Shown in pieces: positions 1 to 64,000 of a stretch of 64,000 nucleotides of DNA. The stretch covers positions 42,056,420 to 42,120,419 of the forward strand of contig CM073321.1 of NCBI GenBank assembly GCA_037043015.1. The letters run 5' to 3'. The first letter of the stretch is position 1. The number at the start of each line of letters is the position of its first letter. This stretch comes from Bryum argenteum (lineage: Eukaryota; Streptophyta; Bryopsida; Bryales; Bryaceae). The position numbers and the translations under genes were made by a program. The notes beneath the pieces are model-generated. The model had not been told where the DNA came from. It made no database searches and saw only the letters and a list, made by a program, of their open reading frames with translations.

Positions 1-960
1 CTCGCTTCTGCGCTCCGCATGCTTGTTTTCGTCTGTCGGCGAATTACTTTGTGTTTTCTTGAATTCTCGCTATCGCTACCTTCTGGCCTCGAAAGTAGCT
101 ATCTCCTGGCCTCGAAGGTCGTCTTTGTTCATGTTTATATAGTCTTTGTTATCTACTCGCTTGTCTTTGTACATTCTCCTAGACGCTTCTTGCTCTGCTC
201 TCTGACGCTTTTTGCTTCTCTTAGCTATGCGCCTCGACCCTGTTAGCTTACAAAGGTGTAGACTTCTCTTGCGCGACACTATCGGTTTGTGAAGCTGTTT
301 CTGCGCCTCGAAGTGTCTGTTTTTCGCGGCATCAAGTGGGTGGCTCGTTTCGACGGTGCTTTTGCAGATTTGGCAGCGCTCACCAAAGTTCCTGGACTTT
401 ACAACCTTCTCTGTAAGTTAATTGCCACTGTTTGTAACTTTTGGTTTGCAATTTCGTTCTGTGGTGTTTGCTTATTTTGTTCATTTCTGTCAATTTTCCA
501 AACTTTGGGAGTTGAATTTGACTAGCTTTCAGGATCCTTGAAATTTGAGTGACTAGTTTGGAAAAGATGAGGAGGAACTTTGAGTGTAGATGTCTGATTT
601 AGGAAAAAAAGAGGAAACTGGCTTGCTAGAGCTAGTTCATAAAATTCCTGAACCCTAATTTTTAAGAGGAGCTCTGGAATTTGAATGTTGAAACAAAAAG
701 GGTGGATTTTTTTGAGTTGTTTAGGGTTGATTCAGAGCATTTCACATATCCGTTCAATTGCCAATTGGTGAGAGTTGTCAATGAGGTTGTACTTAGTGAT
801 TTTAGATAATTAGAATGCGTATGTTCACCTCCAGATCATCGATTTGTGAATCGATTGCAATTGAATTGGTCTACTATGTGATTCTTGCATACTTGAATCT
901 GCGTTACCGTTGAGAATTTCGTGGATCACCGATTGAGGGGGAAGCCGGAAAACCGGATAA
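1..960. other. No supported gene; possible 5' exon
   Basis: No convincing protein is visible. A 78-codon open frame begins at 289, and a good splice donor (GTAAGT) interrupts it at about 412. The stretch could therefore be a leading exon of the decayed gene that follows, but nothing homologous can be named. The remainder is AT-rich. Confidence 0.25.
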
Positions 961-1402
961 TCCAACTCAACTGGAGTTGAAGTAGAAAGATTATGTACGT
1001 TTCTTCAAGCAGTTAAAAAAGCACCATAATATTCAACTCGACTCGAGTTGAATCATTTAAGCATAGGAATCACTAAATGCAGACATGGTATCCATATAGT
1101 TGAAACATGACATGACAAACTCAACTGAAGTATAGCACAGATCCTCTGACTAAATAAGACAGGAACATGAGTCTATACAATCAACTCGATTCGAGTTGAA
1201 TTGGAGAAGATTTATCTTCAAGTTTAATTCAACTCGACTGGAGTTGAAAGTATTCAAGCACTGTATGAGGAGATCAGAACACTCCTCGAAGGATACATTC
1301 AACTCGAATCGAGTTGAATTAATCTTCCGTGGACAGTTGCTAAAGATATTCGTAATGTAGTAGAGACGAATAGAATGCTATTTCAACTCGACTCGAGTTG
1401 AA
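961..1402. repeat. Palindrome cluster A (CTCGA-N-TCGAG core)
   Basis: At least six short palindromes of one family occur here, at about 961-982 (degenerate), 1031-1053, 1181-1200, 1228-1248, 1297-1319 and 1380-1402. The ideal arm is TTCAACTCGA, a single central base, then its reverse complement. 1031-1053 and 1297-1319 are perfect apart from the centre. Spacing is irregular (47 to 150 bp) and the sequences between are unrelated. A likely splice acceptor (TCATCAG) at about 1459 follows the cluster, so it probably lies in an intron of the pseudogene downstream. Confidence 0.85.
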
Positions 1403-1459
1403 TACTAATCCTTGCAATATGTTTAGATAAATACTCATTTGGCCCCTGTGTCTCATCAG

Positions 1460-1713
1460 GAGAAAACAATTCAAAGGAGAGGCTCTCTGCATTCTTCAAG
1501 TCCTATGTTCCTGATGGCAATAGCGAAGTCGCGGACCCATAAATATTTAGCGACATGTGGGTGCACACAGGGCTTCGGATGTTGAATGGTGGAGTATGCT
1601 CCTTACACCGCACACGCACAAGCTGGCTGTCGTCACCAAGTACAAGGGAGCAAAGTGCAACCTTCCTGTCAATTTGGAGAACATCATCGACGATGTCGTC
1701 GTCCACAACACGC
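1460..1713 (+). pseudogene. ParB-like family pseudogene, 5' part (split by transposon)
   Basis: The frame opens after a splice-acceptor-like TCATCAG and reads GENNSKERLSAFFKSY, then shifts frame near 1550. From 1557 it stays open into the transposon insertion at 1714. The second half aligns with the minus-strand pseudogene at 56.2-57.0 kb: a shared W-S-x6-T-H motif is followed by L-P-x2-L-D/E. When the element and one 8-bp repeat are left out, the frame continues across the junction (VVVHNT joined to HWISVT at 8202) for about 50 more codons before a TAG. It is therefore the 5' part of the pseudogene at 8202-9375. The molecular role of this N-terminal region is unknown. Confidence 0.6.
1706..1713. 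repeat. 8-bp target-site duplication, left (copy 1)
   Basis: CAACACGC directly precedes the left terminus of the element. The same eight bases directly follow the right terminus at 8194-8201. The match is perfect. Confidence 0.93.
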
Positions 1714-1757
1714 CACGGGTAGATCACTTAATGTATTTTAAAAACAACGTGCGGGCT
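1714..1757. repeat. Left terminal inverted repeat (copy 1)
   Basis: The first 15 bases are a perfect inverted match to the right end. The match then continues imperfectly through an ATTTT block to a shared ACGTGCGG near 1747-1755. Confidence 0.85.
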
Positions 1758-2149
1758 AATATAGAGAGGATTATATTCATTTGAAGTAAAAATTATAAAA
1801 GAATTCCAAATAATGAAGGGCTTATTAAATATAGACAATCTCATTATAAGTAATTTAGATAGACATAAAACATGGGCCATTACTTTTTTGTAAATTTAAT
1901 ATAGGGTGGAAAGATAAGGATCTTAGAAGGTTTCATTAGTATGCTGTGTAAATAGGTTAGGACTCACGGAAATGGTTTATTAGTCTAAAAATGGATGAAT
2001 TAGGTAAAGCGTCGCTATTGGAGTTGTCTTCCTTGCGCCAATTTGCAAATGGCTAGGGTTTGCTTTGCCTTTTCGGCTGCTTGTTTGGAGGTTGGAGTGT
2101 GGTGATCGTGTTTTAGCTGAGCGCGTGCAAGTGTGCATCTAATTGGGCT

Positions 2150-5100
2150 GTGAAAGGTCGAGTTATGGCAATCCAAGTGAAGATATGGACAATGGAGGAG
2201 GAATGTGCTGTGCCGCAATATTACAGCAAAATCAAGGTATTGGAGGAGGAAACATATGCGTCTCTTAGGGTTCGTTTGGAAGAGAAATCTGCGTTGGAGT
2301 GGCCATTTCAATTTTGGGACAGTGAAGAGAAGTGTAGAATCCGAGAGAAGATGGAGGGTTTGAACGATGTAACAAGTGATGTGTATGTGCTGCCCTTGCG
2401 ATGTGAAGTCAAGGAGGCCTCTAAACGGCGTCGTCTTGATGATGGGATTCATGTAGCAGATCGGGGTCTTCAAGAAGTGGCCAATTTCCCGGAAAGTGAA
2501 GAAGACATCGATAACCATCCTCTTGAGCCTCTTGGAAGCTGCGGGGTTGCGGGTTCCAACGGGAATACGGAAGCTTTGGAGCACCAAGTTGATTCCACCT
2601 TAATATCCAAAGACGTTTGGGAGCGATACCTTGATCATGCAGAGAAGATGAAAAGGGATCTTAAGTGCTCTTCCCAGGAGGACAATCGGTGGGTGTTGAA
2701 GTCTTGGGACTTTAATGGTAATAGTGTAGTGAAGATATTCTGCATCGAATGCCGGAAGGAGATTGGAGGGGACAGTGGAAAGCACGACAAGACCAACATT
2801 CAAAATTTGTTCAACAATTTCAAAGCAAAGCATTTGGTGAGTACAAACCATGTGAAGAATTGGTGTGTGAAGAATGACGTTCCTTATGCAGATCATCCAC
2901 AATCTACAGCACCTAAGGGGAAGTCCGTTCATATGACTCCGGAGATGCACCAAAAACTCATTGACGAGGGTGTTGAAATTATGGAGGAAGTGAACAAGAG
3001 TATGAATGGTGCACAAAAACCTTTCACGGTCCTTGGTACATTTAGGAGAGCCGCCCAAGAGCTTTTGGATGAAGGTGAAATGCTTTTATTGCAGAGACTT
3101 GCTAAGCTTGTGTCCCCCAAAGAAGAACTTGGAATGGAATTTGAAGCATCACTTGGCATCTGCAAAGCACTTGCAAGCAATAGAACAATCAAAGGCTCTT
3201 TCTAAAGGTCCAACTGCAATTCTTAGTGGAAAGAGAGGAAGGCCAGCGCTATCATCTGGGGCTAGTGTACACTCAAACCAACCTGATCTTGGAAGGTGGT
3301 GGAAGACTTCCGCTACTACCGAGATGGAAGGAAGTAAGGCATCTAACTTTGACCACAATCCGTGTTTGCGTTTGATGTGTTGGGGCTTTAGGGGTCCGGT
3401 TTATAAATACTACGTGGTGTGTTGTATTCGGTTCGTGAGTTGCTTAATGATCCATGTGGGAAGGGTTTGGTATGCGAACCCCACCTTACAAACATGTGTG
3501 AATATCGATGGAGGCTCTATCAATATTAATGGTACTTTTAGGCATGTGTCATGTTTGAGGGTGGATCCATCTGGAATTGGTTTTTGTGGTCTTGTTTGCT
3601 CTATGTGCGCTACAATCCCATTAGAGAATGATTTCAAAAAGAGAGTCTTACGTGAAGAACGTAACCTTGACAAAAGGGGGACTCGAAGCACCGGGGGGGA
3701 GGGAGAAGGATTGGATACCTACAAATTTCTGAACTTGCCAAGCATAGTCGTGAGCTCAATAGAAAACTAAAAGCTGAGAGATTCTTGCACTTGGCAGCTC
3801 GTGCTAGAATTGTTCAACTTAAGGTCAAACGTCCAACTCTACGAGAACTAGCAAGAGAGGCTTCGTTAGAGCATAATGTCATAAAGTTTTGCACTAGTAT
3901 CATCAATGCTCATAGGTCAGGGGCATTTGGAAGGAAGCCGGCACTATGGAACTTTCTTAGCGATATAGCGCAGAATGTGAATAGGAATGCTAGAGGGAAC
4001 CGTTACAGTGAAAGTACCAAGTGTTTAGGGGAAGTGATGAAGGTATATGGAGGACGAAGGATGATAGATATTTTTTCTTTGAATTTTGCGGGTCCAAGTT
4101 ACAGTCAAGTGAAGCGGGATCTAAGTAAAGGTGTGCAGTTTATACCTGGTGAACACGTCGAGATTTTTGCGGCAGTTGCACAAATATATAGAGATGCTAA
4201 AGTGGCGCATAATATTCTCGGTCCAGTTCCAGTTATTCTTGCAGAGGATGAAACTAAAGTGAAAGGGAGAGTAGCTTGGGAACCTAAGCGGGATACTCTT
4301 GCTGGATTTTGTGGGCCTTCAGAGAATCATGTATGTATCTCCGGTTTTAGACCTGTTGTTGGATGTGGTGAAGATGGGTACCGTCAAATAGTAGAGTCGT
4401 TCACGAGGAACACTAAAGGGAGTTTTGCCCGTGTAGTTGTTGTGAATCCTTTGCATGATAAACTTCCCCGCCTTGTTTTAGTTGCATGTTGCACTTGTAA
4501 TTGTTTCAAATCTGATTGGGTTAGAAATCAATGGGAAGTTATAGACAAGCTCTGGAAGAGGGATTGTTTTGCCGCTGTGGGTCCAATAGTGGGGCACGCT
4601 AGCGATGGTGATTCCCGTAGGAGACAATTGATGCTTGCAGATTTTAGGAGCATAGAAGGAAATCGTCTTGACATTGGGTGGGAAGGGTGGATGTTCTCCG
4701 CATCTTTAGATAATAATGGGGATGCGAAGGGCCTCCACGACCATGATTATCTACATAATGGTAAAAAATTGATCAATCCTTTGCTTTCAGCTTCAAAGAT
4801 TTTACAGTTGGGAGGAGACTTGTGTCTCCATAGTCACATAGAGCTAGTATTCCAACAATTTGAGAACGATGATCACGGATTAAAAATGGAGGATGTTGAT
4901 AGGAAAGATCGTCAAAACTGGGGAGCTGCACAAAGATTGTGCCAAGCCAAGGTAAGGTCTTGTTTGGCACGTATGCGTGACGGAGACTATCCTTGTAGAG
5001 AAAGAACACTTGGGACTGACTACTATTTAGAGATTTGCGCAAACTACATTGACATTTTTTGTTCACCTAGATTAGATCTTCGTTCCAGGATTGTGTTGTG

Positions 5101-6693
5101 TGGAAAGGTCTCATTTTTCTTTCGAATTTGGAGATTATGGTTTCAAAATGGAGATCATGGGGTATTGGGAAATTCACAAAAACTCATCGAGGCTAAAAGT
5201 TTTGTTAGTCAACAATGTTTTTTGGATATTCAGTTATCATGTCATTTTGTGGTTCTTTTAATTTGTCATTTCAGAGATAGGTACCCGGAGTTAGCCGTTC
5301 CACTTCATTTGACTGGCAGTGACTCGTGTGAGGTGTTCTTTTCAAAAATTGGGGGCATGAATGGGCATGAGCGTGCATATGACTTCCACGAATTGTTGAA
5401 CACTGCCAACACTCTAAACCATATTTCTGCGGTGGAATACGGGAAGAATGGTTTAGGATTCAAAAAGCAACATAATAAGATGGAGAATGTTTGGGAAGCG
5501 CTGCACAAGCTTCAACCTGGAGAAGAGCGATGCAATTTGGGCGACTATAGTTTAATATCTTCAAATGCTGAGGTGATAAGTGCGCTAAAGGAGGGATTGA
5601 AGGAGGCCCATGCATTATTCAGGCCTCTTAATATGGCTCCAAGTGTTCAATGCCCAGCACACAAAAAAAATTGGTATGAGAAGCCGTGGGTAGTTGAAAG
5701 AGCCGACCCAAAAAGCTTTGCTTACAAACCTAGCTTAAGGCCGGAATCAGGGGAAGATGGCGACTCAGAGGTATTGCGAGACCGGTTGCATACAGAAGTG
5801 TTGGCCTCCGTGGGTATTGTAGAAGACACCCAGATGAGGGATTCAATAGAAGAAGAGGTCGTGGACGATGGTTTGCAACATATCGCCTTATTGGAAGAAG
5901 AGACCCGTGATGTCATAACGGAACTATTGAACCAAGTAGAGAATCAAGTGACACTTGTGCACGGTGCCAAGAAGATAATGCCAACCGTAGAAGTTGGTGG
6001 CCATTCTATTTACAAATCGACACTTGTATCACAGTTGAATGGGAATGTTTTTCTTTCCAAAGATAGATTGGCAAGAATTAAACATAGCATTCAATTCAAT
6101 AACCATGATAATTGTCTCCAAGCAGAATATTCATGTGGGTCAAGTCTGTTATGTATAGGATCAGATTGTGGAGTGCATTTTGTCCAACGAATCACGACAA
6201 GGTTATCTTCAACAGTAAGATCTGCTGCCAAACGAAAAAGGGGACGTTCAAGTACTGCTAATAAAGCTGGAAATGCTACTAACATATTGAACGGAGTAGA
6301 TGAGGGGTCATGGTGGGTGGGCAGGGTGCAGGCTATGCGACGTCGCAATGGGAAACAATTTGGAGTACTAAGGCAAGCAGTTGACCTCCTTGCCCGAACA
6401 GAGGAATCAGGGAAGAGAAATCCTAACAACCCTCATATTGAAGTGATGTTGCAATATTATAGAAAACATCCGGGCCGTGATAAGTTTAAATATGATCACA
6501 CAGATAGTCAGTGGATTGATATAGATTGTGTTATATCTATTGTCACTATGAGCTACAATTCTACAAACGAAGTATACACTCTTGACAAGAATGATTTGAG
6601 CTGACTTTCCAAGTTTGTCAGGCATCAAGTATATAGGATTGAGTACCTAGTTTGCATCATCAACTTCGACTGCTTCATACAATGTAAGTATTC
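2150..6693 (+). pseudogene. Transposase of the 6.5-kb element, copy 1 (frame-broken)
   Basis: One intron-less reading region is split into three overlapping frames: 2150-3205, 3006-3770 and 3785-6604. The N-terminal third has two zinc-finger-like motifs. One is C-x2-C near 2742 followed by H-x5-H near 2830-2850. The other is C-x2-C near 3083-3094 followed by a His pair near 3140-3170. The central part shows a possible RNase-H-type core: an acidic EDE run at 4244-4252, SDGDSRRR with Asp at 4604, an HDHDYLHNGKK block near 4735-4770, and SCEVFFSKIGG with Glu near 5330. That order and spacing recall P-element/THAP9-like transposases. The breaks look artefactual or recent. Copy 2 is open across the first two: a 2-nt difference near 3050, and a G-run of 7 versus 5 near 3702. 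The TGA at 6602 is CAG in copy 2, where the protein runs on about 30 residues. Intact length would be near 1,500 residues. Confidence 0.8.
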
Positions 6694-7290
6694 AACATGC
6701 ACGATGCTTCATACAATGTAAATATTCAATATGCACCATGTTAGAGTTTTGACATTGTTACCATTTTTTATAAGAACAATTATTTGATTGATCAAGAATA
6801 CATTATAAGTATTCAATATGCACCATGTAAGAGTTAAGACATTGTTGTTTTATAAAAACAATTATATGATTGATCAAGAATCTTGATATATGTCACGTGT
6901 TTGTCGTCATCGTAAGGTTTTGGAAACATGGAGCACCAAGTAAGTAATGAAAGAAGCGCCTTTGTTGAGTGTTGGAGGCGTAGTAGAGAAAGTGAAAGAG
7001 ATCTCGCTTGGAAGCGTGATGAAATGGCAAAAGATTGTGCATGACAATGTAAGTATCCAACATGCACCATGTAAGAGTTAAGACATTGTTATTTTATAAG
7101 AACAATTATATGGTTGATGAAGAATCTTGATATATGTCACATGTTTTTCGTCATCATAAGGTTTTGAAAACATGGACCACGAAGCAAGCATTGGAAGGGC
7201 GGCACAGTTGGGCTTTGGAGGCGCGGTAGAGAAAGTGGAAGAAATACAGCTTGGAGGCGTGACGAAATGACAAAAAATTGTGCATGTTGC
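6680..7290. repeat. Tandem repeats of about 243 bp in transposon 3' region
   Basis: Units begin with a GTAAGTATTCAA(C/T)ATGCACCATG block at about 6684 (short), 6805 and 7049. The two long units share the run from this block through a conserved AAGAATCTTGATATATGTCAC to a segment ending GATTGTGCATG. No coding function is apparent. They may be subterminal transposase-binding repeats or simple internal expansion. Confidence 0.75.
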
Positions 7291-7749
7291 TAAGGGTAGA
7301 AGTACTAGACTTGTAAACCGCTCCCCGTGGTTGTTTATATTCGATGTGTTTGTGATCATTTTATATACCACATGTTGTGTTTGTAAACGCAGAGACATTT
7401 TTCTTCCGTTTCCACTCTTATCCCATTTGTGGTGTACTTGGGGTTATTTTGTATTTCTTGTCATAGTGTGGGCTAGATTGTAAATTCTAAAACCTGCTTG
7501 ATGTGTTTAAGGTCATATCTTTTAAATAAATTCATTATTCATGAGGTTATTGGGGTTTATGATGTTACTTTGTGAAATAACACGTTTTGCTGTGTTTTGT
7601 TGTGAATAGACACTTTATTCATGCCGGCCTCGAAAGAGGACTGGAGTTCATATCATCAATTTATTTAGTGTCACTTGCACAACAATGTATGAATTGGTAT
7701 GTTTGCTAGCATCATTTTATTTATGTTCATGATTACTTGTTTGCAATTG

Positions 7750-7930
7750 TATGACTCCAAAGGGTTTTGGCTATTACCTTGTTTGCAGTGGTTTTGTTTG
7801 CACACTCCTTTCTCCAACGGGTTTTGTCTATTACTTTGTTCGTAGTGGTTTTTTTGTTTGCACACTCCTTTCTCCAAAGGGTTTTGTCTATTACCTTGTT
7901 TGGAGTGGTTTTTTTGTTTGCACACTCATT
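7750..7930. repeat. Three 60-bp tandem repeats in transposon
   Basis: Three head-to-tail units of about 60 bp are present, each with GGGTTTTG, CTATTAC, CTTGTTTG and TTTGCACACTC blocks. They are open in several frames only because of low complexity and are not treated as coding. The same array is present in copy 2 at about 31910-32090. Confidence 0.85.
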
Positions 7931-8148
7931 TGTTTCCATGTTTTCTCTCAACACTTGTCATTTTGCTTATGCTTTTAAATTAGTTTTAATTACTTAAAAG
8001 GAATATAGAGTACAAAAAATTGTATTGACTTGGACAATATAAGTAATGAAAGGGTGCAAACAAATGGGCCATTTTTGAAATTTAAGTAATTATAGGGAGG
8101 CTTTAATAAGGCCCTAGAAGGTAAATAGCCCCAAAACAAAAAACCTCC

Positions 8149-8201
8149 AGCCGCACGTGGTGCACAAAAATGCCTTAGAGTGATCTACCCGTGCAACACG
8201 C
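8149..8201. repeat. Right terminal inverted repeat and target duplication (copy 1)
   Basis: 8149-8193 mirrors the left end: perfect for 15 bases, then imperfect to the shared CCGCACGT block. CAACACGC at 8194-8201 is the right target-site duplication. Confidence 0.88.
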
Positions 8202-9375
8202 ACTGGATCTCCGTGACGTGCATCATGGACAACCCCACTCAAGACACGACTTCTGACCAAGACTACCGATTCACTTACATGATCGATACTATGAAGATTG
8301 CATTTGTCATTTGGGCTCATGTCGAGAGTATAAAAAAATCTTAGTACGATCCCTTGGCAAAAAATGTCGGGCAACACATTTGCGAATTCCGATTCACAAC
8401 CGAGCTTGGTAACCAGCAGCCCCCAAGTATTCTCGCCCCTCGTCTCTGATCACTGGTCACTGCCATGGTGAACTTCAAGGCAAAGCTGCAACGCAAGAAG
8501 ATGCAAATGCAACCCCTTCGTCTAACGCAGGAAGTAAGCATGGACAGTGGCAGCTATGAGTCGATTCTATATCAGACTCCTGAGGCGACGGGATCAAAGA
8601 GGCGCAAGGCGAATTCGTCCCAAGCACAACGGGGGTCGACACCAAAGAAGATCAAATCAGTCACAACGAAGAAGTCGACCCTGGCCGATTCCATGGAGAT
8701 TGATCAGGCGAGCCTAGTATCAACCTTGACAGACGTCCCAATCGACAGTGTAGAGAAAGTTGTCGATTACAAAGAGTCCATGAATGTCTTCAAGAACTAC
8801 TAGGCTATTTGCCAGGACTCTTACATCTTCGGCTCAGATGTCACTTCCAAGATTCCAATTGAGCGTCTCTTTACCCCCTCCCCGCCGACCTGAACATCTG
8901 GAACCTCGAGCAGGAAAAAGTCAAGCACACAATAAGATAAGATGTGCGATAAGGAGAAGAAGAACACCCTCTGCGTCTTCCCGGAGAATAAGCTTGTAAA
9001 ACCCCAATCTTGGCAGGAGATACAGGACGGGGAGTTCCACATGGTCAATGGACAACAATGTGTCTAGGCCTCCAAGCAGTTGCAAAACAGGCTAGATGTA
9101 GATGTGAAGATTAGGGACGCTTTTAAGGCCTGGGACTGCTTCGTAGTATGGAATGAAGATAAGTCCATCATTCGGAGAATCTCCGCGTTCTACAACAGGG
9201 TCAACCACTTTATGCATACATATCCAATGTGGGCGAGAAACATCATCGCGGCGCGAGAGCTGTAGGAAAGCCTCGGTAGACTGGAGAATCCAAAGGAGGC
9301 TACTGAGGTTGGCAAGACCGTCGCACAGAAGGCCTCGACCGGTAGGAAATCAGCTAAGGACGCGTCCAATTTATG
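8202..9375 (+). pseudogene. ParB-like (NGQ motif) pseudogene, 3' part
   Basis: This continues the frame broken by the transposon. It runs through a basic, Ser/Thr-rich segment (8465-8800) into FKNY-stop-AICQDSYIFG, a region with HMVNGQ near 9035-9055, and KIRDAFKAWDCFVVW near 9110-9150. The same blocks, in the same order, occur in the minus-strand pseudogene at 55.6-57.2 kb (KDYR-stop-NSADCYVFG, IINGQHHVEAAKQL, KIVALRTWKAHVVW). The NGQHH-AA pattern after an SL-x-S-x-Q-x3-I-x-MP run resembles the ParB/sulfiredoxin fold signature (GQHR/GEHR). In-frame stops are numerous (for example 8802, 8890, about 8938, 9066, 9263), mainly TAG and TGA, so this copy is dead. ParB-like assignment is by motif only. 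Confidence 0.6.
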
Positions 9376-9384
9376 TGCAACTCC

Positions 9385-9913
9385 ATTCAACTCGATTCGA
9401 GTTGCATAGTGTCCTACAATACTAACGATGATATTTTGATTCCATTCCAGCTGTAACCTATTTCAACTCGACTCGAGTTAAATTTCTAACTCAATTTCGT
9501 ACTTGGTTGATACGGGAGCTCATGGAAGCTTTAAAGCTTAGATTTGCTCTCATTGACGTTAAGGGCGCCTAGAAAGCAGTGACAGCAAGCAAAGCGGCCA
9601 GAGAAAAGCTCAATTTGAGTTGAATATTCTAAGTTCTTTGTATTTAACTAGAGTCAATCTTAATGCGCACTTCAGTGTGCAGAGATCATTTCACTCTTGA
9701 ACTCCAATCAACTTTACTCGAGTTGAATGGATTATTAAGTCTGCTATGGAACCATGTTTACATATTTAACTCGAGTCGAGTTGAACACAAACTATAGACT
9801 AGTTAGGTCCATTTTTCTCATGTAGTCTTAAATTCAACTGGACTCGAGTTGAATGTATTGATTGCTGGCGCTTAGTAGTTCATATTTGGTATTCAACTCG
9901 GGTCGAGTTGAAT
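9385..9913. repeat. Palindrome cluster B (CTCGA-N-TCGAG core)
   Basis: Six or more copies of the cluster A palindrome family occur, at about 9385-9405, 9462-9482, 9706-9729, 9765-9785, 9832-9854 and 9891-9913. Degenerate forms lie near 9610-9626. They sit between the end of the pseudogene exon and a splice acceptor (TTGCAG, 10021-10026), so again probably in an intron. Centre base and one or two arm bases vary. Changes often keep pairing. Confidence 0.85.
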
Positions 9914-10026
9914 GCGCACATCAGATTAGTATAGTAATGCTCTCACATGCCAGCTCCACTCTAACCTAAATCGTGTTACACTTACAAGTTATTGATAATT
10001 TCATCTCTTGCTGTGTCAACTTGCAG

Positions 10027-10995
10027 ATGTGTTCGCTGATGAATTACACTATCAGCTCCAGCGACAAGCACGACAAAGTCGTCAAACTTGCGATGGAGGT
10101 CTTCAACTTGGATCGTCGAGATTTCGAAAGTGGGTACCCGATCGGTGAGGCTTCCGGATCCAGGGAGAGAGTGGAACCACCGCCATCCCCCATGAAGGCC
10201 GAGAAGAGGAAGGCAAAGAGGAAGGGCAGGGGAGTAGAGTTACCACTTGACGTAAATGACACAAGACCGATAGTAATTGGGTCAAATGACGACAATGACA
10301 ATCCTAACCAAGATGTTGAGGCCTACGGATCCCAACTTCCAATAACGCCCCAAACTGGACGAGGCTCATCTTCTCATCTTCCTCATCCCCAGGAACAAGG
10401 CTTCTTCGACAACTCTCTTCCGGCTTCCACCCCTTCGCCTGATAAGATGAGAAGGGAGTCACTATCCGTTGACGCTCTAATGGAAAGACTCGTTAGAATG
10501 CAGGAGGAGGCGCAGGCGCGACAAAGGATCGAAGTTGAAGCAATGCTTGCTCGAGAGCGCGTCGAATGCAAAGCCTTGAGACTGGAGGATGAGCACCGAT
10601 GGAGCGTAATGATGTCTCAAACCTTTGAGAGAATACCTGGAATAGTAGTCCAAGCCATTTCGCACCTTAATGCAAAGCTGCTCCTCACGCTCGAACCAAG
10701 TCATAGTGAACCTCTGCTTCTGACCCACGGGGCCACTCAGTCTTCCAACAGCGGTGCCGCTCGACATGCATCTCCTCGACGTTCCCTCCAAGGCATGCCA
10801 ATTGAGTCGATTCTAGCTCCAGCACCTGCGGGCAACATCGATCAAGATGTTTGCAGGGATCAAGGCCCATCAAGTCGCTCCATATCTTTGGACCCAGTCA
10901 ATGTGGAAAGGAAGGCCGTGGATGAGGAAGAGCAGATAGGGACACGAGATGAGAGTCTCGATACGAACGTTATCAAATCACGTTGGACTCCATGA
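10027..10995 (+). CDS. Hypothetical coiled-coil exon or protein
   Basis: A 322-codon open frame starts directly after a good splice acceptor (TTGCAG). The Met there may be internal to a longer spliced protein. A basic cluster (KAEKRKAKRKGRG, near 10197-10235) looks like a nuclear localisation signal. A low-complexity Pro/Ser region follows, then a charged helical stretch (MERLVRMQEEAQ to about 10610) that should form a coiled coil. The C-terminus is acidic. No named domain is recognised. It lies downstream of the decayed ParB-like exon in the same direction and could be a further exon of that gene. A palindrome of the cluster A/B family follows 11 bp after the stop. Confidence 0.5.
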   Translation: MCSLMNYTISSSDKHDKVVKLAMEVFNLDRRDFESGYPIGEASGSRERVEPPPSPMKAEKRKAKRKGRGVELPLDVNDTRPIVIGSNDDNDNPNQDVEAYGSQLPITPQTGRGSSSHLPHPQEQGFFDNSLPASTPSPDKMRRESLSVDALMERLVRMQEEAQARQRIEVEAMLARERVECKALRLEDEHRWSVMMSQTFERIPGIVVQAISHLNAKLLLTLEPSHSEPLLLTHGATQSSNSGAARHASPRRSLQGMPIESILAPAPAGNIDQDVCRDQGPSSRSISLDPVNVERKAVDEEEQIGTRDESLDTNVIKSRWTP

Positions 10996-11006
10996 TCTAG
11001 TCTTTC

Positions 11007-11028
11007 ATTTAACTCGGCTCGAGTTGAA
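11007..11028. repeat. Palindrome, cluster A/B family
   Basis: Single copy with arms ATTTAACTCG and CGAGTTGAA around a GCT centre, just after the stop codon of the coiled-coil frame. Confidence 0.7.
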
Positions 11029-11293
11029 CTTCTCCTTCGACTGATGGAAGATTGCCTGTAGAAGCCTTCGAGAGTTGTTGTTAGCCTAGTATATATATTC
11101 CCCAAGGACAGTTTTTTTAGATTGGACTTAGTGTTCATCATGTAAATACTTTTTGTAAATGACGCTCATTTTTGAAAGCAGAGTTTGCAATACAATCATA
11201 TTTTCTTACACATTTTCTCCCTCTGGTTTCTGCGCATGCTCTATTGATTTGCAAAGTGTACCAAAGGTATGTTTGTCTCATGCGGTCCCCCCT

Positions 11294-12297
11294 ATGGAAG
11301 ACACTAGTCCGATGAGTCCGTTTCATGGTGAGCCAGGTAACACGGCGCAAGATGATCACAATGAAGGTCACATTCCGGATTCAATCTTGCTCGAGGTTCA
11401 CATTCCTCTTCCATCCTCGACCACTGTACGAGATTCACAAACAGCTGAAATCCAATCAGAGACGTCGGTAAGCTGTTCATATTCCAAAATCTCATTTTCA
11501 TTCAATCCTTTCTTTATGAGTTCCGTGTGATCGCATTGTTTGGATTTGGGATTTCTTAGTGTTATAGCAATGGTCAGTCTCGAAATGTGGCAGTGCAGTA
11601 CTTAACTGTCTACACATTTGTTTGCCCCCCTTCTAAATAGGAGATGAGTCATTCGCACAGTCCCGTAGTTGCAGCCGTGGAGGATGTCCCTCGTTCTATT
11701 CCTTCAAGGGTGCCATGCAAGTGGCTCAATGTCATCCTGGACTTGAACGGTATTTGCCGTGTCTGCAAGGAGAAGAGATTTATGCCAAAGGACCAAGTTT
11801 ACAACATGGTCGCAAGTGCACATTCCTCTGTCCTACCCGCTCTGATTGGTCCCAAGGCCGTTTTCGTTTGGCCCTTCTGCCTTGAATTTCTTCGTGAGTT
11901 GAGTGAAGTTGCATACGTCTTCGTATGGAGTTCGATGGTTCATGCGACCACGAAGTCCATATGTGACTACTTGTTCCGGGGTGTGCCATCCCCGTACCTT
12001 GTTTGGGGGCGGAACTCATGTAAGGTTGTCAAGGTTCGTGGACCGCGGAATAAGTTGTCCAACTTCAAGTTGAACGGGACTAATAAGGATCTTTTCCTCA
12101 AACCACTGGATATGCTTTTCAATGGTCTAAACTCAAAGTTTAATGAGCATGACACAATCATCATCGACGTTAGCCGTGAGAAGCACGTTGTGAATGAACC
12201 AGAGACTGTCGTACTGCTAGTCTCGTGGTCCGAGCATGATGTATCTGACAGATTCTTGGTGGACGAGCTCCTCCCTTGGATTCAACGTCTACATTAA
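11294..12297 (+). CDS. FCP1/SCP-like phosphatase-domain protein, altered catalytic motif
   Basis: Two exons are predicted: 11294-11467 (donor GTAAGC) and 11641-12297 (acceptor AAATAG), phase 0, about 276 residues. The second exon has the FCP1-homology pattern in order. LDLNGIC stands at the DxDGT site, followed by FVWPFCLEFLRELS, YVFVWSS, a KDLFLKPL block, TIIIDVSREKHVVN-EPE, and a terminal FLVDELLPWIQRL. This family dephosphorylates Ser/Thr, classically on the RNA polymerase II C-terminal tail. Here the second catalytic Asp of DxDG is Asn (D-L-N-G), and the usual Thr/Val is Ile, so catalysis is doubtful. Low-complexity sequence precedes the domain. The start at 11294 is a guess. An open, charged segment after the stop (12330-12435) may belong to an alternative 3' end. 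Confidence 0.6.
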
Positions 12298-12616
12298 AGC
12301 CGCGTCAGGGCTTGTTGTCTTTCCGTAGGGAAGACAACATTAGGCGTAGAATGCTCTCTGAAGAGCTCAATACTTCAGAATATGAAGAGCTTAGTAACAC
12401 CGTAGAGGCTTCTAGGAAGCTAGTGCTTCATTAGGCTAGTTAACCAAGATTGGTCTCACTAGACAAGAGTCAAATTTGTCATGTATATTGTGTAGATTAT
12501 AATAAATGATATCAATAATTATGTTTCCTCTCGGACTGATTTCGTCTCAAAGCGTGCTTGTGTCCGAACTTTTATTTTGTCATAGTATTTGATGGTGCTA
12601 GTTCTCTCAGCATTGA

Positions 12617-12636
12617 TTTAACTCGAGTCGAGCTGA
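12617..12636. repeat. Palindrome, cluster A/B family
   Basis: TTTAACTCGAGTCGAGCTGA lies between the FCP1-like exon and the next exon. It is the last plus-side member before the CACTA region. One arm carries AGC instead of AGT, a step towards the 57-58 kb type. Confidence 0.7.
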
Positions 12637-12700
12637 TTTGGCTGTATCATATTGCATATCATCCTTGTTGATGATTCCTCTAAAATGAATTTGTATCCAG

Positions 12701-13612
12701 GTGTCCAATTCCGTCTCGGTTTCGGACAATGATTTTGATTTCCGTTGCGCTGCTTTTGCTGATTCAATTTTGGACTACGGACAATACACAATTTTGGAGA
12801 GTGGAATAGGCCATATAATGTACTCAGCAGCTACTGCACAAGCAACTATGGACTACTCGACAATGGCAATCGATGATGGTGTTGTGGATAGTCCTCCTTA
12901 TGTTGGTAAACAACCACACTCTGCATGTTCTCCTTCCCTGCTGAAGAACCGTACCATGAAAGACGAATCAAGTCGAGGTGGCGCTCTGCAAAGAAAGCTT
13001 TATGATGATTCTGAGTTAGTTGAGGATGCACTTCCGGTACAAGTATGTAATACGTGAAGCAGTTCATCTATGAATTTCTCTGTGGTTGTTAACTTCAATC
13101 GTAGTTAGAATTACTTACATTTCTCTATCTCTACATGGACTCAGGCGACAACTGCAGCAGCCGTGCCCATACCGGTCATCTTTGAGTCCCCGGCTCTTCG
13201 TATATCACCTCATAAGGCATCGTTGCTAAAAATATCTCGTGGTGGGACAACACATTCTCTCTCTACGCCTTGTCCATTGAAGTCTTTGGAGCTGGCAACA
13301 GAACTTGGAGACTGCATGACAGGATTAATGGGGCCACCTAAACCGTCTGTTGCCCACGCTGTTGATACCTTGCGTTTGCCCTTCCGTACTATGCGCCGGC
13401 CATTACACGAGGGTCGCCGCCAGACTCAATCACACGATGGATTTCAGCCCAGAGTTACTTGTCCTCCAGTTCGTGATGTATGGGAGCAACGGATTTTGAA
13501 GCTTCAAAGACGGGAGAAATCAAGTTCTCGCTCGTCACCATACACAGGCTACAGTCGTGGACCAGAAGTGTGGAAGGCACTAGCTGAAATTCGAAGCCGT
13601 TCGCACTTGTGA
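12701..13612 (+). CDS. Hypothetical protein, two exons
   Basis: Exons 12701-13042 and 13145-13612 join in phase 0 with good signals (acceptor ATCCAG, donor GTATGT, acceptor ACTCAG), giving about 269 residues with no start Met of its own. They are probably the 3' exons of a longer gene, perhaps the FCP1-like one upstream. The sequence is Ser-rich at first. It ends in an Arg-rich segment, RTMRRPLHEGRRQTQ then RDVWEQRILKLQRRE. No domain is recognised. The last exon and about 400 bp of 3' flank are duplicated, in decayed form, at 20.4-21.2 kb. Confidence 0.5.
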
Positions 13613-14479
13613 TATGGCAACAGTCTTGATATGATTTAGAGTACATTGATCGGTATGGTTCTCCATGGATAGCCCACATTCAACACCATACTATATTGTC
13701 CTATTGGTATAGAAATATCGTATTTACCATCGTACATTCGTATAATTCATATGTAACTAGAACTCACATTTATATCTGGATGAGCATATTTCGTTTGACG
13801 GGGTCAATTGGTGTATACAATGACTATAAGTAAACATACATTCATGTATATTCCATTGTGTTATACAATTATTCATCCATCTATATCTACTTTATTCCAT
13901 TTTTAACAGACTATTTGGCTTTTTATCATTACTTCTGGGACTCAACAATACTCTCATTATTGAGGGATACTCTCAAAATAATGAATATGGTGTTTGCACT
14001 AGAATTAGTGAATGAAGTTGAAAAAAAACATTCGCTAAACTAACTTATGGTATATAAAAGGTTTAGCACTTTGACAACAAAAATTATATAATACATATTC
14101 ATTTTTCCAATGTAACAACATGGAATCTAAAAGCATTTAAGATGCTCTCAAACACTTAGAAGTTTGGTTAGTACTATCTTTCTTTATATTACATGATTTT
14201 TGTACTTATGTGGGTTTTTGGCAAATGTAACGATGATTTCATAATGCAAAAGAATACCTTTTACACATATGTCCCTTGAATTTTGGAACAAAAGGACAAT
14301 TGGTTATCAAAGTTTACTAGGTCCCGCACCACAAACTTCAAAAAAATTAGTACTTGACCATTTAGAGCCCTCCTAAACCGACTATTCAAAAAGATTTTTT
14401 GTAACAAAATAAAAACGTTAAATACTATTTGGTCTACCCTAGTGTGCTTTCTCCTGGCCACATGTTACAACTTGGCATT
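13613..14479. other. 3' flank and AT-rich spacer
   Basis: No gene is seen. 13620-14000 is the 3' flank that recurs at 20850-21220. The remainder is AT-rich, and the left end of the CACTA element must lie here if preserved, but no CACTACAA terminus is visible. Confidence 0.4.
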
Positions 14480-15202
14480 GGAATGCTTTAGGAAAGAATG
14501 TATATCTAGCTCACCGCCGGTATCTCAACGGATGGCATCCCTATCGTAGGCTAAAGCAAGCAGATAGTTAACAAGAGTACCGGCTACCCCCTCCAATCCT
14601 AACAGGATCTCACATCAAGGACTTTGCACAAGAGAGACTATCCTTCCTGCAAGAGTCACAGGGAATGAGAGGTGGAGGAGAAAGCGACCCCATTCACCAG
14701 AACGGAGTGAAGCGGCTCTCACCTCTGTACATGCTTACGTATTGGCAGGTACTAAATGCATTCACAGGTTCTAGTAACTAATTTAGAAATGTTGAGTGAA
14801 TCTACTAACTGCTTGATAAGAAGGCTGACTGTGAATAGTTTAATTTCTGAAATATTCTATTACTGAATTTAGGGAGAAAAATGAAAAGGGACTTATATCT
14901 TTTCTATATATGCATAAGATTCTTTGTCCATATAGTGAGCAAAGCTGGCGCTCGAATGTTGTGCTGGGATTTATGGCAGAATTTCCTTGTTAGACATGTT
15001 TTGGATCCCATGCACAGTGAGAAAAAAATCTGTGAGAACATAATGAAAACAATTTGGGGAGTTCGCAACAATTTGAAGGCCAGGCTAGACTTAAAAGAGG
15101 CCAATATTCAACCACATCTCCAGTTCTGCACCGCTTCCTAGAGGGAAAACTGGGTCAGTTGTACTTCCAACAGCTCCGTATGTACAATCGAAAGAGGAGA
15201 AG

Positions 15203-15822
15203 TGTCATGTGACTTAAGATTAATGATTGATGATCTAATCTTCTGATGACATGTGGCAGAGGATAAGACGATAGGAGACATTGAACTCCCACTTGAGGAT
15301 GAATGGCTTGGAGTTAGACAGCTCCAAGTGGATAATATGTGCAGTGGAGTTAGACAACTCCATATTTAGTGCACACGAGTCAGACCGCTCCAGATTGAGA
15401 CCATGTGCACAAGAGTTAGACAGCTCTCGATGAGGTGCATTGGAGTTAGACCGCTCCAGATTGAGACCATGTGCACAAGAGTTAGACAGCTCTCGATGAG
15501 GTGCACTGGAATTAAACCACTCTTGAGATAATAATAATCACTCATGAGGTAATAATAGATGAGAAGAGTTAGATCACTCTAGTTGCTCTATTGATAAGAG
15601 CTATTTTTGAAGTAGGAAAGTAAAAGACTAGAGATCGACTTTTACTTCATGAGAAAGGAACTTGGATATATAAGCTCGGGGGGGGAGAAGGTAGATGCTC
15701 ATTCTTTTATTGTGAGCTCTTCTCTATGGTTGGGTGGTTGAGCTTAATAAAGTCTTTGGTTGTGTTATTCTATTTGATCTTTGTTGTTGAGTTGGTGGCA
15801 AACCTATTAGAGGTTTGTTACA
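15203..15822 (+). mobile_element. Solo LTR (620 bp) inside TNP2
   Basis: The sequence starts TGTCATGTG and ends TTTGTTACA, with AGAAG on both sides (15198-15202 and 15823-15827) as a 5-bp target duplication. It contains a TATA-like GGATATATAAG (15662-15672) and an AATAAAG polyadenylation-like signal near 15745. Removing the LTR and one AGAAG rejoins TNP2 in the same frame (SKEEK into ATLL-stop-IIRNLKTP), matching the family order. The superfamily of the parent retrotransposon is unknown. Confidence 0.88.
15300..15545. repeat. Degenerate tandem repeats inside solo LTR
   Basis: GAGTTAGAC(A/C)GCTC blocks recur at least six times. A longer unit of about 65 bp (CCGCTCCAGATTGAGACCATG then a GTGCACAAGAG block) is repeated twice near 15385-15500. 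Such repeats are common in LTR U3 enhancers. Confidence 0.7.
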
Positions 15823-17839
15823 AGAAGGCAACACTCTTGTAAATTATCCGGAATTTGAAGACTCCTACAAACTACACTGGCCAACTTGTAAAGTGCATTG
15901 CATCGGATGGGGACTTGAAAGGGCTGAAATCTCATGACTACCATGTCTTGATGCAACATTTTTTTCTCTTTGTGTTTGCAGTTAATCTCTCTTGGACAGG
16001 GATACGCGCGTGGCAATCATGCACCTTGGTCTATTGTTTGTACGATCGTGCGCAAAGTCCCTAGATCCCTTGTCCATGGATCAATTAGTGGAGTATATAG
16101 CTGAGACACTATCCTTCCTGGAGAAGGTATTTCCACCTTGATTCTTTAATATCATGTCACACCTTTCCATTCACCTTGTGCAGCAGTTAGATATATGTGG
16201 TCCAGTACACACCCGATGGATGTATCCTATTGAACGATACTTGAAGAGGTTGGAGGGCTATATTAGGCAACGAGCAAAACCTGAAGGATCTACGGCAACG
16301 GGGTACATAGTAGATGAGGTGTTAGGATTTTATATAGAGTACATGCAAGAGTGTGAGCTAACACGCACAAGGATCTGGGATGATCAAGAAGAATTAGGGG
16401 CCAAGAGTGAGGTCGTGGAGGGTACAGATTGATATCGACTCTTGACATCAGAGCTCAAGGCACAGATTCACGAGTTTGTTCTCGCAAACGCAGAGCTTCT
16501 ACAATCATATAGAGAATAAGCTTCACTTGTTTTAGTCAAGTGCTTTGTCTCGTAGGGACATTATAACTACGTATATCTATAAAGGCTATTGCTTACTAAT
16601 TGTAGTCATCACATTACAATACATAACTAGAGAATGTTTTGTAGAGGCGTTTCCTTCAAATGCTCCTTATTTTTGATATCTAAAAACTTTCAATTTACTA
16701 TGGCTTCTAATCAGACGTCACTACTTGGAGATAGAAGCACAATACAAAATGCATGCATCTATACGCCGTTTTTCACGGGGTAAAAGAGTAGACTATCCAC
16801 TAGTCGCGAGGAATGAAGAAATTTCTAATTGGTTTCCTGCTGCAGTGGAACGCGATGTGGCAGCAGGCATAGAAGTCGATGAAGATGTTATTGGCCTTGT
16901 CCTGCCACCCTCATGTGATACAAAATTGTATTGCAGCATGTATGCATATGGGAAGCATATACGTGTGCGCGGAACAAAGGTAGACTTGGCAACGTGCGAT
17001 AGCGGAGTAGCTGCAACATTCACACAATCTTGTCATGCAAGTAGAAAGGACAAGAACCACAGGCTCGTGAACGTGGATTACGTGGGGTAGGTCGAAGAAA
17101 TTATTTGTGCTGACTATGGGAAGTTTGAGTTACTGCTACTGTATTGTAAGTGGGTCTAAACTACATGGGTTGGGCCACGGGTAACTATGAAGAGAGATGA
17201 GTACGGTTCCACTCTCGTGAACATAGACCGTACCATTCCGTACTCATCAGATTCGTTTGCATTTCCTCTTAGTGCTCAACAAGTCTTCTTTGTTGACAAT
17301 GTGGCACATCCTGGGTAGAAGGTTGTTTCACGCAAGGAAGCACAAAGTGTGAGAGTAACTTCCAATGCTGGCGGAAGATCAGATGTACACTGCCTAAGCG
17401 TCCGGAACAATGCTGAAATTCAAGGATTGATGGCACAGAATGTCACGGACAATACCGCAGCAATGCCACCTATTTTTATCAAGTTTTAGGGAGATGTCTC
17501 GCAACGAGGTGCAATTTGCTGTGCAAATGGAGGATAAAGAGGAAAACCACATTAATGAGTCACCATAGTAGAAGTGTAGGAGCCCAACTACTATCTGTAG
17601 AATTTTGGTACAGCTAAGGAGTAGTAAGAAAGATTGCATAGTTAACAAATTGGATTTTTATGAAGAAAAGGAGTTCATTGAAACCAATTTAAGTAAAGAA
17701 AACTATTGAGTTGACTATGTAGGGTTCCAATCATTACGAGTATAGTAAAGAAAACTGTGCACATTACTACACTATTTTACAATCACTTTCACAACTCAAA
17801 AAAGTTTGTGCATCAAGAAAATAAGTGAAAAGATAGAGC

Positions 17840-19650
17840 ATGTGCCAATCAACAGTTTTGGACTCTTCTGCAAGTAGTCAGTTATTCTTTGAAATTGTAT
17901 TTATAGGTGTTGCTAATATGCAAGTCATTACTAATATAAGTAAAAGTAAGAGTCTACATAACTATGTGATTTTGCATGTATTACTAATCTTAGTAAAGAG
18001 AAATGTTAACATGACTGTATTATTTTGCAATCACTTTGACGTCTCAAACAAATATGGGAATGTTATCAATCATAGCCCAATCTATTGGCATCGGAAATCT
18101 TAAGCAAAGTAAACGCGTTTTTGTGCATCTTCTAAGTAACTGCATCATGAATTTTTGACTCTTTTGCAAGTAGTTAGTAATAGTTTGAAGTAGTATTCAT
18201 AGGAATACTTCAAGGATTGTTGAAGGGAAGAGTTGATTAGAAGTATTCCAAGTACCCTTGACTGAAACCAGTCATCTACACTACAAGAGTATAGTCATAA
18301 TCCACGCCAGCTAAAAACATAACTACTATGATAATTCTTAATACTCCTCATTACTCTTACCTTCAACAATCCTCATTACTGTGCACATTACTACTTCTGT
18401 ATTCGACATCAACGACATTAAATTTGACTCCACATAATCACATTCCACGTCAAAAATATTAAATATAACTCTATTGAGTCACATTCCACGATAGCAAAAA
18501 ATATGACGTAACATAGTCACCATTACACTACTATGCATAATAAAAAAACCATCCATGTGTTAAGTAGTACCTCAGTACAGTGATTAGTCACTACTTTCAT
18601 ATTGATGACTATATGCTATATAATTATATAATACAGATGATATATAAAAGATAATACCTAAAAGAATTTCATATTGTCTTTGGGTGGATAGTTGAGTTGT
18701 TGGCTCACTCCGAATCAATAGTTAGTGTCAAATACTGCATCTCAAAAAAACATAAAAAACCTCTCCTCCTCTACACCTTTAACCCTCTAAGTATTCTTCT
18801 AAACTCCTACCTTCAAGTGCTCCTCATTACTCTTACCTTCAATAATCCTCTAAGAGAGAAAGAGATGGCTCAAAACTTGAGGGGCTGGTGGCAGGACGCA
18901 TTTAATATTTCAAACCCCAACTCTAAATAAAAATGGGGACAAGGTCCACCATGGCCACATGTCAATCGTTGAGTGAGTCTTTTAAGGGTTTATAACTTTG
19001 TCAAGTCACCTGATTAACATATAAGACTAGAATTAGTCATGTAGTCCTTAACCTAACTACATGACTAATAGTAGTCATGTAGTCATGTAATCCTTAACTC
19101 AAACATGTAGTCATGTAGTCTTTAACCTCACTACATGAGTAGTAGTCAAGTAATCATGTAGTCATGTTTACATGACTACATGCTACAGATTTGAGAGACT
19201 ACGTGTAGTCATGTAGTTACCCAAACATGACTACATGACTACATCTAGTCACTAGAACCAACTTTACTACAAAAGTAAATTATACATAAACCAAATACCA
19301 ACAATATAGGAATGTTATCAACTATAGCCCAATGTATCAGCATGGAAAATCTAGAGCAAAGTGAAGGCGTTTCCGTGCATCTTGAAAGTAAGTGGAAAGG
19401 TAGAGTAAGGGCTAATCATGAGCTTTAGTCTCTTTTGCAAGTTGTTAGTAGTTGTTTGAAGTAGTATTTATAGCTTTTGCTAAAATGCAATTCATTACTA
19501 ATACAAGTAAAGAAAACAGTCTACATGACTGTCATTTTGCATGTACTCCTTATTGTAATAAAGAGAACAGTTCATACGACTGTATTATTTTGTAGTCACT
19601 CTGACGTCTCCAAAACAAATATGGGAATGTGATCAAAAACAGTTTCTTTG
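17840..19650. repeat. Imperfect repeats in the CACTA 3' region
   Basis: The block around CATAGCCCAAT, AAATCTTAAGCAAAG, TTTGTGCATCTT and CTCTTTTGCAAGTAGTTAGTA at 18070-18200 recurs at 19320-19480. Parts recur at 17850-18010 versus 19480-19640. No coding potential is seen. Such non-coding 3' regions are usual in large CACTA elements. Confidence 0.65.
19020..19260. repeat. ACATGACTAC direct and inverted repeats (CACTA subterminal type)
   Basis: Ten or more copies of CATGTAGTCATGTAGTC and its complement alternate in direct and inverted orientation. Dense short repeats near the termini are typical of CACTA elements, where the element's accessory protein binds. This function is inferred from position and structure only. 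Confidence 0.65.
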
Positions 19651-20315
19651 TGAGCATGAGAACTCTGTACAAAAGTTAAGCCTACAAATTAATTTTGTGC
19701 ATCTAGAATGTAAGTGGGAAGATAGAGCAAGTGGAAAAATGATTTTTGGACTCTCATGCAAAGTAGTCACTAATTTTTGGAGGTTTATTTAAAAGTGTTT
19801 CTAGAAATCTAGAATGGTGCTCCAAAATGACATCCTAGAATGTTTGCACGCAAACATAGTAGTGTTGAAGAGGGAATTTATTATGTAAGTGGAGATTATG
19901 GACCTACTCCAATTTCACAACACTCACCTATTTTGCCAAGAAGTAGACGACTTCAAAATCACGTGATTGTTGTTCATAGCTACTACGAGCCACATTATTA
20001 ACTACATGACTGTGTGTAGTCACCCAAACTAACTCGCTTGTTCCTGTAAGTCATACATAAACCAATTACCCTTACGATGTGACTACAGTACTATGATTAT
20101 ACTTGTAAGCATATAGAGCGTCGACTCGGAGAACCAGGCAGGAGAACATATGTCCCGTTCCCGTAGCCGTTTCCACCCAAGTCTTCAAAGATATGACTAC
20201 ATAAGAGACTAGTGCATGACTAGACCCTCTTAAGACTGATCTTAGAATAAACGAATGACTGAGGTAACTACGTAGTCATACGCGCTAAGTCACATCCAGT
20301 CACATTGAGCTCGAT

Positions 20316-20326
20316 TTCTTGTAGTG
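20316..20326. repeat. CACTA 3' terminus
   Basis: TTCTTGTAGTG is the complement of the canonical CACTACAAGAA start and marks the right end of the CACTA element. A matching CACTACAAGAG occurs at 18279-18289. The two could bound a 2-kb non-autonomous element, but the adjacent trinucleotides (CTA and CAA) do not match as a target duplication. Confidence 0.65.
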
Positions 20327-20399
20327 CAACTCCCGTAGTGATGTCATTAATTATATCTTTTCGATCTCTATTCATTGATGTAAGCAACCCTTGATGGAG

Positions 20400-21220
20400 C
20401 CAAGCGCATACCTGTCATGTCTAAATTGCCGGCTGTGAATGTCTCATCTGTACGGCACCGACGTTGAAAAAATCTCTTGCGGCGACATCAAGCTCTTCTA
20501 ATTCGCTTGTCCACGAGAATCTTTGGAGCCGAGTATGAGACTTGGAGATTGTATGACGGAATCAATGGCTCTACGAGAACCAAATGTTGCACATGCCGAT
20601 GGTCCTTTCCGTGTGCCTTTTGTACTATGCGCCCGCCATTGCACAAGGGTGACCGTCAGACTTAATCATACGATGGATTTCAACTCAAAGTGACTTGTTC
20701 TCTAGTTCGTGATGCATAGGAGCAAAGGATATTAGAGTTACAGGCACGGACAAAATTGAGCTATCGGTCCTCATCGTATACAGGCTACTGTCGTGGCTCT
20801 GAAGTGTAGAAGGCATTAGCAAAACTTTAGAGCCGTTTCTACTCGTGATATAGAAGCAGTCTTTATAAGCTTCAGAATACATCCGCTTAGTTCTTGGTGG
20901 ATAGCACATCACACGATAGTGTACAGTAGTGTTATCATTGAAATATCGTATTTACCATTGTTCATTCAATTTAATCTAATGTAACTAGAGCTCTCTCTTA
21001 TATTTTAATGATCAAAATTTCTATGTCTATGTCAATTGGTGTACACAATGTCTATAAATGAACATACATTTATGTATATTTCTTTTATTGATATGATTAT
21101 CCATCCATGGAGCACCTCTCTGTACCATATTTAATTGCACATTTGGCAATTTATCATTTTCCTTGGAACTCAACAATGCTCTCATTATCACGGTATTCTC
21201 TCATTTTGATGAATGTGGTG
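20400..21220 (+). pseudogene. Decayed duplicate of the 13.2-14.0 kb gene end
   Basis: The sequence follows the last exon of the 12701-13612 gene and its 3' flank, block for block, with many substitutions, for example TACTATGCGCC(C/G)GCCATT then CA(C/A)AAGGGTG. The homologous frame is broken by several TAA/TAG codons (near 20662, 20718, 20807, 20830). Downstream similarity extends through TACACAATG, ATTCATGTATAT and CTCAACAATGCTCTCATTAT. The upstream exons of this copy are absent, replaced by the CACTA 3' end at 20326. Confidence 0.75.
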
Positions 21221-24009
21221 TTCTTTGGAGGTGATGGATTGAGTCGATGCGTGGCTATTATATCTCCTGTCTATGCTACATAACTGCTTTGCAGTGGAGT
21301 ATTGGTCGTATACACCTAAGGGTGAAAATTCAAAAATGATGTTCTCGTTGTAATGAGTTGGAAGAAATTGAACTTGCTGCATTCTAATCGCAGTGAAATC
21401 AATGCGAGAGATAAGAGTCTTAGACCTCCTACAAATGGTAAGCTTTATTAGACATTGAACGACACTTCGTGGATGATTTGCTGCAAGATTACACGGAGCA
21501 CTCGCATTTAAGGGTAGAATTGGATCGTTAGGAATCTCTTCTTTATGTGACACAATTTTCTCACTGCTATTAAGCATTAGCAATGTCACCTCAACATTGT
21601 CACTATCAAAGTCATCACTTAACTTCTAAATGGATTCACTACTAGGAAGACAATGCAATATGACTATTGCTGTATGAGTACCGGCCACTTTTGGTAGGAA
21701 AGTAGTCATCTCTAACCACTTTGATGACAAATGCATGTGGTCATGTCTTGGGAGCAAATATGACATTCTACTCATATGCTACTCATATTTTCACGCAACT
21801 TTGGTTGAAACTTCGTAGGGAACGTACTCGGCTTGAATTTTTCGACTTAGGCAGCCATATGACAATAGGAGCGGGTCATCTAACTATGGTTTTGGGCAGG
21901 CCTTATGACTAGAATTAGTTGTTCTTTTTACTGTGTTTTTGGTGGCCGATTCTAAAAAGGGGTTAGGCTAAGGCTTTCATGGTTTCAACTTATTCTTCCA
22001 ATAAACAAATTATTAGCCCTGAAGTTTAATCTGCGAGTCTTTTGCCTTTGGACTATTTGTTGAACATGCTTCTTATTGGATAATCAATTTCATTCTAAAC
22101 ACTTCAAGAACAAAATCTATTCTAACCGTGGCTATTTAGGTATTGTCGATAAGAATATGATCCTATTTTAGCAACTTCCTTGTCTCTTATCTTGTATACG
22201 TCTTTCTCTATAGTTGTTTGCAACTTTGTATTCACACTCACATGTTTGCTTTTGCCTTGCCTGCATTTTCTTTGCATGCTTCTTATTAGGTGAATGTCAA
22301 AATTTGTCACATGCTTCAAGTTTACTTTGTGACTTTTTTCACCATATCATTGTCATCCTTGAAAACAATACAATTTGGTAACGCTTTTTCACGTTCTCGA
22401 TTTATCTTATTGTTCATTCATTTAAATGATCATGTTGTACCTAACCATTCTTTGTTTCAAGTTAATTTTGTGTGATGCATATCAATTACGTCTACAGAGT
22501 CCTATTGTAAACCAATTTGAAATGGGGATTTTAAAATTCAGTACTTCGTAATTATAATAGTCATCTCAGCATTAATTATTAATAAAAATTTAGGCTTATT
22601 GTGCCCTCTAAATGTTCCCAAATGGTCCCTTAATGAGATTGGGTAATTCATATCGTCTCTAGTATTTCTATATCTTTGCTCAAATTACCAGGATCGGAAT
22701 TGAAATCTAATGGTAGATGAAGGAGGTACAACTCCTTAATAACCACATTCTTTTAAGTTTTTTGGAGCAAAGATATAGAAACATCACAAACTTAGAAAGC
22801 ACATCATGTACACGAATTGAATAAAATTAGTATTGATTATATAACTTTTGAATTGATATCTATATTTTTATGTGCTAGTAATAGTAAAGAGACTTAACCA
22901 TTCTTGCTTATTTGTAGGTGTGAAACATTGATTGCAATTGGTGTCAATTGGACTCAATTAGTTCCATTTTCCTTACTATGGTGCACGGTTTCCGCACAAT
23001 CTGACTAAAGCCCTAAAGCCAAAAGCCCCTAAATTGCCGAAACTCCTCAAAACCTTGTCCTTCCAGTGCAAGATGAAGATTTTAAAGTTTTGACGTAATG
23101 TTAAGTATGTAGCCGTAAGATCTTCTACCTAACTTACTCATGTATGTGTGTACCAGATCTTAGCTTCAAATTTCTTACCAATTTTGAGATCGTAACATTC
23201 AAAGTTGAGAGAAAAGATTTTTTTTCTTGTTGCAAAATGGGTTTGGAGTATTTTGTGAGCCAAAAACACCAATCGTAAGAGTAAATTTGAATTGTGGCTC
23301 TTTACATTCTTATTCCTAGGTGAATTAGATACATGTAATTGCAATTTCTACCCTCATGCGACCTATAAAACCCAATGAAATGCTTGAAGTTTCACATAGA
23401 GGTATGCTAAAATTCAAATACAAAGACCTCTCTTTGACGATAAAAATAGCATGTGAAGAATAATTGTATCATGCCTTAAAAGTTTAAAACTATTACTACA
23501 TGAGGAAAAAATATTAAAAAATTAAAAAATTAAGAAATTAAGGTTCTGATTTTTGGTGAAATTCAAAGTTTATGCCTTTTAATTTATTTTGGGCAGAATT
23601 TGGGAGTAAATGAACATATATTGCAAATTGAGTAGTTTTGGGCTGATTACATACTCTTTTGAAAATTTGACCATGAATGTTTCCTCAAGTATACCGTAGC
23701 TTTATAGCAGATTCAGCAGATAATAATTCTAGAAATAGATGCCTAAAATTTTGGGAAATTATTGGCATCTTTTGCCGAATATTATATAAATTATAATTCA
23801 AAGTTGCCGTAAAGTGAGAATTTCTTACTTTACACTAGTTTTCAAACTTTGTTGGAAGGTTAATGTGAATTTCAGTGTGAGAAGATGTTTTTTTTGTAAT
23901 CAAGCCCACTTACATTAGTTCACAAACAATACGAGTTAGAAGTAGCAAGAATTTAGGTGAGGCTTTTGAAATGTTTCGGACACAGATTTTCGGAGTCCAA
24001 TTGCGCATA
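21221..24009. other. Gene-poor AT-rich region
   Basis: No supported gene is seen. A 63-codon frame at 21721-21912 (MMTNACGHVLGANM to VLGRPYD) and a 133-codon minus frame at 21188-21589 have no recognisable similarity. 23200-23900 is AT-rich with no repeat structure noted. Confidence 0.4.
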
Positions 24010-24169
24010 GAAGATGAAGTTCTATGGACTTGTGTCAAACAAACAAAAGTTGAGAAATCAAGCCTTCTTCCACCTCCAACAACTTTTGTGTCAAAAACAG
24101 TTTTATGCAAAAGATATGGACAAAACAACACAGCAATGTAAAGGTCCATGTATCAAAATGCATTCCGAA
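24010..24169. repeat. 160-bp direct repeat flanking the copia element (left)
   Basis: From TCTATGGACTTGTGTC to GCATTCCGAAC this matches 28806-28960 with few differences, in the same orientation. A more diverged unit of the same type follows at about 28975-29100, so the host sequence is itself tandemly repeated. Confidence 0.8.
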
Positions 24170-24281
24170 CCTCGTCTATTCATATTCCATGACTTTGAGT
24201 CACACAGGGCTCAAACAACATTCTCCAATACTCCCACTAGCACTGTGGTGACTCAACCAAATCTTCCACTTCGACGCAGTG

Positions 24282-27200
24282 CTATCCGTCAAAGTTGGAA
24301 GCAACTTTAAGTCCAGCCTTGTAGCAAATACGTTGAAAATGATTACGGGGAAGCGGCTTCGTAAGAATATCGGCTAGTTGCTCCTGCGTTGATACACATG
24401 TGAGCACGATCTCCCCATCTTGCTGAGCATCACGAATTTTGTGGAACTTCGTGGCAATGTGCTTAGTACGTTGATGAAAGACAGGGTTCTGCACAAGACG
24501 TATAGCAGCCTGATTGTCACTAAAGAGCTTGGTCGGGTGGAGCTGAGGAAACCGAATGCTTGCGAGAAGGCGTCGCATCCAAATGACTTCCTGAGAAGCA
24601 AGCGAAGCAGCTACATATTCCGATTCTGTTGTACTGCCAGCGGTACATGTTTGCTTGCGGCTGCCCCATGCAATCGCTCTTCCATTAAGCATGAGAAGAA
24701 ACCCATAGCGGAACTTGCGGTCATCAATGTCAGCGGCATAATCTGCATCGCAATATGACGAAAGCTGATGCATGTTTTGCAGCTTGCCTGGCCCATATGT
24801 GATGGGCATTCCCAATGTACGCGTACGTATTTAAGAATTCGCTTTACAGCTGAGACATGAGTTGCATTTGGACGACTACAAAATTTAGCAGCGTTACTTA
24901 CTGCATAGCTGATGTCAAATCTAGTGCTGAGAGCCGCAAACTAGAGACACCCAATACACTCGCGATAGGGCCACGTAACCATGTCTTCTACACTACTCCC
25001 ATCAGACATCACAAGCTCAGTTGCACTACTTGGATCAGCAGGTACAACTACAGCATTAGAATTCTCATGTCCAAATCAAAGAAGCACGCTTTCCAAGTAC
25101 CGGCGTTGATCAAGGTGAATCAACTTCTGATCACAGTCACGAGTAATATGTAAACCCACAAAGATCTCAGCCAATCCTTTGGTGATCACAAACGCGCCTT
25201 CCATGTAGTTGAATATATCAACAATGGTATCATGCTTGGCACCGCAACAAATCCCATCATCGACCCAAATGGCAATAATCAATTTAGGATCACACTTATT
25301 GACATAAACGCAACTATCAGCATCGGAGACGAGAAGATCATACGCGTGCAGAAAGTTGTCGAATTTCTTATTCCACACCCTAGGTGACTGTTTCAGCCCA
25401 TATAGTGCTTTCTTGAGACGGCAGACTTTGTCAAGTGCCAAAGGATCCTCAAAACCCAAAGGTTGCTTCATAAATATTGTTTCTTCAATTTTTCCATAAA
25501 GAAACGTTGTACGCACATCAAACTATCCAATGTGCAGATCTTCGGCAGCTGCAACAGATAAAATGGTGCGTATTGAGTCGAATTTAACCACAGGGCTAAA
25601 AGTATCCTTATAGTCGAGTCCTTCACGCTGAGTATATCCTTTTGCACACAACCTGGCTTTGTATCTGGCTACGGAGCCATCCGATGCAAGCTTAAGCTTG
25701 TAGACCCATTTATTCTGCACTGTTTTCCTATCACTGGGCAAAGACTCCAAACTCCAAGTCTCATTGATCAAGAGCGATTCAAATTCAATATGCATTGCCT
25801 TCATCCATTGTGCTTTCTGTGGTGAGGACATCGCTTCTTCGAAAGTCGTCGGTTCCACAGGTAGTTCCATCCCTTCGATGACAGTCGCCATACATGAATA
25901 AGAGTTGTTAATAATGTAGATCCAATCACCGTACCGTGAAGGGGGATTGCGTTGTCTCGGTGCAATGACTGGCACTGGAACTTCTTCAATGTTGTGATGC
26001 GAATCATCATCGGAATCGTGATTCAGGTTCTCTTCCTGAGTAAGAGTTGTTCCAACGTCTTGTTGAGAATCATTGGAATCAAGAGGTGACTGTGTCATTG
26101 GGACAGGTACGTTAACAACTCCCACTGGTGCAAGACCATCCGATGGAGCAATATTTCCCACTCTCAACATGTTACCAGAATAAGTGAGCCACTCCGTACT
26201 CCCACTCGTCCCTTTCGTTGTGAGATCTTCATGGAAGACTACATCTCGACTTTCCTCTATACGCCGTAGATCAAGATTCCACACTCGATAAGCCTTACTT
26301 GTTAGAGAGTATTCCATGAATATACCTTTTTGGCTCTTTGCATGAAGTTTCTTCCGGAGTTCCTTGGGAACATGAACGTATGCATCACAGCCAAAAACTC
26401 GAAGATGTGCGACGGACGGCTTCTTTTTATACCACAATTCATAAAGTGTATGGCCATTGATAGTACAAGTGGCAGTACGATTTAGTGTATACACCGCTGT
26501 ATGAGCCGCCTCTGCCCAAAACGTATGAGCGATGTTACTAGTATGGAGGATCGTCCGCACAGCCTCAACAATCGTCCTATTGTCACGCTCTGAGACTCCG
26601 TTTTGCTCCGGCGTAAATGGAGTAGTTAACTCTTGCTTGATGTTTTTGTCTCCCAAGAATTGGCGAAAAACACCACTAGTGAACTCTGTGCCTCGATCGC
26701 TACGGATAATTTTGACTGTATAGCCAGTTTCACGCAATAGCTGGGCTACAAACCGCTTGAACGCTTGAATGGTTTGGGGTTTTGTTTTCAAACATTCAAT
26801 GACCCTAAAACTAGTGCTATCATTTTTAAAGAAGGCAAAATATAAGGCCCTTCCAATTGAAGGGGTAGACATCGGGCCGCATAAATCAGTGTGGATGAGG
26901 TCTCCAGGTGCTTTGGAGCATTCCTTGTCATTATTATGTGGGAACACATTTCGCTGTTGTTTCCCGTACACACAACCAAGGCAGAAGCTTTGCTCTCGTT
27001 GAGTGATCACCACACTATCAACAAGTCCTTGTGTGGCCATCTCTTGTACCGTTGCATGATTGGTATGTGAAAAACGACGGTGCCGAATGTCGTGTGACTG
27101 ACGAGCTTCGGTTGTCGTTGGTATACCAAAAGATGCGGCCAAAACCATTGCTAATGGTGCAAGTTCATCGTCAACGACTTCAATCAAAAGGCGATACATC

Positions 27201-28408
27201 TTATTTTGTATGACCCCTGTCATAACAATCTTGCCATTCTCTAACATCTGACAGCCGGTATCTGTTTGTAGTGTGAAAATCTTTCGCTGAGCCGCAACGT
27301 ATGATGAAAAAAGATTGCGTCCTAAGTTGGGCACATAGAGGACATCTTTCAAAATACCAAATGTGAAAGTATCCGAGTGCTGAATCCGAATGATAATATC
27401 GCCAACACCAGTAGCATGGAGCTGAATGCCTCCGATGCCTTCGACAGAACTATTAAGAGTACAATAAGTAGAAAAGAAATGTCGGTTGTATGTCATGTGC
27501 GCGGTGCAACCACTATCCATGTACCAACATGATGGTAGATACATATCGTTATCAAGAAATGCCGTGTAAGCCTTATAGGTGTTTGTGTTAGAGGTGCGCT
27601 GCTCACTTACAGTCTTGTGCTTCGATTCTTGATGCTTACGTTGTTCTTCTTCAAAAGCAGCACATTCACGACCCCAATGGCCTTTCTTGCCGCACTTCAA
27701 ACACGCAGTGATTTTCTTTCGATCAAGAATCTCCTTCCTCCTAGCTTCACGTTGGTCTGCGGAATATTCAGGTTTGGCCTTCGTAGTAGCAGCATATGCT
27801 TGTGCTGATGCAATGATCGCATCTGTCTTCATCTTGAGAGTTCCTTCGGTTTGAAGAAGCTGGAGAGTCAGGTTTGCTAAAGACTTGGACGTGGTAGGTT
27901 GCATGCGCCATGCAGGGATTATAGAATCAAATGCCTCAGGAAGATTGCTAAGAATCTTGGACACTACGGCTTGCTCATTGAAAGTGTTATCGCCTCGACT
28001 AGCTAGTTGTGACACTATAAGCTCAATCTTGCCAAGAAAGTCAGCAATACTCTCTCCTTCTTCCATGACACATTTATAGAACTCTTGTTGCAACGTGTGA
28101 ATATTTTCCGATGCATTTTGCTCATGGATGAGCTTCAGTTTGTCCCAAATCTCTTTGGACTTGGTACAAGATATAATATGCTTAAGCATGGACTCATCAA
28201 GCACTTGACATAAGAGACTAAATGCTTGACTATCACGTTTTATCCACTCAGAACGTAGAGCGGGATCAGATGGTTGGACTGACGTACCATCAATAATGTC
28301 CATAAGCTCCTTTCCAAGGAGGATGGCACGCATTTGGAATTTCCATAAATGAAAATTAGCGCCCTTAAAGCGCGCTATGCTTCCAAGTTCACGAGTATTA
28401 TTCGCCAT
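24282..28408 (-). pseudogene. Copia gag-pol polyprotein (interrupted)
   Basis: One long frame from 28408 encodes all copia domains in order: gag with LWKFQMRAIL and a CCHC zinc knuckle (CLKCGKKGHWGREC, near 27680), protease with MDSGCTAHMT (near 27510), integrase with an HHCC finger and catalytic blocks (DLCGP, IRSDRGTEF, GVSERDNRTI) and reverse transcriptase from KWVYKLK. It meets a TAG at 25523-25525 just before FDVRTTFLYG. It continues in frame to a TGA at 25076 (LESVLL-stop-FGHENSN) and a TAG near 24940, then shifts frame near 24830. The RNase H part follows (YCDADYAADIDDRK, DNQAAI, HIATKFH, ADILTKPLP) and ends at 24282. The RT active site reads WVDD instead of YVDD. Non-functional as it stands. 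Confidence 0.92.
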
Positions 28409-28530
28409 GAAGACAGATTAAAGCAATATCCGACAATGCAGGTGCAGGTACAAGAATTACAAACTAAGAAAACAATAGAAGTTATGTGCTTCTCACAAAG
28501 TGCACAGCCTATGCGGAAGGGCCCATAACC

Positions 28531-28805
28531 TGTAAAAAAAATAATAAATCAACGAGCCTCGCAGACGAGGAGATTTATGCGGGACTATAACAAGTGATCA
28601 GCATGTGTCTGATGCATTTAGAATGCAAAAGTAGACAAATAAAACGTTGCAAGCAATAATACTGAGTCTATAAACTCAATACAACTTAATACATTATATA
28701 GTGAGCACGTGTGCGTCTATTCATAGTACTTGTCTATTCATATACCTCGTCTATTCATATTTCATGACTTTGAGTCACATAGGGCTCAAACAAAATTCTC
28801 CAATA
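28531..28805 (-). repeat. Copia 5' LTR (275 bp)
   Basis: Read on the minus strand it starts TATTGGAGAATTTTG and ends TTTTACA. Its first 61 bases match the truncated 3' LTR at 24170-24230. It contains a TATATAA-type stretch (28692-28698). Confidence 0.75.
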
Positions 28806-28965
28806 TCTATGGAATTGTGTCAAACAAACAAAAGTTGAGAAATCAAGCCTTCTCCCACCTCCAACAAGTTTTGTGTGAAAAAAAGTTTTTATGCAAAAGA
28901 TATGGACAAAACAACACAGCGATGTAAAGGTCACTGTATCAAAATGCATTCCGAACCGTTATTCG
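28806..28965. repeat. 160-bp direct repeat flanking the copia element (right)
   Basis: Matches 24010-24169 in the same orientation and directly abuts the outer end of the 5' LTR. Confidence 0.8.
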
Positions 28966-31637
28966 AAGCTTGTTTGTGCATAGAAGATCAATTTGTTTGA
29001 AAATGATTTGGTCTAAGAAAAGCTTAGAAATCAAGTAATCTTTCACCTCCAACAAATTTTATGTCATTTGAAGACTTTGTGCAAAAACTATGGGTGTTTA
29101 AAAAACGAAGACTAACTAGGTGCTTCACCTCAAAGTTCAAATATCCCACATGCATTGTTGGATACAACTTTACTCCTATTTTATAAACCAGAGAGAGTTG
29201 TGAAACTCGTAAGACATAAATCTAACATGTCAATCAGTGGAAGAGAGGTGGGCTTAATGGCAAGCTTAATTTTATAAAATTAAAGGAGATAACTGCCGAA
29301 ATTATCAAAATACTATTTTAAGGTGCCAAACCTAGTTTTTGAACTTTAATTAGTTTTTGAACTTTAATTATTTATTAAGCAGCAAGGTGAAGCGGCACAA
29401 TGGGATAGGCAAAATTGAAAGCAAGAATTTTTGGCTGTGAAGTTTGCATCTAGTAGGTGTGGTTATAACAGGTGCAGAGTAAGAGTATGCTCAGAGTAAT
29501 CGCACTATGAAGAGTCCATGGCGGATGCTCAAGATGTTCTCCGTGGACTGTAGATCAAGTATACTTCAACTGGCAGGCGGTAGAGTAATGCACAATTACA
29601 AAAAGCAGACAATTGAACCCATTTTTTTGATCATCGACCCCGTCGTGAGCCACCACAGTAGTATGTAAGTTCTATAGTTTTCAGTCTGCGATCACCTTGG
29701 TCAACAATTTTGAACTTTTTAGATTGAGTTGATACATTTGAAAGAGCCTCCGTACTAACTCCATTATGCTGGTAGTAGTGAACACGATCATTGCATGTTA
29801 TTTTTCTCTCTCGCCCTAGCTCTCCAAGTGCACGCAAATCGCACCTCCAAGCACATTTTCGATCGAGGTCTCTACATCAGCAACAAACCATTTACCCTAT
29901 TATCGTTTTTAAATCAGCGTCAGTCTTAATTTTACGTCGTGCCTCAATTATGCGTATGGAGCTTGATCTTCTTCTTTCGCTTCTTTATTGTGCTCAAGCT
30001 ACACCTGATTGGGATTTTGATACGTGCTTTCTATACTTGTTGTAGTTGGGAAGGAGTCTATTGGTGTCATTTGAATGTTGTGTATAAGTTTTTTCGTGAA
30101 GAATTTTTGTGTGAGCTATATGTGATTTTTATGCTTGTAGTAGCTGTGTGGCGGAGTGCAATGTGAATAGCTACTTCTACGTATGGTAATGGCGGTTTGT
30201 CTTAAATCAAAGTTTTTAAATTTTTGCTTTGACTATGGTTGTTGCACTTTTTGAAACGGATTGTGCTACCTATCAGCACAACTTTCGTGCCAGCAAAGAA
30301 GACGTTGTAGAAATCATGGGTATTGGAGGCGGCGAAGAAGAACTGGTAGATGGTATTGGAAAGGTGGACAACATAGAGGGGGCCATATTGGATAGGCTTC
30401 TAATCCTAAAGGGCTATGCTTTGAATAAAGTATAGAAGACCAACAAGGACGATTACGTTATCTATGCTTCCGTAGAATTAAACAATTCATCAAGATAGGA
30501 CAGGCAATCGCTAGCTTTATATTGTGGCCCACCACGTTCTTGAAGCATCAAGCATAGTCACCAATTCGCTCACAAGCATTTTGGTTCCTATGACTATATG
30601 TAGTTGCTCTCCGTAGTCACATGCTCCAAAGCGATGAATATCAATTGTTAGACTACTCGCATTTTCAGCCACAAATAAAGCTTTCATCCAGTCATATCCT
30701 TGCACTGGTATGTAAATGTAGGGGACGCGCCAATGGAAACATCTACCCGCACATCTAACTATTCTATCTGACTTGTCCATTATGATTACAAAAATGACTA
30801 ATGTTGGTATCGGTCATGTACCACTCATATGACATTTTTTACTCATAAACGCCAATCATATTTACATTGTTTTTCTAGTAGTGTTTTTATGTCAAGCTCA
30901 ATTTTGGCCTTCAAAAGCACTGGTTCTTCTACAATTATTCTAAAAAATTTACGAGGAGTGAGAATTTCACTTGACGCACCTAGGACAAACTCAAAAACTC
31001 CAATAACGGGTACTTTCTGACTTGCAGCAACTAGAAGGTCCAAAGATCGTAACTACTTGGCAACGTTCTTAGTGCCTCTTTGAAAGCACGCGTCACATCA
31101 ACAAAAACCTCCACTTTAATATATAGTCACATCTAACCAAACATGAACCACAAAATTTGAACAATAGAGGAAACTATCGCAAATTCAACTTCTCTCATAT
31201 AAAACTTTACCGGCACAGAATGCAAGTCTGCTCAAAATAGGCCATTCCACTTTTCACTAAGGAAATACTAAGACAATAAAGAGGAATGCAGGTTTGAGAG
31301 AATCGACATGAGTGTCAGGGTGCTTTGAGTTTAAAGCCACAATTATACATGAAGTAGTCACATCTTTATCAAAAAGATTGTTGCATTAACGACTAAACTT
31401 CCTCTTGGCAAAGGAGCGTGAAACCTCAAAATTACAACTTTCAACGTTTATGGACTCCTAGCGTTTCAATGTGTAAAATTCAGATATTGAACATGGTTGA
31501 ACGACAATTTTGAATATAAATAATGTGAACAATGGGGACATTGACTTATGCAGCTTCAAAATTTTAGTGCAATTATAATCCAAAAAAGTATACTTAATAG
31601 CTTTGGAAAATTTATCTTTCTACGTTCGGAGTTTTGC
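28966..31637. other. No supported gene
   Basis: Short open frames (29791-30045, 30229-30435, minus 30517-30780) show no recognisable family. 28975-29110 is a diverged unit of the copia-flanking repeat. A duplicated 20-bp AT-rich phrase (TTAGTTTTTGAACTTTAATT) occurs at 29330-29370. Confidence 0.4.
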
Positions 31638-31645
31638 GGCCATCT
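31638..31645. repeat. 8-bp target-site duplication, copy 2 (left)
   Basis: GGCCATCT adjoins the element; AGCCATCT follows the other end at 38119-38126. Seven of eight bases agree. Confidence 0.8.
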
Positions 31646-31909
31646 CACGGGTAGATCACTCTAAGGCATTTTTGTGCACCACGTGCGGCTGGAGGTTTTT
31701 TGTTTTGGGGCTATTTACCTTCTAGGGCCTTATTAAAGCCTCCCTATAATTACTTAAATTTCAAAAATGGCCCATTTGTTTGCACCCTTTCATTACTTAT
31801 ATTGTCCAAGTCAATACAATTTTTTGTACTCTATATTCCTTTTAAGTAATTAAAACTAATTTAAAAGCATAAGCAAAATGACAAGTGTTGAGAGAAAACA
31901 TGGAAACAA

Positions 31910-32090
31910 ATGAGTGTGCAAACAAAAAAACCACTCCAAACAAGGTAATAGACAAAACCCTTTGGAGAAAGGAGTGTGCAAACAAAAAAACCACTACGAA
32001 CAAAGTAATAGACAAAACCCGTTGGAGAAAGGAGTGTGCAAACAAAACCACTGCAAACAAGGTAATAGCCAAAACCCTTTGGAGTCATAC
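31910..32090. repeat. Three 60-bp tandem repeats (copy 2)
   Basis: Reverse complement of the array at 7750-7930, identical in unit number. Confidence 0.85.
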
Positions 32091-33150
32091 AATTGCAAAC
32101 AAGTAATCATGAACATAAATAAAATGATGCTAGCAAACATACCAATTCATACATTGTTGTGCAAGTGACACTAAATAAATTGATGATATGAACTCCAGTC
32201 CTCTTTCGAGGCCGGCATGAATAAAGTGTCTATTCACAACAAAACACAGCAAAACGTGTTATTTCACAAAGTAACATCATAAACCCCAATAACCTCATGA
32301 ATAATGAATTTATTTAAAAGATATGACCTTAAACACATCAAGCAGGTTTTAGAATTTACAATCTAGCCCACACTATGACAAGAAATACAAAATAACCCCA
32401 AGTACACCACAAATGGGATAAGAGTGGAAACGGAAGAAAAATGTCTCTGCGTTTACAAACACAACATGTGGTATATAAAATGATCACAAACACATCGAAT
32501 ATAAACAACCACGGGGAGCGGTTTACAAGTCTAGTACTTCTACCCTTAGCAACATGCACAATTTTTTGTCATTTCGTCACGCCTCCAAGCTGTATTTCTT
32601 CCACTTTCTCTACCGCGCCTCCAAAGCCCAACTGTGCCGCCCTTCCAATGCTTGCTTCGTGGTCCATGTTTTCAAAACCTTATGATGACGAAAAACATGT
32701 GACATATATCAAGATTCTTCATCAACCATATAATTGTTCTTATAAAATAACAATGTCTTAACTCTTACATGGTGCATGTTGGATACTTACATTGTCATGC
32801 ACAATCTTTTGCCATTTCATCACGCTTCCAAGCAGTATCTCTTTCACTTTCTCTACTACGCCTCCAACACTCAACAGTGCCGCTCTTTCATTACTTACTT
32901 GGTGCTCCATGTTTCCAAAACCCTTACGATGACGACAAACACGTGACATATATCAAGATTCTTGATCAATCATATAATTGTTTTTATAAAACAACAATGT
33001 CTTAACTCTTACATGGTGCATATTGAATACTTATAATGTATTCTTGATCAATCAAATAATTGTTCTTATAAAAATGGTAACAATGTCAAAACTCTAACAT
33101 GGTGCATATTGAATATTTACATTGTATGAAGCATCGTGCATGTTGAATAC

Positions 33151-36100
33151 TTACATTGTATGAAGCAAATCGAAGTTGATGATGCAAACTAGGTACTCAA
33201 TCCTATATACTTGATGCGTGACAAACTTGGAAAGCTGCTCTGAATCATTCTTGTCAAGAGTGTATACTTCGTTTGTAGAATTGTAGCTCATAGTGACAAT
33301 AGATATAACACAATCTATATCAATCCACTGACTATCTGTGTGATCATATTTAAACTTATCACGGCCCGGATGTTTTCTATAATATTGCAACATCACTTCA
33401 ATATGAGGGTTGTTAGGATTTCTCTTCCCTGATTCCTCTGTTCGGGCAAGGAGGTCAACTGCTTGCCTTAGTACTCCAAATTGTTTCCCATTGCGACGTC
33501 GCATAGCCTGCACCCTGCCCACCCACCATGACCCCTCATCTACTCCGTTCAATATGTTAGTAGCATTTCCACTTTATTAGCGAGACTTGAACGTCCCTTT
33601 TTCGTTTGGCGCAGATCTTCATTGTTGAAGATAACCTTGTCGTGATTCGTTGGACAAAATGCACTCCACAATCTCGATCCTATACATATGAGACTTGACC
33701 CACATGAATATTTCGCTTGGAGACAATTATCATGGTTATTGAATTGAATGCTATGTTTAATTCTTGCCAATCTATCTTTGGAAAGAAAAACATTCCCATT
33801 CAACTGTGATACAAGTGTCGATTTGTAAATAGAATGGCCACCAACTTCTACGGTTGGCATTATCTTCTTGGCACCGTGCACAAGTGTCACTTGATTCTCT
33901 ACTTGGTTCAATAGTTCCGTTATGACATCACGGGTCTCTTCTTCCAATAAGGCGATATGTTGCAAACCATCGTCCACGACCTCTTCTTCTATTGAATCCC
34001 TCATCTGGGTGTCTTCTACAATACCCACGGAGGCCAACACTTCTGTATGCAACCGGTCTCGCAATACCTCTGAGTCGCCATCTTCCCCTGATTCCGGCCT
34101 TAAGCTAGGTTTGTAAGCAAAGCTTTTTGGGTCGGCTCTTTCAACTACCCACGGCTTCTCATACCAATTTTTTTTGTGTGCTGGGCATTGAACACTTGGA
34201 GCCATATTAAGAGGCCTGAATAATGCATGGGCCTCCTTCAATCCCTCCTTTAGCGCACTTATCACCTCAGCATTTGAAGATATTAAACTATAGTCGCCCA
34301 AATTGCATCGCTCTTCTCCAGGTTGAAGCTTGTGCAGCGCTTCCCAAACATTCTCCATCTTATTATGTTGCTTTTTGAATCCTAAACCATTCTTCCCGTA
34401 TTCCACCGCAGAAATATGGTTTAGAGTGTTGGCAGTGTTCAACAATTCGTGGAAGTCATATGCACGCTCATGCCCATTCATGCCCCCAATTTTTGAAAAG
34501 AACACCTCACACGAGTCACTGCCAGTCAAATGAAGTGGAACGGCTAACTCCGGGTACCTATCTCTGAAATGACAAATTAAAAGAACCACAAAATGACATG
34601 ATAACTGAATATCCAAAAAACATTGTTGACTAACAAAACTTTTAGCCTCGATGAGTTTTTGTGAATTTCCCAATACCCCATGATCTCCATTTTGAAACCA
34701 TAATCTCCAAATTCGAAAGAAAAATGAGACCTTTCCACACAACACAATCCTGGAACGAAGATCTAATCTAGGTGAACAAAAATGTCAATGTAGTTTGCGC
34801 AAATCTCTAAATAGTAGTCGAGTCCCAAGTGTTCTTTCTCTACAAGGATAGTCTCCGTCACGCATACGTGCCAAACAAGACCTTACCTTGGCTTGGCACA
34901 ATCTTTGTGCAGCTCCCCAGTTTTGACGATCTTTCCTATCAACATCCTCCATTTTTAATCCGTGATCATCGTTCTCAAATTGTTGGAATACTAGCTCTAT
35001 GTGACTATGGAGACACAAGTCTCCTCCCAACTGTAAAATCTTTGAAGCTGAAAGCAAAGGATTGATCAATTTTTTACCATTATGTAGATAATCATGGTCG
35101 TGGAGGCCCTTCGCATCCCCATTATTATCTAAAGATGCGGAGAACATCCACCCTTCCCACCCAATGTCAAGACGATTTCCTTCTATGCTCCTAAAATCTG
35201 CAAGCATCAATTGTCTCCTACGGGAATCACCATCGCTAGCGTGCCCCACTATTGGACCCACAGCGGCAAAACAATCCCTCTTCCAGAGCTTGTCTATAAC
35301 TTCCCATTGATTTCTAACCCAATCAGATTTGAAACAATTACAAGTGCAACATGCAACTAAAACAAGGCGGGGAAGTTTATCATGCAAAGGATTCACAACA
35401 ACTACACGGGCAAAACTCCCTTTAGTGTTCCTCGTGAACGACTCTACTATTTGACGGTACCCATCTTCACCACATCCAACAACAGGTCTAAAACCGGAGA
35501 TACATACATGATTCTCTGAAGGCCCACAAAATCCAGCAAGAGTATCCCGCTTAGGTTCCCAAGCTACTCTCCCTTTCACTTTAGTTTCATCCTCTGCAAG
35601 AATAATCGAACGGACCGAGAATATTATGCGCCACTTTAGCATCTCTATATATTTGTGCAATCGCCGCAAAAATCTCGACGTGTTCACCGGTATAAACCGC
35701 ACACCTTTACTTAGATCCCGCTTCACTTGATCGTAACTTGACCCGCAAAATTCAAAGAAAAATATCTATCATCCTTCGTCCTCCATATACCTTCATCACT
35801 TCCCCTAAACACTTGGTACTTTCACTGTAACGGTTCCCTCTAGCATTCCTATTCACATTCTGCGCTATATCGCTAAGAAAGTTCCATAGTGCCGGCTTCC
35901 TTCCAAATGCCCCTGACCTATGAGCATTGATGATACTAGTGCAAAACTTTATGACATTATGCTCTAACGAAGCCTCTCTTGCTAGTTCTCGTAGAGTTGG
36001 ACGTTTGACCTTAAGTTGAACAATTCTAGCACGAGCTGCCAAGTGCAAGAATCTCTCAGCTTTTAGTTTTCTATTGAGCTCACGACTATGCTTGGCAAGT

Positions 36101-37682
36101 TCAGAAATTTGTAGGTATCCAATCCTTCTCCCTCCCCCGGTGCTTCGAGTCCCCCTTTTGTCAAGGTTACGTTCTTCACGTAAGACTCTCTTTTTGAAAT
36201 CATTCTCTAATGGGATTGTAGCGCACATAGAGCAAACAAGACCACAAAAACCAATTCCAGATGGATCCACCCTCAAACATGACACATGCCTAAAAGTACC
36301 ATTAATATTGATAGAGCCTCCATCGATATTCACACATGCTGTAAGGTGGGGTTCGGCATACCAAACCCTTCCCACATGTGGATCATTAAGCAACTCACGA
36401 ACCGAATACAACACACCAGAGTATTTATAAACCGGACCCCTAAAGCCCCAACACATCAAACGCAAACACGGATTGTGGTCAAAGTTAGATGCCTTACTTC
36501 CTTCCATCTCGGTAGTAGCGGAAGTCTTCCACCACCTTCCAAGATCAGGTTGGTTTGAGTGTACACTAGCCCCAGATGATAGCGCTGGCCTTCCTCTCTT
36601 TCCACTAAGAATTGCAGTTGGACCTTTAGAAAGAGCCTTTGATTGTTCTATTGCTTGCAAGTGCTTTGCAGATGCCAAGTGATGCTTCAAATTCCATTCC
36701 AAGTTCTTCTTTGGGGGACACAAGCTTAGCAAGTCTCTGCAATAAAAGCATTTCACCTTCATCCAAAAGCTCTTCGGGGCAGACTCCCTAAATGTACCAA
36801 GGACCGTGAAAGGTTTTTGTGCACCATTCATACTCTTGTTCACTTCCTCCATAATTTCAACACCCTCGTCAATGAGTTTTTGGTGCATCTCCGGAGTCAT
36901 ATGAACGGACTTCCCCTTAGGTGCTGTAGATTGTGGATGATCTGCATAAGGAACGTCATTCTTCACACACCAATTCTTCACATGGTTTGTACTCACCAAA
37001 TGCTTTGCTTTGAAATTGTTGAACAAATTTTGAATGTTGGTCTTGTCGTGCTTTCACTGTCCCCTCCAATCTCCTTCCGGCATTCGATGCAGAATATCTT
37101 CACTACACTATTACCATTAAAGTCCCAAGACTTCAACACCCACCGATTGTCCTCCTGGGAAGAGCACTTAAGATCCCTTTTCATCTTCTCTGCATGATCA
37201 AGGTATCGCTCCCAAACGTCTTTGGATATTAAGGTGGAATCAACTTGGTGCTCCAAAGCTTCCGTATTCCCGTTGGAACCTGCAACCCCAGAGCTTCCAA
37301 GAGGCTCAAGAGGATGGTTATCGATGTCTTCTTCACTTTCCGGGAAATTGGCCACTTCTTGAAGACCCCGATCTGCTACATGAATCCCATCATCAAGACG
37401 ACGCCGTTTAGAGGCCTCCTTGACTTCACATCGCAAGGGCAGCACATACACATCACTTGTTACATCGTTCAAACCCTCCATCTTCTCTCGGATTCTACAC
37501 TTCTCTTCACTGTCCCAAAATTGAAATGGCCACTCCAACGCAGATTTCTCTTCCAAACGAACCCTAAGAGACGCATATGTTTCCTCCTCCAATACCTTGA
37601 TTTTGTTGTAATATTGCGGCACAGCACATTCCTCCTCCATTGTCCATATCTTCACTTGGATTGCCATAACTCGACCTTTCAC
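33151..37682 (-). pseudogene. Transposase of the 6.5-kb element, copy 2 (frame-broken)
   Basis: Same protein as 2150-6693, in five pieces: 37682-36993, 37026-35752, 35726-34785, 34745-33549 and 33552-33151. The piece 37026-35752 is open across both N-terminal breaks of copy 1, through the second zinc-finger-like motif (CFYCRDLL then NLKHHLASAKHL) into LAARARIVQLKVKRPTL. Conversely copy 1 is open where copy 2 breaks. The break near 37064 is a one-base deletion (GTGGAA versus GTGAA). The break near 35745 includes a T-run of 5 versus 6. The candidate catalytic blocks (ILAEDETKVKG, SDGDSRRR, HDHDYLHNGKK, SCEVFFSKIGG) are unchanged. The C-terminus runs to HTM-stop at 33151, about 30 residues past the copy 1 stop. 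Confidence 0.8.
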
Positions 37683-38118
37683 AGCCCAATTAGATGCACA
37701 CTTGCACGCGCTCAGCTAAAACACGATCACCACACTCCAACCTCCAAACAAGCAGCCGAAAAGGCAAAGCAAACCCTAGCCATTTGCAAACTGGCGCAAG
37801 GAAGACAACTCCAATGGCGACGCTTTACCTAATTCATCCATTTTTAGACTAATAAACCATTTCCGTGAGTCCTAACCTATTTACACAGCATACTAATGAA
37901 ACCTTCTAAGATCCTTATCTTTCCACCCTATATTAAATTTACAAAAAAGTAATGGCCCATGTTTTATGTCTATCTAAATTACTTATAATGAGATTGTCTA
38001 TATTTAATAAGCCCTTCATTATTTGGAATTCTTTTATAATTTTTACTTCAAATGAATATAATCCTCTCTATATTAGCCCGCACGTTGTTTTTAAAATACA
38101 TTAAGTGATCTACCCGTG

Positions 38119-38126
38119 AGCCATCT
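38119..38126. repeat. 8-bp target-site duplication, copy 2 (right)
   Basis: AGCCATCT, one mismatch to GGCCATCT at 31638-31645. Confidence 0.8.
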
Positions 38127-40275
38127 ACACTATTATTATCGTAAAACAATTCAACCACATTTTTCTATTTTAGAAACTTGGCTTAGACTACTTGTTGGTT
38201 TTTTTCTTTTGCTTTATAGGATTTTGTTTGCTTGGACATTATAATGAATATAATTGGCCTTTATAATTAAACACCATACTTTAAAGTTAATCGAAAATAG
38301 AACTCTAACCAAGAATACAAAGTAAAAGTATACTAAAAATGTGGAAGAATCAGACCCTCTCGAGGGTACCATGCACACTCCTTAGAGGTTCTTAGACTTT
38401 ACTACATTAGTTTTCCAAATTTGCAAAAGGACTTTGACTCTTTGATATCATAATCGAATATAACTAAATGCAATTATTGAATTGACGGCTATTACATATT
38501 GTTAGGAGATCTTAATGGAATCCAAGAACACATATAAAGAATAGTAACCATATTGTGCACTTCCATAAGAGAGGTGCTCTTCTACAATAATTAATATGAG
38601 GTAAGTTCAGTAAACCCGATGTTGATGGAGGTGAACTTAAACAGTGCCTTGCATTCATGAGTATCTCAAAATCTCTAATCATATATAACTAAATTGACGG
38701 CTAAATAAATTTATAAATGTTTCATATATGAACGAAGAGAAGTTCATATCATCAATTTTGAACTAGACAGATTGTAATCTAAGCGTACTCTTTCATTAAT
38801 CATAATGAGTTTGTCCTATATGACTAACTAGAGATTACAAGAATATAGAGAAATCAGCAAAGGCGATTTCGTTCCTTGCCTCCATATCCATCTTCAATGT
38901 GGTTATATACTACCGCGACCACCGAGCTTTGCGTACATGGAGAGTTTATAGAGTATAAATATCTCATTGTAATAACATACTAATGTGATCTACACATCAT
39001 CACATTGATGCAAGGGGCAGCTAGTATCTAAAATCAATTAGGTTATATGATTTGTTGTTCTTTTACTACAATTTCCTCCCTTTCTCCCAATTTAGAGCGT
39101 AAATAGTATGGTTTTTCAATATCAATTGAGCAAACCTAGTCTTCTTCACAAGAAGCCTATGTTTCGCAGAGTTCAACTCTCGCAAGCTTTCAATTGGACG
39201 ATACGTTTCCTATAACCCTCTCATTTGCCATGCACATTTGTCACATTCCTTTATGAAATCAAAGATTACATTTGATGTGCTTTCACAGAATTTCATCCTG
39301 CATGACCACTAATTTCCTAACAATCAAGTCACTTTCAACTCAAATTACTTTATGCCAAACCTACCATTGAGGATGGGTGTGTTGGTCGCATGTATGCATG
39401 GTGGTCACACATTGTTGTTTATCTAAGTTAACAGGCCAAGTGTATCACATCCATGTACGAAAAGAAAAGGAAACCCATGTAGTTGTTTGGGAGGATGAAT
39501 CATTTTCTTTCAAATTTCAACTTCAAAAATGGGCTCGGAGCCCCCAAAACTTACCCAAAACCTAAAACCTGATAACCAAAACCTCAACACTAAATCCCAA
39601 TATACCTTTACTTACGGAATCCACTTGCCTGGATGTGACGAGACCCTGGCCATGATGACAGAATTCTCAGATTGAGTTACAAAACTTGGTATTTGCCAAT
39701 GGTGTTATGCACAATGTCATACTAAACTTTCACACTTGGTATGCCGACTACTAGCGAGAAATCCGTTCTGATAGCCACATTTACAGCTAAAATTTGCTCT
39801 AACAAAGCTCTTCGTCTCTGTTTTCCTCAAATCTCTTCTAATCTTTAACACGGTTTCTTTGACCTCTTGGCATGTCTTTACTGTACTTTCATAAAACTCT
39901 TTGCCCATCCTTCCGTATGGCCCAACAATCAAAGATTGAACTGCGTACACAATCACATATCGACTGTCGGAAGGTGCCAGATGACCTGAATGGATAAAAT
40001 CAACTGTAGGTTGAATTTCAGATGGAGAAATTGGATTCATGACTTTTAACAAAGCTTGAAAGAATTACTCAACCGATCCAGAACCAGAAATATAGAAGGT
40101 TACAATGAAACACGAACGGCAACACACCGGGTTCCAATACTCAGATGCCAGTGTCTAAGTATAATCTGCACCATCTTCAAAGAATGAAGCAGCCCAATAA
40201 ATTTCTTCATTTGTACCATCCCCGAACACTAACCCTGACCCTGGGGAAGAATAAAACAAACACAGAGAGCCACAC
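38127..40275. other. AT-rich spacer, 3' side of cytochrome b5
   Basis: No recognised gene. A 111-codon minus-strand frame (39717-40052, MLKVMNPISPSEIQP to KCESLV) has ordinary composition but no family I recognise. It may be chance, or an exon of an unknown gene downstream of cytochrome b5. Confidence 0.4.
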
Positions 40276-42464
40276 TTACTTGTTCTTCACGTCTTCATTC
40301 TTGGTTAGGAAACGGACTGCCACTGCCAATGCCAGAATGGCCAGGGGCACCAAAAACTGCAAGATCTTGATGAGAAACTCTGAGCTCTTGTCTGGATTGT
40401 ACGCCACTTGCTTCGCTGGTGTAAATGTTGGTTTTGATGGAAATGTGGATGGATCTATCTCCCCCACGTAGTACTCGTCCATCATTGCTCGTGCACTTGT
40501 GCTATGGCCTACATCCTCGAAATCGTCTGTTGCATCCTTGCCTGCATTCCATGCCAACGAAAGAAACACTCAATTCCTAAAGATAATCACGATCTGACTT
40601 GAGCCTCAAAGAAAAGGTGATGCATTTTATGCAAGCCTATGACGGACTTGACCACAATGACGATGCTTAAATCGAAACGAAAATAAAGATGATCACAATC
40701 TGCCTTAAGGCTCGAAGGAAAGGTGGCACTAACATTGCAAGAAAACTAAAAAACTCAAAGCTAACCTCTCGCGTAATTAACAAAATTCTGCCTGAAGGCA
40801 GACAGAAAGCTCAAATCAGAAGTCTGATGGTATTTGCAACTATCTGACTTAAAACTTCAAAGATGGGTACTCAATTTCCATTCAGACTCAATTTAAAATA
40901 TGGATTTCTCAATGAACATTCTGAATAGACTGAAGATAACTCGTAAATAATGACTTTAGGAACATGAAAATAGCTGCAAGCTTGATTGTTACCGTCATCA
41001 CAATTTCCTTCACTAATGCAAATCTCTGATGCAATAGACCACTATCTGCCTTGAGGCGAATACAGCACAAATCATAAGTCTGATACGACCTACAACAAAT
41101 CTGAATTAAAGCTCCATAGATAGCGATGAACTATAAAGGTGAAATTTTTAATGCAAGAGAAGACCACAATGCAAACCTCTGATGGAGATGACCAAAGTCT
41201 GCCTTATGGCTCTGTAGAAAGCTCAGTTGTGAAATCTATTCCGATTTTCTTTACAGCTCCAGAGCTAAGTGTTTGATGTACACTACAAACTTTCACCGTT
41301 CTTGACTTATAAAATTATGAGGTATCACACAATGGGCCTGAAATTATCTCGCTAATGTTGACTTGAGGTGTATGCAAACAGCTCAGCGACCACTAAGTCT
41401 ACTATTAACTTTGTAGTAGTTTTCTACACTTGTTCATGAAATAGACCACCATGATCATCCTTTCCATGTTGAAGAATACACTCAATGTAAACCATTAATG
41501 AGGCCACAATATGCATATGACCTCTACACATCCTTACAAAACAGAACAATTTTTCGTTGCTTGTTATAAAATTAGAACTCTAAATATAATTTGATGTAAG
41601 CATAATTTAGAATACAAGGTGAGTATGGTTAAATTTGCGAAGTCAGATTCAAAATGAATTATTTTCAAGTTCAATTCTCGTCTTTAGACCCAACGAGAGA
41701 GAAAAACACATTTAATTAAGATCATTTTTTCACTATATTTTTTGTAAGGGACATACTCTTCAGCATATTTAGGTTTACACTTTCCAAGTGATCCAAGTTC
41801 TTTAATTTATGCATTTTACAAGAGCTGCCTCCAAACTTTACGAAGAGCCAACTTCGAGGTTTGTTGTAAGTCTTTATGTTCTTTTGGAAAAATTGTCAAA
41901 TTCTAAGATTTCGGATTTAATTTTTTTAAATCACATCAAATTTGCAAACTCATAGTGGTACCTAGGGGTACCTAAACACTATTCATTTGTTTCCTATACC
42001 GCAAAAAATGAATCGTCCTTGATAAGAGCCAGTTTCAGTTTCAAATGCAGATTTGAGTCCTGATGAATGAGGTTTACCCATTGAACATTCTGAATATCCT
42101 GATTGTGTGAAAACAGCTGAAAGTGTTCAATTCCTGTGTAGAAAGACTGATCAATACAGAGCCATACCTGTGGCGGAGAGTAGGACCTCATCACCTCCAG
42201 GGTGATCTTCGAGGAACTTAGTCACATCATACACCTGTAAAAAAAATACAAATAATCCGTTGATTAAACAACCAGAAACACTGAGCAAGATTTTCGATAG
42301 GGGTCCCAATCCAGATACCCTAAACCTCAAGAAAACAAAGAAAAGAAAAAGAAGACAGATTCATTAGCTCGCTCGCTCACCTTGCCGCCGATGACGAGCC
42401 AGCAATCTCTGGAATGGTTGTGTGCCGAAACCTCTTCCAACGTATACACCTTCTTGTCCTCCAT
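40276..42464 (-). CDS. Cytochrome b5 (membrane-anchored)
   Basis: Three exons are predicted: 42464-42381, 42234-42168 and 40541-40276, with GT-AG junctions (donors GTGAGC and GTATGG; acceptors TTACAG and ATGCAG). Together they give 138 residues. Cytochrome b5 is a small haem protein on the cytosolic face of the ER. It passes electrons to fatty-acid desaturases, hydroxylases and related enzymes. The protein starts MEDKKVYTLEEVSAHN. The first haem ligand lies in HPGGDEV at about residues 40-43 and the second in the VGHS motif near residue 64. A C-terminal hydrophobic anchor (FLVPLAILALAVAVRFL) is followed by a short charged tail, as in plant ER isoforms. Length and exon pattern are normal. The second intron is 1,626 bp and gene-free. 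This is the clearest intact host gene here. Confidence 0.95.
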
Positions 42465-45400
42465 AACTAAATTAGCTAGCACGAGAGCAATAAAATTCAA
42501 AAAAATTGCAGTGACGTTTCTGCGAAGTTCTTTAGAAGAGAACGAAGCGATTGATGAGGTCGGTGATGCCAGGAAGAAGCAACAAGTGAGGAGTGCAAAA
42601 ACAGCTCCGGCGAGCCTTCGGAGGATTTTAGTTCATGCGCGCAAGGTCCGGTGGTTCTCACTTGGGATCATCGAACGTAAATACTGTGGTTTGGGTCTAC
42701 GCAATGCCAAAAGTAAATATGGGCCGCTAAGAGCCTATTTTCAAACCCAATGTAGCAATCATTGAGAATGTTAAGGGACGCTTTACATGTGGAGGCAAGG
42801 TCAACAAATCTCCAAGCCAATACACTTACATTTTGAGTCCAATTGGTTCCATGGGCCACTTGGAGAACATATTAATCAATTAATGAAGTGGGGGCCAATT
42901 CCCCCATGTGTAAAGCCCTTGGGGCCGATTTCTGAATGGAAAAACAAGGACATGGAGCCAATTCATATTATCAGCTACATTCCATGCTTTTGATTTGTTC
43001 ACATTATAATACTTTAGTGAATTAATTTTTTTTAACTGAAATCAAGAAACAACCTCTAAGCCATGAATTGGCCTTCGATTCTAGTATCTCCCAACTTTTG
43101 GAGCGCGGGTCGTGTCATAACTTGTCCCCTACCCATAATAATATAATTTCAGAAAATTGGCCTTTACTCCCCATGCAAAGCCCTTCGGGCCAATTTCAAA
43201 GATTGGACCAATCACAAGTGAGGAGTTGGACATGAATTGGCCCCATCAATGGCTTGGCCCCTTGTGTAAAGCAGCCCTAAGATTGCTCCTATATGCTTTC
43301 AAGGGCTTTATATTGAGAGTTGGCTCACTTCTCACAAAGCTTGTGTGTCAACTGACATGGCAGTATTTTGGAAGGAAAGTTATGAGCCCTCAACAAAAAA
43401 CAGTCCTCAAGGAATGGCGACCCGCTTCTCCTCTTGAGCTCATTTGGGAAATTCAAGCACTCTCATTGGTGGAAGCTAAGGCTTAGAAATGAGCTTCACA
43501 AATATGTCCTAATCCAAAGTCATATTGGACCGTTTGGAGGACCCATCTTAACCCCTAACTTTCCTTAAAACCCGAAACAAGTTTTGGAGGTTCCCGCAGG
43601 AGGAAAAATCAGCCACCTTTGATCATTATAATCTCACAAATGAGGAAGAATAAACGGTTCAAATTTGGTATGTGAGAAGAATGTCAAGTGAACTTTGAGA
43701 TCTTACGGTTGAATTTTTTGAATATTTCTTAGATTGAGATTTTTTGAGCTTAATTTAAATGAAGGTCAAATTTTGTGACTTACACCGTTTTGCAACAAGG
43801 AAATTTAGAGGTTAAAATAAAAAATTCCAATTTGGGCCTTATAAGCGGGCCTTTGGAGTTTATATTGCAAGGCCTATTTCAAGACTCACTTTGTAAATTA
43901 GAGCATGAGTTAAGGCTCACTCCAACTTTAGATTACTTCAACTCCAAAAGAGCCTAAGGCCAAGTGGGTTGTACTATTTCGCGGCCTTGAGGTTGCCATT
44001 AATGGTGCAAACTTTAGAATAGAAAATCTACAAGGATGTTCCATGTGCAAGCAATAATTGTGCATGGACGAAATCAGTAGAAAGATAAAGCAAGTAGAGT
44101 TATCATTTTTGTACTCTTGTAGAATACAATATGATTTTTTGAAGTTAGAAATATAGTTGTTCCTAAAATGGTGCTTCAAAGTGATAATATATAGTTTATA
44201 TTGAATACATGGTATTGTTGCATGAGGAAGCTCTTATATACTTGTGAGTCTAGATCACTAGAGCTCTATTATCGGCATGTTGCTAATACCGAATGTTATA
44301 CAATTGATGTTGGAGGATTGCGGGTTTCAATGATTCTTAAGATTTTCTTTTGGCTTTGCTTGGTTTCATTGATGTTTGTTTTAAAAGTTCATCTAGTTGA
44401 AATAAAGATCTTTCGTATGATTTTTTTGCTTCTTATTAAAGCCATTAGATGTCTTTACCTCTAAGGCCGATTAGTCTCATAACTGCCAAAAAAATCTCAA
44501 AATCGCCAAAACTCCCTTCACTTAGTGCAAGATTGAAAATTTTTAAATTCCAAACTAATTTTAGACATCTAACCATAGAATCTAGTAACTTACTTGTTTG
44601 TGTGTATGTTTCTCAAACCTTAGATTCAAAGTCCAGAGGAAATATGAAACCGACATGTTGAGAGTCGATGAAAAAGTTTATTTCTTTATTATAGAAAGAC
44701 AAACTAGTATTTTGAAAGCCAAAAGTACCATTTTTCATAGAAAACTTAATATGAGGTGTTAACGGAATATTCATAGTGTAATATCTAAGTTTTATATGGT
44801 TTAGTCTATATTCGGCATTTATAAACCCATCAAGCGATACCCAATAGGTTCTCTATCAAACATAGATGTTACTCGACTGACGTCACAGGATAACCACGGC
44901 GGCCAAAACGGGAGCAGCAGCAGCAAAAGGGCAACCGCGGCACATTTGGCGGAGGCAATAGCAACTGACCGAAGTCACCACGGCAGTCGATAAGGGCATC
45001 GCCCGATTTCCAGGACCTCCGCGGTAGCCGTAGTATATGAAGCAATAGAAAATAGGATAGAGGCACTCGTTGTAGTCACCATAGAAGCATACATTCGGCA
45101 TAGCTCTAGACTCTCGAATGTACTATGATTCCATGACATGAATCCAAAGGCCGAAGAGCCAAAACAATCCTTCTCCCATTTCTGTATTCATCCCGTACTC
45201 CCCCACTTCTCCTATCTGCTGGCTGTGATTGCATGGATGACCATAGCTGAAAATCTAACTCCTCTTCCCTGCTTCTTCCGCTGTATCTCTGCACTCACAG
45301 GGTCTCCGCGGTATCAGAATAGGCACTGTTAGATCCTCCAACCTAGGTACCGGGCCTTTGGCGACCTTCAACGGTTCCGATTCGCAGAACCTCTTCTTCT

Positions 45401-46200
45401 GTCTCCGCCTTATAGCACGGGTCTGACCCGATTGAACTGCCTCGATATCCTTGTTCACACTTACGACAACGTAGAAAGATAAAATAGAACTTCGTCTCTC
45501 TTGACTGTAACAACTCCACCAAAGTCAACCCCTGCTCTCCTTAGGCCGAGTTTCCCTCGGTCTCTTCGCTAGCCCCGCTATCATACAGAAGAGTCCGTGG
45601 ATGTACTCGTAAAGCATTCCATCCGTGCTAACCCAGGCTAACATTAGACTCAGTTTAAACACTCCACTTTGTGGTCCACTTGGTAGTCAGGTCGCCGATT
45701 TTGTCAATAGCTGGGTCTGACAGCTACTTAGACCCTGTAAGGTATATGTGCCCCTCCCTACCTATGTGAGAATTGTTGCTTGTTAATCCATTCTTACTTT
45801 GCGGATAACTTAAGTTAACTACATAGTCTTCAATTTTGTTCTCTTCCTATGTATGTTTTAATAGGATACTCGACTTTGTCTATGTAGGATTGACGATTTG
45901 TATAATAGACTCGTGTGATTACTCTTCCTCGAGGGTTTCAAAGATCCGACCTTAGTGTCTATAGGAACATTGGTCACTTGCTAGTCAATAGAATAGTCTT
46001 TCTTCCCTCTCTGTTACTTACCATTTGCAAATCCGACCCCACATTGATTAGCAGCAACACTAATCTAGACATGTTAGGGTAGTTATCCGTAAAACCACCC
46101 TTAATATTTATCGACCATGCACAGTTCAGCTTAGAAACCATGTCTGGTGTAGTTCATGTACAATCGTCGAGTTGGTTGGCATCTATCGCCTTTACGTAGC
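42465..46200. other. Upstream region of cytochrome b5 and gene-poor spacer
   Basis: 42465-42700 is presumably the cytochrome b5 promoter and 5' UTR; no TATA box is obvious. A roughly 50-bp phrase with CCCCATG(T/C)(G/A)(T/A)AAGCCCTT(G/C)GGGCC occurs at 42898-42950 and again at 43168-43215. No gene family is recognised in 43.5-46.2 kb; the open frames there look like chance. Confidence 0.4.
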
Positions 46201-49110
46201 GATACTCCGAGGCGCATCAGCAGAAGTTCGGTGATCTAATGCAAAAGTATTTGAACAATCTAAAGTGTTTCACAAATGGACCAGATAGAGAAGGGTCGAC
46301 GAGGTTTTTAAGCGATCTGCAAGAGTCGCATGTGAAAGAGATTAGCAATGCCAAAAGAGCAACCTCTACTAGACCGGCTACGACAGACTTGAGAATTGAT
46401 CTCTACCGGGTCCTCATCTAGATCTACAGGTCGAGACCAAAGTTTAGATTGAAAATCAGATCTAGATCTGAAATGTTTCCACGTCTGTACTAAGTTGGGC
46501 CCATGTACACGTGCCACCGACTGTCTACGTTCTCTTGAACTCACCCCCGACCTACTTAACAACCTTTGTGTAAACATGGAATGGCGCAATGTACAAAAAA
46601 CAATCAATTAAGCATCGGTTGACAAGAACCCATTGACAGAGGTTGCCCCAACAAATGAAATAAGGCGGCAAGTTTCCTCCTCAACCTCGTCCGACCCAAG
46701 TCTACACCACTACATGGGCAGCAGAGAAGCAATGATAGACAACCCCGAAGGCTCCATTTTTCATAAAACAACTACAACAATGAATCAAGGTACGTAAAGA
46801 AAACCTCTCGGGAGTTTCAATCTGATGAACACAGCGTCAAACCAATCATGTCAGCTCCACGTGGTGTTTCAACAGATGTCCAACCACCTTATGTCAAGTT
46901 ACTGACTGTCCGATCCTGCCAGCACGACCCTTGAGCGCATTACAACGCCTAGCAAGATACAATACTGATCCTTTCTACCCCCTCTAAAGTCTATGGTTTG
47001 AGATTGATAGATTATGTCGCAATTGGAATGAACTAAAATCCAAACCCGCCCATCTTATGTCTGATGAGGTCGAGGTAGTTGCCCCACATGTCTGAAGACT
47101 GACCATCGTCAACACCCCCAATCTTCAATATTTGACCTAGAACTAGGTTCTCAAGACAGACACCAAAGTCATCCAAAATCAACTCACAGTTATAAACAAC
47201 ATGTCACAAGTCCAGAAGATATAGACTCCACCTTGATCTATCAAGTTTATGACGTGTATAACACCTGTCAAGGGGCAATCCAATTGCTATTCCTCCCACA
47301 CTACCTACCATCTTGACTCATCCACACGAGCCGGATATACTGACTTTAGATGAATCACAAGTGCCGCGGACAACCACTCTCCTAGTCCAGTGTGCGGCGG
47401 GTACAGTTTTGACTGGTCAGAGTATACTACAACAAGTTGTCTGCATACCAATACAGTTGATTCAACACCCAAATGGGTATAATGAGACTTGGTATGTACT
47501 CCAGATAACAGTAAGTTCAACAATGACAATCCCGTCACAGACCCAAACGACCATGAGTCTACTTACCACCAATCCATACGTAGCATCTCAATCTCAGCAA
47601 CAACCCACACCTACCCTTTGTATTGCCTACGGCACCTGACAACAGTCTTACCGACAAGAACAACTGCAGAGAAACTTGTAGTCATGCCGACCTTCTAGGA
47701 AGGTAAATGTGCCATTATCCATGTGAATTGATTTCTTAAAGCACTTATTCTATATAGAAAAGCCGATCGTACGATTCTGCATTGCGTTATTTAGTAACCT
47801 CCTAGTCGATGCTAAAATTATAACCAATTTACTATTCAGAGATTGACCCTACCCTTCCAAGACCTACCAAGTCTACAAGAGGCTTCTAAATATCGCAACC
47901 ATGACATTGATAATGATGACCATGCAAATCTGCAGTTCCGTAGTATAACGCAGGACTACAAATAGTAAGCTGATAACTATTATCAACGCATGATGAAACT
48001 TGCCAGCAAATTCAATGTTATCCCAGTCCACAATTACTACTACGCAATTTTTGAGCTAGGTCTTGAAGTATTTGCAAGTAGCGACATTCGAACTATCCAC
48101 GTCGACACAGGCCTAGACCAAGCAGTCGTACAACAACAATTTCAACCATAGCCACTACCACACCAATCCATTCAACATCCACATCGAGGAGTCGACTTCC
48201 TCGCGACACCAAGACGGATATTTCCATGCTCTCTCTGTTAGTTGTTGGATCCTTCAAGCTACATGTGTCCTATACTAAAATTCCTTGAGTGGTTAAGTTT
48301 CTAATCCAATAGAAGAAAGAAACCAAGTCTGACACATCACCAGTCGTGATCGAGGAGGCTTCGTCTAATTCTCTTGTAACGGTAGCGGCTATTGCAAGAA
48401 GTAAGTCGACACGCGAACAATCTCCACTCAACCAACAAGCCCACGAGCCAATTGACTGGCCAGTCCAAGAGGTCTTACATGATCAAATGATGCCAGAAGC
48501 TTGCCAGCTCCAATTAGAGGTGGGACCACCTTCTTCCTTGAATGGTCCGCATTTGCCAGAGGAATCTACACCAACCTATCGGAACAGGGACGCATTACTG
48601 CAACTACTGATCACACATTAAGAGGAACCGACACAATTGACCCGACTACGACGACATTGGAGGACTTACACTTGCAAATTTTGGACAAGCTCTAAGCTCC
48701 TAAAATGCAAATATCCTTGATTGACCTTCTTCTACTCTTGACGACTCTCACTACTCTTGACGACTCTGACTACACTCGTGAGAAGACAACTAAATCGACC
48801 TGGCTCATTCAACTAGGTTGACATGGCCAACTCAACAACTAACGAAGTCATGGTTGCAGCAACAAATACCAGTAACCGACACATGCCGATCATATTACTG
48901 TCAGTTGATAAGAAGGGTAGTTGAAGATGCCTTCATTGACGGTGGTTCTGGAGTCAACATCACCAGTGAAGAAGAGCAACGACAATTGTGACTTTCCAAG
49001 TACTCTCCAGCATCTTTTAATGTCAAGATGGCCAACGACACACTTGCTCAACCCAAAAGATTGCTCAAAGATGTCTAGATCCACATCCATAACATTCCCT
49101 ACACAAAAAG
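46200..49110 (+). pseudogene. Ty3/gypsy retrotransposon remnant (gag and protease)
   Basis: A retropepsin-type segment at 48900-49110 reads LIRRVVEDAFIDGGSGVNI, then PASFNVKMANDTLAQP and IHIHNIPYTKS. DGGSG stands where DSGA/DSGS is usual, as in many plant gypsy proteases. Two in-frame stops (near 48989 and 49076) show decay. A gag-like stretch lies at 47965-48160 (NYYQRMMKLASKFNVIPVHNYYYAIFELGL). A linker with AIARSKS near 48390 is typical just before protease. No reverse transcriptase or integrase follows, so the element is truncated after protease. The left boundary is uncertain. Confidence 0.65.
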
Positions 49111-49624
49111 TATGGTCGTCGTGGAGGGAAATACATGTATGTGAGCATAGAGTAGTGAGCGGTGAACAATTTTTTGAAAATTTTAATGGAGATTTAAAAA
49201 CTAAGGTATCCTATTACCAAGATTTAGTATTCAATGAACATTATTAGGATGTTTTTCCTGAAACTAATGGCCCTTAAATCTGTGAAAGTTTAGTATTTTG
49301 TCATTGTTAAATGTGTATATAATATACTCTATTACAAAATCAAGGCTGACGTCATGAATTAAATACACTTGAGCATGATTTAAACTTTCAAATATTGTAC
49401 ACTTCTACTATGAACAAGATTGACAATATCATCATCGTATCTGTGGTAGTGAAAATCAAATCTTATATTTAAATTTGACAAAGAAGGCTCCTTAAGAATT
49501 TTCATACCCAAATTTCCATGGATTAATCGTCAGATCATTCCTCTTGATGTGTCGATTTCAACCAAGCTTATTTGGATATGATCGTTGTAACGTGGTGGTC
49601 CGGCTTGAAAATCCCATGGCTTCA

Positions 49625-49966
49625 TGTGTCACGGACATACATTAAAAACTTGTAGAAGATTCCTTAAAGAGATGTCACCGACATACATTAGAAACTTCTA
49701 GAAGATTGAGAAGCGTCTTGAAGCATCCTAATTAAAAGGAAGTCGCTTGAGAAGCTTCCTATGTGGTAGTATATATAGGAGTCGAGGCTGAAAGGCTCTT
49801 CAGTCTCGACAACACATCCCTTGGAGTTCTAACTCACATTTCTTGGTGTTGTTCGTGTACTCGTTTTGTTAATCCAAATTCTTGTTAGTTTCTGTTCTAA
49901 ATATCCTTGTGTCTTTCCGTGTCCTTAACAGTTTGTCGAGACTATACACATTCTTGATATCAGAGC
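49625..49966 (+). mobile_element. LTR with primer-binding site (copia-like remnant)
   Basis: A candidate LTR runs from TGTGTCACGG (49625) to CTATACACA (49950). It has a TATATATA box at about 49770 and an internal duplication of about 38 bp (ACATACATTA(A/G)AAACTT). Four bases on, TGATATCAGAGC (49955-49966) closely resembles the initiator-Met tRNA primer-binding site used by many plant retrotransposons. No internal coding region follows on the plus strand. Confidence 0.65.
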
Positions 49967-50374
49967 TAGTTCTATCTTGTTAGAGTGTAGATTACCCCCA
50001 ACTCGAAGATGTACTAGTGCGTGGGAGGTTGCGGATTACCCTCTTTTAAACTAATATATCCGGGATTACAATATTGGAGTCTCGTCCTTCTTGGAGAGAG
50101 TGGATTACCCTTCTTCTGATTTTTCAGGCGTTTTAGAGGTTGCAACACAATATTCATTAATTTGAGAGTTAATAATCCTCTCAAAATGAAATTGAGAGGT
50201 TTTAGAATGATGTTTTGTTGTACACAAATAACTTAGAAAGTTATGAATCTTAAAGTTTCCATTCAAATTATAGTATAATATGGGGGAAAGTTTGTGCATT
50301 GTAGAGTTTCCAAGCCGGACTTCCAATTGATTAATATAAAGACCGGAGTAATTTTGGAATGGACACCAGGTCAT

Positions 50375-50600
50375 GAGCTCCGTAGTTGGATGAGAAAGAG
50401 TCTTTGTATAACAAAGGTGGTCCGAGTTCGATTCCGATTGGACTCGTGTGAGTCGCTAAAATGTACACATGACTTGGTACTGCTAAGTGAGCTTCGGCGG
50501 GCAGGAAAATATTTGCTACCAACCAACCACGTACCCTTTATTGTGACATGTATGAAACACATAAACATCAGTGGTGCTAACCACTACTACCTTTTATAAC
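50375..50600 (+). mobile_element. tRNA-derived SINE-like element
   Basis: TAGTTGGATGAG (50383-50394) fits an internal RNA polymerase III A box and GAGTTCGATTCC (50425-50436) a B box, at tRNA-like spacing. The phrase GGTGGTCCGAGTTCGATTCC is what one expects of plant tRNA-derived SINEs. The 3' boundary and tail are not clear. Confidence 0.5.
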
Positions 50601-50994
50601 AAATTAAATACATGTTATCATTTTTATTCACATAAATCAATCGACAAAAGTATTAAATGGAAAGAACAAATCAACACTATAATATAGTATAGAAATATAT
50701 TTTCATAAATGCGTACAATGTATTTTTGATTTCAAATGAAACCCAGTACCACAAACAAAGTGTTGCTCGAAGTGAGCTTAGTGACTTGAAAATAGTCCAT
50801 ATTCCATTGATACTACCAACATCCTAAACCACACATCCTTGTAGATCATTTGGTCTAACATATCTTCTATATTTATAAATTCCTATAATCTTTTGAATTT
50901 GAAACAAAAGATTATTATTTCTAAGTCGTAAGACAAAGCCATGACTATGTAGTTGTTACAATACACAAATACGATTTCAATACATATAAGACCT

Positions 50995-52590
50995 TCAAGC
51001 ATTAGAATATTCAACTATAGTATCGTGAATGACTTTAATTTGATCCACTGGAATTTTCAAAGTGCACTCGGTTGTATCCTTCTTGACCTTTGACTTCCAT
51101 GAAGTCATCAATGAAGCTGTATTCTCCCACAAAGGAGGTTGAGTATCGTCAACCTTCCAACGCAATCCTTTGACCGAATTCCATCCATTGTAGGTCTCTT
51201 GCACATCTCGATCCCTTGATGCAGGCCGAAAGAATTGAATAAGGATGCAATTTGGCTGCTCGGGGTTTATGTTCGGATATGACAACGCTCGAGCAATCCA
51301 CACCGGTCGTGAGTCACCATCAGCTGGCCGAATAGCAAGAAAGTATCCTTCATAAACATCACGAGCTACACGAAAAGATGGTTGAGGGCGATCTCGGATC
51401 TCTCCAACATATGCCTCATCTTCTCCAAACTCCTCACGAAGTTCGCCATCTTCGGCAAATTGGTCCTCCAAAGTCGCATCTATTCTGGACAATGGCCAAA
51501 ATCCGTCCCGAAGAACATTCGATGGTTCAATGGGAACCTCTAGTGCTGCCTTCACAGCCCGCCAATATAACACAAGATGTTCATAGCATCTTCTATACTC
51601 TCCAGTTCTATCTTCATCAGACATTGTCTCCCAGTACTTGATAAATCTAGAAATGCCCTTCACAATGTCCTCCACACTCCTCATTGCACGATGCGTCGTA
51701 GGAGTTGGATCACCACGCGGCCACAAAGAACGACCTTCCGAGTCCTCTCTCCACAACTGAATTCCGGTTGTATCATTTGGCAACCAATCTTCTGCTGTGC
51801 ACGAAACCTTGCACTTCATCACAGGACAACCTGTAGAATCCAAAAAATACTTGAATTGTTGTGCCTTCGTAAGACCAACAAGTGCTTCCCCTCCATCCCT
51901 GATAAACCCATCGATAAATCCTTTAAAATCCGGCACCTCTTCAACAAGGTGGGGGATGGCTGGAATAGATTCCACGTCCATGAAAGATTTTATGAGTAAC
52001 GGAATAGTAGGGAAATTGTCTTTCCTCAACAACATGCTCCACCTCCCAAACATTGCAGCGATGTCATCATGGATATACCCAACCAACATGAAATTGACGT
52101 ATACCTCGCGGAAGATCTTCTTTGCGACAAGGAGAGACCAAAAACAGAATACATATCTATTTTTGTCGTCCCCTGCTGCATTGTCCATCTGAACATTGAG
52201 AATTGGCGGAAGAGGAATCCCTCGAAGTGGAAGAGCTGGTGTCTGGACGGAGTGACGATACGCAAGTCTCCGCACCTTGGAGAACAGCATCAAAGATAGG
52301 TGCCGAACTTGCCGAACAAAAAGCTCACTTGAAGAGTACTTTGGTGGCAACTCTATATCTCGGAGCAGCTTAGCAAAAGAGCCCACCGTGTAATTTGAAT
52401 CGTGTGCGAAAATATCTAGACTGTAATGTGCGTAGCGTACATCTCCGTGGCCATGAGCGATGATTCCTGTGACGGATACTGGTAGCTTCATCAGACCATT
52501 GAGTTCCTTACTCTTGTGAGAAAAGACAAGGGAAGCGGTCTTCGCATGATCCATTTCGTCATGCATAATGTGCACAAGGAGGAGAAGCAT
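50995..52590 (-). CDS. DUF7869-like transposase-related protein, N-terminally truncated
   Basis: Single open frame of 531 residues. The N-terminal half reads HIMHDEMDHAKTA, then GIIAHGHGDVRYAHYSLD and VGSFAKLLRDIE. It then shows ILNVQMDNAAGDDKNRYVF and the FMLVGYIHDDIAAMFGRWS block, which together match the RNase-H-like pattern of DUF7869 proteins (usually D-N-x-K-N and GHTH-x-DID). These proteins are widespread in plants and animals and thought to derive from transposases. Here GHTH has become GYIH and the DID Asp is Ala, so catalysis is unlikely. The family's usual N-terminal part is missing: the frame begins only about 45 bp from the start of the divergently oriented methyltransferase-like gene. 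The frame itself is intact over 1.6 kb, so decay is recent or it is kept. Confidence 0.65.
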   Translation of the reverse strand: MLLLLVHIMHDEMDHAKTASLVFSHKSKELNGLMKLPVSVTGIIAHGHGDVRYAHYSLDIFAHDSNYTVGSFAKLLRDIELPPKYSSSELFVRQVRHLSLMLFSKVRRLAYRHSVQTPALPLRGIPLPPILNVQMDNAAGDDKNRYVFCFWSLLVAKKIFREVYVNFMLVGYIHDDIAAMFGRWSMLLRKDNFPTIPLLIKSFMDVESIPAIPHLVEEVPDFKGFIDGFIRDGGEALVGLTKAQQFKYFLDSTGCPVMKCKVSCTAEDWLPNDTTGIQLWREDSEGRSLWPRGDPTPTTHRAMRSVEDIVKGISRFIKYWETMSDEDRTGEYRRCYEHLVLYWRAVKAALEVPIEPSNVLRDGFWPLSRIDATLEDQFAEDGELREEFGEDEAYVGEIRDRPQPSFRVARDVYEGYFLAIRPADGDSRPVWIARALSYPNINPEQPNCILIQFFRPASRDRDVQETYNGWNSVKGLRWKVDDTQPPLWENTASLMTSWKSKVKKDTTECTLKIPVDQIKVIHDTIVEYSNA

Positions 52591-52634
52591 CTTCTTCGGA
52601 ACCTCGCTTCTAACCCAACTGACTCTGCACCGAT

Positions 52635-54580
52635 GGACATTGACGACAATGACGAAGACAACCTCTCCATTTTACCAGTCGCACTTGATCCAATCTCTTC
52701 TCCTTCTTCACCTGATGCAGTGCCCAAGTCTCGTGCAAACAGGAAGCGACGCCACGCTGTTGCAGAGGCAATTGTAGATCTTGAGCAAGAATCCGAAGAA
52801 AATGCTCCCCTCTCAGAAGACATTGCAAGGCCTGAAGATGCTGATCTGACTCAGGCTTCAGCGGGAGCCGCAAACAATACAATTCGACGCGGTGCAAGAT
52901 TGACTCAACTTTCTACAGGTGGACTTACGAATGCTGGGTCCCCACCTCACTCATTCACCGTTGACCACAATTCGCAGCAGTCCCCACGACGCCTCAGCCA
53001 GCCAATATTTGCCAGACGTCCTCTTCCGAAACCCAATCACATTAGTAGCAGCTCGTCGTCGAAAATATCAGTCACTCGGCCAATGTATCTGGAGAAGGGA
53101 AACATTGGAGATTTAGTTCACCAGTCATCGAAGACTGCAAAATGGGATTCGCAAATCCTAGATATCGTCGAGCACATCAAGAAGGTATTATTTCATACAT
53201 TTGTTATTCAAAATCTCCCTTATTACGTTTTGTACTTGTAAATCTATAAGCCACTTTCTAATTTTTGACTTGTATCTCAGATTAGAAAAAACCGTAAGTA
53301 CCCGTGCTCGGCGATGGAGTATGAACCCAAGCATCCAGGGATTGATTCCATTTTTGCAGATGCTTCCGAGAACTTGCCTGTACCGGGTGTGTCTCCAACA
53401 GAAATTCCATCCTGGAACCGGCGTGACAAAACCTACTTTGAGAGCCTCTTCGTGTTTGCCGCGTATCATTTGACAGATGTTGGAGCCATTCTTCTGATGC
53501 ATCCAAAATGTCGTAGAATCGAGCGTACTCTTGATTCTGAGTCGCATACACATAGTTTTCGTCTCGTTCGAGACTGGTGGGGGTATAATCCCCTCCCTAT
53601 GGCCTCTATCGTGCCTAAACCAAAAGAGGTACGGACCAGATTCTACTTTCCAATTTCACAATTCATGATTATTGTCTTCTATGTTTTTATGTTAACGTAT
53701 GTATACTTGTGTTTTGCAGACTCACTGCTTCAATATCACAGTGTATGTTCGTAAAAAGTATGTTTCGAAGTTCCAAACTCGGCAAGTGGCACACGCATAT
53801 GCGGGTGTGGCAATCGTACCTGATGAGGAAGACCACCTCTCTAACATTGCAGACAAAGAGACATTGAATTATCGTCCGGATGGTACGCCATGGCGAGGCT
53901 CACGAGAGAAGGACCCCTCTTTCATTCAATGTTTCGTTGATTGTCTCACGGACGAAGGGGGTATTATCTTCGACTGGAGCGCAAGTACAGGTAATGTTTC
54001 TAAAAACTCTACATTAAAATTCGTTTATATATTTTGCATTTCTAATGTGGGCAACTGATTTTTTAGGTGCATCTCTGATTGCTTGTGCGCGCTCCAACCG
54101 ACACCTCATCGCCATGGATCCTGACGAAGAAATCTTTGATGGTGTACTAGCGGATTACAAGAATGGTCCTCCCGGTGATGAAGAAAGTGGAGAATCGGCC
54201 CCTCCCACAGATTATGACTCTGACGAACCGGTCGTGAAGAAGCCACAAAAGTTCATTGCTGTGTAATACCATCTTGTATATTATTTCTAGATTTTTAAAT
54301 TACGCACTTACAAATCGGTAGTATTGACTTTCTTTATACTTTTAGGAACGCAGGTCTGAAAGAGCGATTGACTTGCAACTTTCATCTCTACAAGAGCCCT
54401 CCATCAAAATTCACCCTACCAATGTACGCTGAGCGTCTTGCTCAAGAGTTTGTTCAAGCTCCATCTCCCATTTTGTCTGACACTCTACGTCGACGTTATA
54501 GCAATAGTGTGCTTAAGTTTATAGATTTTGAGGCTGATGAGTGTGATCAGCACTTTAATGGTACTACACCTTCAGCCTAG
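52635..54580 (+). CDS. Beta-class amino-methyltransferase-like protein, 4-5 exons
   Basis: Predicted exons: 52635-53184 (donor GTATTA), 53281-53627, 53721-53990 and 54066 to about 54250, plus a last exon from about 54347 to 54580 whose donor is unclear. The N-terminus is acidic and Ser-rich with a basic KSRANRKRRH patch. The conserved part reads DSIFADASENLP, YFESLFVFAAYHLTDVGAILLMHP, then WRGSREKDPSFIQCFVDCLTDEGGIIFDWSASTGASLIACARSNRHLIAMDPDEEIFDGVL. The last block matches motifs X-I of N6-adenine/N4-cytosine DNA methylases (D-x-F/W-x-G/S-x-T-G then IG-x-D-x-D). The substrate-side block precedes it, the circular order of the beta class. A clear DPPY/W is not seen, FADASENL standing in its place, so activity is doubtful. 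Start chosen at the first Met of the acidic segment; upstream exons may have been lost. Confidence 0.55.
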
Positions 54581-54599
54581 TGTGTGATTTGCTTACTGA

Positions 54600-55589
54600 C
54601 AGGTACGGGACATCGTAGCGCCATACATTCGTAGTTTACCATGATCTATTACTTCTATACTATCTATATGTGTTTTTCAATATATACGGTTTTATATTTT
54701 TATTTATCGTGATTATCGTTTATAGCTTAATCTACACTAAGTGCTTCAAGTATTACTCTAAGTATCTCAATACGATGTTATCTAAAGCCATGCTTGCCTT
54801 TAATGGTGACGTCAGCCCTAATTTTGATGTAACTTCTGAAATATCTAAGCATTGGTGTATCTAAATATTTAAGTTTAAAACTCAATGCAGACTAAAAGTT
54901 TCGGAAGGTTTTTTTATTTTTCATTGGAGTGATTAAATCTTGCCAATGTTGGTAGGGGCTATAGTCCAATATTTGTATAGCTCAGGATAGCTGCTGTAAG
55001 ACGCAGTGCAACGCTCAAACGAGGGCGAGGAGAATCGAACTCGGACCACTACAATGCCACGTGAATGTCTTTGTGTACACCTTACAAGGAGAGACGGAAA
55101 GACGACATGTAGTTATAAATTTCAGATTATATAAATGAAGCATCTACATATAATTCTGACAAGTATAATTGGAAATTGATGACGTCAGCCCTAATTAGTC
55201 TGCAAATATTAAAATCAATAAAATAAACTTATTGATTACCTAAAGGGCCATCCGAAAGTGGGGGTATAGATTTTGTATATGATTTGAATTGTATTGGTTA
55301 CACATGATGATGCTAGCCCATAATTTAATTAACTTTTATTTAAACTTGCAAATGTGGATTATTTATGAAATATTGTATGACCTCAATACCATGAAAATAA
55401 ATGAATTTAGGACCTATATCCACGGTTTTGGGTACTTTCATGCCTAACAAAAACCATTTCAAAATTTCAAAACCACCCATTCCATGTTAATAGGGCCATT
55501 AACTTTTTAATTTTTTTCTTCTTACCGCTCAAACTTTACCACTCACCGCTAACCGCTCAACGCTCAACGCTCACACAGGTGGTCCCCCC
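54600..55589. other. AT-rich spacer with SINE-like B box
   Basis: No gene seen. On the minus strand at about 55028-55050, GTGGTCCGAGTTCGATTCTCC repeats the B-box phrase of the SINE-like element at 50.4 kb, so a SINE fragment is likely. GGTGACGTCAGCCCTAATT-type phrases recur at 54805 and 55178. 55540-55575 is a short CGCTCAAC tandem repeat, and a C-run of 13 lies at about 55585. Confidence 0.4.
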
Positions 55590-57215
55590 CCCCCCGCAGT
55601 GACGGTCGAAGTTGGAGGTGATCAACATCCAGACCTCGGGATTCTTGATGTGAGGATCGGTCACGGTGTCTGCCCAGACATTAAGGAATTCTTAAAAGTA
55701 TGGACTCTCCGTGTCGTCCACTCCCACTCCCAGAGACAGATCGCAAATCGATCAAGCCGATGTTACACTTGTTAGATTGGCTCCAGGCGTAGTCCTTGTC
55801 CCAAATCTCAAATCTGAATTCCGATGAGTAGAAGTGCCGCGTGTAAACAATTGGTGCAGGAGCTTCAAACGAACGCCAGACAACATGGGCCTTCCATGTC
55901 CGCAGGGCAACGATCTTCGCGTCGTCAACCTTCTTGTCTCAAATCAACTGTTTCGCAGCCTCAACGTGGTGCTGCCCATTGATAATCCGGAACCGACAAG
56001 TTTGGACCAGAACTTCCCAATCCCAAATCTCAGGCTCATCTTTAATCTTCGGCATAATGCTGATAGTTTGCCTCGAACTAACATAGAGGGAGTTCATCAA
56101 GATGTTTTTGTAATGGGCGATTCCGGTCGGTTCCAAAGATCGCACGATAAACCTTGGTTCTGCAGGGTCGAGCAGGTCGATCAACACGTCAAGCGGATTG
56201 TCGCGACCGAAGACATAACAATCTGCAGAGTTTCACCGATAGTCCTTGAGAGCCTTCGTCGCTTCCTCAAATTTGATCTCCTTCTCCGAGACAACCACGT
56301 TCATTGTGGGGTTCATGAACGTAAGTGCGCTGCCGGAGGATTTGCTCCTTTTGGAGCCAGAGTTCGATGAGATCGGGTTTGCCTGCTTCGATTCCTGCCC
56401 GCCTAGACTTCCCTCAGGAGTACCTAAACGTGACGGAGCATTTTCGGATGGAGCTGGCAACAGTAGATTCCCGGTCCCTTTCATCAGAGCCTTCCCTTTC
56501 TTCTTCGCAGTCTCGAAATCAGTCAGAGCCTTCCAAATCTGCGCCGTGTATGGAATGTAGGATCTCACAAAGGCTTTTGGCGACGAAACATTCGGTAGCA
56601 ATCTGGTGTCGAGATGATGCAGCTGAGTGGGATCGACCTTCCCGACCATATAATTGCGGATGAAGTCGTGGGAGAATCGGACTTCATTTGGCGGAAACAC
56701 AATGGTGAAGACGAAATCTTCGACCTCCAATGCTTCGAACTTGATCACGAGGTATGCGTCTTCATAAGTAACAAGCCCGATGAAGGCATCAAGACACAAA
56801 GGTAAAAATGCCCCGTGAGACCCCAATTGTTGGTAGAAGAAGAAATGGGTCCTGTTCATTGGACAAATAGACCAAGAGAGGATGGAATTGTTCTTGGGGG
56901 TCCACAACCTCCCCCATTGCGCGTCCTCAGCAATAGCTGCAAGCGGATTGTCTGTTGTTTCGAGATCTACCGGTTCAAGGAATCCCTCCAGTGCTTGCAT
57001 GTTGTAAGTGACCTGTGGATAACCAATTTACAGAGGACGAATTAGCTAGACTCGAGCTAAATGGACACATCAAATCAGCATATGGATATAAGGTGGACTC
57101 TTACTTCAGGAACAGACTCTTGCTCCTCTGTTTCCATATGGACCTCAACTTCAGGCTCGGCAGGTGCATTCGCAGCCATCTGAACAAATTTGGCAGTGGT
57201 TTTGGTTCTCGGCAT
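55590..57215 (-). pseudogene. ParB-like (NGQHH motif) pseudogene, copy 2
   Basis: Exon 1 (57215-57105) starts MPRTKTTAKFVQMAANAP and ends at a GTAAGA donor. Exon 2 starts after CCACAG at 57013 and runs in phase through ILSWSICPMNRTH, FLPLCLDAFIGLV and a basic Ser-rich linker to a TGA at 56233. The frame reopens at once (NSADCYVFG) into SLYVSSRQTISIMPKI and RFRIINGQHHVEAAKQLI, a TGA near 55936, then KIVALRTWKAHVVW and FYSSEFRFEIW to a frameshift near 55700. A homologous tail (NPEVWMLITSNFDRH) continues to about 55610. The SL-x-S-x-Q to NGQHH-x-EAA arrangement resembles ParB/Srx-fold proteins, which bind or cut DNA. It shares order and motifs with 1460-1713 plus 8202-9375. The palindrome array starts in its intron and continues upstream. 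Confidence 0.6.
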
Positions 57216-58232
57216 CACTGTCATTCGACAAAAAAGAATCACATGGAAGATTCAGAAGGGTAGTATAACATCATAATGATCGTGACGATCAAATCTGGGA
57301 AGTAATTTTACATGTCTTGATTCAGTGACGAGATCATTTAGCTCGACTCGAGCTAAATGGGCTTGAGCTGGATTGCTATAGCTTGCTTACTCTTACGAGC
57401 TCATTTACCTTAACCAGCAAGACTATTTAGCTCGACTCGACATAAATGGACTTGACCTCAATACGAGGATGGAGACCATGTAGCTCGAGTCGAGCTTAAT
57501 ATGCTTGACCATGAACCTAATAGTTAGTCCATTTAGCTTGAATCGAGCTAAATGGGCTTGACCTCTAATAATGTTAAATAGTCTTGACGAGCTAAATGGG
57601 CTAAATGAGTTCGAAGAGCTAAGTGAGCTAAACGAGTTAAACAAGCTGAATGGGGTAGACTTGTCACAGCGTAGGAAGTCCATTTAGCTCCACTCGAGCT
57701 AAATGGGCCTGACCTCGAATGAGATTCGAGACCATTTAGCTCGAGTCGAGCTAAATGGACTTGACCTGCTACAGAGTAGTGAGTCCATTTAGCTCAACTT
57801 GAGCTAAATGGTCTCGGACCGCGTTTGAGGTCATGCCCATTTAGCTCGAGTCAAGCTAAATGGTCTCAGACCTGCCACAGAGCAGTGAGTCCATTTAGCT
57901 CGACTCGAGCTAAATTGGCCTGACCCCAATCTAGGTCCAAGTCCATTTAGCTCGAGTCGGGCTAAATGGACTCACTGCTCTGTGGCACGTCAAGCTTATT
58001 TAGCTCAACTTGAGCAATATGGACCTGAAACCTCGTCTGAGGTCCGAGACCATTTAGCTCAAGTCGAGCTAAATGCGCTTGACCTGCCACAAACAGTAAG
58101 TCCATTTAGCTCAACTCGTGCTAAATGGGCTTATTCCAAACCAGAGTGTTGAGTCCATTTAGCTTGACTCGAGCTAAATGAGCTTGCCCTTAAACGAGGT
58201 GCGAGACCGTTTAGCTCGACTCGAGCTAAATG
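57042..58232. repeat. Palindrome array C, about 53-bp period
   Basis: About 15 copies of a 24-26 bp palindrome with arm ATTTAGCTCGA, one central base, and the reverse complement occur here. Positions include 57042-57060, 57335-57359, 57424-57449, 57478-57502 and 57530-57555. A regular run then starts at 57681, 57733, 57786, 57839, 57892, 57943, 57997, 58051, 58102, 58156 and 58208 (step 51-54 bp). Spacers are 26-30 bp and loosely alternate between two types, one with CTGCCACAGAGCAGTGAG and one with CCTCGT(C/T)TGAGGTC. At 57969-57985 the first type is inverted. The core is the same CTCGA-N-TCGAG as in clusters A and B. Confidence 0.92.
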
Positions 58233-59000
58233 GGCTTGGGTTGTCTAGGAGAATTTATTATTTAATCTAGGTAAACTAGGCATCAAGCTAAGTGGGCATC
58301 GAGCAAAATGCGCATCGAGCTGAATAAGCTCAAAGTTGAAAGGATCTCATTTCAGCAGAAAACCACAAATTTCAAAGCGAAGAACACAAATTGGAAGAGC
58401 TCCATTACTCTGCGAGCAACATCCCATAACATTGTGCCCTGCAATGAAATAGCTATGAAAATGCAAACACAATCCAAAACCTAAAAGTCCAAAATTAGCA
58501 ACTTACAATGAAGCTCGTCGAAAAATTGCAATGAAGATGTAGCAACGTTGGGTGAAGCACCACAGGCGAGAGAAGGAGGAGCCACGAGCGTAAGCACCTC
58601 AGCAACGACGTGAAAAAGCCACCCTAAATTCTGAAAACTAGGACGAGCGAGCTAAAAAACGCAGGAAAGAAGAGCTCGACGGGGGGCAGGAAAGGCGCAA
58701 CAGCGGCGAAACGCAAGAAGAAATGCTCGCTCGAAACGCAGCGGCGCGGGCGAGGTTGCGAAGGCAGCGACACAAGCGAGAAAGCAGCGACAGGAGAATG
58801 TGCGGGAGCTGCGCGGGAGAAAAAGCAGGAAGAGAGTGCGGGAGCTGCTCGGCGGTGCGGAGACAGGCGAAGGAGTTGGTCGGAAAGTTGCTCCCGCCCT
58901 ATAGCTGACCGACCGCCGCCATTTGGGTGCTGCCCGGAATGCCCGGGCTGCCCGGGCGACGCCGACCTCCTTGGGCTGCCTAGGCTGCCCGGGTTGCTAG
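58233..59000. other. GC-richer upstream region with CTGCCCGGG repeats
   Basis: 58270-58330 has short GCTAAGTGGGCATCGAGC-type remnants of the array. 58640-58910 is purine-rich and encodes an Arg/Ala-rich open frame (58723-58908) without features of a real protein. 58930-58995 holds imperfect GGCTGCC(C/T)GGGCTGCC repeats. The region may be a promoter for the minus-strand ParB-like gene, but this is not demonstrable. Confidence 0.35.
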
Positions 59001-60202
59001 TTTTATTTTTTAAACTTTTTTTATATTATTTTTTTTGTTCTCAAGAATTCAATTAGTTTAATATATTTGTATACTCAAAACTATGATTAATTGGAAGGAA
59101 ATCAAAATAAGGTGGGTAAAGTGATTTTGAAAACTTAAAAAGGACTCCTATAAAAATGATTGTGATATATATAACTTGTGAAAAAAACGACTTTATATGC
59201 TATGAGTTTTATGCAAAAGTTTTACTACTTTAAAACTTTGAATAATAAGTGAAATGTAAATAATTAAAATACGAGAATAAGATTGTTGTACTTGTATTAC
59301 TTAACAAGAACCTTAAAAACTATGAAAGAATCCTACAAATAAAATATAGGGGTAAGGAATCTGCATGTCATCATCTACATTAACCCTCTTAAGTGTCACA
59401 TCCCTTTCCAAAGGATGCCCGAACACCGTAGTGAGCCAAGAGGACCCCGGGAGTGACGTCCCGGGCTTGGCAACAGACAAGGTGAAGTGACTAAGGGGAG
59501 TCCCGAGCAAACAGCACGCAATGGCGTCGTGCTCGGGACAAACTTGGTGGTGTGCTTTACATAGTTGCAAACCTTGTTCAAGCACGCACCCATAGGTCCA
59601 AAGAACGCGCGATTTGGAGTTGTGAGTCATGAGATATGGCTCTCCAAAGTTGGAGCGCGTTCCGGGACACTCCGGGACTTGGGAGTGTTACCTTTCGGGA
59701 CTCAAAATGTCGCTCATCTTGGATGGCGGCATGTTGCATGTCTTTGGAAAGCTCTAGACAAGAGCTTTCCAAAATGCTAAGGCTCGTGAGGAGCAAAGCA
59801 ATGCTTTGGGAGATATGGCTCTCCAAAGCATCGGGACTTCGTGACTCCGGGACTGCTGCCTCCCGGGACTCCCGAATGTTCAGAGGAGCATAGCTCCCAC
59901 ATGGAAGCTCCGATTGGGACAAGTGAGGAGTCTATCGACATCTACTCAAAGAGTAGATGTCGAAAATGGGCTCGCATGTCCCATTTGGATAACTGAGCTA
60001 CAAGTTAGCCCGAGAAGAAGATACGACCTGTTTTTGAGGCTAAGGCAAAAACGGGTGATCTTCCAAAACGAAAGTGTGTCACGGAAGGCCCCTCAACACA
60101 AGAGGGGGGGGGCCTACCGAAGACTCCAGAGAGTACTATGAGGAGGGGTGGTCTCCCTCCTCACTTGCACATGGTGCCTTGAGAGAGGGGGGTGGCTCGG
60201 GG

Positions 60203-60500
60203 GTGAGGCTTGGGATGGGGCCTCACTCCCGCACCTTGTGGAAAGTAGAGAGTGCTTTGGAGCATCTCTAAACATGGGGTTGGGAAGTGTCCCTCTCTAA
60301 GTTAGTCCCCGTGATAAGTAGTGCCGGTTCCCGGGAGTGACCGGGAATGGCTCAAGAAGGTGAGGCATGGAAAGGAAGCCTCACTTCTACATCTTGGGCA
60401 TTGTGGGATGCTCTTGAGCATCCCGCAACATTGGGTTGGAAAGAGTCCCGCTCCGAACTAGTCCCCGGGAAAACTAGTGCCGGATTCCGGGAGGATTTCC
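60203..60500. repeat. Imperfect tandem duplication of about 160 bp
   Basis: 60203-60350 and 60361-60500 share GAGGC(T/A)TGG, GCCTCACT, a GCTTTGGAGCATC/GCTCTTGAGCATC block, AACATGGGGTTGG/AACATTGGGTTGG, and TAGTCCCCG-GTGCCGG-TTCC-GGGAG. No coding sign. Confidence 0.65.
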
Positions 60501-60649
60501 GGCAAAGTCCCGAATGGGGTGAGAAACAAGAGTGGAAGAGGAGTAGTGGGAAGTTGGAAAATGGATAAGGGCGGGTAGCTCCGGGGGTGATTAGTAGCAC
60601 CCTTGGGAGCTTGGACATTTGTAGAAGGCCGCCCCGTGCCACCAAGTGG

Positions 60650-60814
60650 CATGCCCATGTGTTGGTAGGAGTTCCGGGTTGACATGCCCATGTGTTGGTG
60701 GGAGTTCCGGGTTGACATGCCCATGTGTTGGTGGGAGTTCCGGGTTGGCATGCCCATGTGTTGGTGAGAGTTCCGGGTTGGCATGCCCATGTGTTGGTGG
60801 GAGTTCCGGGTTAT
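60650..60814. repeat. 33-bp tandem repeat, five units
   Basis: Unit CATGCCCATGTGTTGGTGGG then AGTTCCGGGTTG(A/G) repeats five times with one or two changes, starting near 60650, 60683, 60716, 60749 and 60782. Being a multiple of three it stays open in several frames, but composition and lack of context argue against coding. Confidence 0.93.
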
Positions 60815-63800
60815 GAGTATCCGGTAATGAGTTATGGAGTCAAGGTGGATTGGACACCTAGACTTAGAATGGTGCTAACATTGTGTGTGTGGGCACATGC
60901 AAGTGTTAGCAAAGTCGTGGCCGGTTGCTACCAACTAAGTGAGCCGGGATTCCGCTACCAAGTAAGGCTCAATAAGAAAAAAATGAGTTGGAGTAATTAG
61001 GGTCGAGACATTAAGTTTGTATAAAGAAGTGATTATCATTTCTAAAATACCTAAATAAAACCATACATTTGTAGTGAACGTGGTAAAAATATTATATACT
61101 AAAAAAAACTATTTGTAGAAAAAAAATGAGAATTCAATAATACGACAGAATTTAAAGTAAGTAAAAACAAAAATGTAAGGGCAACAAGAGAGTGTAAGTG
61201 GTTTTTATAACTTTAATAGAAAATAAATTTTATATATATAAGTATGAAAGATTTTCAATTCAGCTTTCTTATAGATCATGAAAGTATAATGTTCAAAGAT
61301 GTTTTTTTTTTTTTTTTTTTTGTTCTTGCTTAATGATTTTGGTATATTACGTAAACCCAAAAAATCATTTTCAAAAGATTTTTGAAATAGCGTTTTTTTA
61401 CATTTCTTATTTATATTGACTTTGCAATGTTTTCTTAGAAAATAACTTTAACTCTTCGATAATATAACCTCTAAAATAATTTGATCTTTTACATAGAGAT
61501 ATGCGAAAATTCAATAAAAATAGGTAAAAATTAAAATCACAATTTTCTGTGAGTTTGAGCCCTTTTTGCAAAAGAGATAATTCTAAACAAAATTTAAATT
61601 AAAATTAGCATATATTACACTTGTGTGCAATATTCACGATCATTGCTCTAAAAGAACCTCAAACCTTAACTTCTAATCAATGGTGAATTGTGAAACATGT
61701 ATGTCTTTCTTAGATTTGTTAGCCAATTCTTAGGCTCCCATTTCAGCATAAAATTTGTTGTCTTGTCTGCTATTGTTCAAGTGAATGTATGAACAAGTAG
61801 TGATCACCCGTAAATTGCAAAACAATAATTACCATTAATTTTAAATTACCTATTAATAATTCATGAAATTCATATTAATTTATGTAATTTTGTTTTTCAG
61901 ATCTTTGTAGATGTTTCTAGATATTGTACATGTTGTTTAATCTTAAACTTATTTAGATATGGGAAATGAAAGCAGTTTTAATTGGAACCAAACATGTCGG
62001 TTATCCTTAAAGCACCAAGGTAGACTCGAAATATCGCATGTTTCAATTTGTCATTGTAAAAGCTATAAACAATATCAATTACAAATATTTGCCTATCTGA
62101 TCTAGTAAGTTCCCAATGATAAAGATATTGGATATATTATAGATTGATTACCATACTATGTACATGTTTAAACCAGTATCCTGTTTTCAAATGCACTTTA
62201 GGTACCTCCAAGAACTGAATATGAGTCCCAACTGTTTCTAGAAATCTAATTATATCATTTTATTTAGATTAGTGGATAGAACTAAAGTCCAAATAAATTC
62301 ACATAGAATCCGCTTATTTATGTTTAAATATTAAATTCAAAAGACAGATCCAAACTAAATCTTAGAAATCTAATTTCATGATTTTATCGTAATTAGTGAA
62401 TAGAACCAAAGTTTAAACAATTAAGATTTTATTATTTATATTTTCATTAGTGACGATCATAATTCACAAGGAAACTTTTACGTTCAATGTAACGGGCGAG
62501 ATTGTAGGATTTGAATCATGCAAGAAGAACCACTTGCGCTTCTACTACATCGCTTTCTATTCCGATGCTTACATTCCTTAAAAAAAATATGAGGGACGAC
62601 ACGGAACTTGTCGTAAGTTTCAATTTGGTGCGTAAAGTTTGAAGCAAACTCTCGAACGTTTTGCATTCTTCCATGTTCAAGAATGTCGAAACGCTGCTTT
62701 CTCTATGCTTAGGAGCTGTTAGATCGACAAAAGTACAACGGTTTTTCTTACAAAGTTTGCAATTTCGCTGCTGCGACAACAAATACACAAAGGCAAACCT
62801 AAGTTAGCAAGATTGTAAGGTACAGAATTACGGAAAAATATTTTTGATTGTTCATACAAAGCTCCCATTAGTAAAACATGCTCGATATGTGATATACACC
62901 GTTGCTCATGTAATGATTCTATAATTTACCTTTATTACAATATCATCTTTTATTGTAACAAACTTTTATAAGATCCTAAATCTATTGTAAATGTTATGAT
63001 ATTGAAATTTATTGTTGATAGATAGTTGTCCACGATTGTATGGACCGAACAAGATTTAGGTATATTAATATATTATGGTTCAATATAACATAACTTAACA
63101 TGATATGCTATAATAATATTTATTTTAATATACTTTAATAAAGTAAAATTGTATATATAAGCATTTTCCGTAATAGTTTATATACATATATAAGAAATAT
63201 ATTTTCATATAGTATAATATAGTAAAATAAAACATAATAGTATATTCAATAAAAATTAATATAGTTTAATATAATATAATAAGTAATTTGTTTTAATACA
63301 GTTTAATAAACTATAAAATTGAGAAACTTCTCGCCTTTTTTGTGTAATGTAAACCGGCCATTTGAAAAATTTATAGTATTCATATTAACTACTGGGAAAG
63401 TAAAGGGTTTCCAATGTTACAAACATTGCTTACTTGGACAATGTTTGTATCATAGCAAACCCCCCTCTTTCCGAGTAGTGATTGCAACAATGAAACATGA
63501 AATCTGATTTATCAAAGATTGTTGTAAGTTTGAGAAAATTCTCGCATTCTTTCCTATACCACAACTCGTAATATACTTCTTAAACATGATACAAGTTCAA
63601 TGCCCCATTGCACCGTTCCTTAGTTTAAGTGGCCATATATATTCTTAACGCAACCTTACGTGTAATGTGACGTGTTTCGTATTAGTTGTAGGAAAAAGAA
63701 CAATGTTCAGAAATAGTATATAACTTCAATCATAAGGATCAATTGCTAAACGCCTCACATTATAATGATTTTAACCTAGTCCATGATAACTTTTTATTTA

Positions 63801-64000
63801 GACCTTGTCTAATTATTTTTTTGACATATGGTTTTCATTCTTTATTCTGTAAAACAATTTAATCTTTGTATTCTTAAAAAGAATTATGTAATACTAAAAA
63901 ATACCTTTAACTAGTTTTCCTCAAAAATTATATAGTGTTCGACGGATGAATTCTAAAATTTGTGTATTTCGATATTTTTCCATTGATACGGATTGGAGTT
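60815..64000. other. AT-rich gene-free region
   Basis: No gene, RNA or element recognised on either strand. A T-run of about 20 lies at 61303-61322. 63060-63310 is rich in TATAATA-type short repeats. 59000-59400, left of the repeats, is similarly AT-rich. Confidence 0.45.

Follow-up and report, generated by a model that had tools for sequence, protein, structure and literature searches.

The 64-kb window, that is the whole stretch of DNA analysed here, holds two copies of a cut-and-paste DNA transposon that most likely belongs to a deep P-related lineage or to a sister superfamily of P, and not to hAT, KDZ or Sola. A preliminary description of this DNA had read it as a DNA transposon with 8-bp target duplications (TSDs) and a P/THAP9-like order of acidic residues. 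That reading is supported, and the observation as a whole is partly confirmed.

Exactly four matches to the 15-mer CACGGGTAGATCACT lie in the window, one at each end of copies A and B; 0.07 matches would be expected by chance with up to two mismatches allowed. The window does contain the two copies with shared termini that had been proposed, and they are 99% identical to each other. A chance origin of the terminal repeats was rejected (0 of 100 shuffles). The inverted terminal repeats (TIRs) are perfect over 15 bp and continue to ~45 bp as a gapped, imperfect match that includes a common ACGTGC block; of the ~44-bp imperfect repeat described earlier, the part beyond the first 15 bp thus stands only in this gapped form. 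When TSD lengths from 2 to 12 were scanned, only 8 gave a match. The 8-bp duplications attributed to each copy are complete in copy A (CAACACGC on both sides, 8/8) and imperfect in copy B (GGCCATCT/AGCCATCT, 7/8).

1706..1713, + strand: left TSD of copy A (CAACACGC)
1714..8193, + strand: copy A, whole transposon, 6480 bp
1714..1728, + strand: left 15-bp TIR of copy A, with an imperfect extension to ~1758
6677..7286, + strand: internal direct repeats of copy A, non-coding, spacing ~244
7735..7911, + strand: three subterminal direct repeats of copy A, ~60 bp each
8179..8193, - strand: right 15-bp TIR of copy A
8194..8201, + strand: right TSD of copy A
31638..31645, + strand: TSD of copy B, low-coordinate side (GGCCATCT)
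31646..38118, - strand: copy B, whole transposon, 6473 bp, frame-broken
38119..38126, + strand: TSD of copy B, high-coordinate side (AGCCATCT, 7/8)

Searched at the protein level, the genome that holds the window (258.8 Mb in 25 contigs) yielded 58 matches at 37-100% identity, and at least 47% for all save one fragment. These form 38 groups, or 39 loci on contigs C1-C11 after splitting of an opposite-strand pair on C6. Copies C (on C1) and D (on C4) belong to the same subfamily as A and B, and copies E (C3) and F (C4) to a sister subfamily with termini CTCGGGTAGATCACT and ~79% DNA identity; the termini of the family read C[A/T/C]CGGG.... Uninterrupted copies measure ~6.5-7.8 kb, and nested insertions of ~18.7, 7.9 and 53 kb split D, E and F, respectively. 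Copies E (14 kb), D (25 kb) and F (60 kb) were considered as giant cargo elements; this was rejected, as each is a copy broken by a nested insertion. Copies C and F are flanked on both sides by TATGGTTT and CCTTGTTG, respectively, and copy E by TGTGGGTT/TGTGGGAT (7/8); copy D has no duplication (AAATGAGC/GCGGGAGC, 4/8). We fetched 16 further loci with some flanks, and seven more elements with both ends are given here.

L034: both ends, CCCGGGGGGGGCACT/CTCGGGGGGGGCACT; TSD CAAGAATG, 8/8
L037: both ends; CTCGGGGGATTCACT, AACACTGT; TSD 8/8
L039: both ends; TGGCTACT; TSD 8/8
C3:11435001-11441813: both ends; GAAATTCA; TSD 8/8
C4:16777755-16785526: both ends; TAATATTG; TSD 8/8
C8:12748296-12755064: both ends; CCTAGTGT; TSD 8/8
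C7 copy around L045: both ends; GCTCCCTG; TSD 8/8

Among the 13 elements with both ends, A and B included, ten have an 8/8 TSD, two a 7/8 TSD and one none; this tally leaves aside L036 and L038, with one end recognised each, and the other 24 of the 39 loci. With 12 of 13 elements carrying 8/8 or 7/8, 8-bp duplications are consistent at copies of the family. As to the host, LEAFY is a streptophyte gene, and its SAM domain (PF01698) has five matches above cut-off in this genome (best E 1e-28), 14 control genomes being silent. We take the host to belong to the plant lineage and, tentatively, to be a moss.

The window copies are decayed. In neither is the transposase a single open frame, as copy A has three overlapping frame pieces and copy B five pieces of at least 100 aa, and the single exon of ~1,500 residues described for the window is closed in both. 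The long gene is readable as a single exon in the fetched relative L034, whose complete frame is open over 1,502 codons (1,487 from the first ATG); L035 (1,402) and L038 (1,389) have long frames that each lack one protein end. Purifying selection demonstrably acts between the subfamilies. The two N-terminal zinc-finger-like motifs that had been noticed are both present in the window and retained in relatives.

2150..3205, + strand: first transposase ORF piece of copy A, covering the N-terminal part with finger 1, ATG at 2165
2741..2866, + strand: zinc-finger-like motif 1, C-x2-C ... H-x5-H-x4-C, kept in relatives
3006..3770, + strand: second transposase ORF piece of copy A, in a shifted frame
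3081..3170, + strand: zinc-finger-like motif 2, C-x2-C ... H-x5-H
3671..6604, + strand: third transposase ORF piece of copy A (977 aa open frame), with the catalytic core and the C-terminus
4247..4249, + strand: predicted first catalytic Asp (LAEDETK), proposed to correspond to D230 of P
4604..4606, + strand: predicted second catalytic Asp (ASDGDS), proposed to correspond to D303 of P
4745..4756, + strand: D-x2-H motif (DYLH), proposed to correspond to D339-x2-H342 of P
5330..5332, + strand: predicted catalytic Glu (SDSCEVFF), proposed to correspond to E531 of P
6120..6590, + strand: BAH-like C-terminal region of copy A, limits approximate, transferred from the L034 model
33549..37682, - strand: transposase ORF pieces of copy B

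In the eight-row alignment A3, window included, five stretches show little or no variation: LAEDETKV (where one row differs in the first residues), GHASDGDSRRR, HD-x-DY-x-H-x-GKK, DRQNW and LTGSD-x-CE-x-FFS. The D, D, D-x2-H and E themselves are invariant across all rows. The acidic core motifs named previously are thus kept in 8/8 rows with minor substitutions: HDHDY in the window reads HDQDY in the seven other rows, and copy E has SDGDSQRR in place of SDGDSRRR. The P-like order of these motifs was recorded before the P sequence was inspected, yet after the preliminary description had proposed that order.

According to passages of PMC8230255, the signature of the P superfamily consists of D230, D303 and E531 together with a motif [C/D](2)H (D339) that follows the second D, and the insertion domain spans 339-528 (see also passages of PMC7776569). 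The family studied here has the D/D/E triad with D(2)H after the second D (a feature described in section 3.4 of PMC8230255), a putative helical insertion of about equal length between the second D and the E, a D-x2-E closing it, and the 8-bp TSD. Among the GTP-binding residues of the P insertion, as listed in a passage of PMC7776569, only the equivalent of D528 (in D-x2-E) can be placed.

Direct comparisons with P, for which we used a Drosophila sequence that agrees with PDB 6p5a, uphold the P/THAP9-like acidic order. The sole hhalign match of the family alignment to P lays VILAEDETKVKGRITWESKWDTL on CVLAFDEMKVAAAFEYDSSADIV, which is the D230 strand, although it is not significant (E 0.06-0.13, equalled by 11/300 shuffles). 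Slid along P, the four motif blocks take ranks 1/324, 2/334, 8/335 and 2/327 at the catalytic registers, and 1/23, 2/23, 3/23 and 1/13 when only positions with the correct anchor residue are counted; these ranks represent no formal probability, because the blocks were hand-picked on conserved stretches. Only block 1 exceeds shuffles by score (9/3000), and block 3 scores much higher at another place in P. P is the top match in VIA-align, ~3 Z units above all other compared chains, RAG included, and is absent from the best 50 of 202 matches in a Foldseek search of the PDB, where there was no match at E<=0.001. A single-sequence AlphaFold prediction reached a pLDDT of 34 and was of no use.

The family also differs from P. 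It has two zinc-finger-like motifs and a BAH-like C-terminus, and it lacks a THAP domain, for which Pfam gave no match in 7 proteins or pieces, the N-terminus carrying other Cys/His patterns. The termini are C[A/T/C]CGGG..., the host is of the plant lineage, and overall sequence similarity is not significant. The transposase has ~1,490 residues, compared with 751 in Drosophila P. Pfam includes P-type core models (PF21787-PF21789), and no P-type profile matched the 7 proteins or pieces in searches whose filters drop most matches with E > ~0.1. Since THAP is absent and sequence similarity is not significant, we do not file the family as a member of P.

A hAT element (of the kind of Hermes or Ac) with a divergent, enlarged transposase would likewise have zinc fingers, the 8-bp TSD and a DDE core interrupted by a long helical insertion, and we consider this unlikely. 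Finger-like motifs are present, the E-helix block ranks 1/422 on Hermes at the catalytic Glu (score 9.9 vs 5.6 on P), and the CxxH block ranks 1/8 among Hermes cysteines. However, the three other blocks fit poorly, at 384/419, 77/429 and 59/430; among same-residue places the four rank 17/17, 9/18, 1/8 and 1/31, the Hermes fragment being padded in front for block 1. Taken together, the ranks on P and Hermes make the E helix uninformative between the two, and the other three blocks favour P. Moreover, no Pfam hAT model, transposase profile included, matched the 7 proteins or pieces (E<=10 asked, HMMER filters dropping most matches above ~0.1), and although the length of the duplication is that of hAT, 0/12 TSDs fit the hAT consensus nTnnnnAn.

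Similarly improbable is a fully distinct DDE superfamily that came to resemble P by convergence on the general RNase H fold plus an insertion. In its favour, no profile gives a significant sequence match, the N- and C-terminal domains are the family's own, and the structure model is weak. On the other hand, P stands ~3 Z units above every other VIA-align chain, and the D-x2-H and D-x2-E spacings match those of P.

KDZ (Kyakuja-Dileera-Zisupton) elements have been reported in algae, fungi and fish. Passages of PMC12477816 and PMC12730594 describe very large transposases (>1,000 residues) and, in Zisupton and Dileera, 8-bp TSDs, a size class and a duplication with which our family agrees. Membership in or relationship to KDZ is still very unlikely, as no Pfam KDZ model, the core profile PF18758 included, matched the 7 proteins or pieces; a whole-genome search with PF18758 was also empty, but says little because its controls were equally silent. 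Sola, compared by description only, has 4-bp TSDs and not 8. The point in common is that Sola1 is a DNA transposon listed for a moss, Physcomitrella, in a table of PMC9033089.

We could not find any relative of the family in Pfam, PDB sequences, IMG/VR or GTDB. Pfam matches were all below curated cut-offs (best Thioredoxin_4, E 0.0081, in L038; DUF7892, E 0.028; SPOC, E 0.097), PHROGs gave nothing significant (best E 0.061), PDB sequence searches two chance-level matches only (E 1.2 and E 0.056), and a BFVD fold search nothing at E<=0.001. Some animal proteins presumably have a similar core (QD..H..K, DRQN, CE..F); one such core, written down after sight of the query, gave no Pfam family match and led to nothing real, and its blastp match is biased for that reason. 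As no Pfam model recognises the family, its genes may well figure in annotations as host genes without an assigned function.

The enzyme is predicted to act in the manner of P-type cut-and-paste transposases of the DD-insert-E kind, with an 8-bp stagger: strand transfer staggered at this spacing would generate the target duplication, and the BAH-like C-terminus might, speculatively, read chromatin and so guide target choice. Passages of a 2022 review (PMC9033089) list Tc1-Mariner, hAT, Sola, MULE, PIF-Harbinger and CACTA as the TIR superfamilies of land plants, P being absent from that list. Our literature search returned no paper on a P-type or BAH-bearing plant transposon among the matches listed, which is no proof of absence. 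More tentatively, the family is a candidate new eukaryotic superfamily of land plants, sister to P/THAP9 and recently mobile, whose 1,500-residue transposase would combine a pair of zinc fingers with a DD-insert-E core of the P kind and a BAH domain that reads chromatin. With a P-like core in the plant lineage, enzymes of this type would have a wider range than is now known, and the origin of the insertion domain could be traced in an alignment of as many as 39 loci. If a transposase does carry a BAH-like domain, integration guided by chromatin would become open to direct test.

Recent movement is shown by L034 and the C7 copy, which share 98% identity over 7.3 kb and have different TSDs; such young copies are material for activity tests. 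L034 sits in repeated sequence, and its joined flank with a single CAAGAATG is unbroken at four other places (98-100% identity). The joined flank of copy A without the element was found at 40 scored places (83-89%). Segmental duplication instead of transposition was rejected, as flanks differ, copies have their own TSDs, and empty sites exist. Copies A, B and C all lie within 112 kb of C1, a clustering that local transposition would fit.

Three of the four CACGGG-type copies of the P-like transposon (A, B, C and D) fall within 112 kb of the genome contig C1 (C1:42058133-42169898), which suggests local hopping. Copy A itself is hosted by a repeat sequence (flanks at window 1564-1713 and 8202-8351), and among 94 candidate element-free places of this flank, all of the 40 that were scored lie on C1. 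Either the repeat is specific to C1, or the limit on scoring produced this pattern.

Close to its termini, copy A carries a short motif:

Window 1747-1752 and 8153-8158: ACGTGC block, at both ends of copy A, about 34-41 bp inward of the terminus

The same block is found at the 5' end of L034, a family relative with a complete transposase frame, and represents a candidate transposase binding site.

We also observed a second, giant element, corresponding to the nested inserts of 18.7 kb and 53 kb (L022-L024 and L027-L032) that split copies D and F. The two inserts share CGGACGTWGCTACCG...GTGTGAGCG ends, imperfectly inverted and with a duplication of about 9-10 bp, and align with each other piecewise, at 70-82%. 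One ORF of the giant element has a SWIM-like CxC...CxH pattern, and a Pfam search with it gave no match at E<=0.1. In the window, positions 52568-55590 match the 18.7-kb insert in its 3' part, at 86% identity, and this match is adjoined by an ORF containing an HDD...FGRWS motif, possibly another transposase:

Window 50995-52590, minus strand: ORF of 531 aa, Pfam DUF7869 (E 2e-35)

Two other ORFs were noted in the window:

Window 25523-28408, minus strand: Copia-like polyprotein ORF of 961 aa, named by eye only
Window 11644-12297, plus strand: ORF that contains a phosphatase domain of the NIF/FCP1 type (Pfam PF03031, E 7.5e-11)
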